DNA from: Polynucleobacter brandtiae
GTDB taxonomy: Bacteria; Pseudomonadota; Gammaproteobacteria; Burkholderiales; Burkholderiaceae
Direction: 5' to 3'
Assembly: GCF_002797575.1 (NCBI RefSeq)
Contig: NZ_PGTX01000004.1
Coordinates: 62,001 to 126,000, forward strand
Length of the DNA: 64,000 nucleotides
The notes below the pieces were generated by a model. It made no database searches, had not been told where the DNA came from, and saw only the letters and a program-made list of their open reading frames with translations. Shown here piece after piece: positions 1 through 64,000 of the stretch (position 1 is its first letter; each line of letters starts with the position of its first letter). The position numbers were made by a program, and so were the translations under genes.

Positions 1-1179
<1,179 letters not shown>

Positions 1180-1187
<8 letters not shown>

Positions 1188-1368
1188 TGGAATAGACGTA
1201 AGCGCGTTGCTTTAACTTGGCTACTTTTGCACGGCGTTGATCTTCTGTAGTCAGTGGTACCTGGTCCCAAAGGAGGGCGCGACCCGCTTGCTGTCCTGCC
1301 TCAATATCAGGTTGCTCGGTTTTAAGCTCATTTAAGAACTGGGTAAATTCAGACTGGTACCTTGCCAT
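1180..1368 (-). CDS. DUF3460 family small protein
   Basis: This 62-residue protein belongs to a small family found in Betaproteobacteria, commonly just upstream of scpA and panC; its function is unknown. The visible pattern is MARYxSEFTQFLNELK, then an acidic stretch, GRALLWDQ and a basic C-terminus. I placed the start at the second of two adjacent ATG codons because AGGAAAT lies 4-10 nt upstream. A longer open frame reaches base 1446, but its extra N-terminus does not match the family. The end overlaps the scpA start by 8 bases, which indicates coupled translation. Confidence 0.8.
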
Positions 1369-1538
1369 CATATTTCCTAAAATGACCAAACTAATTGAGT
1401 AGCTTGCAAAAGTTATTGGGTGGCAACTAAGTGCCAAGCCCATCATTATTAACGATTTTTCCTACAAACCCATCGACTTTTTGCTTGATTACCTCAAATC
1501 TTCGTTTTTTATGGGGCCAGAGAGTTTTCAGGCTTTCT

Positions 1539-3209
1539 TTAGGTATTGGCCGCCAGTAATGCCTCAATTTGGGGGGCTTCCACCCTTGTCATGAGGTGCC
1601 GATAGGCTTTGATCGGATGCTGGCTGGAGAGCGGGGTATTTACATCATCCCAAGTCATGGATGGCACAGATAAGAACTCCTCAACTCCGGCGGTGACCTG
1701 GGGTAGGACCGGCTTGAGATAAAGGCTTAATAGGCGAAATGCCTCCAAAGTCACACTGCAAACCCTTTGTAAGTCCGCTTCACGCTCTGGATTCTTGGCG
1801 ATTTCCCAAGGTTTATTTTCATCAACAAAGGCATTGACCTTATCTGCCAACTCCATGACGGTCCTGAGTGCCTTGGCATATTCGCGTCCTTCGTAGAGCT
1901 CCGCAATTTTTTCACTTACGCCGGCAATATCTGAAAGCAGAGGGTGATGCATTGCATCATCAGAAACAATACCGCCGAAACGCTTCACCAAAAAGCCAGC
2001 ACTACGGCTAGCGATGTTGATGTACTTCCCTAATAAATCACTATTAACTCGAGCCACGAAATCTTGAAGGTTGAGATCCAAGTCCTCCATGCTGTCATTT
2101 AGTTTTGTGGCGAAGTAGTAGCGGAACCACTCTGGATTAAAGCCGCACTCCATCACACTGTGCGCAGAAATCAAAGTGCCCCGTGACTTACTCATCTTCT
2201 CGCCATCTACAGTTAAGAAGCCATGAGCAAATACATTCGTTGGCGTTCGATAACCAGCAAAGTGCAATGTCGCTGGCCAAAAAAGCGTGTGGAAATACAG
2301 AATGTCTTTACCGATAAAGTGATACTGCTCAGTAGTGGTGTCGGGTCTGACCCATTCCTCAAAATTCATCCCTTTGCTCTGGCAATAGTTGAGGAAGCTA
2401 GCGTAATAGCCAATGGGAGCATCTAGCCAGACGTAAAAATACTTGCCTGGTGCATCTGGAATTTCAAAGCCAAAGTATGGGGCATCACGAGAGATATCCC
2501 AATCCCCTAACTTACTCTCGCCAGGCTGCCCGACCCATTCCTTCATCTTATTGCGTGCTTCGGGCTGTAGAGGTGTTCTGACTTGAGTCCAATCGCGTAA
2601 GAAAGCTTCGCAACGGGGATCTGATAGTTTGAAAAAATAATGATCAGATATTTTTTTAATCGGTGTTGCACCACTCACTACGGAGAATGGATTCTTAAGA
2701 TCGGTAGGAGAGTAAGTTGCTCCGCACTTTTCACAAGAATCGCCGTATTGATCTTTAGCACCACACTTAGGGCACTCACCTTTAATAAAGCGATCGGGCA
2801 AGAACATCTCTTTTACAGGATCGTATGCCTGTTCAATTGCGCGCATTTCGATTAAGCCTGCATCGCGCAGTTTGAGATAAATACTTTTTGATAGCGTTTC
2901 ATTTTCTGGGCTATCAGTAGTGTAGTAGTGGTCAAAAGAAATGAAGAAGTCGTCAAAGTCGCGCTTATGTTCTTTCCAAACATTGGTAATAAGCTCTTTG
3001 GGGGAGATGCCTTCTTTTTCAGCCCGCAACATGATTGGTGTGCCATGGGTATCGTCAGCACCGACATAGTGAACTTCGTGGCCACGCATTCTTTGAAATC
3101 GTACCCAGATGTCAGTTTGGACATATTCCACCAAATGACCAATATGGATTTGGCCATTAGCGTAAGGAAGGGCTGAGGTAACTAGCAGGCGGCGTTTGGG
3201 GCTACTCAT
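1539..3209 (-). CDS. metG: Methionyl-tRNA synthetase, short form
   Basis: Charges tRNA-Met and initiator tRNA with methionine in the cytoplasm. This is a class I synthetase: HIGH motif at residues 22-25 and KMSKS loop at 338-342. A CPxC...CxxC zinc knuckle at Cys146, 149, 159 and 162 is typical of the MetG1 type. The anticodon-binding helical domain follows ([19 protein letters not shown] onward). At 556 residues it stops right after that domain and lacks the roughly 110-residue C-terminal tRNA-binding/dimerisation domain of the 677-residue Escherichia coli enzyme. It is monocistronic, about 170 bp upstream of the DUF3460 gene, and divergent from fdhD across 145 bp. Confidence 0.96.
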
Positions 3210-3354
3210 GAAAAGCGGGCTTTTATAAAAAGAACAACATCAATCAAATACAGCTTTAAGAACACCAGATTATGGGCCTTGAGTTTTACTTATGCTCTAA
3301 TTTTAGTCTGCGGTTAAAGTAAACACCGATTTGAACTTAATTAAAGAGACGTTT

Positions 3355-4197
3355 ATGGCCTTGCCCCACAATATTCAGATGTCCAGCGCTTCGGTGCCCC
3401 TGGTGCATGAGGTACAGATCATGGATGAAGCCGGGCGCTTAAAGACTACCCATATCCCGGGTGAGCGACCTTTAACCATTTATTTGGATAAGCGTGAGGT
3501 TGTGACATTAATGACCTTAGGTAGTGCCCCAGAGGCTTTGGTGCTGGGCTATTTGCGCAATCAGCGCTTAGTAGAGTCCCCAGACGATATTGAGAGTATT
3601 CAGGTCGATTGGGAGACAGACTCGGCAGCGGTCAAGACCCATCGCAGTACTGTAGATATTGACGCCCTGACAAGTAAGCGGGTAGTGACTACTGGATGTG
3701 GCCAGGGCACGATGTTTGGGGGATTGATTGAGGAGATGGATCAGATACGATTGCCCGAGGGCCCTTTGCTGGCCCAGGAGGCGATTGTGAAGCTGATTGA
3801 CAGTATTCGTATGCATGACACCATTTATAAGAAATCAGGCTCAGTACACGCTTGTGCGGTGTTTGAGCGTAATGGCAATGATGATGTTCAACTGCTGCAT
3901 TTTATTGAAGACGTGGGCCGCCATAATGCCGTGGACTCCATATCGGGCCTAATGTGGCTCGCGGACAAGCCCGGCAAGGATCTGGTTTTCTTTACAACCG
4001 GACGTCTGACCTCAGAGATGGTGATTAAAGGGGCTCAGATGGGCATTCCCTTCCTGTTGACTCGTTCTGGCGTGACCCTGATGGGCCTAGAGTTGGCACG
4101 CAAAACCAACCTCACGCTGCTTTCTCGCTGTTCCGGGAAGCATTTTGAGATTTATAACGCTCCAGAGAGGGTCGTTTTTACCCCTGCATCTGAGTAA
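3355..4197 (+). CDS. fdhD: FdhD-family sulfurtransferase for formate dehydrogenase
   Basis: FdhD passes sulfur from the cysteine desulfurase IscS to the molybdenum cofactor of formate dehydrogenase. The 280-residue product has the family's conserved TTGCGQG loop (residues 112-118), the GSVHACAVF strand, the EDVGRHNAVD motif, FFTTGRLTSEMVIK and the SRSGVT-like C-terminal region. The ATG at 3355 follows AAAGAGA with good spacing; an in-frame TTG at 3331 is less likely. The reactive cysteine is Cys115, but the second cysteine of the CxxC pair known in E. coli is replaced by Gly118. No formate dehydrogenase gene is in the window, so its partner must lie elsewhere. Confidence 0.9.
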   Translation: MALPHNIQMSSASVPLVHEVQIMDEAGRLKTTHIPGERPLTIYLDKREVVTLMTLGSAPEALVLGYLRNQRLVESPDDIESIQVDWETDSAAVKTHRSTVDIDALTSKRVVTTGCGQGTMFGGLIEEMDQIRLPEGPLLAQEAIVKLIDSIRMHDTIYKKSGSVHACAVFERNGNDDVQLLHFIEDVGRHNAVDSISGLMWLADKPGKDLVFFTTGRLTSEMVIKGAQMGIPFLLTRSGVTLMGLELARKTNLTLLSRCSGKHFEIYNAPERVVFTPASE

Positions 4198-4238
4198 ATT
4201 GATGGGCATTGCCCCTGTGAAGGTTTTACAATTCGGCC

Positions 4239-4805
4239 ATGACTATTAAATCTGACCACTGGATCCGCCGTATGGGCGCGCAAGGCATGATCAGCCCATT
4301 TGAACCGGAGCAAGTTCGTATAGATGCTGCCGGCCAAAAAATTGTAAGTTACGGGACCTCTAGCTATGGCTACGACATTCGTTGTGCTGATGAATTCAAG
4401 ATCTTTACGAATATCAACAGCACTATCGTCGATCCAAAGAACTTTGATGAGCAATCCTTCGTAGACTTTAAGGGTCCGGTTTGCATCATTCCACCAAACT
4501 CCTTTGCTTTAGCGAGAACGGTAGAGTATTTCAAGATCCCTCGCAGCGTACTAACAGTGTGCGTTGGTAAGAGTACTTATGCCCGCTGCGGAATTATTGT
4601 GAATGTCACTCCATTCGAGCCTGAATGGGAGGGCTATGTGACGCTAGAATTTTCAAATACAACACCGCTACCGGCCAAGATTTACGCTGGTGAAGGTTGC
4701 GCGCAAGTATTGTTCTTTGAGAGTGACGAAGTATGTGGCACGTCCTACAAAGATCGTGGCGGCAAATATCAAGGCCAAGTCGGCGTTACTTTACCAAAGA
4801 CTTAA
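4239..4805 (+). CDS. dcd: dCTP deaminase
   Basis: Deaminates dCTP to dUTP, feeding dUTPase and thymidylate synthesis. The 188-residue length fits the Proteobacterial enzyme (about 193). Conserved blocks are visible: [13 protein letters not shown] near residues 41-53, the [10 protein letters not shown] segment with Ser112 and Arg116, and [15 protein letters not shown] carrying the catalytic glutamate at residue 137. The C-terminus DRGGKYQGQ is the nucleotide-closing lid. It lies 41 bp after fdhD and 39 bp before the decarboxylase, all on the plus strand. A perfect 6-bp hairpin (4815-4829) lies between it and the next gene; without a T-run it is unlikely to be a terminator. Confidence 0.95.
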
Positions 4806-4844
4806 TCTGTTGAATCGCCATATTGGCGACCTTAAAGGGTGCTC

Positions 4845-7112
4845 ATGAAATTTCGTTTCCCAATCATCATTATTGATGAGGATTTTCGTTCTGAAAATAT
4901 TTCAGGTTCTGGTATTCGTGATTTAGCTGAAGCCATTGAGACTGAGGGGATGGAAGTCATTGGTTTAACAAGTTATGGCGACCTTACATCCTTTGCCCAG
5001 CAAGCCTCTCGCGCCTCCTCATTTATTGTCTCGATTGATGATGAAGAGTTTGTAACAGACTCCGAGGATCATGACCTACCAGCACTGAATAATTTACGGG
5101 CATTTATTACCGAAGTGCGTAAACGCAATGAAGATATTCCAATCTTTTTGTATGGTGAGACTCGTACATCACGTCACATGCCTAATGACATCTTGCGCGA
5201 GTTGCATGGCTTTATTCATATGAATGAAGACACGCCTGAGTTTGTAGCTCGCCACATTATTCGAGAAGCAAAGGTTTACTTGGATTCATTGGCACCGCCA
5301 TTCTTCCGGGCCTTAACCAATTACGCTTCTGAGGGCTCTTACTCTTGGCATTGCCCTGGACACTCTGGCGGTGTTGCATTTTTGAAGAGCCCAGTTGGAC
5401 GCATGTTCCACCAGTTCTTTGGTGAAAATATGTTGCGTGCGGACGTTTGTAATGCGGTAGAGGAATTAGGTCAACTTTTGGACCATACCGGCCCTGTATT
5501 GCAAAGTGAGCGTAATGCGGCGCGGATATTTAATGCTGATCATTTATTTTTTGTCACCAACGGCACCTCCACCTCAAACAAAATTGTTTGGCACTCTACA
5601 GTAGCCCCTGGTGATGTTGTCGTAGTCGATAGAAATTGCCATAAGTCTGTGATTCACTCTATTACGATGATGGGCGCAATTCCGATCTTTTTGATGCCGA
5701 CGCGTAATCATTTGGGCATTATTGGGCCTATTCCGAAAGAAGAATTTGAGTGGAAAAATATCCAGAAGAAAATTGACGCCAATCCGTTTATTAAAGATAA
5801 GACGGTCGTACCACGTGTTATGACATTGACTCAAAGCACCTATGACGGCATTGTTTATAACGTTGAGATTATTAAAGACATGCTCGACGGCAAGGTGGAC
5901 TCTTTGCACTTTGATGAAGCTTGGTTGCCACATGCTGCTTTCCATCCTTTCTATAAGGATATGCATGCAATTGGATTGGACCGCAAGCGCACTAAGAAGA
6001 GTTTGATGTTTGCAACCCAATCAACCCATAAGTTGTTGGCGGGATTATCACAAGCATCTCAGGTGCTAGTGCAGGATGCTGAAGACACTAAGCTCGATCG
6101 TGACTGCTTCAATGAGGCTTATTTGATGCACACCTCAACTAGCCCCCAATACGCCATCATTGCATCTTGCGATGTGTCTGCGGCAATGATGGAAGCCCCT
6201 GGTGGAACAACGCTGGTAGAAGAATCTATTGCTGAAGCGATGGACTTCCGTCGCGCGATGCGTGAGGTAGATGCTAAGTTTGGTGCGGACTGGTGGTTTA
6301 AGGTCTGGGGTCCAGATCACTTAGCGGACGAGGGTATTGGCGAGCGCTCTGATTGGGTGCTGGAGCCAAATGCCAGCTGGCATGACTTTGGCAATGTTGC
6401 TGAAGATTTCAACATGCTAGATCCTATTAAGGCGACTATCGTAACGCCCGGCTTAGACATTGAGGGGAACTTCGGTTCTGTGGGTATCCCAGCTAGCATC
6501 GTTACGAAATACTTAGCTGAGCATGGCGTGATTGTGGAGAAGTGTGGTTTGTATTCTTTCTTCATTATGTTCACTATTGGCATTACTAAAGGGCGCTGGA
6601 ATACTTTGGTTACGGAGTTGCAGCAATTTAAAGATCACTTTGATAAAAATGCCCCCTTATGGAAAGTTTTGCCAGAGTTCGTAGCAAAGCATCCTCGCTA
6701 TGAGCGGGTAGGTTTGAAGGATATTTGCCAGCAAATTCATGAGTTCTACAAGGGTCGTGACGTAGCGCGTATGACTACTGAGATGTACACCTCAGACATG
6801 GTGCCAGCGATGATGCCATCAGAAGCTTGGGCCAGGATGGCGCATAAGAAAGTAGACCGTGTCCCCCTTGATCAGCTGCAGGATCGGATTACGGCGATGT
6901 TAGTGACGCCATATCCACCGGGTATTCCATTGCTAATTCCAGGCGAGCGTTTTAATAAGCGAATTATTGATTATCTCTATTTTGCGCGTGACTTCAATGC
7001 ACAATTTCCTGGGTTTGAGACCGATATTCATGGACTAGTAAAGTCCGAGACGGGTGGGCGCAGTGAATATTATGTCGATTGCGTCAGACTAGAGTCAGAT
7101 AGCACGCTGTAA
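4845..7112 (+). CDS. Arginine/lysine/ornithine decarboxylase (PLP, AdiA-like)
   Basis: A fold-type I PLP decarboxylase of the inducible arginine/lysine/ornithine family. Length (755 residues) and sequence follow E. coli AdiA closely. Residues 1-130 form the response-regulator-like wing domain. The PLP domain shows WHCPGHSGG, DRNCHKS, LHFDEAW with Asp358, and STHKLLAGLSQAS with the Schiff-base Lys396. The C-terminal domain ends with PYPPGIPLLIPGE and FPGFETD. The ATG at 4845 has AAAGGG 4-9 nt upstream; a GTG two codons earlier overlaps that site. Substrate cannot be fixed from sequence: arginine to agmatine is likeliest by similarity, lysine or ornithine possible. No antiporter (adiC/cadB) is adjacent, so a polyamine role is as plausible as acid resistance. 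Confidence 0.88.
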   Translation: MKFRFPIIIIDEDFRSENISGSGIRDLAEAIETEGMEVIGLTSYGDLTSFAQQASRASSFIVSIDDEEFVTDSEDHDLPALNNLRAFITEVRKRNEDIPIFLYGETRTSRHMPNDILRELHGFIHMNEDTPEFVARHIIREAKVYLDSLAPPFFRALTNYASEGSYSWHCPGHSGGVAFLKSPVGRMFHQFFGENMLRADVCNAVEELGQLLDHTGPVLQSERNAARIFNADHLFFVTNGTSTSNKIVWHSTVAPGDVVVVDRNCHKSVIHSITMMGAIPIFLMPTRNHLGIIGPIPKEEFEWKNIQKKIDANPFIKDKTVVPRVMTLTQSTYDGIVYNVEIIKDMLDGKVDSLHFDEAWLPHAAFHPFYKDMHAIGLDRKRTKKSLMFATQSTHKLLAGLSQASQVLVQDAEDTKLDRDCFNEAYLMHTSTSPQYAIIASCDVSAAMMEAPGGTTLVEESIAEAMDFRRAMREVDAKFGADWWFKVWGPDHLADEGIGERSDWVLEPNASWHDFGNVAEDFNMLDPIKATIVTPGLDIEGNFGSVGIPASIVTKYLAEHGVIVEKCGLYSFFIMFTIGITKGRWNTLVTELQQFKDHFDKNAPLWKVLPEFVAKHPRYERVGLKDICQQIHEFYKGRDVARMTTEMYTSDMVPAMMPSEAWARMAHKKVDRVPLDQLQDRITAMLVTPYPPGIPLLIPGERFNKRIIDYLYFARDFNAQFPGFETDIHGLVKSETGGRSEYYVDCVRLESDSTL

Positions 7113-7132
7113 TTGATGTATCTAGTTTCATC

Positions 7133-7164
7133 AAAATACCCTGCCTTTGCAGGGTATTTTTTTT
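7133..7164 (+). terminator. Rho-independent terminator after the decarboxylase gene
   Basis: A perfect 12-bp stem (AAAATACCCTGC with its complement) around a CTTT loop, ending in an eight-T run. It lies 20 bp after the decarboxylase stop. The A-run on the left also gives it a terminator form on the minus strand, so it may serve the converging dctM gene as well. Confidence 0.9.
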
Positions 7165-7222
7165 GCTATTAATAGCAACGCCATTAATGAATAAGCAAAA
7201 CTCCAAACCCGTCACTTCAGAA

Positions 7223-8758
7223 TTATTTTATTGTTGGCTTATCCAGCCGAAAGACCACCGGCGCATCGTCGCCCACGTTATTTGCTGGTATCGCTGCTGC
7301 AGGCTCTTCACTGTTCGTGAAATTAAAATCCTGGCTTTGAATAAGCGCTGCTGGCTTATCTAGTAGCGTAGTGACGAGTGCCGGAAAGGCAATGACGAGC
7401 ACCACCATAATAAGTTGCAAGCCGACCCAGGGTAGAGCACCCCAGTAAATATCGCTACTCTTGACTTCTTTAGGTGTAACTCCTCTTAGGTAAAAAAGGG
7501 CAAAGCCAAAAGGGGGATGCATAAACGAGGTTTGCATATTGACACACAGCATTACTCCAAACCATACCAATGCGGCGCTGGCCGCCGCCTGGGGATTGCC
7601 ATTCATTGAGGCAAGTAGCACAGGGGAGAGTAATTTGACAGCTACGGGCGCTAGTAGCGGAACGATGATGAAGGCAATTTCAAAAAAATCCAAAAAGAAT
7701 GCCAGAAAAAATACGAACACATTCACGGCCACTACAAATCCCACCCAGCCACCCGGTAAGTCTGAAAATAATGCTTCTACCCATTGCCCGCCATCAACAC
7801 CTTGAAATACCACTGAAAAACAGGTGGAGCCAATCAAAATAAAGACAACCATGCAAGTGATCCGCATCGTATTTTGGTAGGCCTGCTCAATGAGGCCTTT
7901 GAGGTCGGGGATGTTGGAGCGGCGTAACCAGGCCAGCGCTAAAGCACCCATTGCACCCATAGCACCCGACTCTGTGGGTGTGGCAATACCGGTCATGATA
8001 GTACCTAAGACCAAAAAGATGAGTGCTGCTGAAGGAATAATCCCGAGAAGACATTTTTTCCAAAGGCACCAACCCCTGAGCGCGAGTTGACTCTCTGGGG
8101 CGGCGGGTAAGTAGTCTGGGCGAAAGCGCGATAAGAGGAAGGTATAGAGCGCAAATAGGCCGATTTGGAGTAATGATGGCCCCCACGCACCGAGATACAT
8201 GCTGCCAACATCAGCACTACCGCTTTGAGTTTTGAGTTGATCTGCCAGAACAATGAGCACTAAGGAGGGCGGCACTAATTGCGTAATAGTCCCAGAGGCT
8301 GCTAAAACGCCCGTAGCGTAGCGCATGTTGTAACCGTAACGCATCATGACCGGCAGGGAGATCATGGCCATAGCGATCACCTGAGCAGCTACAGTGCCAG
8401 TAATTGCTCCTAAGATGAACCCCACAATAATGACTGAGTACCCTAGCCCACCCCGAACGCGTCCAAACAATTGACCCATGGAGTCCAGCATCTCTTCAGC
8501 TAAGCCGCAACGCTCTAGGATGGCGCCCATAAAGGTAAAGAAAGGAATTGCTAAGAGCAGGTCGTTAGCAAGAACCCCGCCAAAAATACGCTGCGGGATA
8601 GCCTGTAAAAAAAGCACATCAAAATAATGCTCGCTAATGGCAATGCCCGCAAAAAAAAGACCTGCGGCCATTAAAGAAAAGGCCACTGGAAATCCGATCA
8701 ACATAAATAGGATCAAGCCGCCAAACATGAGCGGCGGCATCCACTCTAATGGGATCAT
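7223..8758 (-). CDS. dctM: TRAP transporter large permease subunit (DctM family)
   Basis: The large membrane subunit of a TRAP transporter drives uptake of a small organic acid with sodium or protons. The 511-residue product is almost entirely hydrophobic, with about 12 membrane segments. It shows the family opening FGGLILFMLIGFPVAFSL, the AIPFFTFMGAILERCG motif, and the ATGVLAASGTITQLVPPS hairpin. The C-terminus has a hydrophilic tail of about 50 residues. Its ATG overlaps the dctQ stop as ATGA, so the two are co-translated. No substrate-binding dctP gene is adjacent, and the substrate is unknown; the long form resembles the mannitol/chloroaromatic-type subfamily. Confidence 0.9.
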   Translation of the reverse strand: MIPLEWMPPLMFGGLILFMLIGFPVAFSLMAAGLFFAGIAISEHYFDVLFLQAIPQRIFGGVLANDLLLAIPFFTFMGAILERCGLAEEMLDSMGQLFGRVRGGLGYSVIIVGFILGAITGTVAAQVIAMAMISLPVMMRYGYNMRYATGVLAASGTITQLVPPSLVLIVLADQLKTQSGSADVGSMYLGAWGPSLLQIGLFALYTFLLSRFRPDYLPAAPESQLALRGWCLWKKCLLGIIPSAALIFLVLGTIMTGIATPTESGAMGAMGALALAWLRRSNIPDLKGLIEQAYQNTMRITCMVVFILIGSTCFSVVFQGVDGGQWVEALFSDLPGGWVGFVVAVNVFVFFLAFFLDFFEIAFIIVPLLAPVAVKLLSPVLLASMNGNPQAAASAALVWFGVMLCVNMQTSFMHPPFGFALFYLRGVTPKEVKSSDIYWGALPWVGLQLIMVVLVIAFPALVTTLLDKPAALIQSQDFNFTNSEEPAAAIPANNVGDDAPVVFRLDKPTIK

Positions 8759-9306
8759 TGCATGGGCTTTTCGTAATGCAAATCAGCGGCTGACAAAGTA
8801 GATTTACCGTTGAGTGCGCTAATGCGTTTAATGATTTCAGATAGACCTTGCAGGCTCAGCATAAAAAAGCCAAAAGGCACTAAGAATTTAATGGGGTAGC
8901 GCACTAAACCGCCCGCATTGGGGGAATGTTCAGATACCAGCCAGGATGGATAAAACAATGAAACCCATGATAGCCAGGCAAACAAAATGCAAGCAGGCAT
9001 TAAAAACACCATCAGCCCAAATAGATCGACGTAAATACGCCCGCGATCAGAGAGTTGGGAATACATTAAATCCACCCGCACATGTTCATTGCGCTTTAGG
9101 GTGTAAGCGGCGCCAAGCATGACTGCAGCGGCGAACAGATACCACTGCAGTTCTAGTGGCCAGTTGTTACTAATGTCTAAGCTATAACGCAGCAAGGCAT
9201 TGAGCGCCGATACAACGCAAGAGAGCAAGATCATGATGCTTGCTGCCTTGCCTAGCAGCTGATTAACGCGATCAATGCTCGCTGAGAGGGTTCTCCACAA
9301 GCCCAT
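8755..9306 (-). CDS. dctQ: TRAP transporter small permease subunit (DctQ family)
   Basis: The small membrane subunit pairs with DctM. The 183-residue product has four predicted membrane helices: residues about 20-40, 53-70, 92-118 and 140-160. Family marks are LLRYSLDISNNWPLELQWYLF and the RNEHVRVDL motif between helices 2 and 3. The gene starts 5 bp after the argH stop with no clear ribosome-binding site, so translation is probably coupled to argH. It overlaps dctM by 4 bp. The partner periplasmic binding protein is not in the window. Confidence 0.88.
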   Translation of the reverse strand: MGLWRTLSASIDRVNQLLGKAASIMILLSCVVSALNALLRYSLDISNNWPLELQWYLFAAAVMLGAAYTLKRNEHVRVDLMYSQLSDRGRIYVDLFGLMVFLMPACILFAWLSWVSLFYPSWLVSEHSPNAGGLVRYPIKFLVPFGFFMLSLQGLSEIIKRISALNGKSTLSAADLHYEKPMQ

Positions 9307-9311
9307 GTGAT

Positions 9312-10730
9312 CTAGAGATCAGCGCGACCCTGTTCAATGGCTGCCAAGACCTGTGCTGGTGCTGTGCCGCCCACATGTTGACGTGAGTTCACTGAGCCCT
9401 CCACGGTGAGTAGGGCGAAGACATCATCAGACATCAGCTCGGGGCGACTATCTAAACCACAGGCAAATCGCAATTCAGAAAGGCTAAGGTCGGTCAGCAT
9501 GCATTTGCGACCCACGCAGGCTTTTACTGCATGCGCTACTGCCTCATGTGCATCTCGGAAGGCTAAACCTTTTTTTACTAAATAGTCTGCCAAGTCAGTA
9601 GCCGTTGCAAAACCTTCTTCAGCTGCTGACCTCATCACATCGGCTTTGACTTCAATATGGGGAATCATGTCTGCAAAAATACGCAAAGTATCTTGTACGG
9701 TATCGACTGCATCAAATAAAGGCTCTTTATCTTCTTGATTATCTTTGTTGTAAGCCAAAGGCTGACTCTTCATCAATGTCAATAAAGAAATTAAGTCGCC
9801 GTAAACGCGTCCTGTTTTACCTCGCGCTAGTTCAGGGACATCGGGGTTTTTCTTCTGGGGCATGATAGAGCTTCCGGTGCAAAAGCGATCCGGTAGATCA
9901 ATAAATCCAAAGCGTGGGCTGAGCCAAAGCACCAGCTCTTCTGAGAGGCGTGATACATGCATCATCAAAATAGCAGAAAACGCGCAAAATTCGATCGCAA
10001 AATCACGATCAGAAACGGCGTCTAATGAGTTTGCGCAGATGCCATCAAAGCCAAGAGTACGCGCTACTTGCATGCGATCGATTGGATAGGTAGTGCCCGC
10101 TAAGGCTGCCGCGCCTAATGGCAGGCGATTAAACCGTGCACGTAAATCTGCTAAGCGGCTGGCATCCCGACTGAACATTTCGTAATAGGCCATCAAGTGG
10201 TGGCCAAAGGTAATCGGTTGAGCGACTTGCAAATGGGTATGGCCAGGCATGATGGTTGCAGCATGCTTCTCTGCAAGATCAAGCAGTGCAGTACGTAATG
10301 ATCTTAGTGTGACCGCGATCTCATCGACGCTTCCACGCAACCAGAGTCTTAAGTCAGTCGCGACCTGATCATTGCGTGAGCGACCGGTATGCAGCCGTTT
10401 ACCAGCGTCACCGACTAACTGTGTCAGGCGGGCTTCAATATTTAAATGAACATCTTCCAGAGCCAGCTGCCATTGAAATTCACCAGCCTCGATTTCACTT
10501 TTAATCTGCGCCATGCCTTTTTGAATATCCGCTAAATCTTGCGCACTGATAATCTTTTGAGTTGCTAGCATTTGAGCATGGGCCAAGGACCCTGCGATAT
10601 CCACCATCGCAAAGCGCTGGTCAAAGCCAATCGAGGCAGTGTAACGTTGCACTAGTTCGTCAACGGGTTCGGTAAAGCGGGCCGACCAAGCTTGGGCTTT
10701 GTTGGCAAGGGAATTATTTGATGTGCTCAT
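9312..10730 (-). CDS. argH: Argininosuccinate lyase
   Basis: Cleaves argininosuccinate to arginine and fumarate, the final step of arginine synthesis. The 472-residue product is of normal length. The fumarase/aspartase signature [11 protein letters not shown] is at residues 286-296, with the catalytic serine at 287, and the catalytic histidine lies in GHTHLQ near residue 164. [12 protein letters not shown] (115-126) is also conserved. I chose the ATG at 10730 over an upstream in-frame codon at 10802, because the longer version runs into hemC on the other strand and the extension does not match the family. It is read toward dctQ-dctM with a 5-bp gap, and divergent from hemC across only 43 bp. 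Confidence 0.96.
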
Positions 10731-10773
10731 AAACGCAGTATATTGGTGAAGGTCTTCGATTATTTTAAATGTT

Positions 10774-11754
10774 ATGTCCCAACTCCCCATTTCTAGCTCC
10801 ATATCCTCTATTTCTAGCCCTCCTCAGCGTCTTGTGATTGCCTCTCGCGAGAGCCGGCTTGCTATGTGGCAAGCCGAGCATGTCAGGGATTGCCTAAAAA
10901 AGCACTATCCAGAGTGCGATGTCCAGATTTTGGGTATGACCACGCGGGGTGACCAAATTTTGGATAAAGCACTCTCCAAGGTGGGTGGTAAGGGCCTCTT
11001 TGTTAAAGAGTTGGAAACAGCTTTGGAGGACGGTCGAGCCGATTTGGCGGTGCATTCCCTAAAAGACGTCCCGATGGTGATGCCTCAGGGCTTTGATTTA
11101 TCGTGCGTCATGGCACGTGAGGATGCGCGTGATGCGTTTGTATCGAACGACTATGCAAGCCTAGAGGATCTGCCCCAGGGTGCCATTGTTGGAACCTCTA
11201 GCCTGCGTCGTGAATCTGTGTTGAGAGCACAATTTCCGCATTTGGAGATTCATCCTTTACGGGGTAACTTGGATACCCGCATGGGTAAGCTGGATCGTGG
11301 CGAGTACCAGGCCATCATTTTGGCAGCTGCGGGTCTAAAGCGCCTAGGGCTTGAGGCACGTATTCGAGCGCTATTACCAATTGATCCCTACACGCCAGCA
11401 GCTGGGCAGGGCGCTTTGGGTATTGAAACCCTCAGTAAACACCCGAATATTAAAGAGTGGCTTGCTCCCTTAAGTAATTTACCAACCTTGTATGCAGTGA
11501 CCGCTGAGCGAATGGTCTCCCGTCAATTGGGGGGCTCTTGTGAAGTACCTTTAGCGGCTTATGCTGTTTGGAGCGAAGATCAAATGCAGATTCGCTCATT
11601 TGTCGCTAGCGTTGATGGTAAGGCGATCTGTTTGGCTAGCGCCCAAGGATCCGTCAGAAGCTTGGCAGAAGCAGAGGCCCTAGGTCTTGCAGTAGCACAG
11701 GATTTAATTTTGCAAGGCGCAGCAAGTTTATTGCCAAACGGTTTGCCTCAGTAG
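10774..11754 (+). CDS. hemC: Porphobilinogen deaminase (hydroxymethylbilane synthase)
   Basis: Polymerises four porphobilinogens into hydroxymethylbilane for haem synthesis. The 326-residue protein has an N-terminal extension of about 17 Ser/Pro-rich residues before [16 protein letters not shown]. The catalytic aspartate is in HSLKDVP (Asp98). Arginine-rich substrate loops TSSLRRE and [11 protein letters not shown] are present, and the dipyrromethane cofactor cysteine is Cys256 in GGSCEVPL. It is followed after 24 bp by hemD, so the two form a haem operon. If the first Ser-rich residues are untranslated, the start would move to a later codon, but no later ATG precedes the core. Confidence 0.95.
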
Positions 11755-11778
11755 ATAACAAATCAAAGCACCAGATCG

Positions 11779-12591
11779 ATGAGCATTAAGACCATTGTGA
11801 TTACGCGCCCTAGCGGGCAAGCACAGCAGCTGTCAGTGTTGCTTTACAAATGTTTGCAAAAGAGCCCTGCTAGCCAAGCAAAGCCTCCGGAAATCATTTC
11901 ACTGCCATTACTCACCATTCTTCCAGCGAAGGGGAGTGCATTGGCCCAAGATATTGCAACATCATTACATATGGCCGATTTAGCAATTTTTGTTAGCCCG
12001 AATGCAATTGAATGCACGATGCGTTTGTTAGAATGTTCTTGGCAAGAGCTCACTAACAGCCCCGTTCCTATTGGGGTAATGGGCGGTGGTAGCTTAACTG
12101 CTTTAAGTAGTTATGGCATTGGTAGTGAGAGCGCCCCAACTAGGCTACTTTATCCCCAAGATAGTACTGAGTGGGACTCTGAGGGTCTTTGGAAGGCACT
12201 GCAAAAACTGCAATGGGATTGGCCTACAAAGCGAGTGGTGATATTGAAGGGCGAGGGCGGTCGTGATTGGCTAGCCAATACGCTCAAAGTAGCTGGAGCA
12301 CACTTAGATTTGATTTCGGTGTACAGCCGCATTCCGCTGGATTTAGAAAGCCCTATTTGGGGCGACATCCGAAAAATAGACTTTGCTCAATCTCTTTGGT
12401 TGCTAACTTCCTCGGAAGCTGCGCGCCACCTGGGGCGTGCTCAGTTATCACTTAATCTTAGTGTCGCATTGTGTTCACACCCGAATATTGCAGATGCAGC
12501 GAGACAAATTGGCTTTAGAGAAATTATTGTTTGTGAGTCTGGCGACGACGCTTTAGTCAAAGCAAGTCAAGATTGGCTTGAGCGGCAATAG
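11779..12591 (+). CDS. hemD: Uroporphyrinogen-III synthase
   Basis: Closes and inverts hydroxymethylbilane to uroporphyrinogen III. The 270-residue product is poorly conserved like all HemD proteins, but shows ITRPSGQAQQL at the start, ADLAIFVSPNAIE near residue 72, a GEGGRDWLANTL segment and LLTSSEAARHL near residue 210. These are characteristic positions of the two-lobed fold. Placement 24 bp after hemC supports the call. The hemX and hemY genes often found after hemD are absent; the next gene, ubiC, converges after a 9-bp gap. Confidence 0.9.
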   Translation: MSIKTIVITRPSGQAQQLSVLLYKCLQKSPASQAKPPEIISLPLLTILPAKGSALAQDIATSLHMADLAIFVSPNAIECTMRLLECSWQELTNSPVPIGVMGGGSLTALSSYGIGSESAPTRLLYPQDSTEWDSEGLWKALQKLQWDWPTKRVVILKGEGGRDWLANTLKVAGAHLDLISVYSRIPLDLESPIWGDIRKIDFAQSLWLLTSSEAARHLGRAQLSLNLSVALCSHPNIADAARQIGFREIIVCESGDDALVKASQDWLERQ

Positions 12592-12600
12592 CCTAATTAC

Positions 12601-13164
12601 TTAACAACTGAGAAGTGAGGAAAAAAAGATTTCGCTCACTAGAAGCGGCTTGCCTTTCAGGTGATACAGAGTGCGTCTTCCCCAGGCGACGCTAGGTAGG
12701 CTCTCATAACGCTGCAAACATGTTTTCCATAGAGCGCTGCGCTGATCAAGGCGCGCAATTTCTCGCATAGGCTTTGCCTTGGAATGGGTGCGGGATTTTG
12801 CAAATAAGACGGCCCCTAAGGGCTTGCAACCTAAGCGCAGAACCTGGTGGTTACTACCGCTAGAGCTTGAACTGGGAATGATGCTGCGTGCCATTACCAA
12901 TGGAATATTGTTTGCGCACAGCAACACTTCTCGAACCCGACAGCGCTGGATCTTTAAATGAAAATAGCGACTTTCGTCGCTATTGAGGTTTTGTCGGCAG
13001 TCTCGTAAAACTACTACCTCTAGTTTTTGACCAATGACGGATTCAATTTTTTGAGTTAAAGAACCGGTATCACTGAGCCAAGACTGCCACTTGCGTGGCG
13101 CTTGATGCAGTTCACCGGAATCGACTCGATTCCATGAAGAACGGAGACGACGACGGTGAGCCAT
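12601..13164 (-). CDS. ubiC: Chorismate lyase
   Basis: Removes pyruvate from chorismate to give 4-hydroxybenzoate, the first committed step of ubiquinone synthesis. The 187-residue product shows the UbiC features VREVLLCANN, PLVMARSIIP, the LGxxPLGAVLF strand and the C-terminal WGRRTLYHLKGKPLLVSEIFF. Residues 118-122 are a serine run not expected in the fold, probably a loop insertion. The gene starts 2 bp after the rhlE stop and so is likely translated from the rhlE transcript. It converges with hemD. Confidence 0.85.
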   Translation of the reverse strand: MAHRRRLRSSWNRVDSGELHQAPRKWQSWLSDTGSLTQKIESVIGQKLEVVVLRDCRQNLNSDESRYFHLKIQRCRVREVLLCANNIPLVMARSIIPSSSSSGSNHQVLRLGCKPLGAVLFAKSRTHSKAKPMREIARLDQRSALWKTCLQRYESLPSVAWGRRTLYHLKGKPLLVSEIFFSSLLSC

Positions 13165-13166
13165 AT

Positions 13167-14777
13167 TTAGTTGCCGCTAAAGCTACGACGTTGACCGCCA
13201 GTTTTGGGTTTAGCAAAACGAGGACCAGCTGAGGGACGTGAATCACCAGATGGGCGTGAGTCGCTAGAGCGGCTGCCAGTACTTGGACGCGAGTCTGCAG
13301 AGCGTGCAGGACGTGAATCAGCAAAGCGATTGCCAGGACGCGAGTCACCGGATGGGCGTGAGTCACTTGAAGGACGTGAGTCGCCAGACGAGCGAGATTC
13401 AAAATGATTGCCAGAGCGGTTCCCACCAGCATTACCACCACCAGAGCGAGACTCGGAACGAGCGCCTGAACCGTAGCCACCACCAGAGCGACCACCACCA
13501 CCGGAACGACCACCACCAGAGCGACCACCACCTGGACGACCACCACCACCGCCACCACCAAAGCTAGGCTTGGCTTGTGGCTCAAGACCGGCAATAACAG
13601 AGGCAACGATATCTTGCTGTGTGAAGCGCTCGATATTGCGAATCTTTGCGCGATCACGATGCTCAACTAGGGTAATTGCTACGCCGTTACGACCAGCACG
13701 TCCAGTTCTACCAATACGGTGTGTGTAATCTTCTGGCTTCATAGGTAAGCCAAAGTTAATCACATGACTAATGCGGGGTACATCGATACCGCGCGCAGCG
13801 ACATCAGTAGCAACCAAAATCTTCGTGTGACCTTTGCGAAGTGACTCAAGGCGACGCATACGCACAGCTTGGGGCATTGCACCATGAAGTGCGGTAGCTT
13901 CGTAACCATTGGCACGTAAGGTATCAGCAATTTTTTCACTTTCGATCTGGGTGCTAGCAAATACAACAGCTTGATCTAAAGAGGCATCAGCCAAAATATG
14001 CTCGAGCAATTTATGCTTGTGTGAAACACTGTCAGCCCAGTGAAGCTTCTGTTCAATGTTGGCGTGTTTTTCACCAGCATGAGCAAGCTCAATACGTTTT
14101 GCGTTAGTGGTCAACTCATTGGCCAAAGACATAATCTTTGGTGCAAAAGTAGCAGAGAACATCAAGGTTTGCGTGCGGGCAACACAACGCTTATCAATTG
14201 CTTCTAGATCATCTGCAAATCCCATGTCTAACATACGATCCGCTTCATCGATCACAAGTTGCTTCACATCATCCAAGCGAATGGCTTTGCTATCAGTTAA
14301 GTCAAGTAAGCGACCTGGTGTTGCAACTACTAACAAGGCGCCTTTCAATGCTTGGATCTGCTTGCCGTAAGGCATGCCACCCATGACTGTTGCTATGCGA
14401 ATACCCTTCATTCCACGAACTAAGTTCACTGCATCTGCAGAAACCTGTTGCGCTAATTCACGGGTAGGGCAGAGTACTAATACTTTAGGCTGAGCACGAC
14501 CTGGAACAGGTGAGTTACTAGGGTTGTCTTCAATCAATTGATTAATTAAAGGTAATAAAAAGGCGGCTGTTTTACCGCTACCAGTTTGACTGCTGACTAA
14601 TAAATCACCACCTGCCAAAGCCGCAGGAATAACCTGAGCCTGTACTTCGGTAGCTTGGGTATAACCCAATTCAGCAATGTTTTTAAGGAGTGATGGCGCG
14701 AGCGCGAAAGACTGGAATTCGGTTCCAGTCGGCTTTGAGTCCTTGGACTCGTGATTCGTTTCTTGAGAAAAAGTCAT
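13167..14777 (-). CDS. rhlE: DEAD-box RNA helicase, RhlE type, with repeat-rich C-terminus
   Basis: An ATP-dependent RNA helicase of the RhlE group, used in ribosome assembly and RNA turnover, often at low temperature. The core (about residues 20-385) shows the Q motif, Walker A QTGSGKT, PTRELA, DEAD within VIDEADRMLD, SAT, and HRIGRTGRAGR. After residue 400 come glycine/arginine repeats (GGGRSGGGG) and then a chain of DSRPS/DSRPG units, a disordered RNA-binding tail. I placed the start at ATG 14777 (MTFSQETN); an ATG four codons upstream lies inside a hairpin. The tail DNA is an obvious low-complexity repeat. The ubiC gene follows after 2 bp. Confidence 0.92.
   Translation of the reverse strand: MTFSQETNHESKDSKPTGTEFQSFALAPSLLKNIAELGYTQATEVQAQVIPAALAGGDLLVSSQTGSGKTAAFLLPLINQLIEDNPSNSPVPGRAQPKVLVLCPTRELAQQVSADAVNLVRGMKGIRIATVMGGMPYGKQIQALKGALLVVATPGRLLDLTDSKAIRLDDVKQLVIDEADRMLDMGFADDLEAIDKRCVARTQTLMFSATFAPKIMSLANELTTNAKRIELAHAGEKHANIEQKLHWADSVSHKHKLLEHILADASLDQAVVFASTQIESEKIADTLRANGYEATALHGAMPQAVRMRRLESLRKGHTKILVATDVAARGIDVPRISHVINFGLPMKPEDYTHRIGRTGRAGRNGVAITLVEHRDRAKIRNIERFTQQDIVASVIAGLEPQAKPSFGGGGGGGRPGGGRSGGGRSGGGGRSGGGYGSGARSESRSGGGNAGGNRSGNHFESRSSGDSRPSSDSRPSGDSRPGNRFADSRPARSADSRPSTGSRSSDSRPSGDSRPSAGPRFAKPKTGGQRRSFSGN
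13200..13420 (-). repeat. Degenerate tandem repeats encoding DSRPS/G units of RhlE
   Basis: Roughly 12-24 bp units encoding Asp-Ser-Arg-Pro plus Ser or Gly recur nine or so times in the 3' end of rhlE; a glycine/arginine-coding repeat lies next to it (about 13430-13560). Such units can change number by slippage or recombination. The long open frames on the other strand here are shadows of the repeat. Confidence 0.75.
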
Positions 14778-14786
14778 GCTATTACA

Positions 14787-14804
14787 CATCCCCTTTAGGG
14801 GATG
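14787..14804 (-). promoter_or_regulatory. Hairpin over the Shine-Dalgarno of rhlE
   Basis: A perfect 7-bp stem, CATCCCC against GGGGATG, around a 4-nt loop. On the minus strand the 3' arm contains AGGGGAT, the only purine-rich ribosome-binding candidate for rhlE, 10-15 nt before ATG 14777. Pairing would hide it. A temperature- or helicase-dependent switch is an inference. Confidence 0.5.
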
Positions 14805-15009
14805 TCTCCGTGTATACACTCTTGTTTTTTTTGAGTGTGATGGTCAAAGGCATCGACCATCAGACAGGCGGCAGCGTTGTTGTGTTTATGACTTCTAAAC
14901 TAATCGCTGAAATATAGCTGGGGGGCGATGAATCAAATTGCTTAAAAAAGCCCCTAAGTATGACATTGATATTGCTTAATAGCAAGGGTTTCCCCTTGAA
15001 CTATTTTAA

Positions 15010-16413
15010 TTAGCGTAGCCAGCGAAGTAGACGCTCAACACCTTTTCCATAGGGTGGCCTTGCCAATCGAGTGCCCCGTAGGAAGGATAGCCCGAAGAAA
15101 CCGCGCACCTGAAGAATCGACTTTCGATGACTGAAGGTGTCAAAACCTGCTTTGCCATGATAAGCACCCATACCACTGGCGCCAACGCCTCCAAAGGGAA
15201 GGTCTTCCACTGCAACGTGAAGTAAGGTGTCGTTAATCGTGACTCCACCAGAGCGTGTTTCATGAATTACGCGCTGCATTGTTTTGCGATCCTGACCAAA
15301 CCAATAAAGGGCTAATGGTTTGGGCTTACTGTTGACGTAGTGGATAGCGGCAGTATCGTCCTCAACGGTGACTATTGGAAGAATAGGCCCGAAGATTTCC
15401 TCCTGCATGATGAGCGCATCTGCTGGCACATTCATTAATACAAGTGGCGTGAAATAGTTTGGGATGTTCTCATGCAGTGGTAGTAGTGGAGTAACTTGAG
15501 CACCACGTTCTACCGCATCTTTTGCCAACAGCTGCCAACGAGCAAGTTGCGTTGAATCAATCGCGCTAGTGAACTCCTCCACATTAGAAAACTGTTCTCG
15601 AGCGGCACTTTGTAGCTCTGCAACAAAAGCAGTACATTGACTTTGATGAATTAAAACGTAATCTGGTGCAATACAGGTTTGACCGCCATTAATCAGTTTT
15701 CCGTAAATGATGCTTTTGGCAGCGTCTGGAAGATTGGCTGAGAGATCGATCATCGCAGGCGATTTACCGCCTAGCTCGAGTGTGATGGGGGTTAAGTGAT
15801 TGGCTGCAGCGCGCATCACTTTCTTGCCGGTATTTTCCGAGCCAGTAAAAAAGAGATGATCAAAGGCAAGTGCAGCAAATGATTCGGCAATGTCTACGCC
15901 ACCAGTAGTTACGCAAAATTCACTTGGGTGAAAATACTCTTGAATAAGGCTCGCCAAATAACCGGATGTACGCAAACTTCTTTCAGAGGGTTTTAGCCAA
16001 ACTCTATTACCAGCTGCAAGTGCTGCAATGGCCGGAACAAGCGCTAATTGAACTGGGTAGTTCCAGGGACTCATGATGCCCACTACACCCAGAGATTGCA
16101 TTTCAGTCCAAGCCTGGGATGAGCCTAAGAAGCTGGGTGTATCTACCAAGCTGGGCTTCATCCACTCTTTAAGATGTTTGCGAGCATGCTTGCAGGCTTG
16201 ATAAATCATTTGAAATTCAGCCAGCCTTGTTTCAATTGGATTACGAACTCCAAAATCTGCTTCTAAAGCCTTACAAATTCTTTCCTCATTGGCTGCCACC
16301 AGCTTCTCAATACGGCCAATTCTCTCTAGTCGAACCTCTAGGGTGGGATTGGGGTCAGCAGCATAAGCCGCTTTAATTTCTTCTAATTGGAGCGTAAGGC
16401 GATTGACTGTCAT
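15010..16413 (-). CDS. Aldehyde dehydrogenase, coniferyl-aldehyde type
   Basis: An NAD(P)-dependent aldehyde dehydrogenase of the class 3 / coniferyl aldehyde dehydrogenase group, oxidising aromatic or medium-chain aldehydes. The 467-residue product shows MSPWNYPVQLALVPAIAALAAGN, FTGSENTGKKVM (cofactor), the catalytic glutamate region LELGGKSP and the nucleophile cysteine in NGGQTCIAPDY. The C-terminus has a short hydrophobic and basic stretch that may touch the membrane. The start is ATG 16413; an upstream TTG at 16437 has no ribosome-binding site. It is divergent from msrA. The exact aldehyde cannot be told from sequence. Confidence 0.85.
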   Translation of the reverse strand: MTVNRLTLQLEEIKAAYAADPNPTLEVRLERIGRIEKLVAANEERICKALEADFGVRNPIETRLAEFQMIYQACKHARKHLKEWMKPSLVDTPSFLGSSQAWTEMQSLGVVGIMSPWNYPVQLALVPAIAALAAGNRVWLKPSERSLRTSGYLASLIQEYFHPSEFCVTTGGVDIAESFAALAFDHLFFTGSENTGKKVMRAAANHLTPITLELGGKSPAMIDLSANLPDAAKSIIYGKLINGGQTCIAPDYVLIHQSQCTAFVAELQSAAREQFSNVEEFTSAIDSTQLARWQLLAKDAVERGAQVTPLLPLHENIPNYFTPLVLMNVPADALIMQEEIFGPILPIVTVEDDTAAIHYVNSKPKPLALYWFGQDRKTMQRVIHETRSGGVTINDTLLHVAVEDLPFGGVGASGMGAYHGKAGFDTFSHRKSILQVRGFFGLSFLRGTRLARPPYGKGVERLLRWLR

Positions 16414-16466
16414 GGGAATAAGATAGGCGGCAAGCAAATGATTGAATAAGGTATTAGGATAAAGGC

Positions 16467-17039
16467 ATGAACACTATTAACGAAGAAAACTTAGCAACTA
16501 TTGAGCGTGCCACCTTAGGAGGAGGCTGTTTCTGGTGTCTTGAGGCTGTTTATCAGCAAATTACCGGTGTAAGCGCAGTGATTTCAGGCTACGCAGGTGG
16601 CCCTCGCCCCAATCCGGATTATGAGTCTGTTTGTTCAGGCACAACCGGCCATGCAGAAATTGTGGACATCTATTTTGATGCTAGTGTGATCACGTATCGC
16701 GACCTATTGGAAGTGCTGTTTGTGATTCATGATCCGACTACACTGAACTATCAGGGTAATGACCATGGCACCCAATATCGCTCGGTCATCTTTACGCATA
16801 GCCAGGCTCAAAATAAGACTGCGCATGAGGTGGTGAAAGAATTAGTGGATGCGAAAATCTACTCCAATCCAATCGTGACAGAAATTGCTGATGCACCAGT
16901 GATTTATCCGGCCGAAGATTACCATCAAGATTACTTCCGTCAGCACTCTGGGCAGGGTTATTGCATGGCAGTAGTAGCGCCTAAGCTAGCCAAATTTAGG
17001 GCGAAGTTTAGATCTTTGTTAGCTGTAGGCTTTCAATAA
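16467..17039 (+). CDS. msrA: Peptide-methionine (S)-S-oxide reductase
   Basis: Repairs oxidised methionine in proteins using thioredoxin. The 190-residue product has the catalytic GCFWC motif with nucleophile Cys21, the GYAGG substrate loop, the TGHAEI strand, HDPTTLNYQGNDHGTQYRS, and a C-terminal resolving-cysteine candidate in GQGYCM. It is a single-domain MsrA without a fused MsrB. Thioredoxin reductase (trxB) is further along in the window and could supply reducing power, but there is no operon link. Confidence 0.95.
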   Translation: MNTINEENLATIERATLGGGCFWCLEAVYQQITGVSAVISGYAGGPRPNPDYESVCSGTTGHAEIVDIYFDASVITYRDLLEVLFVIHDPTTLNYQGNDHGTQYRSVIFTHSQAQNKTAHEVVKELVDAKIYSNPIVTEIADAPVIYPAEDYHQDYFRQHSGQGYCMAVVAPKLAKFRAKFRSLLAVGFQ

Positions 17040-17066
17040 GACGCAATGAGATAGTCGGTGGTCGAT

Positions 17067-17702
17067 TTAGGGAGCTAACCGGGTAATGCACCAGTTATTA
17101 CCCTCTAGTTGATAGTGAATGCGATCGTGCAACCGTGATGGGCGGCCTTGCCAAAATTCAATTTCGGTTGGGCGCAATCGATACCCTCCCCAATGCTCTG
17201 GGCGCGGAGGCGCATTTCCAAACTTCGCGCCAAAATCTTTTTCAGCCTGCTCTAAAAATTCCCGGTTTGGGATTGCAGTACTTTGTGGGGAAGCCCATGC
17301 GCCAATTCGGGAGGCCGCTGGACGAGAGTGATAGTAATCATCACTTTCAGATGCAGTGATTTTTTCAGTCGAGCCCTTGATTCGTATTTGACGCTCAAGT
17401 TCATGCCAGTGAAATAGTAGTGCTGACTGGGGCCGAATTGCCAGCTCACGACCCTTTTGACTGTCGTAATTGGTAAAAAAGGTAAAGCCACTCTGGTCTG
17501 CGCCTTTTAGTAAGACAATACGAGCTGAAGGATTCCCGGCCTGATCAGCAGTCGCCAAGGTCATAGAGTTCGGTTCAGGACACTCTGCTTTTGTAGCCTG
17601 ATCAAACCATACTTGAAATAAAGCTAGCGGATTGACTGGAACTTCAGTTTCTAAGAGCTGACCAAAGGTATAGTTTTTACGAAGTTGAGCAATGGGATCC
17701 AT
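17067..17702 (-). CDS. pdxH: Pyridoxamine 5'-phosphate oxidase
   Basis: An FMN enzyme that makes pyridoxal 5'-phosphate from the pyridoxine or pyridoxamine phosphate. The 211-residue length matches E. coli PdxH (218). Visible motifs are [11 protein letters not shown] at the start, [21 protein letters not shown] for FMN binding, [22 protein letters not shown], and the C-terminal [24 protein letters not shown] signature. The ATG at 17702 is preferred over a TTG at 17738 that would overlap the tcdA start. Divergent from tcdA with a 22-bp gap. Confidence 0.96.
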
Positions 17703-17724
17703 TTTTAAAGTATATAGAGAAGCT

Positions 17725-18522
17725 ATGGCAGAAGACAAGTTGGAGGCAACTGAGGTGTTGGCTAATGAGGTTAGCGCAGATGATCGTCGCTTTGGAGGGG
17801 TGGCTCGCCTCTATGGCCCTGAGCTGCGTGAACGATTTCGCAAGGCGACTGTGGTTGTGGCTGGATTAGGAGGTGTTGGCTCTTGGGCTGCTGAAGCCTT
17901 GGCTAGAACCGCTATCGGCCATCTTGTCTTAGTCGATTTTGATCACATTTCTCAGAGCAATACCAATCGCCAATTACATGCGCTTGAGGGGGAGTTTGGT
18001 AAGGCTAAGGTGCAGGCTATGGCTGAGCGGATACGGCAGATTAATCCTGAAATCACACTGACTATCTGCGATACATTTTTAGAGCCACAAAATTTAGAGG
18101 AGTGGATTCCTCAAGAGGCCCTAGTTTTGGATGCGACCGATTCGGTGCTGACTAAAATTGCTTTAGCAGTTTGGGCCACTCAAAATCATCGTGCATTAGT
18201 GATGTGTGGGGCCGCGGGCGGAAAATCGGATCCCACCTCTGTTCGTTGCGATGATCTGTCTCGAACCGAGCAAGATGCTTTACTTGCAAAGGTGCGCCAA
18301 GGACTTAGACAAGATCATGGCTTTTCCAGAAATTTAAGGAGCAAGATGGGCATTCGTGCTGTGTATTCACATGAGCCAAGAGCCGGCGTAGCTAGTGGCG
18401 GCTTAGCCTGCTCAGGCTATGGATCTACCGTTATGGTAACGGCAGCCTGCGGCTTAGCCGCCGCCGCAGAAATCCTCAATCTGATCTCGATTCAGTCAGT
18501 AGTCTCAGCAGAATCTACCTAA
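17725..18522 (+). CDS. tcdA: tRNA threonylcarbamoyladenosine dehydratase
   Basis: TcdA (CsdL) uses ATP to cyclise t6A37 of ANN-reading tRNAs to ct6A. It belongs to the ThiF/MoeB/E1 superfamily. The 265-residue product shows [13 protein letters not shown], the nucleotide loop [30 protein letters not shown], and a [11 protein letters not shown] segment. The ATG at 17725 follows AGAGAAG. An ATG 33 bp upstream would overlap pdxH and lacks such a site. No csdA/csdE partner is adjacent. Confidence 0.9.
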
Positions 18523-18715
18523 ATCTAGCTAAACCCTTAAGGGCAATCCCTGTAGGAAATTACGTATTCTTTAGTAATCTGTTGGGTGTTTAAAAATGCC
18601 TAACCTTTGATTTAAATAACCATTTTTGTTTTGTAAGAATCATATTTATTTATTTAGTAGTTTTAGATAAATTACCCCTCTAGTAGAGATCAGAACTCCT
18701 GCCTAGACCTTGCTT

Positions 18716-18734
18716 CGTTGGTGACTTGCCAACG
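18716..18734 (+). promoter_or_regulatory. Leader hairpin upstream of the permease-ald pair
   Basis: CGTTGG and CCAACG form a perfect 6-bp stem with a 7-nt loop, ending 8 nt before the Shine-Dalgarno AAAGGGGG (18743-18750) of the permease gene. There is no T-run, so it is not a simple terminator. A regulatory role is inference only. Confidence 0.35.
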
Positions 18735-18756
18735 ACAAACTGAAAGGGGGTCTGTT

Positions 18757-20139
18757 TTGCAGACTGAACATACTAGTTTAAAGCGTCACCTCAAGGTGCG
18801 ACATATTCGTTTGATGGCTTTAGGATCAACGATTGGTGTCGGACTATTTCTTGGTTCTGCAAGTGCAATCAAAATCGCTGGGCCTTCTATTCTGCTGGGA
18901 TATCTACTGGCGGGCATCGTCGCTTTTATTGTGCTGCGCACTTTAGGTGAAATGGCAGTCCATGAGCCTGTAGCAGGATCATTTGCAGCCTATGCCAATA
19001 CCTATGTGGGTCCTCTGGCTGGCTATATGGTCGGCTGGGGTTATTGGACTTACTGGATCGTCGTGGGTGTTGCTGAGGTCACAGCAGTGGGTATTTACAT
19101 GGGGATTTGGTTTCCAGATACGCCGCAGTGGATTTGGGCACTATCGTCGATTCTGATGATGGGTCTGATTAATTTGATTGCAGTAAAAGTCTTTGGTGAA
19201 TTTGAGTTCTGGTTCGCCTTGATCAAAGTCGTGGCGATTATTGCGATGATTGCATTAGGCTGCTCTGTGATTTTTTTTGGCTTTACGAATGACTGGAACC
19301 CCATTGGATTAAGTAATCTCTGGATTCATGGTGGCTTTTTCCCAAATGGTATTAGCGGTATGCTGCTCTCGCTGCAGATGGTCTTATTTGCTTATGTCGG
19401 CATTGAGATGATTGGCTTGTCTGCCGGTGAGGCTGAGAACCCACGTAAAACCATACCTATGGCAATTGATTCATTGGCCTGGCGTATTTTAATTTTTTAT
19501 ATGGGTGCAATTTTCGTGATTCTGGCGATATTCCCTTGGAATGAAGTGGGTCAGCAGGGCAGTCCTTTTGTAGTGATGTTTGAACGCATTGGCTTGCGTG
19601 AGGCTGCAGGCATGATTAACTTTGTGGTGATTACTGCAGCGCTGTCTTCCTGTAATGCCGGCATTTTTAGTGGTGGACGCTTGTTATATGCCTTATCGGT
19701 GAATGGGTATGCTCCATCTCCCTTTGCGACGTTATCCAAGTACGGCGTTCCTCATCGAGCAGTGATGGCAACAGTAGCTGTGTGTATGTCCGGAGTCGTA
19801 CTCAATTACTTTGTACCTGATAAGGCATTTCAGTATGTCATGGCCGCAGTGACGTTTATCGGCCTGATGGTGTGGATTTCTATATTGATTACCCAGATTC
19901 AATTTCGTCGCTCTTTGACAAAAAACCAGGTAGCTGAGTTAGCTTATCGCACCCCTTGGTGGCCGTATTCCTCATGGTTCGCATTGGCATTTATTGCTTT
20001 AGTAGTAGTGCTGATGGGCTTTCATGAGGATGCCAGGATGGCTTTGATATTAGGGCCTTGCTTAATGGGCCTGTATCTCGTCATGTTCTACCTAGTGGGC
20101 TTGCATCACAAAACCAAACTCAATCGTGACTTTAAATAA
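18757..20139 (+). CDS. Amino-acid permease, APC/AAT family
   Basis: A proton-coupled amino-acid importer with about 12 membrane helices. The 461-residue product opens with LKRHLKVRHIRLMALGSTIGVGLFLGSASAI, the standard N-terminus of the CycA/ProY/AnsP group, and has GEMAVHEPVAGSFAAYA in helix 3 and IEMIGLSAGEAENPRKTIP after helix 6. The start is a TTG at 18757, six nt after AAAGGGGG; GTG 18721 lacks a site. The alanine dehydrogenase gene follows after 10 bp, so the likely cargo is alanine, or glycine and D-alanine as for CycA. This is inferred from context, not from residues. Confidence 0.88.
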   Translation: MQTEHTSLKRHLKVRHIRLMALGSTIGVGLFLGSASAIKIAGPSILLGYLLAGIVAFIVLRTLGEMAVHEPVAGSFAAYANTYVGPLAGYMVGWGYWTYWIVVGVAEVTAVGIYMGIWFPDTPQWIWALSSILMMGLINLIAVKVFGEFEFWFALIKVVAIIAMIALGCSVIFFGFTNDWNPIGLSNLWIHGGFFPNGISGMLLSLQMVLFAYVGIEMIGLSAGEAENPRKTIPMAIDSLAWRILIFYMGAIFVILAIFPWNEVGQQGSPFVVMFERIGLREAAGMINFVVITAALSSCNAGIFSGGRLLYALSVNGYAPSPFATLSKYGVPHRAVMATVAVCMSGVVLNYFVPDKAFQYVMAAVTFIGLMVWISILITQIQFRRSLTKNQVAELAYRTPWWPYSSWFALAFIALVVVLMGFHEDARMALILGPCLMGLYLVMFYLVGLHHKTKLNRDFK

Positions 20140-20149
20140 GGAGATAGCA

Positions 20150-21268
20150 ATGATTGTTGGCGTACCTCAAGAAGTAAAAAATAATGAATTCCGTGTAGGC
20201 TTAACCCCAGGCAATGTAAAAGGTTTGTGCAAACAAGGTCACTCTGTATTAATTCAGAGAGGGGCTGGAGAGCAGATTGGTTTAACAGATGAGTCTTATC
20301 GTTTAGCGGGAGCCACATTAATTAATAGTGCGGCCGAGGTATTTTCAAAAGCAGAGATGATTGTCAAAGTTAAAGAGCCTCAGCCACAAGAATGTGCCAT
20401 GTTGCGCGAGGATCAGATTCTTTTTACCTATTTGCATCTTGCTCCAGACCCAACCCAAACCAAAGCGTTGATGTCCTCAGGGGCTACGTGCATTGCTTAT
20501 GAAACAGTCACTTCAGGACTTGGTGGATTACCGCTGCTTGCACCAATGAGTGAAGTGGCGGGTAGGATGTCGATTCAGGCAGCAGCTACTCATCTTGAAA
20601 AGACGCACGGAGGTTTGGGTATTTTGATGGCCGGAGTGCCGGGCGTTGCGCCTGCAAAGGTTGTTATATTGGGCGCAGGTGTAGTGGGTCGTAATGCTCT
20701 TCAAATGGCGGTAGGGATTGGTGCGGAAGTCTGTATTTTTGACCGCGATATTGATCGTTTGAGGCAAATAGATATGTTTTATGGCAATCGCGTAAGAACC
20801 TTTTATGCAGACCCGCTATTAGTCGAGCTGGAAGTGTGTGAGGCGGATGTAGTGATTGGCGCTGTACTACTGCCAGGAGGCGCTGCACCAAAGTTGGTCA
20901 CTCGAGAGATGGTCCGCAAGATGAAGGCTGGTGCTGTAGTAGTTGATGTGGCGATAGATCAAGGAGGTTGTTTCGAAACCTCTAGACCTACTACTCATAC
21001 AGACCCCACTTTTACTGTGGATGGTGTGTTGCACTACTGCGTTGCCAACATGCCGGGTGCTGTAGCTCGCACCTCTACTTTTGCGCTTACAAATGCAACC
21101 TACCCTTACATTGAAGCATTGGCGAATAAAGGTGGCTTGATTGCTTTACTCAATGATCCTCACTTACGGAATGGGTTAAGTGTGCACCGAGGAATACTGA
21201 CATCAGAACCAGTGGCCATTGCTCAGAAAAAAGACTTTGTATCAGCTGAGGAATTGCTAGCTGTGTAG
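20150..21268 (+). CDS. ald: Alanine dehydrogenase
   Basis: NAD-dependent oxidative deamination of L-alanine to pyruvate and ammonium, letting the cell use alanine as carbon and nitrogen. The 372-residue length is standard. It starts MIVGVPQEVKNNEFRVGLTP, has KVKEPQPQE, FTYLHLAPD with the catalytic histidine, the NAD fold VVILGAGVVGRNA, and the VANMPGAVARTST motif. The start is supported by AAGGAGA 6 nt upstream. An uptake-and-use operon with the preceding permease is clear from the 10-bp gap. A terminator follows. Confidence 0.95.
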   Translation: MIVGVPQEVKNNEFRVGLTPGNVKGLCKQGHSVLIQRGAGEQIGLTDESYRLAGATLINSAAEVFSKAEMIVKVKEPQPQECAMLREDQILFTYLHLAPDPTQTKALMSSGATCIAYETVTSGLGGLPLLAPMSEVAGRMSIQAAATHLEKTHGGLGILMAGVPGVAPAKVVILGAGVVGRNALQMAVGIGAEVCIFDRDIDRLRQIDMFYGNRVRTFYADPLLVELEVCEADVVIGAVLLPGGAAPKLVTREMVRKMKAGAVVVDVAIDQGGCFETSRPTTHTDPTFTVDGVLHYCVANMPGAVARTSTFALTNATYPYIEALANKGGLIALLNDPHLRNGLSVHRGILTSEPVAIAQKKDFVSAEELLAV

Positions 21269-21274
21269 TGCTTT

Positions 21275-21313
21275 GGCGGCATATATCGAGAATATGCCGC
21301 CTGCTTTGCTTTA
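21275..21313 (+). terminator. Terminator after ald
   Basis: A perfect 10-bp stem, GGCGGCATAT with its complement, around a 7-nt loop (21275-21301), followed by a T-rich but interrupted tail (TGCTTTGCTTTATT). It lies 7 bp after the ald stop. It is not a yybP-ykoY riboswitch, which might be expected before the next gene. Confidence 0.7.
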
Positions 21314-21354
21314 TTATTAATGGATGCAAAAACCCCTTCTAACAGCTTGAGCAG

Positions 21355-21930
21355 ATGGATATTTCTGCGCTAGCCATATCCACAGGCGTTGTTGCTCTGG
21401 CCGAGATGGGAGATAAAACCCAGTTACTTTCTTTGATGTTGGCGGCTCGCTATCCGAAACAAGCGTTCGGAATCATTGGTGGCATTTTTATTGCGACGAT
21501 TGCGAATCATGCTTGTGCAGCTTTTTTAGGGCACTGGCTCACCAGTCTAGTGAGCGCGGATGTTTTGAAATGGATTTTAGGGCTCAGTTTTTTGGGTATC
21601 GGACTTTGGCTGCTGGTTCCAGACCACATTGATGATGCGGCAGACTCTAAGGTTGCCGACAAAGCCTTTCAAGTTTTTATGCTAACAATAGGCCTTTTTT
21701 TCTTGGCAGAGATGGGGGATAAGACCCAGATCGCTACTATCGCACTGGGTGCGAAGTATGCAGATGTGCTGTCAGTCACCGTAGGCACCACTTTGGGGAT
21801 GATGCTAGCGAATGCCCCTGCAGTTTGGATAGGCCAGAAATTTACCCAGCGTTTACCGCTTCGATGGGTACATGGGGTAGCCGCAATCACTTTTATTGTG
21901 ATTGGTTTAGCGACCCTCATTTGGGGTTAA
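21355..21930 (+). CDS. TMEM165/GDT1-family cation exporter
   Basis: A small membrane protein of the UPF0016/GDT1 family, which in bacteria includes manganese exporters (MneA-type). The 191-residue product has six membrane helices and two copies of the signature E-M-G-D-K-T-Q, near residues 17 and 119, the cation-binding repeats. The start ATG at 21355 has a GAGCAG element close upstream. It stands alone between ald and pepN. The ion is manganese or calcium by family knowledge; the sequence does not decide. Confidence 0.85.
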   Translation: MDISALAISTGVVALAEMGDKTQLLSLMLAARYPKQAFGIIGGIFIATIANHACAAFLGHWLTSLVSADVLKWILGLSFLGIGLWLLVPDHIDDAADSKVADKAFQVFMLTIGLFFLAEMGDKTQIATIALGAKYADVLSVTVGTTLGMMLANAPAVWIGQKFTQRLPLRWVHGVAAITFIVIGLATLIWG

Positions 21931-21963
21931 GAACAAACTGCCATTCGGGCTTAAAATTACCCC

Positions 21964-24573
21964 ATGAAAACTGATCTACCGCAGAGCTTCAACAGGCTCA
22001 AGTACCTCCCCCCTTATTACACTCTTAGCCAGGTAGAGCTTGATATTGCTTTGGATCCAGCGCGAACCATTGTTAAAAGCCGCCTGGAAGTTTTACCTGG
22101 GCCCAATCATGAGGCCGGATTGCCTTTAGTTCTTCAGGGCCAAGAACTTGAATTTGTAAGCTTACGCATCAATGGTGAGGCCCATCGTCAGTTTGAGTTG
22201 ACGCCTCTGACGCTGACGATTCATGCGCTACCCCATGATGGCTGCCAAGCGTTTAGTGTCGAGATCATTTGTGTCTGCATTCCTGAGAAAAATACCTCGC
22301 TGATGGGTCTCTATGTTTCTAATGGTAACTTTTTTACGCAATGCGAGGCTGAGGGCTTTCGCAAAATTACCTATTTTCTAGATAGGCCCGATGTGATGGC
22401 GCGCTATCGGGTTATTTTGCGGGCGCGAGAGGCGGAGTATCCAGTTTTATTATCCAACGGCAATTTACTGAGTACTGAAAAATTGGCTAATGGTTGGCAC
22501 ACTGCAATCTGGGAAGACCCATTCCCTAAGCCCGCTTATTTATTTGCATTGGTTGCTGGTAAGTTGGAATGTATTGAAGAGACTATTACGACTAGTAGTG
22601 GCGCAAAGAAACTATTGCAAATTTGGGTTGAGTCACACGATTTAAAGAAGACGCGCCATGCGATGGATTCTTTAATTGCCTCCATTTACTGGGATGAAAA
22701 ACGCTACGGCTTGGAATTAGATCTAGAGCGATTCATGATTGTGGCTGTAGGAGATTTTAATATGGGAGCTATGGAGAATAAGGGTCTCAATATCTTTAAC
22801 ACCAAATATGTCTTGGCTCAGGCTGAGACTGCAACCGACGCCGACTTTGCCAATATTGAGAGCGTTGTGGCACATGAGTACTTTCATAACTGGACGGGTA
22901 ATCGGGTGACTTGCCGTGACTGGTTTCAACTATCCCTAAAAGAGGGTTTGACCGTATTTCGTGATCAAGAATTTTCTGCCGATCAAATGGGTAGTGAGTC
23001 CGGTAGGGCGGTAAAGCGGATTGAGGACGTCAGACTTTTGCGTCAACTCCAATTTCCAGAAGATGCGGGCCCAATGGCACATCCTATTCGTCCAGATGAG
23101 TATCAAGAAATCAATAACTTTTATACCGTGACAGTGTATGAAAAGGGCGCTGAGGTTGTGCGTATGTACCAAACGCTACTGGGTAGAGAGGGCTTTCGTA
23201 AGGGAATGGATCTCTACTTTAAGCGCCACGACGGTCAGGCTGTGACTTGCGAAGATTTCTTGATGGCGATGGCTGATGCGAACGGGTGTGATCTTGAGCA
23301 ATTTAAGAATTGGTATGGCCAAGCAGGCACTCCAACGGTGAGCGTGGTCGAATCATATAATGCGGCTAAAAAAGAATATCAAGTGACGGTGACACAACAC
23401 CCTCCTGCAAATGTAAAAAATAAGGACACTAAGTTATTTCATATTCCATTGGCAATGCGTTTATTGACGCCTGCTGGTGATCAACAAGAAAGCTTGTTGG
23501 AGTTGACGCAAGAAAGTCAAACGTGGACCTTTCCGGATGTAGAAACCCGTCCCGTTTTGTCTATTAATCGCAATTTTTCTGCGCCTATTAAGTTGGACTT
23601 TGATCAAAGTGAGGCTGATTTATTAACGCTATTCTCAAGTGATGATGATGCGTTTAATCGCTGGGAGGCTGGGCAAAAATTAGCAATGCAGATGATTTTG
23701 CAGGGTCGTTTACCTGATGCAGCGCTGATTTCGGCTTATCGCGATCTATTGATGGATCCCGCATTAGATCCTGCGTTTAAAGACCTTGCACTGACTTTGC
23801 CTGCAGAAACTTATTTGTATGAGCAGTGTGTCAGCGTTGATCCTCAGAAAATTTATGTAGCTCGTCGCGCTTTCCGTAAGGCCATTGCAAGAGAACTCAG
23901 AATGGAGTGGGCTTCCCTCTACCAGCAAATGCAAACGCCTGGTCCATTCAATCCTGATGCGGCAAGTGCCGGTAAACGGGCTTTGAAGAATCTGGCGTTG
24001 AGTATGTTGCTGGAGGCAGATCCTTTAATTTGGTCGCCAATGGCGGTCAATCAATATCGCAATGCAGATAATATGACTGATCGTTATGCTGCTTTAGCAG
24101 CGCTGGTGATTCAGGGATCCTCATCGGCAGTTGCATGCCTTGAAGACTTTTATGCTCACTTTGCAGATGATCCTTTAGTAATCGATAAGTGGTTTTCTTT
24201 ACAGGCGAGTAGGCCCCCCGTTACTGATGCTGTTGCCACTTTGAGTGATGTGCGTCGCTTGCAAGGGCACGAGGCTTTCAGAATGAACAACCCTAATCGT
24301 GTTCGTAGCGTGATTCATGCGTTTTGTATGAATAACCCCGCTAGCTTTCATCAAATGGATGGCAGTGGTTATGCTTTTTGGGCAGAATCTGTGCTCGCCT
24401 TAGATGCTATCAATCCTCAAGTAGCTGCTCGTTTAGCTAGAGGCCTTGATCGCTGGAAGCAGTTTGCACAACCCTATCAAAGTTTGATGCGGGCGGCCCT
24501 GGAGCGAGTAGCCGAATCTGAAACCCTCTCAGCAGATGTAAAAGAGGTGATTCTGAAAGCGCTTGGTGATTAA
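21964..24573 (+). CDS. pepN: Aminopeptidase N (M1 metallopeptidase)
   Basis: A cytoplasmic zinc aminopeptidase that degrades peptides from their N-termini. The 869-residue product is full length (E. coli 870). The substrate-binding GAMEN motif is at residues 268-272, the zinc motif HEYFH at 304-308 and the third ligand Glu327 in KEGLT, with the proton-donor tyrosine in YTVTVYEKGAEVVRMY. The C-terminal helical domain (about 545-869) is complete. The gene lies 33 bp after the GDT1-family gene and 88 bp before fbp, on the same strand. Confidence 0.97.
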   Translation: MKTDLPQSFNRLKYLPPYYTLSQVELDIALDPARTIVKSRLEVLPGPNHEAGLPLVLQGQELEFVSLRINGEAHRQFELTPLTLTIHALPHDGCQAFSVEIICVCIPEKNTSLMGLYVSNGNFFTQCEAEGFRKITYFLDRPDVMARYRVILRAREAEYPVLLSNGNLLSTEKLANGWHTAIWEDPFPKPAYLFALVAGKLECIEETITTSSGAKKLLQIWVESHDLKKTRHAMDSLIASIYWDEKRYGLELDLERFMIVAVGDFNMGAMENKGLNIFNTKYVLAQAETATDADFANIESVVAHEYFHNWTGNRVTCRDWFQLSLKEGLTVFRDQEFSADQMGSESGRAVKRIEDVRLLRQLQFPEDAGPMAHPIRPDEYQEINNFYTVTVYEKGAEVVRMYQTLLGREGFRKGMDLYFKRHDGQAVTCEDFLMAMADANGCDLEQFKNWYGQAGTPTVSVVESYNAAKKEYQVTVTQHPPANVKNKDTKLFHIPLAMRLLTPAGDQQESLLELTQESQTWTFPDVETRPVLSINRNFSAPIKLDFDQSEADLLTLFSSDDDAFNRWEAGQKLAMQMILQGRLPDAALISAYRDLLMDPALDPAFKDLALTLPAETYLYEQCVSVDPQKIYVARRAFRKAIARELRMEWASLYQQMQTPGPFNPDAASAGKRALKNLALSMLLEADPLIWSPMAVNQYRNADNMTDRYAALAALVIQGSSSAVACLEDFYAHFADDPLVIDKWFSLQASRPPVTDAVATLSDVRRLQGHEAFRMNNPNRVRSVIHAFCMNNPASFHQMDGSGYAFWAESVLALDAINPQVAARLARGLDRWKQFAQPYQSLMRAALERVAESETLSADVKEVILKALGD

Positions 24574-24661
24574 AGCGGCATATTTTTATAGTAAATGTGC
24601 TTTGAAGGCAAAATAGAGTCTGTTTAGCAATGTACCACCCCAGATTGATGGAGAATTTCTT

Positions 24662-25666
24662 TTGACAGCTTCAACGACTTTTAATACCCATTTCAAGCAA
24701 TATTTAGAGACTGTCCAGGTCAAGGGCAATGCCGTTCCTACTGGCCTACAAGAGCTGTTAGTAGCGGTTGCTGATACTTGCATGACCCTCAGCCATGAGG
24801 TGGCTCAAGGTGCTTTGATTGGTTTATTGGGTTCTGCTGGTACAGGCAATGTGCAGGGCGAGGTTCAGCAAAAGTTAGATGTGATCGCGAATGATTTATT
24901 AATTGAGGGTGTTAAAGGCTGTCAATCACTCGCGGGCTTAGCTTCTGAGGAAATGGAACTACCAGTCGCCGTTCAAGGAACGGGCGACTATTTACTATTA
25001 TTTGATCCACTCGATGGCTCATCAAATATTGATGTGAATGTATCCATCGGTACGATCTTCTCAGTCCTCAAAAAACAAGATCCTGCTGCACCATTGCAAA
25101 CGACTGACTTCTTATTGTCGGGGCGTCATCAGGTGGCTGCAGGTTATGTGGTTTATGGACCCCAAACCACAATGGCCTTAACTCTTGGTGATGGTGTTGT
25201 GATGTTTACCTTGAATAGGGTTACTAGTGAATTTGTATTAATTAAAGAATCTGTAGAGATAGCCCACGCTACCAAAGAATTTTCAATCAATATGTCCAAT
25301 ATGCGTCATTGGGCGGAGCCAGTGCGCCGTTACGTTGATGAATGTCTTGCGGGTGTTGGCGGTGAGCGTGACAAAGACTTTAATATGCGCTGGATTGCTT
25401 CCATGGTGGCAGATGTGCATCGCGTACTTTCTCGAGGGGGTATTTTTATGTACCCCTGGGATCAGCGCGAACCACATAAGCCGGGCAAGTTACGCTTAAT
25501 GTATGAGGCGAACCCGATGAGTTTTTTAGTAGAGCAGGCTGGGGGCGCATCTACTAACGGTGATCAATTGATTATGGATTTAATCCCGACGGATCTGCAT
25601 GAGCGTGTTTCTGTCATGCTGGGATCTAAAGAGGAAATCGAGCGTTTACAGCGTTACCATGCGTAG
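24662..25666 (+). CDS. fbp: Fructose-1,6-bisphosphatase, class 1
   Basis: Hydrolyses fructose 1,6-bisphosphate to fructose 6-phosphate for gluconeogenesis. The 334-residue product shows the metal-site sequence [20 protein letters not shown], an N-terminal helix region [16 protein letters not shown], and the C-terminal [20 protein letters not shown] motif. The start is a TTG at 24662, 7 nt after GGAGA; there is no ATG in a family-consistent position. It is followed by a terminator shared with the convergent cphA. Confidence 0.95.
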
Positions 25667-25710
25667 AGTTAGTTATTAGAAAATATTACTGCTCTAGTGG
25701 GGCAATGCTA

Positions 25711-25742
25711 AAAAATCCCAATCATTGATTGGAATTTTTTTT
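25711..25742. terminator. Bidirectional terminator between fbp and cphA
   Basis: A 13-bp stem with one A-C mismatch (AAAAATCCCAATC against GATTGGAATTTTT) and a 3-nt loop. T-runs follow on both strands, so it can end fbp on the plus strand and cphA on the minus strand; it touches the cphA stop codon at 25741. Confidence 0.8.
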
Positions 25743-28311
25743 ATGGCTGAACCTTTTCTTTGAGATAGGCCAAGGATTCTTCGACTTGATCAATTAAGAT
25801 TAGGCAAATATCACCAGGCGATAAATCATTTAAGGCCGTATCAATTGCTAAGAACTCGCCAGTAATTTCTTTGACTTGCTTTGCTTGCGTTGTTCCCACA
25901 AGTCCTTCTTGCAAGAGCTTTAATACTTCACCATCTTCGCGACCGCGTTGGCATTGATCTTGATACAAGATGACGTTATCAAAATTATTCCCTAAAATGC
26001 GGGTGAGATCGCGGATGTCTTCATCACGACGATCACCAGCGCCACTAATGACTACGTGACTCTTTTTGGGCTTCATTGCTGCTATTGCACTGGCGAGGGC
26101 GCGCATAGCATCTGGGTTATGGCCATAGTCAGCAATTACAGTGGCGCCCTTATGCTTGAATTGATTAAAGCGTCCTGGCACTGCGTTAGCAGAGCTTTGA
26201 AAGGAGTGTAAGCCGCGTGCAATTTTCTCAGCGTCTAATCCTAAAGCCCATGCAGCACCGATAGAAGCCATTGCATTTTCTATTTGAAAGCCGAGAACCC
26301 CATTTTGAGTAATCGGAATTTCACTTACTGGAAAGCGGTAGACTACTCGAGCGCCCTTAGATGCAACGATGTAAGTGCCGTCACAGTAAATTACTTTTTT
26401 ATTCTTTGCGCGATGCGCAGCAATTACAGGGTGGTGTTGATTTTGAGCAAAGAAAATAACGCGGCCATTACAAACGTCACCCATTTTGACCACAATCGGA
26501 TCTGCTGCATTGAGGACTGCCGCGCCGGTTGGTGCTACGTTTTGCACGACTACCCGTTTCAGAATGGCTAAATCCTCGACACTAGTGATGTAGTTCAGGC
26601 CTAAATGATCCCCTTCACCGATATTGGTTACGACGGCTACTTCACAGCGATCAAAACCCAAGCCTTCGCGCAGCATTCCTCCGCGAGCTGTTTCTAGAAC
26701 TGCTGCATCTACATCGGGATGCATTAAGACATTGCGGGCGCTTTTAGGACCGCTACAGTCGCCAGAGTCAATCAGTCGATGATTGATGTACACGCCATCG
26801 GTAGATGTCATACCAACACGCAGACCTGTCTCATTAATCAGATGGGCAATCAGACGAACAGTGGTTGTTTTGCCATTGGTGCCCGTCACAGCTACAACTG
26901 GAATGCGGCCATCTTCGCCTAATGGATACATCGTATTAATAATATCTTCCCCAACAGGACGACTTTTGCCATACGAGGGCTTGAGGTGCATGCGTAAGCC
27001 GGGGGCTGCATTGACTTCGACAATGCCGCCACCTTGTGCCTCTAGAGGCTTATAAATTGCTTCACACAGAATATCCACACCAGCAATATCTAGGCCAATC
27101 ATTTGTGCCGCAGCGATAGCGCTAGCCGCTACATCGGGATGTACATCATCCGTTACATCTGTAGCAGTTCCGCCAGTACTTAAGTTGGCATTATTGCGCA
27201 ATAAAACCCGCTCCCCAGTCTTGGGAATTGATTCTGGGCTCAGATTATTGCTGGCTAAATGTGCCATGGCAATATCATCAAAACGAATTTTAGTTAAAGC
27301 AGTTGCGTGACCATCGCCGCGTAACGGATTGCTGTTCTCTAGTTCTACCAATTGAGCGACAGTGTGCTTACCATCGCCAACGACTTGGGCAGGTTCACGA
27401 CGTGCAGCAGCAGAAAGTCGATTGCCAACTACTAGGAGGCGATAGTCTGCACCCGGTAAATAACGCTCAACGATAGTCTCATGGCCAAAAGCCTGAGTCA
27501 CAACAAAGCCTGCGCGAACCTCTGCTTCAGTTTGGATGTTAGCAACCACCCCTTTACCCTGATTACCATCTTTAGGCTTGAGGACAATCGCCCCACCAAT
27601 TTTTTGTGCAGCCCGCCAGGCATCGTCAGCGGTAGTAACTACTTCACCAATGGGTACAGAAACACCCGCAGCAGCGAGTAAATTTTTAGTCAGCTCTTTA
27701 TCTTGAGCTATCGCTTCTGCGATGGCGCTCGTGTCGCTAGTCTCCGCTGCTTGAATACGTTTTTGTTTGCTGCCCCAGCCAAACTGCACCATGCTTCCCT
27801 CCGTCATGCGGCGAAAGGGAATATTTCTTTGAACAGCAGCATCTACGATGGAACCCGTACTAGGCCCAAGCCGAACATCTTCATATAGGGCTTCTAATTC
27901 AGAGAGGGCTGCGGTGAGATTAAATGGGGAGTCAGTCAGCGTTGCTAGAATTAAAGCAAAAGCAAAGTCAAATGCCATACGACCGACCACCTCTTCGGTG
28001 TATTCAACCACGACCTGATAAACACCAGCCTCGATGGTTTGTACTGTGCGACTAAAAGTGACTGGGCAGCCTGCCTGCGATTGCAGACCAAGGGCTGCAT
28101 GCTCCAAGGCATGGGCTAATGAGAGAATTTCATTATGACCACCCCGACGCATACTACCTAATTGAGGAAAGCGCTCTCGAATTCTGTTTTCAAAATCAGG
28201 AATGGAGTCTATGGAGCGTTCAGTTTCATCGCAAGAAACAATCGCCTCTAGGGCGGTGTGGCGGCTCCATAAATTTGGACCGCGCAACATACGAATACGG
28301 GTGATTTCCAA
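25741..28311 (-). CDS. cphA: Cyanophycin synthetase, full length
   Basis: Builds cyanophycin, a poly-aspartate chain with arginine side groups that stores nitrogen, using ATP. The 856-residue product has the N-terminal domain (residues 1-160), an ATP-grasp domain (about 210-470, with VLKPKDGNQGKGV and IVEVNAAPGLRMHLKPS) and a Mur-ligase-like domain with an intact P-loop GTNGKTTTV near residue 485, ending in a complete C-terminal lobe (PGRFNQF, DYGHNPDA). The start is TTG 28311, placed by AGGAG 5 nt upstream and by contact with the stop of the preceding gene (TAATTG). No cyanophycinase gene is in the window. Confidence 0.94.
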   Translation of the reverse strand: MEITRIRMLRGPNLWSRHTALEAIVSCDETERSIDSIPDFENRIRERFPQLGSMRRGGHNEILSLAHALEHAALGLQSQAGCPVTFSRTVQTIEAGVYQVVVEYTEEVVGRMAFDFAFALILATLTDSPFNLTAALSELEALYEDVRLGPSTGSIVDAAVQRNIPFRRMTEGSMVQFGWGSKQKRIQAAETSDTSAIAEAIAQDKELTKNLLAAAGVSVPIGEVVTTADDAWRAAQKIGGAIVLKPKDGNQGKGVVANIQTEAEVRAGFVVTQAFGHETIVERYLPGADYRLLVVGNRLSAAARREPAQVVGDGKHTVAQLVELENSNPLRGDGHATALTKIRFDDIAMAHLASNNLSPESIPKTGERVLLRNNANLSTGGTATDVTDDVHPDVAASAIAAAQMIGLDIAGVDILCEAIYKPLEAQGGGIVEVNAAPGLRMHLKPSYGKSRPVGEDIINTMYPLGEDGRIPVVAVTGTNGKTTTVRLIAHLINETGLRVGMTSTDGVYINHRLIDSGDCSGPKSARNVLMHPDVDAAVLETARGGMLREGLGFDRCEVAVVTNIGEGDHLGLNYITSVEDLAILKRVVVQNVAPTGAAVLNAADPIVVKMGDVCNGRVIFFAQNQHHPVIAAHRAKNKKVIYCDGTYIVASKGARVVYRFPVSEIPITQNGVLGFQIENAMASIGAAWALGLDAEKIARGLHSFQSSANAVPGRFNQFKHKGATVIADYGHNPDAMRALASAIAAMKPKKSHVVISGAGDRRDEDIRDLTRILGNNFDNVILYQDQCQRGREDGEVLKLLQEGLVGTTQAKQVKEITGEFLAIDTALNDLSPGDICLILIDQVEESLAYLKEKVQP

Positions 28312-30504
28312 TTAAGCTCCTGTTGGAATAGTGGCGTCGAAAACAAAGGTCTCAGCACCAGCTTCAATAACGTTAAAGGGAATATTTAAAGCCCATGCTG
28401 CAGCAATGGCTGCGCCCAGATTCATTGCCTTCCATGGCGAACTTGGGCTGGATTCTGCGTGGCGCGGAACGGGAATGCTCTTAGGTTCATCAATACCCCA
28501 TTGCAATAATATTTGCTGTTCGCCAACGATAATCACGCGGCCTTTTTTATTCAGGTGGGCTTGTATCGCTGGAGATGATGCATCCCGTGTAAAGAAGATC
28601 ACTTCTCCGTCACATAACTCGGCCATCTTAGCTACCATAGGGTCATCGGCATTAAGAACGGCAACCCCGGTAGGTAACACCACATCTACCTGTGTGCGAA
28701 CAATACTAAATATTTGATCTTCATCGTCAATAGCGTACTGCGGGAAATTAGCTGCTGGGTCAATGTTCAGAACGATACCAACTTGGCAGCGGTCATAAGC
28801 TAAACCCTCGATCAACATCGAAAGATGATTATTCTCAATCACCGCAGCTTCAACAGCGCGATTCAGTAAAGTACGTCGCGCATTTTCCCAGTTCGCCGCA
28901 TTACTCTTTTGAATAGAGCGGTGTCCAAAAAATAAGCCTTTACTGCAAGAAAGGCCCACATACAAATTGCTTAAACGTAAAAAATGGGCAACCATTTCTG
29001 CAACAGGTGTTTTGCCACGAGCACCAGCGATGCCAATGACCGGAATTCGAAAATCTACCCCAGATGGAAAGAGGTGATCTGCGATGGCTTGCCCTACAGG
29101 TTGTGGATTACCGCTTGCAGGCTTAAGGTGCATTAGCAGTCCTGGACCGGCATTGACTTCAACGATGGCTGCGTTTTGTGATGCCATCGGCTTACTAATA
29201 TCTTGGGCAACCAGATCAACCCCGGCAATCTCTAAGCCAACCACGCGGGCTGCTAGGGCAACCTGACTCGCTGTATCGGGGTGTACCAGATCCGTAACAT
29301 CAAATGCAACATTACCGTTACTTTGAATGAGTACTTTTTGATCGATAGCGAGAATACTAGTCCCACTCAATTTTTGACGGGCTAGCTCTAATTCCACTGC
29401 AGAATCAATGCGCACTGGGTTCAGAGGGCATTCCTCTGCTTTACCTCGCCTTGGATCAGAGTTAATCTGAATTTGAATAAGCTCTAAAACGGTATGCTTG
29501 CCATCACCAGTAACCCAGACGGTTTCCCCTTTAGCTGCGGCAACTACTTTATTACCCACAACCAATAAGCGGTGTTCATCACCAATAATGTGCCGCTCAA
29601 CTAAGACTTCGCTACCTTCATCAATGGCTACTGCGTAGGCCGATTGAATTTCTGTTTGGGTATATAAATTAATAAAAACACCGCGACCATGATTCCCGTC
29701 TATTGGCTTTACAACCACGGGTAAGCCAATATCTTGAGCCGCCTCCCAAGCATCATCAGCGCTGGTAACCGTACGACCCTCAGGTGTAGGAACGCCTGCA
29801 CTTGAAAGTAGGCTTTTAGTAAGGTCTTTGTCACGCGATATAGTCTCAGCAATAGCGCTCGTTCTATCCGTTTCTGCTGTCCAGATCCTGCGCTGTTTTG
29901 AGCCGTAACCTAGTTGAACAAGATTGCCTTCCGACAAGCGTATAGAGGGAATACTCCTTTCTTCGGCCGCATTGACAATACAAGCAGTGCTAGGCCCGAG
30001 TAAGAGGTCATCACCCAATTCACGAAGGTTTTCAATAATCGTTTTGACTTGGGCTACGGGATCTTGGGTATCTTGCGCCAAAGCCAGGTACAGATCGCGG
30101 GCATACTTCAGAGCGGTGAGGGTCACCTCTTCATTAATAGCGCTCACCATCACCTTATAAACTCCCCGACGATCCCCATCACGTGCCTTACCAAAGCCAC
30201 CCGGAATACCCGCTAAATTTTGTAATTCAAGCGTGAGATGTTCCAGAATATGCGCCGGCCAGGTTCCCTCCTCAACTCGCTTGAGAAATCCACCGGCTTC
30301 ACCATAACTGCAGCGATGCTCTTGAAGGCTTGGCAAGGCTTTGACTAGCCGCTCATAGAAACCTGGAATCAGGTTCGAGGGGTAGTCTTCCAAATCGCCA
30401 ATATCAACCCAAACCTCAATTACTGGGTGGTAGGTCCACATATTGGGGCCGCGTAAATGTTTTACGCTCAGTATTTCAATGGTTTTATCTAGCAGTTGGG
30501 GCAT
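28312..30504 (-). CDS. Second cyanophycin synthetase, C-terminally short (CphA'-like)
   Basis: A paralogue of cphA directly upstream of it. The 730-residue product has the N-terminal domain (LRGPNMWTYHPVIEVWVDIG), a well-kept ATP-grasp domain (VVKPIDGNHGRGV; IVEVNAGPGLLMHLKP) and the first part of the Mur-ligase domain. Its P-loop is changed to GARGKTP where CphA has GTNGKTT, and the protein stops after AAAWALNIPFN, so the C-terminal Mur-ligase lobe of about 130 residues is missing. Paired cphA and cphA' genes are known in Burkholderiales. It may be a partner subunit with one working active site; this is inference. Start ATG 30504 has no strong ribosome-binding site. Confidence 0.88.
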   Translation of the reverse strand: MPQLLDKTIEILSVKHLRGPNMWTYHPVIEVWVDIGDLEDYPSNLIPGFYERLVKALPSLQEHRCSYGEAGGFLKRVEEGTWPAHILEHLTLELQNLAGIPGGFGKARDGDRRGVYKVMVSAINEEVTLTALKYARDLYLALAQDTQDPVAQVKTIIENLRELGDDLLLGPSTACIVNAAEERSIPSIRLSEGNLVQLGYGSKQRRIWTAETDRTSAIAETISRDKDLTKSLLSSAGVPTPEGRTVTSADDAWEAAQDIGLPVVVKPIDGNHGRGVFINLYTQTEIQSAYAVAIDEGSEVLVERHIIGDEHRLLVVGNKVVAAAKGETVWVTGDGKHTVLELIQIQINSDPRRGKAEECPLNPVRIDSAVELELARQKLSGTSILAIDQKVLIQSNGNVAFDVTDLVHPDTASQVALAARVVGLEIAGVDLVAQDISKPMASQNAAIVEVNAGPGLLMHLKPASGNPQPVGQAIADHLFPSGVDFRIPVIGIAGARGKTPVAEMVAHFLRLSNLYVGLSCSKGLFFGHRSIQKSNAANWENARRTLLNRAVEAAVIENNHLSMLIEGLAYDRCQVGIVLNIDPAANFPQYAIDDEDQIFSIVRTQVDVVLPTGVAVLNADDPMVAKMAELCDGEVIFFTRDASSPAIQAHLNKKGRVIIVGEQQILLQWGIDEPKSIPVPRHAESSPSSPWKAMNLGAAIAAAWALNIPFNVIEAGAETFVFDATIPTGA

Positions 30505-30713
30505 GTGTGGGATTGAGCAATTCGCTAGCGCTGAGGGCGCATGGGTAAGAAAATGCTCAAACTGTCTCTCTATTTCTAATAGTTATTGAAAATCCACAAA
30601 TTGGCAAAAATAATCTAAAAAGCTTACTTTGACAATTTAACGGCTTTAGGCAGCTTAAAGTTGACAAAGTTACATATTCATAAAAACTTAGCTCCACTAT
30701 ACTTTCAAGGTCA
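30505..30713. promoter_or_regulatory. Divergent control region between the cyanophycin genes and the ABC transporter
   Basis: This A+T-rich 209-bp gap contains two TTGACAA elements in the same direction (30629 and 30661, 32 bp apart) and a good -10 candidate TATACT at 30698-30703, only about 10 bp before the transporter start. Spacing to the TTGACA elements is not ideal, so promoter assignment is tentative. A very short leader is implied for the transporter. Confidence 0.35.
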
Positions 30714-33008
30714 ATGAAGCTAGAAATTCCACCATCTACATCCTCGCTACCCCCTCATTGGGTTGGTAAGCTGCGGCTTCACTCCCCTGATCAAGTGCTA
30801 GATTCGGTCTTTGCATGGCTTGAGATCGACCTTGATAGTGAAATGCACTTTACTAAAAGCCTGCTTTACCTTACTCCTGCCGGTTTACTGTGGACTAACG
30901 GCGAGCAGTCTGAGTTATGGCCAATTCAGGCCGGAGCACAGCTGTTACATGGTGACCATGCAGGTGTAGGGCATTTAAAGCTGGAGATGGATGACAGGCT
31001 TCAAAGAACTTGGTACTTTACCTTGGCAGTTAACCCCCAAGCACTGCGCCTGCAAAGTGGCTTTAAGCAAATCTTGCGTGGGGATCAGGTAGGCAATATA
31101 GCCAGTCAAGCGTCTGAATACGACCAACAGGTTTGTCCAGCTTGCCTTAATCCAAAGCCTGCCAATACAAACGACTGTCCAACATGTGACCCCGATGAGG
31201 ATGCGCCGCCATCGACTTGGACTTTATTTAAGTTGTGGCGTTTTGCCCGTCCCTACAAAAAAGAATTGCTTTTAGGCTTCGCATTAACGCTGCTTTCTAC
31301 GGGCGCTACCTTGATACCCCCATATTTAACAATGCCCTTAATGGATCACGTGCTGATTCCTTTTGAGAAGGGTGATCCAATTGATTTTCATTTGGCGAGC
31401 ATGTACCTCATTGCCCTGTTCGTAGCAGCCATTGTTGCTTGGGCTTTAGGTTGGTGGAAGACATACCTTTTGGCATTAGTCAGTGAGCGCATTGGCGCAG
31501 ACTTACGTAACACTACCTTTGAGCACTTATTAAAGCTTTCGTTAGAGTACTTCGGAGGAAAAAGGACGGGTGATCTCATTGCGCGTATTGGTGCAGAGAC
31601 TGATCGCATTTGTGTTTTCTTGTCGCTATACGCTTTAGACTTTATTACTGATGTGTTGATGATCACAATGACCGCAGCCATTTTGATATCCATTGATCCT
31701 TTACTGGCATTGGTAACGCTGGCTCCATTGCCATTTATTGTGTGGATGATTCATGCGGTGCGCGATAAGTTGCGCTTTGGTTTTGAGAAGATTGATCGTA
31801 TTTGGTCAGAAGTTACCAATATCTTGGCTGATACCATTCCGGGTATTCGGGTAGTGAAAGCATTTGCTCAAGAGGATCGAGAGCTCAAGCGGTTCGTCGA
31901 CTCTAATAAACATAATTTACAGATTAATGATCGCGTGAATCGAGTGTGGGGTTTATTTTCTCCAACGGTAACTTTATTAACTGAAACAGGTCTATTAGTT
32001 GTTTGGGGTTTTGGTATTTGGCAGGTTGCCCATCATAAAGTTTCCGTAGGTGTTTTGATTGCTTTCTTGGCATATATCGGACGTTTTTATATTCGCCTTG
32101 ATTCCATGAGTCGGATTGTTTCGCATACACAAAAAGCAGCTGCTGGCGCAAAGCGGATTTTTGATATTCTGGATCATGTCTCCAGTGTTCCGGAGCCCAT
32201 TAATCCTGCTCCCTTAGGTGAGGTAAAAGGCCGTATCTCTTTGCGGGACGTGGGTTTTCGCTATGGCAATCGCGCGGTCACTAAGGGAATCAACCTTGAT
32301 ATTGCCCCGGGAGAAATGATTGGCTTAGTGGGTCATAGTGGGTCCGGTAAAAGTACCTTGGTGAATTTAATATGCCGCTTCTATGATGTCAGTGCTGGCG
32401 CTATTACTTTGGATGGACGTGATATCAGAAGCATTGCGATTAGCGACTATCGCAAGCGTATTGGTCTAGTGCTACAGGAACCTTTTTTATTCTTTGGAAC
32501 TATTGCTGAGAATATTGCGTATGGCAAACCTGAGGCCACGCGGGAAGAGATTATTGAAGCAGCCCGCGCTGCCCATGCTCATGAATTTATTTTGCGTTTA
32601 CCGCTAGGCTATGACTCTCTCGTTGGTGAGCGTGGCCAATCCCTTTCTGGTGGTGAGCGGCAACGCATTTCAATCGCTCGTGCATTACTAATTAATCCTA
32701 GTATTTTGATCTTAGATGAGGCCACCTCATCTGTCGACACCACCACTGAAAAAGAAATTCAGCGCGCTTTGGACAACCTTGTTAAGGGGCGTACTACTAT
32801 CGCTATCGCGCATCGCTTATCCACCCTCAGAAAAGCAGATCGCTTAGTTGTATTAGACAAAGGTGAAATCGTAGAAATCGGCTCTCACGATCAATTAATG
32901 GATGCGCAAGGTGCTTACTATGCGTTGTACCAAGCCCAGCTTCGCCATGCTGCAGAGTTAGTTGAGGGCGGCGCAATTGGTGAGAGCCTCGAGAAGGTAT
33001 CGATATGA
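30714..33008 (+). CDS. Cyanophycin-locus ABC transporter, fused membrane and ATPase domains
   Basis: A half-transporter of the exporter type with an unusual front domain. Residues 1-165 are soluble and end in a CPAC...CPTC pair (Cys141, 144, 155, 158), probably a zinc ribbon. Six membrane helices follow (about 185-470), then the ATPase with Walker A GHSGSGKST, signature LSGGERQRIS and Walker B ILILDEATSSVD. It is divergent from the two cyanophycin synthetases and overlaps the DUF1854 gene by 4 bp (ATGA). I recall this transporter/DUF1854 pair being catalogued as cyanophycin-associated; what it transports is unknown. Confidence 0.85.
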   Translation: MKLEIPPSTSSLPPHWVGKLRLHSPDQVLDSVFAWLEIDLDSEMHFTKSLLYLTPAGLLWTNGEQSELWPIQAGAQLLHGDHAGVGHLKLEMDDRLQRTWYFTLAVNPQALRLQSGFKQILRGDQVGNIASQASEYDQQVCPACLNPKPANTNDCPTCDPDEDAPPSTWTLFKLWRFARPYKKELLLGFALTLLSTGATLIPPYLTMPLMDHVLIPFEKGDPIDFHLASMYLIALFVAAIVAWALGWWKTYLLALVSERIGADLRNTTFEHLLKLSLEYFGGKRTGDLIARIGAETDRICVFLSLYALDFITDVLMITMTAAILISIDPLLALVTLAPLPFIVWMIHAVRDKLRFGFEKIDRIWSEVTNILADTIPGIRVVKAFAQEDRELKRFVDSNKHNLQINDRVNRVWGLFSPTVTLLTETGLLVVWGFGIWQVAHHKVSVGVLIAFLAYIGRFYIRLDSMSRIVSHTQKAAAGAKRIFDILDHVSSVPEPINPAPLGEVKGRISLRDVGFRYGNRAVTKGINLDIAPGEMIGLVGHSGSGKSTLVNLICRFYDVSAGAITLDGRDIRSIAISDYRKRIGLVLQEPFLFFGTIAENIAYGKPEATREEIIEAARAAHAHEFILRLPLGYDSLVGERGQSLSGGERQRISIARALLINPSILILDEATSSVDTTTEKEIQRALDNLVKGRTTIAIAHRLSTLRKADRLVVLDKGEIVEIGSHDQLMDAQGAYYALYQAQLRHAAELVEGGAIGESLEKVSI

Positions 33009-33481
33009 GCCCCTATCAAAAACCCCACACCTTAGAGCGGGATTGTCTTGGTCGTCTCGTGTTGATCGATGCTGCCGGTAATCGTCATGAAGGTATTTAT
33101 CCAGTAAGAGCCTTTCCAATTACTGCGCCAGGTGCCGGAATTTCATTAATGGATGCTTCGGGTAAGGAGCTCTGTTGGTTTGATAGTGTTAGCCAAGTAC
33201 CCGAGGCTGAATTAGGTCTGATTGAGCAAGAAATGGCTGCACGCGAGTTTATGCCGGTGATTGAAAAAATTACGCAGGTATCCACCTTTGCCACCCCCAG
33301 CGTTTGGGATATTGAAACTGACCGTGGCCCAACTCGAATTCGACTCAAGACAGAAGAGGATATTCGCTGTATTGCAGGCAATACCTTGCTGATTGTCGAC
33401 GCGAATGGCTTGCAATTCATCATCCAGGATTCAACGCAGCTGGATAAAGTTAGTAAAAAGTTGTTAGATCGATTCCGCTAG
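33005..33481 (+). CDS. DUF1854 family protein, cyanophycin-associated
   Basis: A 158-residue soluble protein without signal peptide or membrane segment. The family pattern is visible: LERDCLGRLVLIDAAGNRHEGIYPVRAFPITAPGAGISL near the start, ELCWFDSVSQVP, then WDIETDRGPTRIRLKTEEDIR. The function is unknown. Its start lies inside the stop of the ABC transporter gene (ATGA), so the two products are made together and probably act together. The next element is tRNA-Thr, 30 bp on. Confidence 0.85.
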   Translation: MSPYQKPHTLERDCLGRLVLIDAAGNRHEGIYPVRAFPITAPGAGISLMDASGKELCWFDSVSQVPEAELGLIEQEMAAREFMPVIEKITQVSTFATPSVWDIETDRGPTRIRLKTEEDIRCIAGNTLLIVDANGLQFIIQDSTQLDKVSKKLLDRFR

Positions 33482-33511
33482 GTTCGTTTCGATTAAAATC
33501 AAGTCCTTACC

Positions 33512-33587
33512 GCCGCTTTAGCTCAGTTGGTAGAGCAGTTCATTCGTAATGAAAAGGTCGCCAGTTCGATTCCGGCAAGCGGCACCA
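33512..33587 (+). tRNA. tRNA-Thr (anticodon CGT)
   Basis: A 76-nt tRNA including an encoded CCA. The acceptor stem GCCGCTT pairs with AAGCGGC, the D-arm GCTC...GAGC is intact, and the anticodon loop TTCGTAA gives CGT, reading ACG. The T-loop TTCGATT is in place. One anticodon-stem pair (27-43) is a G-A mismatch. The sequence resembles E. coli tRNA-Thr(CGT). A TAAAAT box at 33494 could be its -10. Confidence 0.95.
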
Positions 33588-33754
33588 ATCTTTATACTAG
33601 GGTATCTACTTAGTAGCTAGTATTACCCCTAATAAGGCATTTGTTAATTATTGATGGCAATCAATTCTTGTAAGCCTGAATTCGATAAGAATTACTCTAT
33701 TATAAAAAGCAAGCCAAATTTCTGTTGGCCTGAAAATTTTTTGGAGGAGCGTTC

Positions 33755-34759
33755 ATGAAAATGAAGTTAAAAGGGGCATTGATTTCCACCGCATTAGCCC
33801 TCGGTGTTGCTGCTGTTTCACCCGCTTTTGCTGCTTGGGAGCCAACTAAGCCAGTTGAGTTCATCATTCCTGCCGGTCCCGGTGGTGGTGCTGACCAAAT
33901 GGCCCGCATGATTCAGGGCATCATCACTAAAAATAACCTGATGAAACAAGCGATGATTCCGGTCAACAAATCAGCTGGTGCCGGTGCTGAAGGTTTCTTG
34001 GCAATGAAAGAAGCGAAGGGCGATCCTAATAAAATTGTGATTACCCTGTCTAATTTATTCACTACGCCCTTAGCTACAGGTGTGCCGTTTAACTGGAAAG
34101 ACATTACACCAGTGGCAATGTTGGCACTTGACCAGTTTGTGTTGTGGGATAACGCTGAAAAGCCTTACAAAACTGCTAAGGAATACATCGACGCAGCTAA
34201 AGCAGCCGGCCCTGGTAAGTTCAAGATGGGTGGAACTGGCTCTAAGCAAGAAGATCAAATCATTACTGTTGCATTAGAAAAAGCGTCTGGCGCTAAGTTC
34301 ACCTACATCCCATTTAAAGGGGGCGGTGACGTTGCAGTTCAATTGGTGGGCAACCACATTGATTCTTCTGTAAATAATCCAATTGAGGCAGTTGCTCAAT
34401 GGCGTGCCGGAAAACTACGCGCATTGTGCGTATTTGACGACACACGTATGCCTTACAAGGAAAAGATTACGCCAACCATGTCTTGGTATGACGTGCCAAC
34501 TTGCAAAGAGGCTGGTGTCTCCACAGACTATACGATGCTCCGCGGAATCTTTATGGCTCCAGGCGTGACCCAAGAGCAGGTTGATTACTATGTCAACTTG
34601 TTTAAGAAAGTCATTCAGACACCAGAGTGGAAAAAATTCATGGCTGATGGTGCCTTTAACCAAACGTTCATGACTGGTAAAGAGTTCGGAAACTGGCTTA
34701 CGCTAAACGAAGCGCTGCATAAGCAGTTGATGACTGAGGCTGGATTCTTAGCGAAGTAA
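33755..34759 (+). CDS. tctC: Tripartite tricarboxylate transporter, periplasmic binding protein
   Basis: Binds a carboxylate in the periplasm and delivers it to TctA/TctB. The 334-residue product has a signal peptide (KMKLKGALISTALALGVAAV, cut after AFA near residue 27) and the Bug-family fold: KPVEFIIPAGPGGGADQMAR, KSAGAGAEGF, and the GGTGSKQEDQ ligand loop. The start is strongly supported by GGAGGAG 5 nt upstream. The gene is followed by a terminator and then tctB and tctA. The substrate is not deducible; citrate or another di/tricarboxylate is typical. Confidence 0.92.
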   Translation: MKMKLKGALISTALALGVAAVSPAFAAWEPTKPVEFIIPAGPGGGADQMARMIQGIITKNNLMKQAMIPVNKSAGAGAEGFLAMKEAKGDPNKIVITLSNLFTTPLATGVPFNWKDITPVAMLALDQFVLWDNAEKPYKTAKEYIDAAKAAGPGKFKMGGTGSKQEDQIITVALEKASGAKFTYIPFKGGGDVAVQLVGNHIDSSVNNPIEAVAQWRAGKLRALCVFDDTRMPYKEKITPTMSWYDVPTCKEAGVSTDYTMLRGIFMAPGVTQEQVDYYVNLFKKVIQTPEWKKFMADGAFNQTFMTGKEFGNWLTLNEALHKQLMTEAGFLAK

Positions 34760-34774
34760 TCAGTAGTGAAATCT

Positions 34775-34808
34775 AATAGGGCTTCCGTGCGGAGGTCCTA
34801 TTTTTATT
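34775..34808 (+). terminator. Terminator between tctC and tctB
   Basis: A 12-bp stem with two G-T pairs (AATAGGGCTTCC against GGAGGTCCTATT), loop GTGC, followed by TTTTTATT. It lies inside the tct cluster, so it probably lets only part of the transcription reach the membrane-subunit genes. Confidence 0.8.
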
Positions 34809-34866
34809 AGTAGCATCAGTAATGAAGTGAATGAGATTTAATCAACCCTTTTTAGTGAATCAATGA

Positions 34867-35394
34867 ATGTCTGAAAATACAAATAGCCCCAACTCAGAGT
34901 CCGCCATCAGCGTACGCGCCATGGACATCATCACCGCGCTGCTTTTTATTATTCTCGGCCTGGTAGTCATGACGGGAAGTATGAAGTTAGGAGCATCCTG
35001 GGGTAGCGATGGCCCCGAAGCTGGTTACTTCCCTTTTTATATCAGCTTGATATTTATCCTCTCTAGTTCAATCACGCTTTATCAGGCTGTAGTGGTTGAT
35101 AAGAAGAAAAAAACGGAGTCCTTTGTTGATAAAGAACCTTTAAAGCAAGTTTTGGCAGTGTTGCTTCCCGCCATTGTCTTTGTTTTGGGTGTGCAACTCA
35201 TCGGTATTTATGTTTCCTCACTTATTTATATTGCCGTATTCATGGTTTGGTTGGGAAAATACCCTATTTGGAAGGCTGTCGCTGTTTCATTAGGTGTGAC
35301 TATTGCCCTTTACCTCATGTTTGAATACTGGTTTCAGGTTCCGTTACCACATGGCTCGTGGATCAATCCACTCGAGTTTATTGGCGTGAACTAA
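34867..35394 (+). CDS. tctB: Tripartite tricarboxylate transporter, small membrane subunit
   Basis: The 175-residue product has four membrane helices (about 20-40, 57-78, 95-118 and 124-155). It shows the loosely conserved TctB features SWGSDGPEAGYFPFYISLIFILSS, VGVQLIGIYVSSLIYIAVFM and a final FEYWFQVPLPHG motif. It lies between tctC and tctA, 42 bp before tctA, which is the usual order in Burkholderiales. The start ATG 34867 is preferred; an ATG 4 bp earlier runs into a stop after three codons. Confidence 0.88.
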   Translation: MSENTNSPNSESAISVRAMDIITALLFIILGLVVMTGSMKLGASWGSDGPEAGYFPFYISLIFILSSSITLYQAVVVDKKKKTESFVDKEPLKQVLAVLLPAIVFVLGVQLIGIYVSSLIYIAVFMVWLGKYPIWKAVAVSLGVTIALYLMFEYWFQVPLPHGSWINPLEFIGVN

Positions 35395-35436
35395 AAAATA
35401 TAACTACTAAAAAGATTAGAAAAAAAGGAGTTCCAG

Positions 35437-36936
35437 TTGGAAGAAATTAATGCTCTATTCGGCGGCTTTGCCGTCGCAATGACACCGTTTAACTTGCTGC
35501 TCATGCTTGTCGGGGTCACTCTCGGTGTGATTATTGGTGTGTTGCCAGGTCTAGGTGGCGCGAACGGAATTGCCATTCTGTTGCCGTTGACTTTCACGAT
35601 GCCACCAACCTCAGCGATCATTATGCTTTCCTGTATTTACTGGGGCGCATTATTTGGCGGCGCGATTACTTCCATTTTGTTTAACATTCCAGGCGAGCCT
35701 TGGTCGGTTGCGACAACTTTTGATGGTTATCCAATGGCGCGTAATGGTAAGGCTGGCGAGGCATTGACTGCTGCGTTTACTTCATCGTTTGTTGGTGCGT
35801 TCTTCGCGATCGTCATGATTACCTTCTTGGCCCCATTAGTGGCGAAGTTTGCGTTGCAGTTCGGGCCGCCAGAGTTCTTCTCGGTCTACCTGCTGACCTT
35901 CTGTAGCTTCGTGGGTATGAATAAGGGCTCTCCATTCAAGACCATTTCAGCCATGATGCTGGGCTTTGCCTTGGCAACGGTTGGTATGGATACGGTTACC
36001 GGTCAGCTCCGTTTGACTTTTGGGCAGCCAGAGTTAATGCGCGGTTTTGACTTCTTAATCGCTGTAATCGGTTTATTCGGTATTGGTGAAATTCTGCTAT
36101 CCATGGAAGAGGGTCTGGCATTTAAGGGTGCCGCTGCTAAGATTCGTCGCCAGGTTGTACTTGAGACATGGGCAAAGCTTCCAAAGTACTGGGCAACAAC
36201 ATTGCGTAGCTGCTTGATTGGTTGCTGGATGGGCATCACCCCTGGTGGCGCTACTCCTGCATCTTTCATGGCTTATGGTGTCGCAAAGCGGGTATCTAAG
36301 GATGGTGAAAACTTTGGTAAGGGCGAGATGGAGGGTATTGTTGCTCCAGAAACTGCAGCCCATGCTGCTGGTACCGCTGCTTTGTTACCGATGCTGTCTT
36401 TAGGTATTCCAGGTTCACCAACCGCTGCAGTATTGCTGGGTGGTTTATTGATCTGGGGCTTACAACCTGGCCCATTGCTCTTCGTTGAGAAGCCAGACTT
36501 TGTTTGGGGACTTATTGCCAGTATGTATTTAGGTAACCTAGCTGGCCTGTTCGTAGTGCTTACTTGCGTGCCATTGTTTGCTTCTATTTTGAGAATTCCG
36601 TTCTCGATCATTGCGCCAGTCATTTTGGTCATATGTGCTGTTGGTGCGTATACCGTCCACAATGCTACTTTTGACGTTTGGTTGATGTTAGGTTTTGGTG
36701 TGATGGGTTATGTCTTTAAAAAGCTCGACTATCCAATGGCGCCAATGGTCTTGGCCTTAGTATTGGGCGATCGTGCAGAGGACTCATTCCGTCAGTCAAT
36801 GCTGATCTCTCAAGGTAGTTTGGATGTATTTTTCTCCAACTACCTAGTAAGTGGAATCACTGCTTTGGCCCTATTGCTGCTCTTCTGGCCAATTATTGGC
36901 AAGGTGATTAGCAAGAAAAAGCCCGCAACTGCTTAA
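35437..36936 (+). CDS. tctA: Tripartite tricarboxylate transporter, large membrane subunit
   Basis: The 12-helix permease of the TctCBA system. The 499-residue product shows the family signatures GVIIGVLPGLGGANGIAILLP near residue 30, YWGALFGGAITSILFNIPGEPWSVATTFDGYPMA and the LGIPGSPTAAVLLGGLLIWGLQPGP block near residue 325. The start is a TTG at 35437, 6 nt after AAGGAG. A terminator follows at 36962. Together with tctC and tctB it makes a complete uptake system. Confidence 0.93.
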   Translation: MEEINALFGGFAVAMTPFNLLLMLVGVTLGVIIGVLPGLGGANGIAILLPLTFTMPPTSAIIMLSCIYWGALFGGAITSILFNIPGEPWSVATTFDGYPMARNGKAGEALTAAFTSSFVGAFFAIVMITFLAPLVAKFALQFGPPEFFSVYLLTFCSFVGMNKGSPFKTISAMMLGFALATVGMDTVTGQLRLTFGQPELMRGFDFLIAVIGLFGIGEILLSMEEGLAFKGAAAKIRRQVVLETWAKLPKYWATTLRSCLIGCWMGITPGGATPASFMAYGVAKRVSKDGENFGKGEMEGIVAPETAAHAAGTAALLPMLSLGIPGSPTAAVLLGGLLIWGLQPGPLLFVEKPDFVWGLIASMYLGNLAGLFVVLTCVPLFASILRIPFSIIAPVILVICAVGAYTVHNATFDVWLMLGFGVMGYVFKKLDYPMAPMVLALVLGDRAEDSFRQSMLISQGSLDVFFSNYLVSGITALALLLLFWPIIGKVISKKKPATA

Positions 36937-36961
36937 CTTGCTGGTAGGCCACAGTAAAGAG

Positions 36962-36988
36962 AAGGGGGCGTAAGCCCCCTTTCTTATT
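36962..36988 (+). terminator. Terminator after tctA
   Basis: An 8-bp G/C-rich stem, AAGGGGGC with GCCCCCTT, around GTAA and followed by TCTTATT. It lies 25 bp after the tctA stop. Confidence 0.8.
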
Positions 36989-37027
36989 CGGGGGCAGCCT
37001 CTAGAAGTCGGCTAAAATTTACCTAGA

Positions 37028-37408
37028 ATGAATTTCCCCAAACACCGCTTGGTTCACTGGCTTGCTGCCCTTGCAGTACTGATCAGCGCACTTGCTCCAG
37101 CAATTTCTCAGGCAGTTTCAGTTAGCAAGCATGGTCAAGGCTTTGCGATGGAGATTTGTTCGGCAGAAGGGAATCAACTGCAGATCGATATCAGAGCAAA
37201 TGCAGATTCTCCAACCGATTTTCAAGACACGAGTAGACCTTGCCCTTACTGTTTTGTTCAGGGTGCTGTTACACCCGGATTGAATACCAGCCTGACATTT
37301 CAGGCGCCGCAAAGTTTTGCGTTCCTACCGCAGCTGTTTTATCAGTCACCTCAGCCTCTAACTATCTGGCTAATGCCGCCCTCTGCCGCACCTCCTTCAC
37401 AGGCCTAA
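37028..37408 (+). CDS. DUF2946 family exported protein
   Basis: A 126-residue protein with a signal-like N-terminus (hydrophobic residues 9-29). The mature part contains MEICSAEG and the CPYC motif (near residue 74) in RPCPYCFVQG, which define the DUF2946 family. These proteins are commonly encoded next to copper-handling genes. A PCu(A)C chaperone gene follows after 151 bp, which supports a role in periplasmic copper binding through the two-cysteine motif. Function is unproven. Confidence 0.75.
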   Translation: MNFPKHRLVHWLAALAVLISALAPAISQAVSVSKHGQGFAMEICSAEGNQLQIDIRANADSPTDFQDTSRPCPYCFVQGAVTPGLNTSLTFQAPQSFAFLPQLFYQSPQPLTIWLMPPSAAPPSQA

Positions 37409-37559
37409 GTAATTAGGTCCATGGCCTCGCTATGAAAACGGCAGATGAATTGCCCTGTGTTGTGTAGATTATGTGGTTCTAAGACAATTAGTTAGTAAAA
37501 GCCTCTATGTCGTTTTGATTTTCAAAAGTAGTTCACTATCATTTTTTTAAAGGATTTTT

Positions 37560-38021
37560 ATGAAAAAGTATTCATTAATTTATTTAGCCCTAGCCATGAC
37601 TATGGGCTATGGCACTGCGGCGCTTGCTCAAAACGCAAAAGTAGGGAATTTACAAATTGAGCATGCCTATACCCGTGCAACGGTTTCAGGCCAGCAAGTA
37701 GCAGGTGGATTTTTTAAGATTGAAAACAAGGGCGCAGTAGATCAATTAGTTTCTGTAACCTCACCGGTTGCTGGTGAAGTCCAGTTACATGAAATGGCCA
37801 TGGAAGGCAACGTGATGAAAATGCGTCAAGTAAAAGATATCCCTATTCCAGCAGGTGGCTCTGTTGAGCTAAAGCCAGGTGGCCTGCATTTAATGTTCAT
37901 GAATATAAAGGCTCCATTAGCTGCGGGTGAGATGGTTCCAGTAAAACTCAGATTTGCTAAAGCCGGTGAAGTTGAGGTGAAAATGCCAGTCAATGCTGTG
38001 GGCGGAGCTATGAAGCACTAA
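37560..38021 (+). CDS. PCu(A)C-type periplasmic copper chaperone
   Basis: A 153-residue secreted protein with a clear signal peptide ending in ALAQ near residue 23. The copper(I)-binding H-x-M pattern is visible: LHEMAMEGNVMKMRQV near residues 79-94, then the second half GGLHLMFMNI near 115-124. Family members deliver copper to cytochrome c oxidase. The start follows AAAGGA at good spacing. It lies after the DUF2946 gene on the same strand and ends before a strong bidirectional terminator. Confidence 0.9.
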   Translation: MKKYSLIYLALAMTMGYGTAALAQNAKVGNLQIEHAYTRATVSGQQVAGGFFKIENKGAVDQLVSVTSPVAGEVQLHEMAMEGNVMKMRQVKDIPIPAGGSVELKPGGLHLMFMNIKAPLAAGEMVPVKLRFAKAGEVEVKMPVNAVGGAMKH

Positions 38022-38068
38022 TGTTTTTATCTCCACCCTTGGCTTATGGACTTTGAGGGTTGGCATAA

Positions 38069-38106
38069 AAAAATCCCTCAGTTTTTGACTGAGGGATTTT
38101 TGTTTT
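38069..38106. terminator. Bidirectional terminator between the copper chaperone gene and ilvD
   Basis: A perfect 14-bp stem (AAAAATCCCTCAGT and complement) with a 5-nt loop, T-runs on both strands. It separates two converging genes. Confidence 0.9.
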
Positions 38107-38118
38107 GGGTTGAGCGGT

Positions 38119-39807
38119 TTAATCTAAGTTCAAGTCCGTTACTGCGCCCTTACTGGCAGAGCTCGCAAGGCGCGCATATTTCGCTAACAAACCGCGAGTA
38201 TAGCGAGGCTTGGGTTGTACCCAAGCAACGCGACGTTGAGCGATCTCTTCATCGCTTACATTGAGCTGAATTAGCAGCTTGTGCGCATCAATGGTTACTG
38301 AGTCGCCTTCATGGATGAGGGCGATCGTACCACCTACAAATGCCTCGGGTGCAACATGACCAACAACCATGCCCCAAGTGCCACCAGAGAACCGTCCATC
38401 GGTAATAAGGCCGACAGACTCCCCTAAGCCTTGCCCTACTAGAGCAGCTGTCGGAGCAAGCATTTCACGCATACCGGGGCCACCTTTAGGGCCTTCGTAG
38501 CGAATGACCATGACATCACCATCTTTGATCTTTTGCGCCATGATGGCTGCCATTGCATCATCCTCAGAATCAAATACACGGGCAGGGCCGGTAATCGATG
38601 GATTTTTCAAGCCAGTAATTTTAGCTACGCAACCCTCAGGCGAAATATTGCCCTTCAGGATAGCTAAGTGACCTTGTTTATACATTGGGTTGTCTAAAGT
38701 ACGAATCACCTTTTGATCCGCGCGGGGGACGGAAGGAATATCTTTCAAGGTCTCTGCGATGGTTTTACCGGTGATGGTGATGCAGTCGCCATGGAGTAGT
38801 CCGCCATCCAGCAATATCTTCATGATCTGGGGAATGCCCCCCGCTTGATGCAGATCAGTAGCTAAGTAATTGCCGGAAGGTTTCATATCCGCAATGACTG
38901 GCACTCGCTGACGAATGCGCTCAAAGTCATCAATTGTCCAATCAATTTCTGCTGCACTAGTGATGGCTAAGTAATGGAGAACGGCATTGGTAGAGCCACC
39001 CACTGCCATAATGACGCTTACTGCATTCTCAATCGATTTTTTGGTGATGATGTCGCGTGGGCGTAAGTTATTTTTAATAGCTTCTACCAACACTAGGGCT
39101 GAATCATGTGCGCTAGCAACTTTCTCTGCATCTACGTTAGACATGGTTGAAGAGTAAGGCAAGCTCATGCCAAGGGCCTCAAAAGAAGAGCTCATGGTAT
39201 TGGCGGTGTACATACCACCGCAAGAGCCGCTTCCTGGGCAAGCGTTTTGTTCTACGCCCTTAAGGTCCTGCTCTGTCATACGGCCAGAAGTAAACTCACC
39301 AACCGCTTCAAATGCAGAAACAATATTGAGCTCCTTGCCTTTGTAATGGCCGGGTTGAATAGTGCCGCCATAAACGTAAATACTAGGCACATTGGTGCGT
39401 GCCATAGCCATCATGCCGCCTGGCATATTTTTATCGCAACCACCGATAACAAGAACACCGTCTTGCCACAGGCCGTTGACACAAGTTTCAATGCTGTCTG
39501 CAATAACTTCTCGTGATACGAGTGAGTATTTCATACCCTCGGTACCCATGCCGATACCATCGGATACAGTTGGAACACCGAATAATTGCGCTTTTGCTCC
39601 AGCCGCTTCAAGAGCACTTACTGCCGCATCTGCTAGTTTCTGAAGTCCACTATTGCAAGGGGTAATCGTGGCGTGACCATTCGCTACACCCACCATCGGT
39701 TTAGAAAAGTCCTTATCTTCATACCCCATTGCGTAATACATAGAGCGATTAGGAGCACGTGCAACCCCTTCGGTGACATTGCGAGAGCGTTCGTTGAGGC
39801 GTTTCAT
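38119..39807 (-). CDS. ilvD: Dihydroxy-acid dehydratase
   Basis: An iron-sulfur dehydratase for the penultimate step of valine, isoleucine and leucine synthesis. The 562-residue product shows all three cluster-cysteine regions: [17 protein letters not shown] and [16 protein letters not shown], plus the C-terminal [10 protein letters not shown] motif. I took ATG 39807 ([14 protein letters not shown]), matching the family N-terminus; a longer frame to 39888 adds 27 unlike residues. The ribosome-binding site is weak (GGAG is 11 nt away). The 248-bp gap to glnB holds only short CCACTCAGG and CAGCC direct repeats. Confidence 0.95.
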
Positions 39808-40055
39808 GCGAGTGTGGACTCCAAAAAAGAATGATTTGAAAAGCTCTATTGTGCCGTGAGATGGTGGAGGATGCCTATTTTGTGACATGCCTCCACTTAT
39901 TTAATATTGCGGTGCAATAAATAGAAATTGGTATTGGGGTGGGTGCAGATTTTTCTTAGATCTTTGAATTTACTTGGGCTCAATATGGCCCACTCAGGAC
40001 CACTCAGGCCAGCCCAGCCCAGCTTCGATCGATTTTTTTGAGAACAACCCTGCTT

Positions 40056-40403
<348 letters not shown>

Positions 40404-40484
40404 TCAATGTGGTAATAAAAACAATCATACCGATAAATTCATCGGGTGGTTTATGTGTCACTTTAAGAACCTCGGTAGGCGCCT

Positions 40485-42104
40485 CTAGGCCCTAAATTTT
40501 GAAGTGATGGGATAGCGCCAGTCGCGTCCAAATGCACGGGTGGTAACTCGCACGCCTGGGGGTGCCTGACGACGCTTATATTCATTAAGTTTGATGAGGC
40601 GAGTAACCTTTTCAACGCTTTCCATATCAAAACCAGCCTCAACAATTTGGGCAATAGATTGATTTTGTTCCATATATCGCTCCACAATACCGTCCAGAAC
40701 TTCATACGAAGGCAGGCTGTCTTGGTCTGTTTGATCTGACCGTAATTCTGCAGAGGGTGCACGGGTCAAAATCCGCTCTGGGATAACGGGGCTAAGACTA
40801 TTGCGATAGGCGCATAGCCGGTATACCAAGGTCTTGGCGATATCTTTGATGACCGCAAATCCACCGGCCATGTCCCCATATAGGGTGCAGTAACCGACAG
40901 CCATTTCACTTTTGTTGCCGGTAGTTAATACTAGGCGACCTGTTTTATTTGAGAGTGCCATCAATAAGGTACCCCGCACACGCGCTTGAATATTTTCTTC
41001 GGTTGCGTCTACCGCTAAACCTTTGAATTGTTCTGCTAAAGCTGTTTCTAGTGCATCGACTGGCGCACTGATCGGAATTTCGTCGTATTGGACATCTAAA
41101 TTTTTTGCCATTTCTCTTGCGTCAATCCAGGAGATATCAGCGGTATATCGCGAAGCCATCATGACGGTGCGAACCTGATCCGCCCCTAAGGCATCTACAG
41201 CGATAGCCAGAACCAGAGCAGAGTCAACGCCCCCTGAGAGACCGATGATCACTCCTGAAAAGCCATTCTTTCGAACATAGTCACGCACACCTAGCACTAA
41301 GGCGTGATAAGCCTGAGACTCAACACTTGATGGTAAAACTAACAACCCTTTTTCCAAATCACCCGACTTGCTGATACCAACAAAACCCAGATCTGTTTCG
41401 AACTGTGGCATAGACATCACTAGCTCGCCAATGTTGTTTAGAGCAAACGATCCACCGTCAAACACTAGTTCATCTTGACCACCCACGGCGTTGACATACA
41501 CCAGCGGCATTTTCGTAGTGGCAATATGCTGACGCAAAACCTCGATGCGGAGCACTTCTTTTTGTAGGTGGTATGGTGAGGCGTTGAGTACCAACAATAT
41601 CTCTGCACCTGCTGCATGTGCTTGTAAGGCAGGGCCGGTATGCCAAGCATCTTCACAAAGGATGAGTCCGAATTTAATGCCAGCAGCTTCAAATACGCAG
41701 GCTGTATTGCCTGCGACAAAATACCGTACCTCATCAAAGACCTCGTGATTTGGTAGCTCTTGCTTGGCATAGGCTGCAATGACCTGACCATCACGCAAAA
41801 CAGAGGCGTAGTTTTGTAGTCCGACAGGCGTCATTTTTGGGTGACCAACAATGACTGTCAGACCGGGGAATTGTTTGAGTTCAAGTATGAGTTTATTGAG
41901 CTCGATTGCAGTAGCTTTAATAAAAGCTGGGCGCAGCAACAAATCTTCAGGAGGGTAGCCCGTGAGGGATAGCTCGGGCGTTAGTACTATGGAAGCACTT
42001 TTTGCATACGCCTCAGAGGCTGCTTGCAAAATAAGCTGAGCATTGCCAGGCAAATCACCCAATAGAGGGTTGATCTGCGCTAGGGCAATAGTGGGTGAGG
42101 TCAA
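40485..42104 (-). CDS. nadE: Glutamine-dependent NAD synthetase
   Basis: Amidates nicotinic acid adenine dinucleotide to NAD, taking ammonia from glutamine. Residues 1-270 form a nitrilase-type glutaminase with the triad Glu44, Lys114 and Cys150 (LILCEDAW). The synthetase domain has the pyrophosphate loop GLSGGVDSALVLAIAVDALG and TTGNKSEMAVGYCTLYGDMAGG. The 539-residue length is normal for the short proteobacterial NadE2-like form. The start appears to be TTG 42104, 17 bp after the ppa stop; no ATG or strong ribosome-binding site is available, so coupling with ppa is likely. Confidence 0.93.
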   Translation of the reverse strand: MTSPTIALAQINPLLGDLPGNAQLILQAASEAYAKSASIVLTPELSLTGYPPEDLLLRPAFIKATAIELNKLILELKQFPGLTVIVGHPKMTPVGLQNYASVLRDGQVIAAYAKQELPNHEVFDEVRYFVAGNTACVFEAAGIKFGLILCEDAWHTGPALQAHAAGAEILLVLNASPYHLQKEVLRIEVLRQHIATTKMPLVYVNAVGGQDELVFDGGSFALNNIGELVMSMPQFETDLGFVGISKSGDLEKGLLVLPSSVESQAYHALVLGVRDYVRKNGFSGVIIGLSGGVDSALVLAIAVDALGADQVRTVMMASRYTADISWIDAREMAKNLDVQYDEIPISAPVDALETALAEQFKGLAVDATEENIQARVRGTLLMALSNKTGRLVLTTGNKSEMAVGYCTLYGDMAGGFAVIKDIAKTLVYRLCAYRNSLSPVIPERILTRAPSAELRSDQTDQDSLPSYEVLDGIVERYMEQNQSIAQIVEAGFDMESVEKVTRLIKLNEYKRRQAPPGVRVTTRAFGRDWRYPITSKFRA

Positions 42105-42121
42105 TGTGGGTAACTCAAAGA

Positions 42122-42658
42122 TTATTTTTGTGACTTCGCATAACCTTCAATACCTTCAAGAATTTCTTTATGAGCATCAGCTACACCACTCCAACCTTTT
42201 ACCTTGACCCACTTACCCTTTTCGAGGTCTTTATAGTGCTCAAAGAAATGCTGAATCTGATTGAGTTGCAATTCGTGTAAGTCTTCGGGCTTTTGCAAAT
42301 GCTTATAAATAGGCAAAATTTTATCTTCAGGAACAGCTAATAATTTAGCATCCTGGCCACCTTCATCTTCCATCAGCAAAACACCAATAGCACGGCAACT
42401 GATTACCGAACCTGGGAAGAGTGGGAACGGTGTCATCACCAGAACATCAACAGGATCGCCGTCACCAGCGATGGTTTGTGGGATGTAACCATAGTTGCAT
42501 GGATAGTGCATGGCTGTACCCATAAAGCGATCTACGAAGAGTGCGCCGCTTTCCTTATCCACTTCGTACTTTACTGGATCTGCATTCATTGGGATCTCAA
42601 TAATGACGTTAAAACTTTCGGGGATTTTCTTGCCTGGGCTGACTTTGTCGTAACTCAT
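42122..42658 (-). CDS. ppa: Inorganic pyrophosphatase
   Basis: Hydrolyses pyrophosphate and so pulls biosynthetic reactions forward, including the NAD synthetase step encoded next to it. The 178-residue product is family [20 protein letters not shown], the signature [14 protein letters not shown] near residues 66-79, and KWVKVKGW near 148. The start follows GGAG at 7 nt. It is upstream of nadE by 17 bp, probably one operon ppa-nadE-glnB. Confidence 0.96.
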
Positions 42659-42764
42659 GAATACTCCAATTGGTGATTAATATATATTTTGATTAAAACC
42701 AAAATAATAGGGTGTGGCGAATAAAAAATAAATACTAAATCTAATCAGGTTTTATTTTAAGGCT

Positions 42765-46073
<3,309 letters not shown>

Positions 46074-46086
46074 GATGAGATTAGTG

Positions 46087-46797
46087 ATGATCGCAAGGAT
46101 GGTCCGTAAATTTGTATCCGCTTTCACCATCGGTATCTGTATTCAGGTGGCTGCAATCCCAATCAATCATGCTATGGCCGCCGATGTGCAAACCGGTGTT
46201 GAGCAATTGCGCCAGTTTGTGCGCAATTCAAAGACAGCCGAAGGGGATTTTGTGCAGCAACAATTGCGCGCTCCAAAAGCTGGCGAGTCGCAAGATAAGG
46301 GCTTGAAAGTTGTTCGTCAAACACAGGGGCGCTTTATTTTTCAGCGGCCAGGGCGTTTTGTCTGGGATACCCAAAAGCCATATGAGCAAAAATTGATTGC
46401 CGATGGTAAACAGCTGATCCTATGGGATAAAGATTTAAATCAAGCTACCTTTAGACCTGCGGGTCAAGCTCTTGCTACTACACCAGCCGCCATTCTTTTT
46501 GGAGAGACTTCCTTAGATCAGCACTTTGATTTAATGGAGGGCGAAAGTCGTTTGGGTATGCAATGGGTTTCGCTGTCACCCAAGAAAAGCCCGACTGCCA
46601 AGGGTGGGAGTGACATGCCCTACACCAAGATTGCGATTGGTATGAGCAATGGATTACCAAAAGCATTGGAGCTGATAGATGGGCTGGGCAGTATTGTTTT
46701 GGTAACTTTGGATAAGATCCAATTAAATATTGATTTACCGGCTAACCGATTTAATTTCGTACCACCCCAAGGCGCAGAGGTTTTACGCCTGAACTAA
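46087..46797 (+). CDS. lolA: Outer-membrane lipoprotein carrier protein
   Basis: LolA carries lipoproteins through the periplasm from LolCDE to LolB. The product has a signal peptide ending AMAAD and the family sequence GVEQLRQFVRNSKTAEGDFVQQ, GRFIFQRPGRFVWDTQKPYEQKLIADGKQLILWDKDLNQAT, and a C-terminal RFNFVPPQGAEVL. Candidate starts are ATG 46075, 46087 and 46099; GAGAT 5 nt before 46087 favours the middle one (236 residues). It begins 13 bp after the ftsK stop, as in many Proteobacteria. Confidence 0.9.
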   Translation: MIARMVRKFVSAFTIGICIQVAAIPINHAMAADVQTGVEQLRQFVRNSKTAEGDFVQQQLRAPKAGESQDKGLKVVRQTQGRFIFQRPGRFVWDTQKPYEQKLIADGKQLILWDKDLNQATFRPAGQALATTPAAILFGETSLDQHFDLMEGESRLGMQWVSLSPKKSPTAKGGSDMPYTKIAIGMSNGLPKALELIDGLGSIVLVTLDKIQLNIDLPANRFNFVPPQGAEVLRLN

Positions 46798-46885
46798 AAA
46801 TAGCTGATAAAAATCGGATTAGTAGCTGATAAGCAGCCACAAAGTAGCTGCAGCAAGATATTCCATTGATAAACATTGAATTTGA

Positions 46886-48211
<1,326 letters not shown>

Positions 48212-48305
48212 CTAAGCGAGCGGGCCATTGCAAATAAGTGGGTTGAACCAATAATTGCCTTACGCCAACCCCTCTTACAAGTTAGGGGCGGTTGTTATGA
48301 ATGGC

Positions 48306-48311
48306 TATAAT
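48306..48311 (+). promoter_or_regulatory. Consensus -10 box of the tRNA-Ser gene
   Basis: A perfect TATAAT, 13 bp before the first base of the tRNA. No convincing -35 sequence sits at standard spacing. Confidence 0.5.
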
Positions 48312-48324
48312 CCTTTTACGGTTC

Positions 48325-48414
<90 letters not shown>

Positions 48415-48457
48415 TAAAGTCTTTAAGTCCTTGATTAATATAGGTATTTTCCATAAA

Positions 48458-48480
48458 GTCCCGCCAGCAGCGGGGCTTTT
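48458..48480 (+). terminator. Terminator after tRNA-Ser
   Basis: A 7-bp stem GTCCCGC with GCGGGGC (one G-T pair) around CAGCA, then TTTT. It is the first part of repeat copy A; an improved copy recurs at 49752. Confidence 0.75.
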
Positions 48481-48573
48481 GCATTTCAAATTCTCTCTGC
48501 GTTTGCCTTAGCCCGTATTTTTAGCCTCATTCCTAGCTTTCTCTCAGAACGTCTTTTTGACGGTTTACTTAGG
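48459..48573 (+). repeat. 115-bp direct repeat, copy A, after tRNA-Ser
   Basis: This segment aligns without gaps to 49753-49867; by eye about 98 of 115 positions agree, and the last 40 bp (cattcc...acttagg) are nearly identical. It starts 44 nt after the CCA end of tRNA-Ser. Copy B has the same spacing to a decayed tRNA 3' end, so the repeated unit includes the tRNA end. Confidence 0.85.
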
Positions 48574-48677
48574 TTGTTTGCAGCTGCAAACAAGGCCTGA
48601 TTTCATCGCAAAATGTACGATGTGCCACAAATAAATTGAGTAGGATTTAAGCGTCTATCTTGCGCAAATTGCGCGAG

Positions 48678-49148
48678 TTAATTTGATTGCGTTTTTGACT
48701 CTTTGAGTAAAGTTTCCCAGTCATCAGGTGGATGACCTTTCCCTAGCATTTTGGAAAATACACGATAGGCATCATCCTTGCTTTCGTAAGCACGTTTAGT
48801 ATTTTCATCATTCACCCAGACATATACGATGATCTTGCTTGCTTCGTGATATCGAAAGAACAATCGATATTGTGCGAAGAATTTCGCTCTTAACCAGTGC
48901 TTATGATCCTCACCAAGTGTATTGCCTTGCCGATATACCGGTAGTGTTGGATCTTGTGGAATGACTTCGTATGCCAGTTTAAGAATGGCAGCCAATCGTT
49001 TGGCCGCATTTTTATTTTGATATGTTGCAGGATTCTTTTCTTTAAGCGAGGCGACTTCATTCGTTAGGACTTGAACTTGATCCAGAAACAAAGGGTGCGC
49101 AAAGATGCTCCAGCCTGCAATGATCAGAGGTGATGGCTTTGTAGAAAT
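48678..49148 (-). CDS. yhaV: YhaV-family toxin of a type II toxin-antitoxin system, apparent ATT start
   Basis: A RelE-superfamily ribonuclease toxin. The sequence aligns with E. coli YhaV over its whole length: GWSIFAHPLF at the N-terminus, NKNAAKRLAAILKL, YRLFFRYHEASKIIVYVWVNDENTKRAYESKDDAYRVFSKML, then GHPPDDWETL. The GWSIFAHP part lies upstream of the first usual start codon (TTG 49091). In frame with it, the only position after the stop and correctly spaced from GAGG is ATT 49148, giving 156 residues against 154 in E. coli. Either translation starts at ATT, or the start codon was lost and the toxin is silent. The antitoxin gene ends 2 bp upstream. Confidence 0.82.
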   Translation of the reverse strand: MSTKPSPLIIAGWSIFAHPLFLDQVQVLTNEVASLKEKNPATYQNKNAAKRLAAILKLAYEVIPQDPTLPVYRQGNTLGEDHKHWLRAKFFAQYRLFFRYHEASKIIVYVWVNDENTKRAYESKDDAYRVFSKMLGKGHPPDDWETLLKESKTQSN

Positions 49149-49150
49149 GA

Positions 49151-49483
49151 TTAAGCCTCATCATCTGGTAGGGGGGCCTCTAAATCAAACTGCACCTTGC
49201 CTACCAACAATTGCAGGCGTTCAACCCAGGCGCTATCGAGTGCTTGTAAGCGCTCGGGATGGGTGGTCAGATCATGGGATAAAAAATGGAGGAAGTGGCC
49301 CAATACTGGATCGTCAGACTTAGTCTCTTGCCCGCGACTCAACAGCACCTCTCCGTTGTCCAAAATGGCGTAATGCACCTTATCGCGCTTGCCCAGTTTT
49401 AATGCCTGACGAATAGGCTCGGGGACAGTCGTTTGATAGCGATCGGTTAGGGTAGATTCAGTTTCAAGTACGGCGGTAGGCAT
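49151..49483 (-). CDS. prlF: PrlF/SohA-family antitoxin
   Basis: The antitoxin partner of YhaV, with an AbrB-like swapped-hairpin DNA-binding N-terminus (ESTLTDRYQTTVPEPIRQALKLGKRDKVHYAIL) and an acidic C-terminus that binds the toxin. I set the start at the second of two adjacent ATG codons (49483), 7 nt after GGGAG, giving 110 residues. An ATG at 49519 would sit at the predicted transcription start without a ribosome-binding site. A 20-bp perfect palindrome overlaps the promoter and is the likely operator. The toxin gene follows 2 bp after the stop. Confidence 0.85.
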   Translation of the reverse strand: MPTAVLETESTLTDRYQTTVPEPIRQALKLGKRDKVHYAILDNGEVLLSRGQETKSDDPVLGHFLHFLSHDLTTHPERLQALDSAWVERLQLLVGKVQFDLEAPLPDDEA

Positions 49484-49526
49484 CATTTGGCTCCCGGAAA
49501 AAGTGAGAGAGGTATTCATAAGGTAA

Positions 49527-49555
49527 ATGGTAATGCAATTGCATTACCAAGTCAA
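49527..49555 (-). promoter_or_regulatory. Promoter and palindromic operator of prlF-yhaV
   Basis: On the minus strand TTGACT (49555-49550) and TACCAT (49532-49527) are 17 bp apart. The spacer is nearly filled by a perfect 20-bp palindrome at 49529-49548 (GGTAATGCAA and its complement). Autorepression by the antitoxin or complex is expected for this family; the exact binding site is inference. Confidence 0.7.
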
Positions 49556-49642
49556 TACCTGTCTACGGGAGAGAATTTGTGATTGTGAAAATATCCATAA
49601 GCTATTGTTTTTAAACAATAAAATTTGACTATGTAGGCATTA

Positions 49643-49708
49643 GGAGCTATAATGTAAAGGTGGGAATCTAGCTCGATACTGCGGGTTCGCGTCGTGATTG
49701 CTCCGCCA
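49643..49708 (+). pseudogene. Decayed tRNA remnant, repeat of the tRNA-Ser 3' end
   Basis: Bases 49684-49708 keep GGGTTCG and CTCCGCCA of the tRNA-Ser 3' end at the same 26-nt spacing, but the middle has changed and the T-stem no longer pairs well. GGAGC at 49643 could pair with GCTCC at 49700, giving a 66-nt tRNA-like outline with no usable D or anticodon arm. The CCA end is exactly 1294 bp after that of tRNA-Ser, the same distance as between the 115-bp repeats. It is probably an old attachment-site copy. Confidence 0.6.
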
Positions 49709-49751
49709 AGTAGTCTTAGTAATTTGCCTCTCAGCGCAAAATACCGCAGGA

Positions 49752-49774
49752 GCCCCGCCAACAGCGGGGCTTTT
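49752..49774 (+). terminator. Duplicate of the tRNA-Ser terminator
   Basis: A perfect GCCCCGC/GCGGGGC stem with loop CAACA followed by TTTT, within repeat copy B. It follows a decayed tRNA, so it may have no present client. Confidence 0.7.
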
Positions 49775-49867
49775 GCATTTCTAAATCTCTCTACGGTTGG
49801 TTTAATCCTATATTTTTGCCTCATTCCCAGCTTTCTCTCAGAACGTCTTTTTGACGGTTCACTTAGG
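49753..49867 (+). repeat. 115-bp direct repeat, copy B
   Basis: Gap-free partner of 48459-48573. It ends 13 bp before the stop of the convergent serine recombinase gene. The stretch 49556-49879 holds no gene, only this repeat, the terminator and the tRNA remnant. Confidence 0.85.
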
Positions 49868-49879
49868 GCTGGCTTTGGG

Positions 49880-51574
49880 CTAATTGATGCCCAGTATCTT
49901 GCGCTGCTCATCCCAATCATGAGGTAGTGGAAGTAATTGTTTTAAGGAGTTAGCTGTAAGTGTATGGGGTTGCTGGCCATTTAAGATTGCTCTGACAATA
50001 TCTGGAGCCAAGAAGGCGCGATGGATAGTGTTGGTGATGTAAGGCGTTGTTACACGCTCAGCTTTTGCAATCTCTGCGAGAGATTTAGCTTTTCCAGAGG
50101 TCAGTTGTTCTAACCAAGCTTGCCCCTTTTGAATCGATGCCACTAATACTGCATCTGCTGACTGTCTCTGAGATTGGTTACCCACTAATAATTTCATACC
50201 AAATCCGCAGCGCTCAATCTTGGCTTGGGTGGTGATAATCAGTTCGGATGCTTTAGTGGTCACTTTATTAGTCATATGATTCGGTTCCTCCTTAAGAAGA
50301 ACATGTGGCTTGATTGTTATTTGGATTTCATCTGGAAGCACTCTGACTCCACTTGCCAATCGATGAATCAATTCATAACGCTCTTTACCTTCTTGCTTGA
50401 CCAATTCAAGATGCTCATGGATGGATCGAATGAGTGTCTGAACTTGGTTTGACTCTGGCTGCAAAAAATCTAAGATACTGGTCTCATCAGTAAGCCAATT
50501 TTGCAGTTGATTGATCACTAAGGTTTCAAGTTCTTGAGCTGGGATGCGAATACCCTCTGGAGCTGCTTGTCTGCAATTGGTGATCAAGGGCTCCGATACA
50601 TAGTAACGATAGCGCTTACTTTTCTTTTGGCTATGTGATGGCACGAGCCGGTGGCCTTGCTCATCTACTACTAGACCTAAGAGCAAACTATCGGATGGCG
50701 CTGATTTACGCTTGTACTCACTTTGGCGATTGCTAAGCAACTGTTCTTGAGTGGCATCCCAAGTCCCCATGTCAATAATGGCTGGATGTTGACCTTCATA
50801 AATCTTGTCAATGTGAGCAATCTTGCCAATGTAGACGGGGTTGGTCAGAATTTTATAGAAATGCCCGCGGGAGAACGCTTTGCCTCCAAAGGTGCGTTCA
50901 GTAGAGGTGATACGTAGTGGGGTGGTGATCCCCTGGGCATCTAATTCGTATTTAAGGGTGCGAACATTTTTAAGAATCAGATACCGATCGTAAATATGGC
51001 GTACTAAATTAGCCTGCTCTTCATGAATAGCTAAAGTGCGATCTTTGGCCACATAACCCATATGCGGAGTACCACCCATCCACATTCCCTTCGCTTTAGA
51101 AGCGGCAATCTTGTCCCGAATGCGCTCACCCGTGACCTCTCTCTCAAACTGCGCAAAGGACAGAAGAACATTGAGCGTTAATCGCCCCATGGAGGACGTA
51201 GTATTAAATTGCTGGGTTACGGATACAAAGGAAACCCCCTTGGCATCAAACTGTTCCACAATCTTGGCAAAGTCCGCTAGCGACCTTGTTAGGCGATCGA
51301 CTTTATAGACAACGACGACTTGTACCTTCTTTTGATCAATGTCTAAAAGAAGTTGCGCCAGACCAGGGCGATCCATATTGCCACCTGAATATCCCCCATC
51401 ATCATAAAAGGTCGGAATCAGTTTCCAGCCTTCATGCTGCTGACTCTTAATAAAGGCCTCGCACGCTTCTCTTTGGGCATCAAGCGAGTTAAACCCTTGC
51501 TCGAGTCCCTCTTCGGAAGATTTACGGGTATAGATGGCGCATCGCAAACTACCCGTATTTATTTTGCTAGCCAT
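49880..51574 (-). CDS. Large serine recombinase (resolvase/invertase family)
   Basis: A site-specific recombinase likely to move the element. The N-terminal resolvase domain has the catalytic serine at position 19 in YTRKSSEEG, the GYSGGNMDRPGLAQLL and VYKVDRLTRS motifs, and ends with FAQFEREVTGERIRDKI. The recombinase domain follows (about 170-290, with HFYKILTNPVYIGK). The zinc-ribbon cysteines of many large serine integrases are not visible. The last 100 residues look like a helix-turn-helix tail (LAEIAKAERVTTPYITNTI). It starts directly after the DUF2924 stop (TAGATG). The order DUF3489-DUF2924-recombinase is a recurring proteobacterial module. Confidence 0.92.
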   Translation of the reverse strand: MASKINTGSLRCAIYTRKSSEEGLEQGFNSLDAQREACEAFIKSQQHEGWKLIPTFYDDGGYSGGNMDRPGLAQLLLDIDQKKVQVVVVYKVDRLTRSLADFAKIVEQFDAKGVSFVSVTQQFNTTSSMGRLTLNVLLSFAQFEREVTGERIRDKIAASKAKGMWMGGTPHMGYVAKDRTLAIHEEQANLVRHIYDRYLILKNVRTLKYELDAQGITTPLRITSTERTFGGKAFSRGHFYKILTNPVYIGKIAHIDKIYEGQHPAIIDMGTWDATQEQLLSNRQSEYKRKSAPSDSLLLGLVVDEQGHRLVPSHSQKKSKRYRYYVSEPLITNCRQAAPEGIRIPAQELETLVINQLQNWLTDETSILDFLQPESNQVQTLIRSIHEHLELVKQEGKERYELIHRLASGVRVLPDEIQITIKPHVLLKEEPNHMTNKVTTKASELIITTQAKIERCGFGMKLLVGNQSQRQSADAVLVASIQKGQAWLEQLTSGKAKSLAEIAKAERVTTPYITNTIHRAFLAPDIVRAILNGQQPHTLTANSLKQLLPLPHDWDEQRKILGIN

Positions 51575-51961
51575 CTATTTTTTCAAGCCAAAGAACACGG
51601 GTCCTGACCAGGCGGTCCCGGTAATCGCTTTAGCAATCGCCGATAAGCTCTTATAGATTTGATCCTCATGTAAGTACCCATCAGCCAGAACGGTGACTTG
51701 ATGAGTTTGATCTTTCCAGACCCGAATCAGGCGTGAGCCAATAGCGGGTTGATTGATGGAGATGGGTTTACCGGATTGCAACTGGCGTTTTTCACTACCG
51801 GATAATCCTCCCATCGCTTTGGCTTGAATTTGCCAAGCGATGGCACCGCGCAAAATATTTTCTCTAGCAAGGTGTGGGGCAGGCACTTCAAAGAGCACCT
51901 GCCATTCTTTAGCCAGTTCTGCGCGGCTCATCGCTTGCAGTTCTTGTAGGGCTGCTTTCAT
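51575..51961 (-). CDS. DUF2924 family protein
   Basis: A 128-residue protein of a family found beside serine recombinases; function unknown. Family marks are MSRAELAKEWQVLFEVPAPHLARENILRGAIAWQIQ, then SRLIRVWKDQTHQVTVLADGY and a closing YKSLSAIAKAITGTAWSGPVFFGL, a segment that resembles a DNA-modifying or DNA-binding module. It overlaps the DUF3489 gene by 4 bp (ATGA) and touches the recombinase start, so all three are co-translated. A role as recombination directionality or accessory factor is inference. Confidence 0.85.
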   Translation of the reverse strand: MKAALQELQAMSRAELAKEWQVLFEVPAPHLARENILRGAIAWQIQAKAMGGLSGSEKRQLQSGKPISINQPAIGSRLIRVWKDQTHQVTVLADGYLHEDQIYKSLSAIAKAITGTAWSGPVFFGLKK

Positions 51962-52341
51962 ATTTTGGATTGGGTAATTTGATACATATAGATGCCATCT
52001 ACTGTGTGCCGCACTATATGGAGTCCTAATTTTTTACGTAAGGTTCCGCTGATATACCCCCGGATCGAGTGGGCTTGCCATCCAAGAGTGTGCATTAGCT
52101 CCTCTAGGCTTGAGCCTTGAGGCTGGCTCAGTAAATCAATACATTGGGATTGTTTGGTCGGCTTTAGCAAGCGAGGGGGTGTGATTGATGATGGAGCTGA
52201 GGATGCCGCTGATGTAACCACTGCCTTCTTAAGAGATTTGGCGGCAACCTTTTTCTGAGGTTGCGCCATCTCAGGAGTGATGACTTTTGGTGTTGGCAGC
52301 TTGAGTATTGGTTTGGTAGTTTTTGATAATACAACTCGCAT
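51958..52341 (-). CDS. DUF3489 family protein
   Basis: A 127-residue protein: a basic, Lys/Ala/Pro-rich N-terminal half, then a winged-helix-like part, CIDLLSQPQGSSLEELMHTLGWQAHSIRGYISGTLRKKLGL, typical of DUF3489. It probably binds DNA. It opens the three-gene recombinase operon; ATG 52341 follows AGGAGCC, the same sequence used by the methyltransferase gene of this element. A strong hairpin ends right before that site. Confidence 0.85.
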   Translation of the reverse strand: MRVVLSKTTKPILKLPTPKVITPEMAQPQKKVAAKSLKKAVVTSAASSAPSSITPPRLLKPTKQSQCIDLLSQPQGSSLEELMHTLGWQAHSIRGYISGTLRKKLGLHIVRHTVDGIYMYQITQSKI

Positions 52342-52350
52342 AAAGGCTCC

Positions 52351-52386
52351 TGGTGTTGATATTTCCCTATTGAAATAACAACACCA
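52351..52386 (-). promoter_or_regulatory. Leader hairpin before the DUF3489-DUF2924-recombinase operon
   Basis: TGGTGTTG pairs with CAACACCA (8 bp) and, after a 2-nt internal loop, ATTTC with GAAAT (5 bp). On the minus strand the hairpin ends at the Shine-Dalgarno GGAG. It may be an RNA switch or a protein-binding palindrome. Confidence 0.5.
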
Positions 52387-52506
52387 GTAACGCTCTGAAG
52401 AGCCACAAGATCAAGTCAATTAGCCCCTAAACCCAAACTTATTTACTTGACTTGTAGGTATGGCTATGGACGGTGTTTGAGGTCATAGCAAAGTGCCTTG
52501 TTAGTC

Positions 52507-53952
52507 TTAGTCTGCTAATTTGGCCCATATCATCATGGCGCGATTACCCCTTTGACGCAAGTGCGCTAAAGCTTGCGATGTGGCATCGACTTGATCGTCA
52601 TAGCGCGTTCCAGGAAAGGTTAAGAGCTCATGCTCAAAGGCTTCTAACCAAGGCGCCTGATTGGGTAAGTACACCAGGCCAGCCTCAAAAAGATCAGACA
52701 CCGCATGTAGACGCATCACTTTATCGGTACCCGCTGGAGGTACGTAGGGCACAATTTTGTAGCGATACATTTGCTGAAGTTCTTGGATCAAAGAGGTGCC
52801 CGAGGATTTATCCTCGATCACAATCGGACGAGGCTCAAATTGCTCTGCTTTTTCAATCACCCGCTTTTTAAGGGTGGGGTAGTCTAGTTTCTCGCGATGG
52901 ACATCTAAAATATAGTAGTGCTCCTCAATCATCATTACGGTTACGCATACGCTGTAGTCGTTCAGATCACCGGCTTTATGAGCGGTATCCCAGCTTTGGA
53001 TTGTCATGGATATGCCTTCAGGCAAAGGCTGCTCCTTGTCATAACGCATGATCCAGTTCGATTTAATAATCGATCCACCAACTGGGCTGGGGTTTTGTTG
53101 ATATTGACTGGAGAAATTGAAGTTTCCAATTCGCGCTTTGGTTGCCTTGAGCATCTCAATTGTTTCACGCTCAGAATGCAAGGGCTCACCTTCCTGGCGT
53201 TGCCAAGAGCGGGTACCTAGTAAATCGGTAATCTCAAATAGTTCGTCTTGCTCGGCGATGGCCGGAAGATTGAGTACCGTCCAATTTCCATGTTCTAGCG
53301 CATGACCGACTAAATCATCTTGATGTAAGCGCTGCATGATCAAAATAATACAGCCGTTCTTTTTATCGTTTAAGCGACTCAGTAGGGTGTTGTCATACCA
53401 ATCATTGACAGATTGGCGCCGGGTTTGAGAGAGGGCATCATCGGGTTTCATGGGATCGTCTAAGATAATAAAATCGGCTCCGCGACCAGTTAATACGCCT
53501 CCTACGGAAGTAGCCATACGGCCGCCTCCTTTGGTAGTCATAAAGTCATTGACCGCCATCTTTCTAGGATCGAGCCTTGTAGCAAAGAGGGTTTGATAAA
53601 AAGTACTTTGCATGAGTTTGCGAGACTCTAGTGCTAGGTTATCGGCTAGGTCTTGACCATACGAGGCGCAGATAATGCGCGCCGAAGGATCATGCGCTAG
53701 TAGCCAGGCAGGCATGCAGACCGAAGCGCAGTGGGACTTGAGGTAACGCGGCGGCAAATTAATAATCAGGCGCTTAGTTATACCAGTGCGGCAATTTTCT
53801 AAATGCGTCCCAATTAAGTAAATATAGGGCGCCAGTAGCAATTGCGTTTGAGGGTTGAGCTCATAAAAGGCGCGCTCGGTAAAAGTGACAAAGTCATTAC
53901 GTATGATGGTGCGATATTCTTGTTGCGTTATTTGGATGGTGGTGTCATTCAT
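52507..53952 (-). CDS. terL: Phage terminase large subunit
   Basis: The ATPase-nuclease that cuts and pumps DNA into phage heads. The 481-residue product has a Walker A-like NLPPRYLKSH (residues 65-74), ATPase motif FIILDDPMKPDD near 155, and an RNase H-like nuclease with QSWDTAHKAGD near 320, VIEDKSSG near 395 and DDQVDATSQAL near 455. All are intact, so it looks functional. It overlaps the DUF5681 gene by 4 bp. No portal, protease, capsid or tail gene is nearby, which is unusual for a phage remnant with an intact terminase. Confidence 0.92.
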   Translation of the reverse strand: MNDTTIQITQQEYRTIIRNDFVTFTERAFYELNPQTQLLLAPYIYLIGTHLENCRTGITKRLIINLPPRYLKSHCASVCMPAWLLAHDPSARIICASYGQDLADNLALESRKLMQSTFYQTLFATRLDPRKMAVNDFMTTKGGGRMATSVGGVLTGRGADFIILDDPMKPDDALSQTRRQSVNDWYDNTLLSRLNDKKNGCIILIMQRLHQDDLVGHALEHGNWTVLNLPAIAEQDELFEITDLLGTRSWQRQEGEPLHSERETIEMLKATKARIGNFNFSSQYQQNPSPVGGSIIKSNWIMRYDKEQPLPEGISMTIQSWDTAHKAGDLNDYSVCVTVMMIEEHYYILDVHREKLDYPTLKKRVIEKAEQFEPRPIVIEDKSSGTSLIQELQQMYRYKIVPYVPPAGTDKVMRLHAVSDLFEAGLVYLPNQAPWLEAFEHELLTFPGTRYDDQVDATSQALAHLRQRGNRAMMIWAKLAD

Positions 53953-54404
53953 GAAAAGCCTTTCTTCTCAGGTTCTGCAGTTGGGGTAGGGAGTTGGCCT
54001 TGTAAGCGCCGCATTAAGTTTTGCATCACTTGGCGATCTTCTTGTGGAAGGGTTTCAATGACTGAGGGAGCCTTGAGAGCCTCTTGATATTCGTGCTGCT
54101 GTGATACGCCTAGTACAAGGTTAGCGGCCCTGTGGTCTCCCGCCATCGCTTTATTGACCATCTGCTTGGCAATTACTTCACCTTTTTTGACTGTTTTGCT
54201 TCGCCCGTTTTCATTAATGGTGATAGTAGACTTGAGCTCCTCAACCAAAATAGTTTGTAAGCTGCGCGAACCTGTCGGACGCCCCTTGGGATTGCCGCTC
54301 TTACCCTTTTTAAATTGGGTTTTTTTGGGTGGGCTACGATACCCCACGCGGTAGGCAGCATTGTTAACATTGTTAGCATTATTGAATTGATCGGGTTTAG
54401 ACAT
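53949..54404 (-). CDS. DUF5681 family protein (terminase-associated)
   Basis: A 151-residue protein with the DUF5681 signature YRSPPKKTQFKKGKSGNPKGRPTGSRSL near residues 22-50, a basic DNA-contacting loop, then helices with VKKGEVIAKQMVNKAMAGDHRAANLVL. Such proteins are typically encoded next to large terminases and may act as the small terminase or DNA-recognition subunit; this is inference from position. The N-terminus has an Asn-rich stretch from AT-rich repeats. It overlaps terL by 4 bp and the methyltransferase gene by 8 bp. Confidence 0.85.
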   Translation of the reverse strand: MSKPDQFNNANNVNNAAYRVGYRSPPKKTQFKKGKSGNPKGRPTGSRSLQTILVEELKSTITINENGRSKTVKKGEVIAKQMVNKAMAGDHRAANLVLGVSQQHEYQEALKAPSVIETLPQEDRQVMQNLMRRLQGQLPTPTAEPEKKGFS

Positions 54405-55803
54405 GACTTGCTTTCGCTTTGGCTTCCAATGCTTCAGTTACTGCATTAGCTTTCATACGCTCCTCAAAGCGTTTATTTGATGCTGCGTGGATAGCGGCTT
54501 GCCCAGTAATTTCTTGCCAGCGGGTAATCGCGAGATCCACGTACGCTGGAGAGAGCTCTACTCCATAGCAAATACGACCCGTGCGCTCACTCGCAAGAAG
54601 TGTGGTGCCGCTACCCAAAAAGGGATCGAGAACAAACTCGCCGCGTGCCGAGCAATCCAAAATCGCATCTACAACGAGATTAATCGGCTTAACAGTTGGG
54701 TGCATTGCTAAGAGGTCGCCTTCATGACCTTGGCGAGTCAATGTGTTGGCACCTGCGTACTGCCACACATTGGTGCGATAGCGCCCATGTTTGCCCAGCT
54801 CGACATTATTGCGGTGAGGACTTTTACCATTTTTAAACACCAAGATAAGCTCATGTTGACTGCGATATAGTGATCCCATGCCGCCTTTATCTTTGACCCA
54901 GACGCAGATGTTCTTGAGCTCTGTATAGGCACTCAAGCCTGCCGTATGAATCTCTGGAAGATGACGCCAGTCCATACACACATAATGAATTGAACCTGCT
55001 TTGCTATGGCTCGCCAGTAAGTTTAGTGAGCGCTCTAAAAACTGGGTGAATTCACTAGAGCTCATCTCGCCACTGGCCATCGCAAATTCGGGATGTTTGG
55101 GCTGAGTGATCTGTGCCATTAACTTTTTGCCATCATCGCTTTGATTGCTTTTATTATTTCGCCTGCCACTCACGTGTCCTTCAATGGGTACATTAAAGGG
55201 TGGATCGGTAAAAATGAGACCTGCTTTTTTGCCCGCCATAAGCCTTTCAAATGTGGTTTCTTCTAACGCTGAGCCGCAGATCAGCCGATGCTTACCTAAA
55301 AGCCACAGATCGCCTAGCGCACTGACTGGTTTGGTGGGTACTGGCGGGAGTGTATCTTCTGCAGAAGCAGCAGTAAGACTCTCAAAGCCGGAAATATGTA
55401 GATCAATCTCTCCCATCGAAAAACCAGTGTCTTCTAGGTTAAAGCTCAAATCCAAATTACTGAGTTCTAAGAAAATTTCCCCTAATAGCGCTTCGTCCCA
55501 GGAGGCATTTTCGGTTAGGCGGTTATCGGCAATCGCAAAGGCTTTGGCTTGCTCTTTGGTAAGGTGATCGAGTGTAATGACCGGAATTTGCGGCAGGTCT
55601 AAAAGCTTGGCAGCTTCGACTCGGCCGTGGCCGCAAAGTATTTGATGACTGGCATCAATCAGTATAGGGACATTAAAGCCAAAGGCCTGAATGCTTTTGG
55701 CAATCTGACGTATCTGCTGTTTGCTATGAATCCGAGCATTGCGCGGATCGGCTTGTAATTCGCTGGGTAATTTAAAGCTGGTGTTTGGTAAAGCGGATTT
55801 CAT
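54397..55803 (-). CDS. ParB-domain / DNA adenine-type methyltransferase fusion
   Basis: A 468-residue protein in two parts. Residues 8-100 are a ParB/Srx-like nuclease-fold domain (LQADPRNARIHSKQQIRQIAKSI, ILCGHGRVEAAKLL). Residues 165-455 are a DNA methyltransferase of the beta order, with the catalytic DPPF at 200-203, AMHPTVKP, and the AdoMet loop FVLDPFLGSGTTLLASE near 395. DPPF suggests N6-adenine or N4-cytosine methylation. No restriction enzyme is present. It begins the operon with DUF5681 and terL, using AGGAGCC as ribosome-binding site. It may mark element DNA for packaging or protection (inference). Confidence 0.9.
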   Translation of the reverse strand: MKSALPNTSFKLPSELQADPRNARIHSKQQIRQIAKSIQAFGFNVPILIDASHQILCGHGRVEAAKLLDLPQIPVITLDHLTKEQAKAFAIADNRLTENASWDEALLGEIFLELSNLDLSFNLEDTGFSMGEIDLHISGFESLTAASAEDTLPPVPTKPVSALGDLWLLGKHRLICGSALEETTFERLMAGKKAGLIFTDPPFNVPIEGHVSGRRNNKSNQSDDGKKLMAQITQPKHPEFAMASGEMSSSEFTQFLERSLNLLASHSKAGSIHYVCMDWRHLPEIHTAGLSAYTELKNICVWVKDKGGMGSLYRSQHELILVFKNGKSPHRNNVELGKHGRYRTNVWQYAGANTLTRQGHEGDLLAMHPTVKPINLVVDAILDCSARGEFVLDPFLGSGTTLLASERTGRICYGVELSPAYVDLAITRWQEITGQAAIHAASNKRFEERMKANAVTEALEAKAKASHV

Positions 55804-55883
55804 AAAGGCTCCTTTTTTGGGAAATTAAGGAACCTTTGTACGGAAAAAATTAAGCCATGTCTAAAGGAGGTAACCCCCTGTGA

Positions 55884-56516
55884 TTAGGGTGGGGTTTTCT
55901 CCTTTTGCTTATGAAACTCTTCTATGGCACGTTTTGCAAAATGCTCGGGGCTACCTTCAACCTCGAGTATTCCAAAGACATCCGTCACCAGCCTTAAAAA
56001 ATCACTGCTCGCTGGATGCCCTTCTAATATGGAGTCGACCTGAATAGTTGGCGGTTTAGCAGTTAGTTGACGATAGTTGCCAGCCAAACTCTTAGCTAGG
56101 TCAAGAGCCCTAAATTTTGCGGGGCGGCCTCCCGTGTTTGGTTGCTGTCCATCATTATTGTCGTGTAGTGATTCCAGGGCGTCATGAATGGTGGCAATCA
56201 TTTTCTGGCAGGCCGATCGCAGATCACTTCTGGCAGATTTACCAGGAATTGCCAAAATCGTGCTTTGATGAATTTGCGTGAGGTAATGCTCTAAATCGGT
56301 AGTTTTGCTCAGCAGGCGTTGTAATTCAACGTTGACTACAGCAGGCTTTTTAATAAAATTATTGGGAAAGGGTAGATGAACAACCCCGCTCATTTGCTGG
56401 GCTAAAAATCCAATATATCGATCAAGATATTCGTGGCGCTCGTCCAGTATTGGGAGGCGTGCAAAAGCTTGAGTTAGTTCTAAGATGAGTTGCGTTGAGG
56501 ATTTTTTGGGGTTCAT
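55884..56516 (-). CDS. Uncharacterised protein of the mobile element
   Basis: I do not recognise this 210-residue protein. It is soluble with no signal peptide. A TGGRPAKF motif near residue 129 recalls short basic linkers of DNA-binding phage proteins, and the C-terminal half is mostly helical. It lies 80 bp upstream of the methyltransferase gene on the same strand and could be the first gene of that operon. Position suggests a regulatory or packaging-accessory role, but sequence does not show one. Confidence 0.65.
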   Translation of the reverse strand: MNPKKSSTQLILELTQAFARLPILDERHEYLDRYIGFLAQQMSGVVHLPFPNNFIKKPAVVNVELQRLLSKTTDLEHYLTQIHQSTILAIPGKSARSDLRSACQKMIATIHDALESLHDNNDGQQPNTGGRPAKFRALDLAKSLAGNYRQLTAKPPTIQVDSILEGHPASSDFLRLVTDVFGILEVEGSPEHFAKRAIEEFHKQKEKTPP

Positions 56517-57156
56517 TGGATGTGTTGATCGTCGTACAGCATAGGTTCTCTTTGTATGATTTCGAGATTGTCAGGTATTTTCATTAATCTTGATTATGCG
56601 AGATTTGAGCTCATGAATAAAATATTCACATGATGAGGATAGTGGTATTTCTGTTGTTGAAAGATTAGCAAGTTTTCGTATTAATCATAGCTCCAAAAAA
56701 TTAAAAATGACTTATCAAAGAGATCCAAAATAAAATCAGGGTAAAACCATCTGTACTTGGTGTCTCATGTTTTATCGTTATGTCATAACTTACAGGCGCC
56801 AACAATCTGGGTTAGTTGACTGAAAATATTTAAAACCATATTTAAGCTTTGCAAATATATCTATTTATGCCCCGAATAAATTAATTTAGCCCGTTAAGAG
56901 TCGCATCCTTAGGTTATGTTGTACATAATTAAAACTATGTAGTAACTATTAAGTGCTTGGGTTGCAACGTTAATCAACGAGCATCTTACTCAGTTGGGCT
57001 AATTTAACTTCATCGCTGTAAATTTGACATTTTTATCTCCCAGGCAATCTGTATTAAGTTGACTATTTATTTATCTAAAGCAAATATGTGTTTATGAGGA
57101 AATAACTAATATTTTCGATTAATCAAATAACCTTAATTTAGATAGGAAAATTTATT
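56517..57156. other. 640-bp A+T-rich gap without a gene
   Basis: Strongly A+T-rich, between divergent transcription units. One 36-codon frame without a start codon (about 56615-56730) is open but resembles no protein I know. Promoter-like TTGACA (57024) and TTGACT (57059) have poor -10 partners. I see no tRNA, no repeat of the tRNA-Ser end and no insertion sequence. It probably holds the right end of the element. Confidence 0.5.
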
Positions 57157-58131
57157 ATGGATTTATCGGCCGAACCCCCAGAAATTATTCTTGCAGGAGT
57201 TTTAAGAAAGATCGATGGCGCCTATTCACCAAATACTTTACGTGCTTATAAGGCTGATTTTCTAGAATTTATTCGATTTTGTAATGAACGAGAGTTGCCG
57301 CCTTTGCCGGCAAGCTATGAGGCGCTAGCCTTGTTTATAGACAAAAACGTCGAAAGGGGCTGCAGTGTGAACTTTATTAAGCGCAAAGTTAGTGCAATTG
57401 CGTCAATTCATAAATTTTGCCGCTTTTCTAACCCCGCCCATGATGTTGATGTGCAACTCGCATTACGACGCATGGCTAGAAAAAATGGACGACTTAACAA
57501 GCAAGCTTACGGTTTAAATAGAAATTTATTTGAAGATTTAATGAATGCAACAGGCGATGATATTCTTGGCAAGCGCGATAGGGCGCTTTTGCAGTTAGGT
57601 TATTCCAGTCTATGTCGCCGTCACGAATTAGTGGAGCTATTAGCACAAGACATTAAGCATAACGAAGATGGATCTGTGCTGCTACATCAACGAGCAAGCA
57701 AGATGGATACCTTAAGACGGGGCAGATGGATATATCTTCCTCCTGAAGTGTGGGTAGATGTACAGATTTGGCTCGAGGCTGCGCAAATTAAAGAGGGGCC
57801 AATTTTGAGGGGTATAAGGCGTGGTGGTCAGGTAATGATGGAAGCTTACGGACCAGGCGCAATTAATCGAACATATAAACGCCTAGCTAGAAAAGCAGGA
57901 TTTGATGAGGCACTGGTAGCTGAATTAACGAGTCACTCGACTAGGGTTGGGGCTGCGCAAGAGTTATTGAGAACAGGGGCATCACTTTTGCAGGTTATGC
58001 AACGTGGTGGCTGGGGCTTACCGCAAAGCGTCCTTAAATATGTGAAAAATGCGGATATGGTTCATGAATACCCCACTTGGCGCAAAAAATACTTTGAAGA
58101 TTCTGGGCAAGCCTCGCCTATAGAAAAATAG
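57157..58131 (+). CDS. Tyrosine recombinase / phage-type integrase
   Basis: A 324-residue site-specific recombinase. The N-terminal SAM-like domain spans residues 20-110 (SPNTLRAYKADFLEFIRFC). The catalytic set is visible: Arg154 or 155 in SLCRRHELVEL, Lys182, His260-x-x-Arg263 in HSTRVGAAQELL, Trp286 in the fifth position, and nucleophile Tyr295 in SVLKYVKN. It is closer to XerC/D-like enzymes than to long phage integrases. No excisionase or clear attachment site is beside it. It may belong to the element on its left or mark the polysaccharide island on its right. Confidence 0.88.
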   Translation: MDLSAEPPEIILAGVLRKIDGAYSPNTLRAYKADFLEFIRFCNERELPPLPASYEALALFIDKNVERGCSVNFIKRKVSAIASIHKFCRFSNPAHDVDVQLALRRMARKNGRLNKQAYGLNRNLFEDLMNATGDDILGKRDRALLQLGYSSLCRRHELVELLAQDIKHNEDGSVLLHQRASKMDTLRRGRWIYLPPEVWVDVQIWLEAAQIKEGPILRGIRRGGQVMMEAYGPGAINRTYKRLARKAGFDEALVAELTSHSTRVGAAQELLRTGASLLQVMQRGGWGLPQSVLKYVKNADMVHEYPTWRKKYFEDSGQASPIEK

Positions 58132-58381
58132 CTCAAGAAGGTTGCATTTTTCCGAAAATAATCCCTCCCTGATGGTATTTTTGTGGCTCGACCCCTTTTT
58201 TTGGCTGACTGCACTGATTTTTAACGGTGTTTACCATTTTTTACTTTTAATGAACTTAAAGGTTATTAGGGGTTATTGCTAATGTGGGTAATGGTCTAGC
58301 TTACGATGGAGGCGTTCTTTTTTTGAACAAGAAGACTATAAATGTTAGAATTATTTCATGTATAGCCAGTTTTCATTAAAA

Positions 58382-58395
58382 CTACCAAACGGTAG
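58382..58395 (+). promoter_or_regulatory. Small hairpin before the EPS regulator gene
   Basis: CTACC and GGTAG form a 5-bp stem around AAAC, 9 bp before the start codon. The core CGGTAGC matches part of the ops element (GGCGGTAGC) that recruits RfaH to polysaccharide operons, but the flanks do not match. The rest of 58132-58404 holds nothing recognisable. Confidence 0.3.
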
Positions 58396-58404
58396 CCAAT
58401 AAAC

Positions 58405-58788
58405 ATGTCCCCTGGAGAGATCCAACTTCAAGTGTTGCGCGCCATTGAGTCAAATCCTGAGCTCACTCAGCGCCAGTTAGCCTGCGTCTTAGGTGTGAGC
58501 TTGGGCAAGGCTCACTATTGTGTGAAAGCGTTAGTGGGTAAAGGTTTGGTCAAAATGGGAAACTTTAGCCACAGTCAGAAAAAATTGGGTTACGCTTACT
58601 TATTAACCCCCAAGGGCATTAAAAGCAAAGCAGCACTGACGGCTCATTTTTTACAGCGTAAGATGGCCGAATATGAAGAATTACGCCAAGAAATTGAGTC
58701 CGCAGCTAAGGATTCAAGGGTTAAGAAGTCTCAATTGGGGGGGGGGGGGCTTAAAAAGCCTGCCTCTGAACTTGTAACCCATAAATGA
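58405..58788 (+). CDS. MarR-type EPS-associated transcriptional regulator
   Basis: A 127-residue winged-helix regulator that belongs to the MarR-like group found at the head of exopolysaccharide clusters. The helix-turn-helix is in residues 5-55 ([40 protein letters not shown]), followed by the wing and a dimerisation helix (residues 80-105). A run of 13 G bases encodes the Leu-Gly-Gly-Gly-Gly tail near residue 112; slippage would change the last 15 residues but not the DNA-binding part. It precedes ugd and probably controls the locus. Confidence 0.85.
58737..58749 (+). repeat. 13-G homopolymer inside the EPS regulator gene
   Basis: Thirteen consecutive G bases, 39-51 bases before the stop. 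With 12 G the frame ends after about 12 other residues (at a TAA 8 codons after the run); with 14 G it stops almost at once. This is a slippage-prone tract. Confidence 0.9.
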
Positions 58789-58952
58789 ACATCAAGACCA
58801 GGGTGAGTATAAAAATCAAGCAAGGATCTGCGTTTAAATGGGGCGGAACTGTTACTCAGGATACTGGTCGAGAGCGGGCATTAGCGGGCGCAAGCAATTC
58901 AATCAATTCAAAAACAAGTAGCTTAGGCGCTTATCAACAAAAGAAAGTCTTC

Positions 58953-60119
58953 ATGAAGATCGCAGTTGTCGGAACCGGTTATGTGGGATTATCCAATGCA
59001 ATCTTGCTCTCTCAACATCATGAAGTGGTTTCTTTAGATATCGTTCCGCAGCGAGTAGATTTGCTAAATCGTCGAGCGTCACCAATTGCAGATGTCGAGA
59101 TTGAGGAGTATCTCAAAACCAAGCCCTTAAATTTAAAGGCCACTTTAAATAAAGAAGAGGCCTATGTGGGGGCTGATTTTGTCATTATTGCTACACCTAC
59201 AGATTACGATGAAGTAACGAACTACTTTAATACCGGATATATTGAAGCAGTAGCGCGTGATGTCATGGTAATCAATCCCAATGCAGTGATGGTGATTAAA
59301 TCGACTATTCCAGTGGGATATGTAGAGCAACTGCGCAAGAAACTCAATTATCAAAACATTATTTTTTCACCAGAGTTTTTGCGTGAAGGTAGAGCGCTTT
59401 ACGATAACTTACACCCCTCACGCATTGTGGTGGGTGAGCAGTCAGAGCGTGCCAAAGTCTTTGCGGATTTACTGCAAGAAGGTGCGATTAAGAAAGATGT
59501 TCCAACGCTTTTTACCAATCCAACGGAAGCTGAGGCGATCAAACTTTTTGCTAATACGTACTTAGCGATGCGAGTGGCCTACTTTAATGAATTAGATACC
59601 TATGCCGCCATCCATGGTTTGGATACACGTCAGATTATTGAAGGTGTTGGTTTAGACCCACGAGTAGGACCTCATTACAACAATCCTTCCTTTGGTTATG
59701 GCGGCTATTGTTTGCCAAAAGACACCAAGCAGTTATTGGCTAATTATCAAGATGTGCCGCAAAACTTGATGCAAGCCATTGTGAATTCGAACTCAACGCG
59801 CAAAGACTTTATTGTGCAGGATATTTTGGCGCGCAATTCGAAGGTAGTTGGTATTTATCGCTTAATTATGAAAGCAGGCTCAGACAATTGGCGAGCTTCG
59901 AGTATTCAGGGAATTATGAAGCGCCTCAAGGCCAAGGGAATTGAAGTAATTGTGTATGAACCCATCTTAGGTCAAAAAGAATTTTTTAACTCCGAAGTCC
60001 TGGATGATTTGGATATATTTAAAGAACGAGCTGACTTAATTGTTTCCAATCGTTTAGTCGATGAGTTAAATGACGTGACAGCAAAGGTTTACACGCGCGA
60101 TTTATTTGGGGGAGATTAA
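58953..60119 (+). CDS. ugd: UDP-glucose 6-dehydrogenase
   Basis: Oxidises UDP-glucose to UDP-glucuronate for exopolysaccharide. The 388-residue product equals the E. coli Ugd in length and is very similar throughout. It has the NAD loop [27 protein letters not shown], the [22 protein letters not shown] block and the catalytic cysteine in [16 protein letters not shown] chose ATG 58953; the open frame extends 56 codons upstream to an ATG that overlaps the regulator stop, but that extension is unlike the family and has no ribosome-binding site. Confidence 0.94.
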
Positions 60120-60140
60120 GCCCTAGGGATCATAAATATT

Positions 60141-61094
60141 ATGCAAATCTACAATAAACATCAAAAAATTCTCATTACTGGCGGCGCTGGTTTTCTTGGC
60201 TCCCACTTAACGGAAAGGCTGCTTAAAGAGGGTAATGAGGTTTTGGTGGTCGATAATTTCTTTACCGGCACCAAGCACAACCTATCCCATTTGCTGGGCA
60301 ATCCTAACTTAGAGGTGCTGCGTCACGATGTGACTTTTCCGCTCTATGTAGAAACGGACCAAATTTACAACCTCGCTTGCCCAGCATCTCCTGTGCATTA
60401 CCAATATGATCCAGTGCAAACTACCAAGACTAGCGTGCATGGGGCTATCAATATGTTGGGCTTGGCAAAAAGAACGCGTGCTCGCATTTTGCAAGCTTCA
60501 ACTAGCGAGGTGTATGGTGATCCAGAAGTGCATCCTCAGCCAGAAGAGTATTGGGGTAAGGTAAATCCGATTGGTATTCGTTCTTGCTATGACGAGGGTA
60601 AGCGCTGCGCGGAAACTCTATTTTTTGATTACAACCGCCAACACAATCTTGACATCAAAGTCGTGCGAATCTTTAATACCTACGGCCCACGTATGCATCC
60701 CAATGATGGCCGGGTAGTGAGTAATTTCATTGTCCAGGCACTACAAGGCAAAGACATCACTATTTATGGTGATGGTCACCAAACCAGAAGCTTTTGTTAT
60801 GTTGACGACCTCATCGATGCCATGGTGCGAATGATGAATTCGGAGGATGGCTTTACGGGCCCGGTCAATATTGGTAATCCAGGTGAGTTCACGATTCTGC
60901 AATTAGCAGAAATAGTAATTAAGCTCACTGGTAGTAAATCCAACATTGTTCATCAGGCTTTACCATCGGATGATCCTAAGCAACGCCAACCCAATATTGA
61001 TTTGGCTAAAGTAAAGCTGGGTTGGGAGCCTAAGGTCACTCTTGAAGATGGCCTTAAAGAGACGATTGCGTACTTTAGGAAGTTTGGCGGTTGA
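60141..61094 (+). CDS. UDP-glucuronate decarboxylase (UDP-xylose synthase)
   Basis: Converts UDP-glucuronate, the product of the preceding gene, to UDP-xylose. The 317-residue extended short-chain dehydrogenase has [12 protein letters not shown] for [27 protein letters not shown] and the catalytic Tyr-x-x-x-Lys in [13 protein letters not shown]. The [21 protein letters not shown] stretch is typical of this family. It lies 21 bp after ugd, so both belong to one polysaccharide operon, and xylose or a derived sugar is probably in the polymer. Confidence 0.92.
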
Positions 61095-61111
61095 GATTAA
61101 CGTTTTTTTGA

Positions 61112-62167
61112 ATGAAAATTATGAATATACTTCTTACTGGAGGTGCTGGATATATTGGTAGCCATACCGCATTAGCATTATTAAATGCTGGCCATACTCC
61201 AATATTGCTTGATAATTTTAGCGCTAGCGACCCAAAAATTTTAACTCTTCTTAAAGCTGCTGCTAAAAAAGATATTCTTTTTTACGAAGGCAATGTTGGC
61301 AATCAAACATTAATTAGGCAAATTTTAAAAGAACATTCAGTAGATGTGGTTATGCATTTTGCAGCATTTAAGGCAGTTGGCGAATCAGTAAAAAATCCTT
61401 TGGCATATTATAAAAATAATGTAAGCGAATTTGTTAATTTACTTTCGGCAATGGATGCAGAAAAGGTCAGGAATCTAATCTTTTCGAGTAGCTGTACCGT
61501 TTATGGAAATCCTGTGCGTTTACCTGTATCAGAGGATTTTTCGTATGGATTTAACAACCCATATGGACATACAAAGGTAGTATGCGAGCAAATACTTGAG
61601 TCGGTATGCGTCTCTAATAAGGGTTGGAAAGTTGGCAAACTCAGATATTTTAATCCTGTAGGCTCTCATGATTCAGGTTATTTCGGCGAACTTCCTGTTG
61701 GTCTGCCCTCTAATTTAATGCCATATCTTGATCAAGTCGCCAGTGGCGAAGTTCAGAAACTGTATATTTTTGGTGGCGATTACCCAACTGGAGATGGGAC
61801 ATGCATTAGAGATTATGTTCATATATCTGACCTTTCTGAAGGGCATATTGCATCACTTGAAGGCCTTATCAAAGTTGGGAGTCACGCCGTAAATCTTGGT
61901 ACGGGGATTGGTTATAGCGTGCTTGAAGTAGTTGCTGAGTATGAAAGAGTAACTAGAAAAAAAATTCCTTACGAAATTATTGGTCGCCGACCAGGGGATG
62001 TGCCTGCTGCTTTTGCGGACCCATCTATGGCTTTCCAAGTTTTGGGATGGAAGGCGAAAAGAAGTTTAGGGGAAATGTGCTTAAGTAGTTATAGCTGGAG
62101 AATGCAATTGCCGACTTTGCTGTCATCATGTAACTTAGCACCAATCGGAATATCTCCTCTTGAATAA
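61112..62167 (+). CDS. galE: UDP-glucose 4-epimerase with altered C-terminus
   Basis: Interconverts UDP-glucose and UDP-galactose. The 351-residue product shows LLTGGAGYIGSHTALALL, FSSSCTVYGNP and the catalytic NPYGHTK with Tyr and Lys, then RYFNPVGSHDSG and GDGTCIRDYVHISDL. The last 20 residues (from about 332) do not fit the usual end of GalE (a tryptophan-rich WxxQxxNPxGY segment) and look like a replaced tail. Starts at 61112 or 61121 are both possible. Base composition is more A+T-rich than the two preceding genes. It overlaps the next gene by 8 bp. Confidence 0.88.
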   Translation: MKIMNILLTGGAGYIGSHTALALLNAGHTPILLDNFSASDPKILTLLKAAAKKDILFYEGNVGNQTLIRQILKEHSVDVVMHFAAFKAVGESVKNPLAYYKNNVSEFVNLLSAMDAEKVRNLIFSSSCTVYGNPVRLPVSEDFSYGFNNPYGHTKVVCEQILESVCVSNKGWKVGKLRYFNPVGSHDSGYFGELPVGLPSNLMPYLDQVASGEVQKLYIFGGDYPTGDGTCIRDYVHISDLSEGHIASLEGLIKVGSHAVNLGTGIGYSVLEVVAEYERVTRKKIPYEIIGRRPGDVPAAFADPSMAFQVLGWKAKRSLGEMCLSSYSWRMQLPTLLSSCNLAPIGISPLE

Positions 62168-63917
62168 TAGTGACGATACAATTTCAATTAATCTAGTGCG
62201 TCTATGGCGTACATTTTCTCACGCTAGAAAGAAACAGTTTATTGCACTTATTCTGCTCATGGTGCTTTGTTCATTTTCGGAAATATTAGTGATTGGGTCG
62301 GTCGTCCCCTTTCTAGCGCTAATAGCTAATCCTAACTCTAATTTCATGGGGTCAATAGCGGCAAGCGCACTTCATGTTATTTCGGCTACCAATATTCAAG
62401 ATATTAGGATTGTCGCGTCAATTTTTTTTGCATTATCGGTGTTATTGGCAGCTATTTTTAGAACAATTCTAGCTTGGGCAACCACATATTTCTCATTTGA
62501 TCTAGGGGCTGATTTAGGTCAGCGAATTTATCGCGCAATACTCAATCAGCCGTATTCTCTTCATATAAATCGTAGCAGTAGCAAAGTCATAGACAGCATA
62601 ACGAATCAAGTTAATGGGATCGTATACGGTACTACACTGCCATTACTTCATCTGCTTTCAGCAACTTTCCTTGGGCTTTTTATCTTTGGGGCGCTAATTC
62701 TAGTCGATCCAACAATTACATTAATTTCGTTCATAGGTTTTTGCGTAATTTACTTATGTGCAGCCTTATTGACGAAAAATAGCCTTAAAAGAAACAGTTT
62801 ATTTTGTGCATATGAATCTCATAGAGTTCTCCAATCCTTACAGGAGGGTATGGGCGGTATTCGCGAAATTATTATCGATGGCACTCAGAATATTCATGCT
62901 GCCACTCATAGTGAAATAGACTTAAACCTAAGGCGTGCTCAGGCAAGCACCTTATTTATTTCGCTAGCCCCTAGGTATCCCGTTGAGGCAATGGCAATAA
63001 TAGTAATGATCGGAGTCGCACTTACATTGAGTTTGGGTAATAGTAACGCAGGGGAGTTAATTCCTAAATTAGCTGCAATGGCCTTAGGCGCACAAAGGCT
63101 TCTTCCTCTATTGCAGCAAACTTTTAGCTCTTGGTCGAGCCTACAGGGAGCGCAACATTCAGTTGCTGAGGCCCTTGACTTGCTAGATTTGCCAAGTGAG
63201 GCATCCAGACTTCAATCGATTGGCAATATTTCTTTTAAGCGTTCAATTAATATTGAGCGATTAGCATTTCGCTATGCAATTGATCAACCTTTGGTTTTAA
63301 AGAATATTAATCTAGAAATAATCAAGGGTTCACGTGTGGGATTGATAGGTGTAACAGGATCTGGGAAGAGCACATTTTTAGATTTGATAATGGGTTTACT
63401 GGAGCCCACATCCGGAGTGATTAACATTGATGGCGAAGAGAAAATAAATCTTTCTAATTCAAGGCAATGGCAAAGACATATTGCGCATGTTCCTCAAAAT
63501 ATATTTTTATTAGATCGTAGTATCGCCGAAAATATTGCTATGTCTGATTCAGGGAGTCAAATTGACTATATTCGATTGAATCGCGTGATTAGACAAGCCT
63601 CACTTGAAGACTACATTAATTCACTGCCCGATAAATTTGATACTTGCGTGGGTGAGCGGGGTATTAGGCTATCAGGTGGCCAACGTCAGAGAATAGGTAT
63701 TGCGAGAGCCCTTTATAAGGGTGCTGACCTTATCATTCTTGATGAAGCTACTAGCGCATTGGATAGTGAAACTGAGAGAGCAGTAATAGCCGAGTTAGAT
63801 CGTATAGACAATGATGTCACCATTCTTATGGTTTCTCATAGGCCTGAAACTCTCAAGAGTTGCAATTTTATCTATGAAATAAAAAACGGGTGCCTAAAAG
63901 AGGTAAAGCAAATATGA
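62160..63917 (+). CDS. ABC transporter, PglK/MsbA-like polysaccharide or lipid-linked sugar exporter
   Basis: A 585-residue half-transporter of the exporter type with six membrane helices in residues 28-320 (start near RKKQFIALILLMVLCSFSEI) and an ATPase domain from 350: Walker A GVTGSGKST, the signature LSGGQRQRIGIARAL and Walker B LIILDEATSALD. In polysaccharide and glycan clusters this type (PglK-like) flips lipid-linked oligosaccharide. The start is TTG 62160 inside the end of galE; GGA lies 9 nt upstream. It overlaps the following gene by 4 bp (ATGA). Confidence 0.88.
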   Translation: MNNSDDTISINLVRLWRTFSHARKKQFIALILLMVLCSFSEILVIGSVVPFLALIANPNSNFMGSIAASALHVISATNIQDIRIVASIFFALSVLLAAIFRTILAWATTYFSFDLGADLGQRIYRAILNQPYSLHINRSSSKVIDSITNQVNGIVYGTTLPLLHLLSATFLGLFIFGALILVDPTITLISFIGFCVIYLCAALLTKNSLKRNSLFCAYESHRVLQSLQEGMGGIREIIIDGTQNIHAATHSEIDLNLRRAQASTLFISLAPRYPVEAMAIIVMIGVALTLSLGNSNAGELIPKLAAMALGAQRLLPLLQQTFSSWSSLQGAQHSVAEALDLLDLPSEASRLQSIGNISFKRSINIERLAFRYAIDQPLVLKNINLEIIKGSRVGLIGVTGSGKSTFLDLIMGLLEPTSGVINIDGEEKINLSNSRQWQRHIAHVPQNIFLLDRSIAENIAMSDSGSQIDYIRLNRVIRQASLEDYINSLPDKFDTCVGERGIRLSGGQRQRIGIARALYKGADLIILDEATSALDSETERAVIAELDRIDNDVTILMVSHRPETLKSCNFIYEIKNGCLKEVKQI

Positions 63918-64000
63918 CTATAAGTGTAGAAAAACTGGTGCTAGATAATACATTTGTCCTAGCTGATGTCCAATTCCTAGATCGGCAAAGTATTGATCCT
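63914..64000 (+). CDS. Start of an unknown gene, cut by the window end
   Basis: An open frame of 29 codons from ATG 63914, which overlaps the ABC transporter stop as ATGA. It reads MTISVEKLVLDNTF and onward without a stop. Coupling shows it is in the same operon. The fragment is too short to place in a family. Confidence 0.6.
   Translation, partial: MTISVEKLVLDNTFVLADVQFLDRQSIDP

Follow-up and report, generated by a model that had tools for sequence, protein, structure and literature searches.

A tRNA-Ser-associated island of Polynucleobacter brandtiae with a serine recombinase and a phage-type packaging operon, without capsid genes: a candidate phage satellite

Seven intact minus-strand genes of Polynucleobacter brandtiae (49880-56516 of the 64,000-nt stretch of DNA analysed here, the window) encode a recombinase, DUF2924, DUF3489, the large terminase subunit TerL, DUF5681, a ParB-methyltransferase and Orf210, with no capsid gene among them. 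We consider it rather likely that the block forms the core of an island associated with tRNA-Ser that unites a large serine recombinase with a phage-derived packaging operon, has no capsid, and represents a motor-only satellite. The island is probably a phage satellite, its excision, packaging and transfer being predicted from the DNA; a hitch-hiker on phages is more likely than a decayed virus because similarly built islands without a virus shell are found elsewhere.

An earlier interpretation of this DNA (the sequence-only reading) had taken the block for a minimal element. It turned out to be the core of islands that measure ~27-31 kb in relatives, and the window probably holds only the left core of an island of at least 29 kb; the block looks compact because the slot between its two operons contains no gene. 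That reading had missed the tRNA-Ser gene (48325-48414), a 117-nt direct repeat, and the placement of the block on the left side of a larger element. The features are as follows (strand where one applies; evidence in brackets).

48325..48414, plus strand: tRNA-Ser(CGA), the integration target (ARAGORN)
48415..49708: mini-element of 1,294 bp, bracketed by CCGCCA, with a YhaV-PrlF pair and without recombinase (CCGCCA at 48409 and 49703)
48678..49091, minus strand: YhaV toxin gene (Pfam PF11663, E 1.5e-58)
49151..49519, minus strand: PrlF antitoxin gene (Pfam PF15937, E 9.4e-39)
49709..49879: left-hand terminus of the serine-recombinase element (11 left ends aligned)
49880..51574, minus strand: large serine recombinase, an integrase (Pfam Resolvase 2e-38, Recombinase 8.8e-13; phrog_95 integrase 7.9e-99)
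51575..51961, minus strand: DUF2924, the partner gene of the recombinase (Pfam 1.1e-36)
51958..52341, minus strand: DUF3489, which opens the recombinase operon (Pfam 4.5e-20)
52352..52385: palindromic site resembling an operator, ahead of the recombinase operon (likeness to the copy in genome G470)
52507..53952, minus strand: TerL, large terminase subunit (phrog_38 3.9e-109; Pfam Terminase_6C 2e-19)
53949..54404, minus strand: DUF5681, candidate small terminase subunit (Pfam 4.5e-25; role suggested by position)
54397..55803, minus strand: ParB-like and N6/N4 DNA methyltransferase fusion (Pfam 1.4e-25; phrog_498 4.2e-120; phrog_620 ParB-like 1.9e-43)
55884..56516, minus strand: Orf210, seventh core gene (no Pfam or PHROG match, hence no family)
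56517..64000: variable right part, presumed cargo (similarity to G470 and G480 ends at Orf210)
57157-58131: tyrosine recombinase within the variable right part (not among the genes that the window has in common with G470 and G480)

The two operons of the core

The best Pfam E-values for six of the block genes, ranging from 2e-38 (Resolvase) to 2e-19 (Terminase_6C), are far from chance, and the genes named in the sequence-only reading were confirmed in position and minus-strand orientation, with Pfam and PHROG matches. Orf210, a 210-aa ORF (55884-56516), had been left unnamed though it lies within the span of that reading; its homologues show 65% identity in G470 and 48% in G480. As to the layout, overlaps of 4 to 8 bp had been claimed, and these are present between the methyltransferase and DUF5681 genes (8 bp), DUF5681 and TerL (4 bp) and DUF3489 and DUF2924 (4 bp); the description fails for one joint, since the DUF2924 and recombinase genes abut. 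The same ribosome-binding site, AGGAGCC, does precede both operon starts. Equally, the claim that the block has no portal, head, tail or lysis gene agrees with the Pfam and PHROG searches, in which no head, tail or lysis family besides TerL was found among the seven proteins. Portal and major capsid genes were absent, by the same searches, from the window core and from element A, a relative, and so was the relaxase gene expected of an integrative mobilizable element. The further claim that a replication gene is lacking holds for the block itself but not for element A, where a DnaB-like helicase gene adjoins the same core. The slot between the operons is 165 bp long and geneless in the window, likewise geneless in three of six relatives, and occupied by defence-type genes in three of the six; all three slots that were scanned gave PADLOC matches.

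In the recombinase operon, the association of the recombinase with DUF2924 extends over the phylum: the two genes adjoin in 40/40 DUF2924 loci; 74 genomes had a match, and 40 of them were sampled at one locus each. Each of the eight recombinase modules examined in the genus has the operator-like site, with 27 or more of 34 positions matching the copy in G470. For DUF2924, the structure model (pLDDT 85) gave no PDB match at E ≤ 0.001.

In the packaging operon, the catalytic motifs of TerL are kept, as had been noted: K72, D165, D166, D322, E380, D453 and D456, which we take to be ATPase and nuclease residues, are invariant in all 11 aligned homologues. The dN/dS of TerL is 0.05-0.06 in two of three pairs, with high dS, the third pair being not estimable. 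DUF5681, judged by its position, may be the small terminase (TerS) and as such have a role in redirecting packaging. Its structure model (pLDDT 81) likewise gave no PDB match at E ≤ 0.001, hence none to a solved small terminase; in a viral structure library, two proteins reach this threshold, one unnamed and the other a DUF5681 protein from Leptospira phage LE4. Roseobacter phage CRP-901 and Idiomarinaceae phage 1N2-2 have a TerL related to that of the block, and their annotated small terminases were tested for homology to DUF5681; the DUF5681 model found neither. The ParB_N part of the methyltransferase is weak in Pfam (6.9e-5, below the Pfam cut-off) and is supported by phrog_620. No pac or cos site was found.

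Island ends, empty sites and cargo

Genome comparison shows islands that lie between the 3' end of a tRNA gene (CCGCCA) and a conserved right end, carry exchangeable cargo, stand in tandem in some genomes (the G439:C11 and G470 arrays) and have empty counterparts. The attachment core CCGCCA is formed by the last 6 nt of tRNA-Ser (48409-48414), and the element junctions of relatives lie directly after it. The identity of elements A and B, which belong to two species and sit at tRNA-Ser CGA and GGA, respectively, stops at CACCGCCA. The right end is conserved over ~70 nt; seven right ends align, the one from the window's genome among them, and one of the seven has CCGCTA in place of CCGCCA. Whereas the left end lies in the window, a matching right end of this genome was found on contig C6, beside recQ, and recQ suggests that contigs C4 and C6 are joined. 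The outer flank of the C6 right end showed no match to any native tRNA flank compared, a direct repeat of the tRNA end sought in the right flank of the window was not found, and the G480 and G019 stretches yielded no right end.

Empty counterparts were recognized by comparing the right flanks of the elements with the tRNA-Ser 3' flanks of G031 and G493. The flank of element A matches G031 (39/51), and G493 matches the G439:C11 array (48/53) and the G470 array (70/77), each time in register after the core and with 0/300 shuffles as good; for the right flank of element B no match was found among the CGA sites compared. The recombinase gene ends 153-160 nt from tRNA-Ser in five of seven cases in the genus. 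In the other two, the distance is filled by the mini-element (the window, 1,466 nt) or by 7.5 kb of other genes (G439:C11). The CCGCCA spacing of the mini-element, 1294, equals that of the 117-nt direct repeat (48457-48573 and 49751-49867) which flanks its YhaV-PrlF pair, the copy at 49751-49867 sharing 85% identity with the mini-element's left end. A similar unit is present in G503, and its right flank resembles the sequence after tRNA-Ser in locus L072, which may be the left end of an element.

Alignment of elements A and B shows that a cargo half was exchanged between species recently: 17.3 kb are common to both at 99.3% identity, in two species and at different tRNA-Ser genes. The core halves of A and B differ, and the shared segment contains neither recombinase nor TerL nor methyltransferase, so that recent movement is established for the cargo half and the right end only; the sharing possibly arose by homologous exchange. 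In the window, the variable right part also encodes a MarR-like regulator, a UDP-sugar dehydrogenase, an epimerase and an ABC transporter. Since the matching right end is located on another contig, beside recQ, these polysaccharide genes to the right of the core are probably island cargo.

Recurrence in the genus and among viral contigs

A survey of 121 genomes of the genus gave eight TerL matches at 1e-30 or better, seven of which are accompanied by both the recombinase-DUF2924-DUF3489 module and the methyltransferase and DUF5681 genes. The eighth (G019:C30) is an ordinary prophage, without recombinase, DUF2924 or DUF5681, in which portal, scaffold and major head genes follow. A second element in G439:C11 has the recombinase module without TerL. 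Recurrence as a mobile unit with defined ends and without capsid genes, which the sequence-only reading had proposed to look for, is thus borne out by seven of the eight TerL matches, the aligned ends and the empty sites; the two cases that it had named as pointing to decay, occurrence only inside full prophages and random deletions, were looked at, and neither was found within the sample.

The scans of viral contigs took the best 80 of at least 600 candidates each, so that the 146 loci obtained are best matches and not a random sample. Among the 136 viral-contig TerL loci of this best-match set, 92 have a gene of the recombinase module. In a quick tree, 92 of the 95 module-linked TerLs fall in one group of 112 rows (support 89); this group also includes 20 rows in which no recombinase was seen, among them Sphingobium and G398 loci with flanks of 9-12 kb. 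Structural genes, as judged by homology to controls in partial tests, occur in one of the 92 module loci (L187). From 61 of 89 loci, the 150 longest among 171 non-core ORFs (100 aa or more) were compared with PHROG, and no portal or capsid family was present among the 25 displayed of 120 families; portal families head the list for 60 of 313 control ORFs. Exact terminal repeats, as expected of circular contigs, were sought in 147 loci (the 146 and a faecal contig) and none was found. The faecal contig, deposited as phage, carries the recombinase, DUF2924 and the methyltransferase-DUF5681-TerL trio; its TerL is the best (42% identity) among the phage-collection matches listed, the next being below 38%. 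Virus-like particles from children have been sequenced (PMC8361208), and accession MT839917 might, at a guess, be tied to that study, the accessible part of which does not name it.

Possible uses of a packaging motor without a capsid

Satellite packaging is the favoured candidate for the use of TerL. The recombinase, together with DUF2924 and DUF3489, would excise the island and insert it at tRNA-Ser; DUF5681 would act as the small terminase, and TerL as motor and nuclease. The ParB-methyltransferase would mark or license the island DNA, which would be cut and then pumped into the procapsids of a helper phage, while the cargo (restriction-modification, candidate defence, surface polysaccharide and toxin-antitoxin genes) would pay its way in the host. 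Satellite-like traits are the DnaB-like helicase of element A, the PADLOC matches in the slots and the deposition of the faecal contig as phage; terminase genes in an element suggest phage mobilization, according to the part of a review available to us (PMC11389934).

It is unlikely that TerL and DUF5681 instead cut or process the element's own DNA, be it for excision, replication, resolution or another route of transfer (transformation, for example), while the methyltransferase protects this DNA and no capsid ever takes part. Such a use would fit the adjacency of methyltransferase and nuclease in the elements, their spread, in which head genes were seen rarely or not at all, and the absence of a Phage_portal or HK97-capsid Pfam match from four of six carrier genomes, the window's included, which hence have no resident helper of that kind; helper phages, however, need not reside in the carrier. 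Moreover, the presumed ATPase residues are kept too, whereas cutting alone would need no motor, and phage packaging modules usually have a small ORF that overlaps TerL, as in two examples.

Still less probable is that the trio is a defence or restriction-like cassette carried by a recombinase island. Restriction-modification and PADLOC-matched genes do surround the packaging operon in relatives, and the trio occurs without a detected recombinase on a Sphingobium plasmid (L006) and in G398 (L017), and beside an hsdR-like ORF on a short contig (L004). Against this, the trio is kept in all seven TerL-found elements of the genus while other cargo changes, a constancy partly built in because the search began from TerL, and its link with the recombinase persists across deeply diverged TerLs. 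Ordinary prophage decay, with the packaging operon and integrase as leftovers, we reject as very improbable: all named parts have phage homologues and phages AcaML1 and WO contain the DUF2924-recombinase pair, but gene set, order and ends are alike in separate insertions, frames are intact with low dN/dS, module-linked TerLs cluster together, and no head or tail family was found among the 19 non-core ORFs (at least 90 aa) of element A, which is 26.9 kb long.

Among known systems, AcaML1 and Wolbachia phage WO, which is a full phage, resemble the island in that a DUF2924 gene directly precedes the recombinase. AcaML1 shares, in addition, the ParB-methyltransferase type (40% identity) and a DUF3489 match; it differs by its portal, capsid and tail genes and by a terminase annotated as gpA-type, which the TerL model of the block did not find. 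SCC elements, too, combine large serine recombinases with a fixed site at a gene 3' end, tandem composites and recombinase-less members. They insert, however, in rlmH by means of ccr genes and, to our knowledge, carry no terminase, unlike the island with its tRNA-Ser target and TerL. The island resembles PICIs, SaPIs and cf-PICIs as an integrated island with phage-type packaging genes; we know of no TerL in PICIs other than cf-PICIs and of no capsid genes of its own in P4. The absence of own capsid genes is shared by PICMI, P4 and the island.

In the accessible text of PMC10690885, some SaPIs encode TerS, cf-PICIs encode TerS and TerL, and P4 uses the terminase of its helper. The island differs from P4 by its own TerL, and from cf-PICIs, which also have portal and capsid, by a TerL without capsid, the serine recombinase and the methyltransferase. 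For PICMI, the abstract indicates no capsid-remodelling genes and the available part of PMC10803314 reports that none of the genes was identified as a homologue of terS, sid or ppi, whereas the island has TerL. Tycheposons are likewise cargo-carrying islands at tRNA genes (PMC10872708, in part), and Tycheposons and VEIMEs are listed as islands that are transduced, many of which may be satellites (PMC10803314, same part). By their descriptions they are set apart through tyrosine recombinases (PMC10872708, PMC10187409, as far as accessible): the island has the tRNA border, its conserved recombinase is of the serine type, and the tyrosine recombinase at 57157-58131 lies outside the shared genes. 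Our literature search found DUF5681 mentioned in one paper and DUF2924/DUF3489 in four, and no description of a capsid-less satellite with TerL.

We see about an even chance that motor-only elements form an old and widespread class, which would insert at tRNA genes by a serine recombinase and, with a complete and dedicated packaging motor and a methyltransferase, load the shells of other phages or, at the extreme, keep a motor without a shell. Such elements could be sought by their signature of tRNA-Ser, CCGCCA, right end and gene set, and would explain short 'viral' metagenome contigs that have a terminase and no capsid gene. Because TerL must dock on a portal, a motor-only element, if real, would reveal to what extent motors and capsids can be combined, and it could make large cargo, such as polysaccharide, restriction and defence genes, movable between bacteria.

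The core block and its recurrence in the genus

The window covers positions 62001-126000 of contig C4 in a 2.0-Mb genome. The sequence-only reading had claimed two compact operons with an intact TerL, and profile searches of the window indeed place all the named genes of both operons, intact, within 49880-56516. The same AGGAGCC repeat is present before each operon, and the TerL residues K72, D165, D166, D322, E380, D453 and D456, which we take to form the catalytic motifs said to be kept, are invariant in 11 of 11 aligned homologues. That reading had omitted one gene of the block, Orf210, and its neighbourhood, namely, a tRNA-Ser gene and a YhaV-PrlF pair flanked by a 117-nt direct repeat.

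48325-48414, tRNA-Ser
48415-49708, mini-element, YhaV-PrlF unit
55884-56516, minus strand, Orf210
57157-58131, tyrosine recombinase gene
58737-58749, run of 13 G

The tyrosine recombinase gene, which lies in AT-rich DNA separating the core from the polysaccharide genes, is not among the genes common to the window and the relatives G470 and G480. The 13-G run, which could vary in length, is close to the 3' end of a MarR-like regulator gene that directly precedes a UDP-sugar dehydrogenase gene.

A TerL search of 121 genomes of the genus (cut-off 1e-30) yielded eight matches at this level or better, spread over six genomes. Seven of these sit with both the DUF3489-DUF2924-recombinase module and the trio of ParB-methyltransferase, DUF5681 and TerL (window, G470, G480, G435, G439 twice, and G019), the compact seven-gene form being found also in G470 and G480, downstream of tRNA-Ser(CGA); DNA similarity between the window and G470 ends at the Orf210 start. 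The eighth match, on contig C30 of G019 (38% identity), is a prophage control: its locus has no recombinase, DUF2924 or DUF5681, and after TerL come genes for a portal, a scaffold and a major head protein. DUF2924 was found in 9 of the 121 genomes, including G511, G490 and G508, which have no TerL match of this kind; the four loci fetched from these three carry a DUF2924-recombinase pair without the trio. A 34-nt palindrome is conserved upstream of DUF3489 in 8 of 8 modules examined. The slot between the operons, 165 bp in the window, holds genes in G435, G439:C21 and G019 and none in G439:C11, G470 and G480.

The tRNA-Ser site, element ends and tandem units

In five of the seven genus elements, only 153-160 nt separate the end of the recombinase gene from a tRNA-Ser gene (CGA in G470, G480 and G435; GGA in G439:C21 and G019), of which CCGCCA forms the final six bases. 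In the window, where the mini-element intervenes, the distance is 1,466 nt; in G439:C11 it is 7,502 nt, with genes of catabolic type, as judged by eye, in the gap. At the other end, the identity between the elements of G435 (A) and G439:C21 (B) terminates at ...CACCGCCA. The outer flanks of three right ends align in register with tRNA-Ser 3' flanks of relatives, namely, A with G031 (39/51), the G439:C11 array with G493 (48/53) and the G470 array with G493 (70/77), and in each case 0 of 300 shuffles matched the score; for B and the window's genome, no match was found to the native flanks of the relatives compared. The searched stretches of G019 and G480 gave no right end. Elements A and B measure 26.9 kb each, and the large element of G470 31.3 kb. 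G439:C11 has two right ends, the first of which, 29.5 kb from the tRNA, is joined directly to the left end of another element, 22.8 kb long, with a recombinase module and glycosyltransferase genes; TerL was sought there and not found.

In the window, CCGCCA at 48409 and 49703 brackets the YhaV-PrlF pair in a 1.3-kb unit without a recombinase, the spacing of 1,294 being that of the 117-nt repeat, so that the mini-element and the main element present two left ends in tandem. G503 has the pair in a comparable 1.27-kb unit at tRNA-Ser(CGA), the outer flank of which may be native or the end of another element; by alignment, the right ends of these units are unlike those of the large elements. G470 also has a 4.4-kb unit (L113:14154-18514) that is bounded by two right ends and stands in tandem with its large element; it contains a peroxidase-family gene, and no recombinase was seen in it.

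Neither the window nor the stretch adjoining it yielded a right end. One lies on contig C6 beside recQ, 314 bases from the contig end, and aligns with six other right ends over about 70 nt; recQ directly follows tRNA-Ser in loci L068-L070 and on contig C33 of G019, and contig C4 terminates in ORFs that by eye resemble insertion sequences. Hence, with C4 and C6 putatively joined, the window's element is probably at least 29 kb long and includes the polysaccharide genes; this stretch possibly comprises more than one tandem element.

Cargo and its exchange

Between its operons, A carries a D12-methyltransferase, a DndB-like gene and one gene of no identified family, and on its right side a DnaB-like helicase, HTH, WYL, type I hsdM/S/R, C5 methylase, HNH and GHKL genes; family scans found no head or tail families among its 19 non-core ORFs. 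PADLOC matched the slot genes of A to PD-Lambda-5_B, as well as to other methyltransferase models, and weakly to DndB, those of B to PDC-S06 and those of G019 to PDC-S11. In G019, hsdM and hsdS lie on the far side, and no right end was located there.

A and B have 17,325 bp in common at 99.3% identity, in different species (the genome set has one genome per species; serS DNA is about 76% identical over 140 nt aligned) and at different tRNA-Ser genes. The shared stretch begins directly after the seventh gene and leaves out the recombinase, TerL and methyltransferase; the core halves align piecewise, at 86% over 1,361 bp and 66-71% elsewhere. It follows that either the cargo half, right end included, was recently exchanged or the core was replaced.

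Loci beyond the genus and the proposed mode of propagation

Two viral-contig scans gave at least 146 loci among the best matches, 136 of the 146 with TerL; 92 of these 136 best-match loci also have a recombinase-module gene. Common gene orders are methyltransferase-DUF5681-TerL-(DUF3489)-DUF2924-recombinase and a divergent form. PHROG searches with 150 non-core ORFs of module loci revealed no portal or head family among the 25 families listed of 120, and portal families ranked top for 60 control ORFs. When 408 control ORFs were compared with 259 module-locus ORFs by phmmer, structural-type matches occurred in locus L187 only; five other matched ORFs were, by PHROG, one helicase-like, one methyltransferase and three without a match. 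A quick tree of 141 TerLs places 92 of the 95 module-linked rows inside one 112-row group (support 89), and the module label requires 15 changes vs a mean of 39 when shuffled.

In the phylum, a DUF2924 model matched 74 of 398 genomes. At 40 loci examined, one each from 40 of the 74, the recombinase is always present and the trio at four; at 14 of the 40, a tRNA, always facing the recombinase, lies no more than 600 nt from its end, and it is tRNA-Ser at three of the four trio loci and tRNA-Gln in 7 of the 11 other tRNA-adjacent cases. The DUF2924-recombinase pairs without the trio (L294-L333), common in the phylum and often ending at tRNA-Gln or tRNA-Arg, apparently belong to a broad tRNA-targeting recombinase class. 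A strong recombinase hit was obtained at 86 viral loci, 49 of which have at least 300 nt beyond the recombinase; eight of the 86 have a tRNA that faces its end within 600 nt, five of them tRNA-Ser. The recombinase, DUF2924 and the trio also occur together on a human faecal contig that was deposited as phage, in which no DUF3489 was found. A second such contig (L336, MT837927.1) has the pair without the trio.

Sequence comparison shows the target, the ends, the exchange and the conservation of the motor. As for the mechanism, the recombinase would excise and insert the element, DUF5681 would act as the small terminase, the methyltransferase would mark DNA for packaging, and element DNA would be packaged into helper shells. 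In phage P1, pac cutting depends on methylation, which parallels such a mark. Against packaging, four of the six carrier genomes gave no portal or HK97-capsid Pfam match, and no packaging site was found for the element; structural support sought for DUF5681 as TerS was not found, which counts against that role. The literature searched on the gene names and on capsid-less satellites with TerL, a scope outside which the original tycheposon and VEIME papers fall, gave no description of the element. Having no capsid, it is not a cf-PICI, nor is it a tycheposon as far as these are described, with a tyrosine recombinase, in PMC10872708. The element may, nevertheless, work like a phage satellite.
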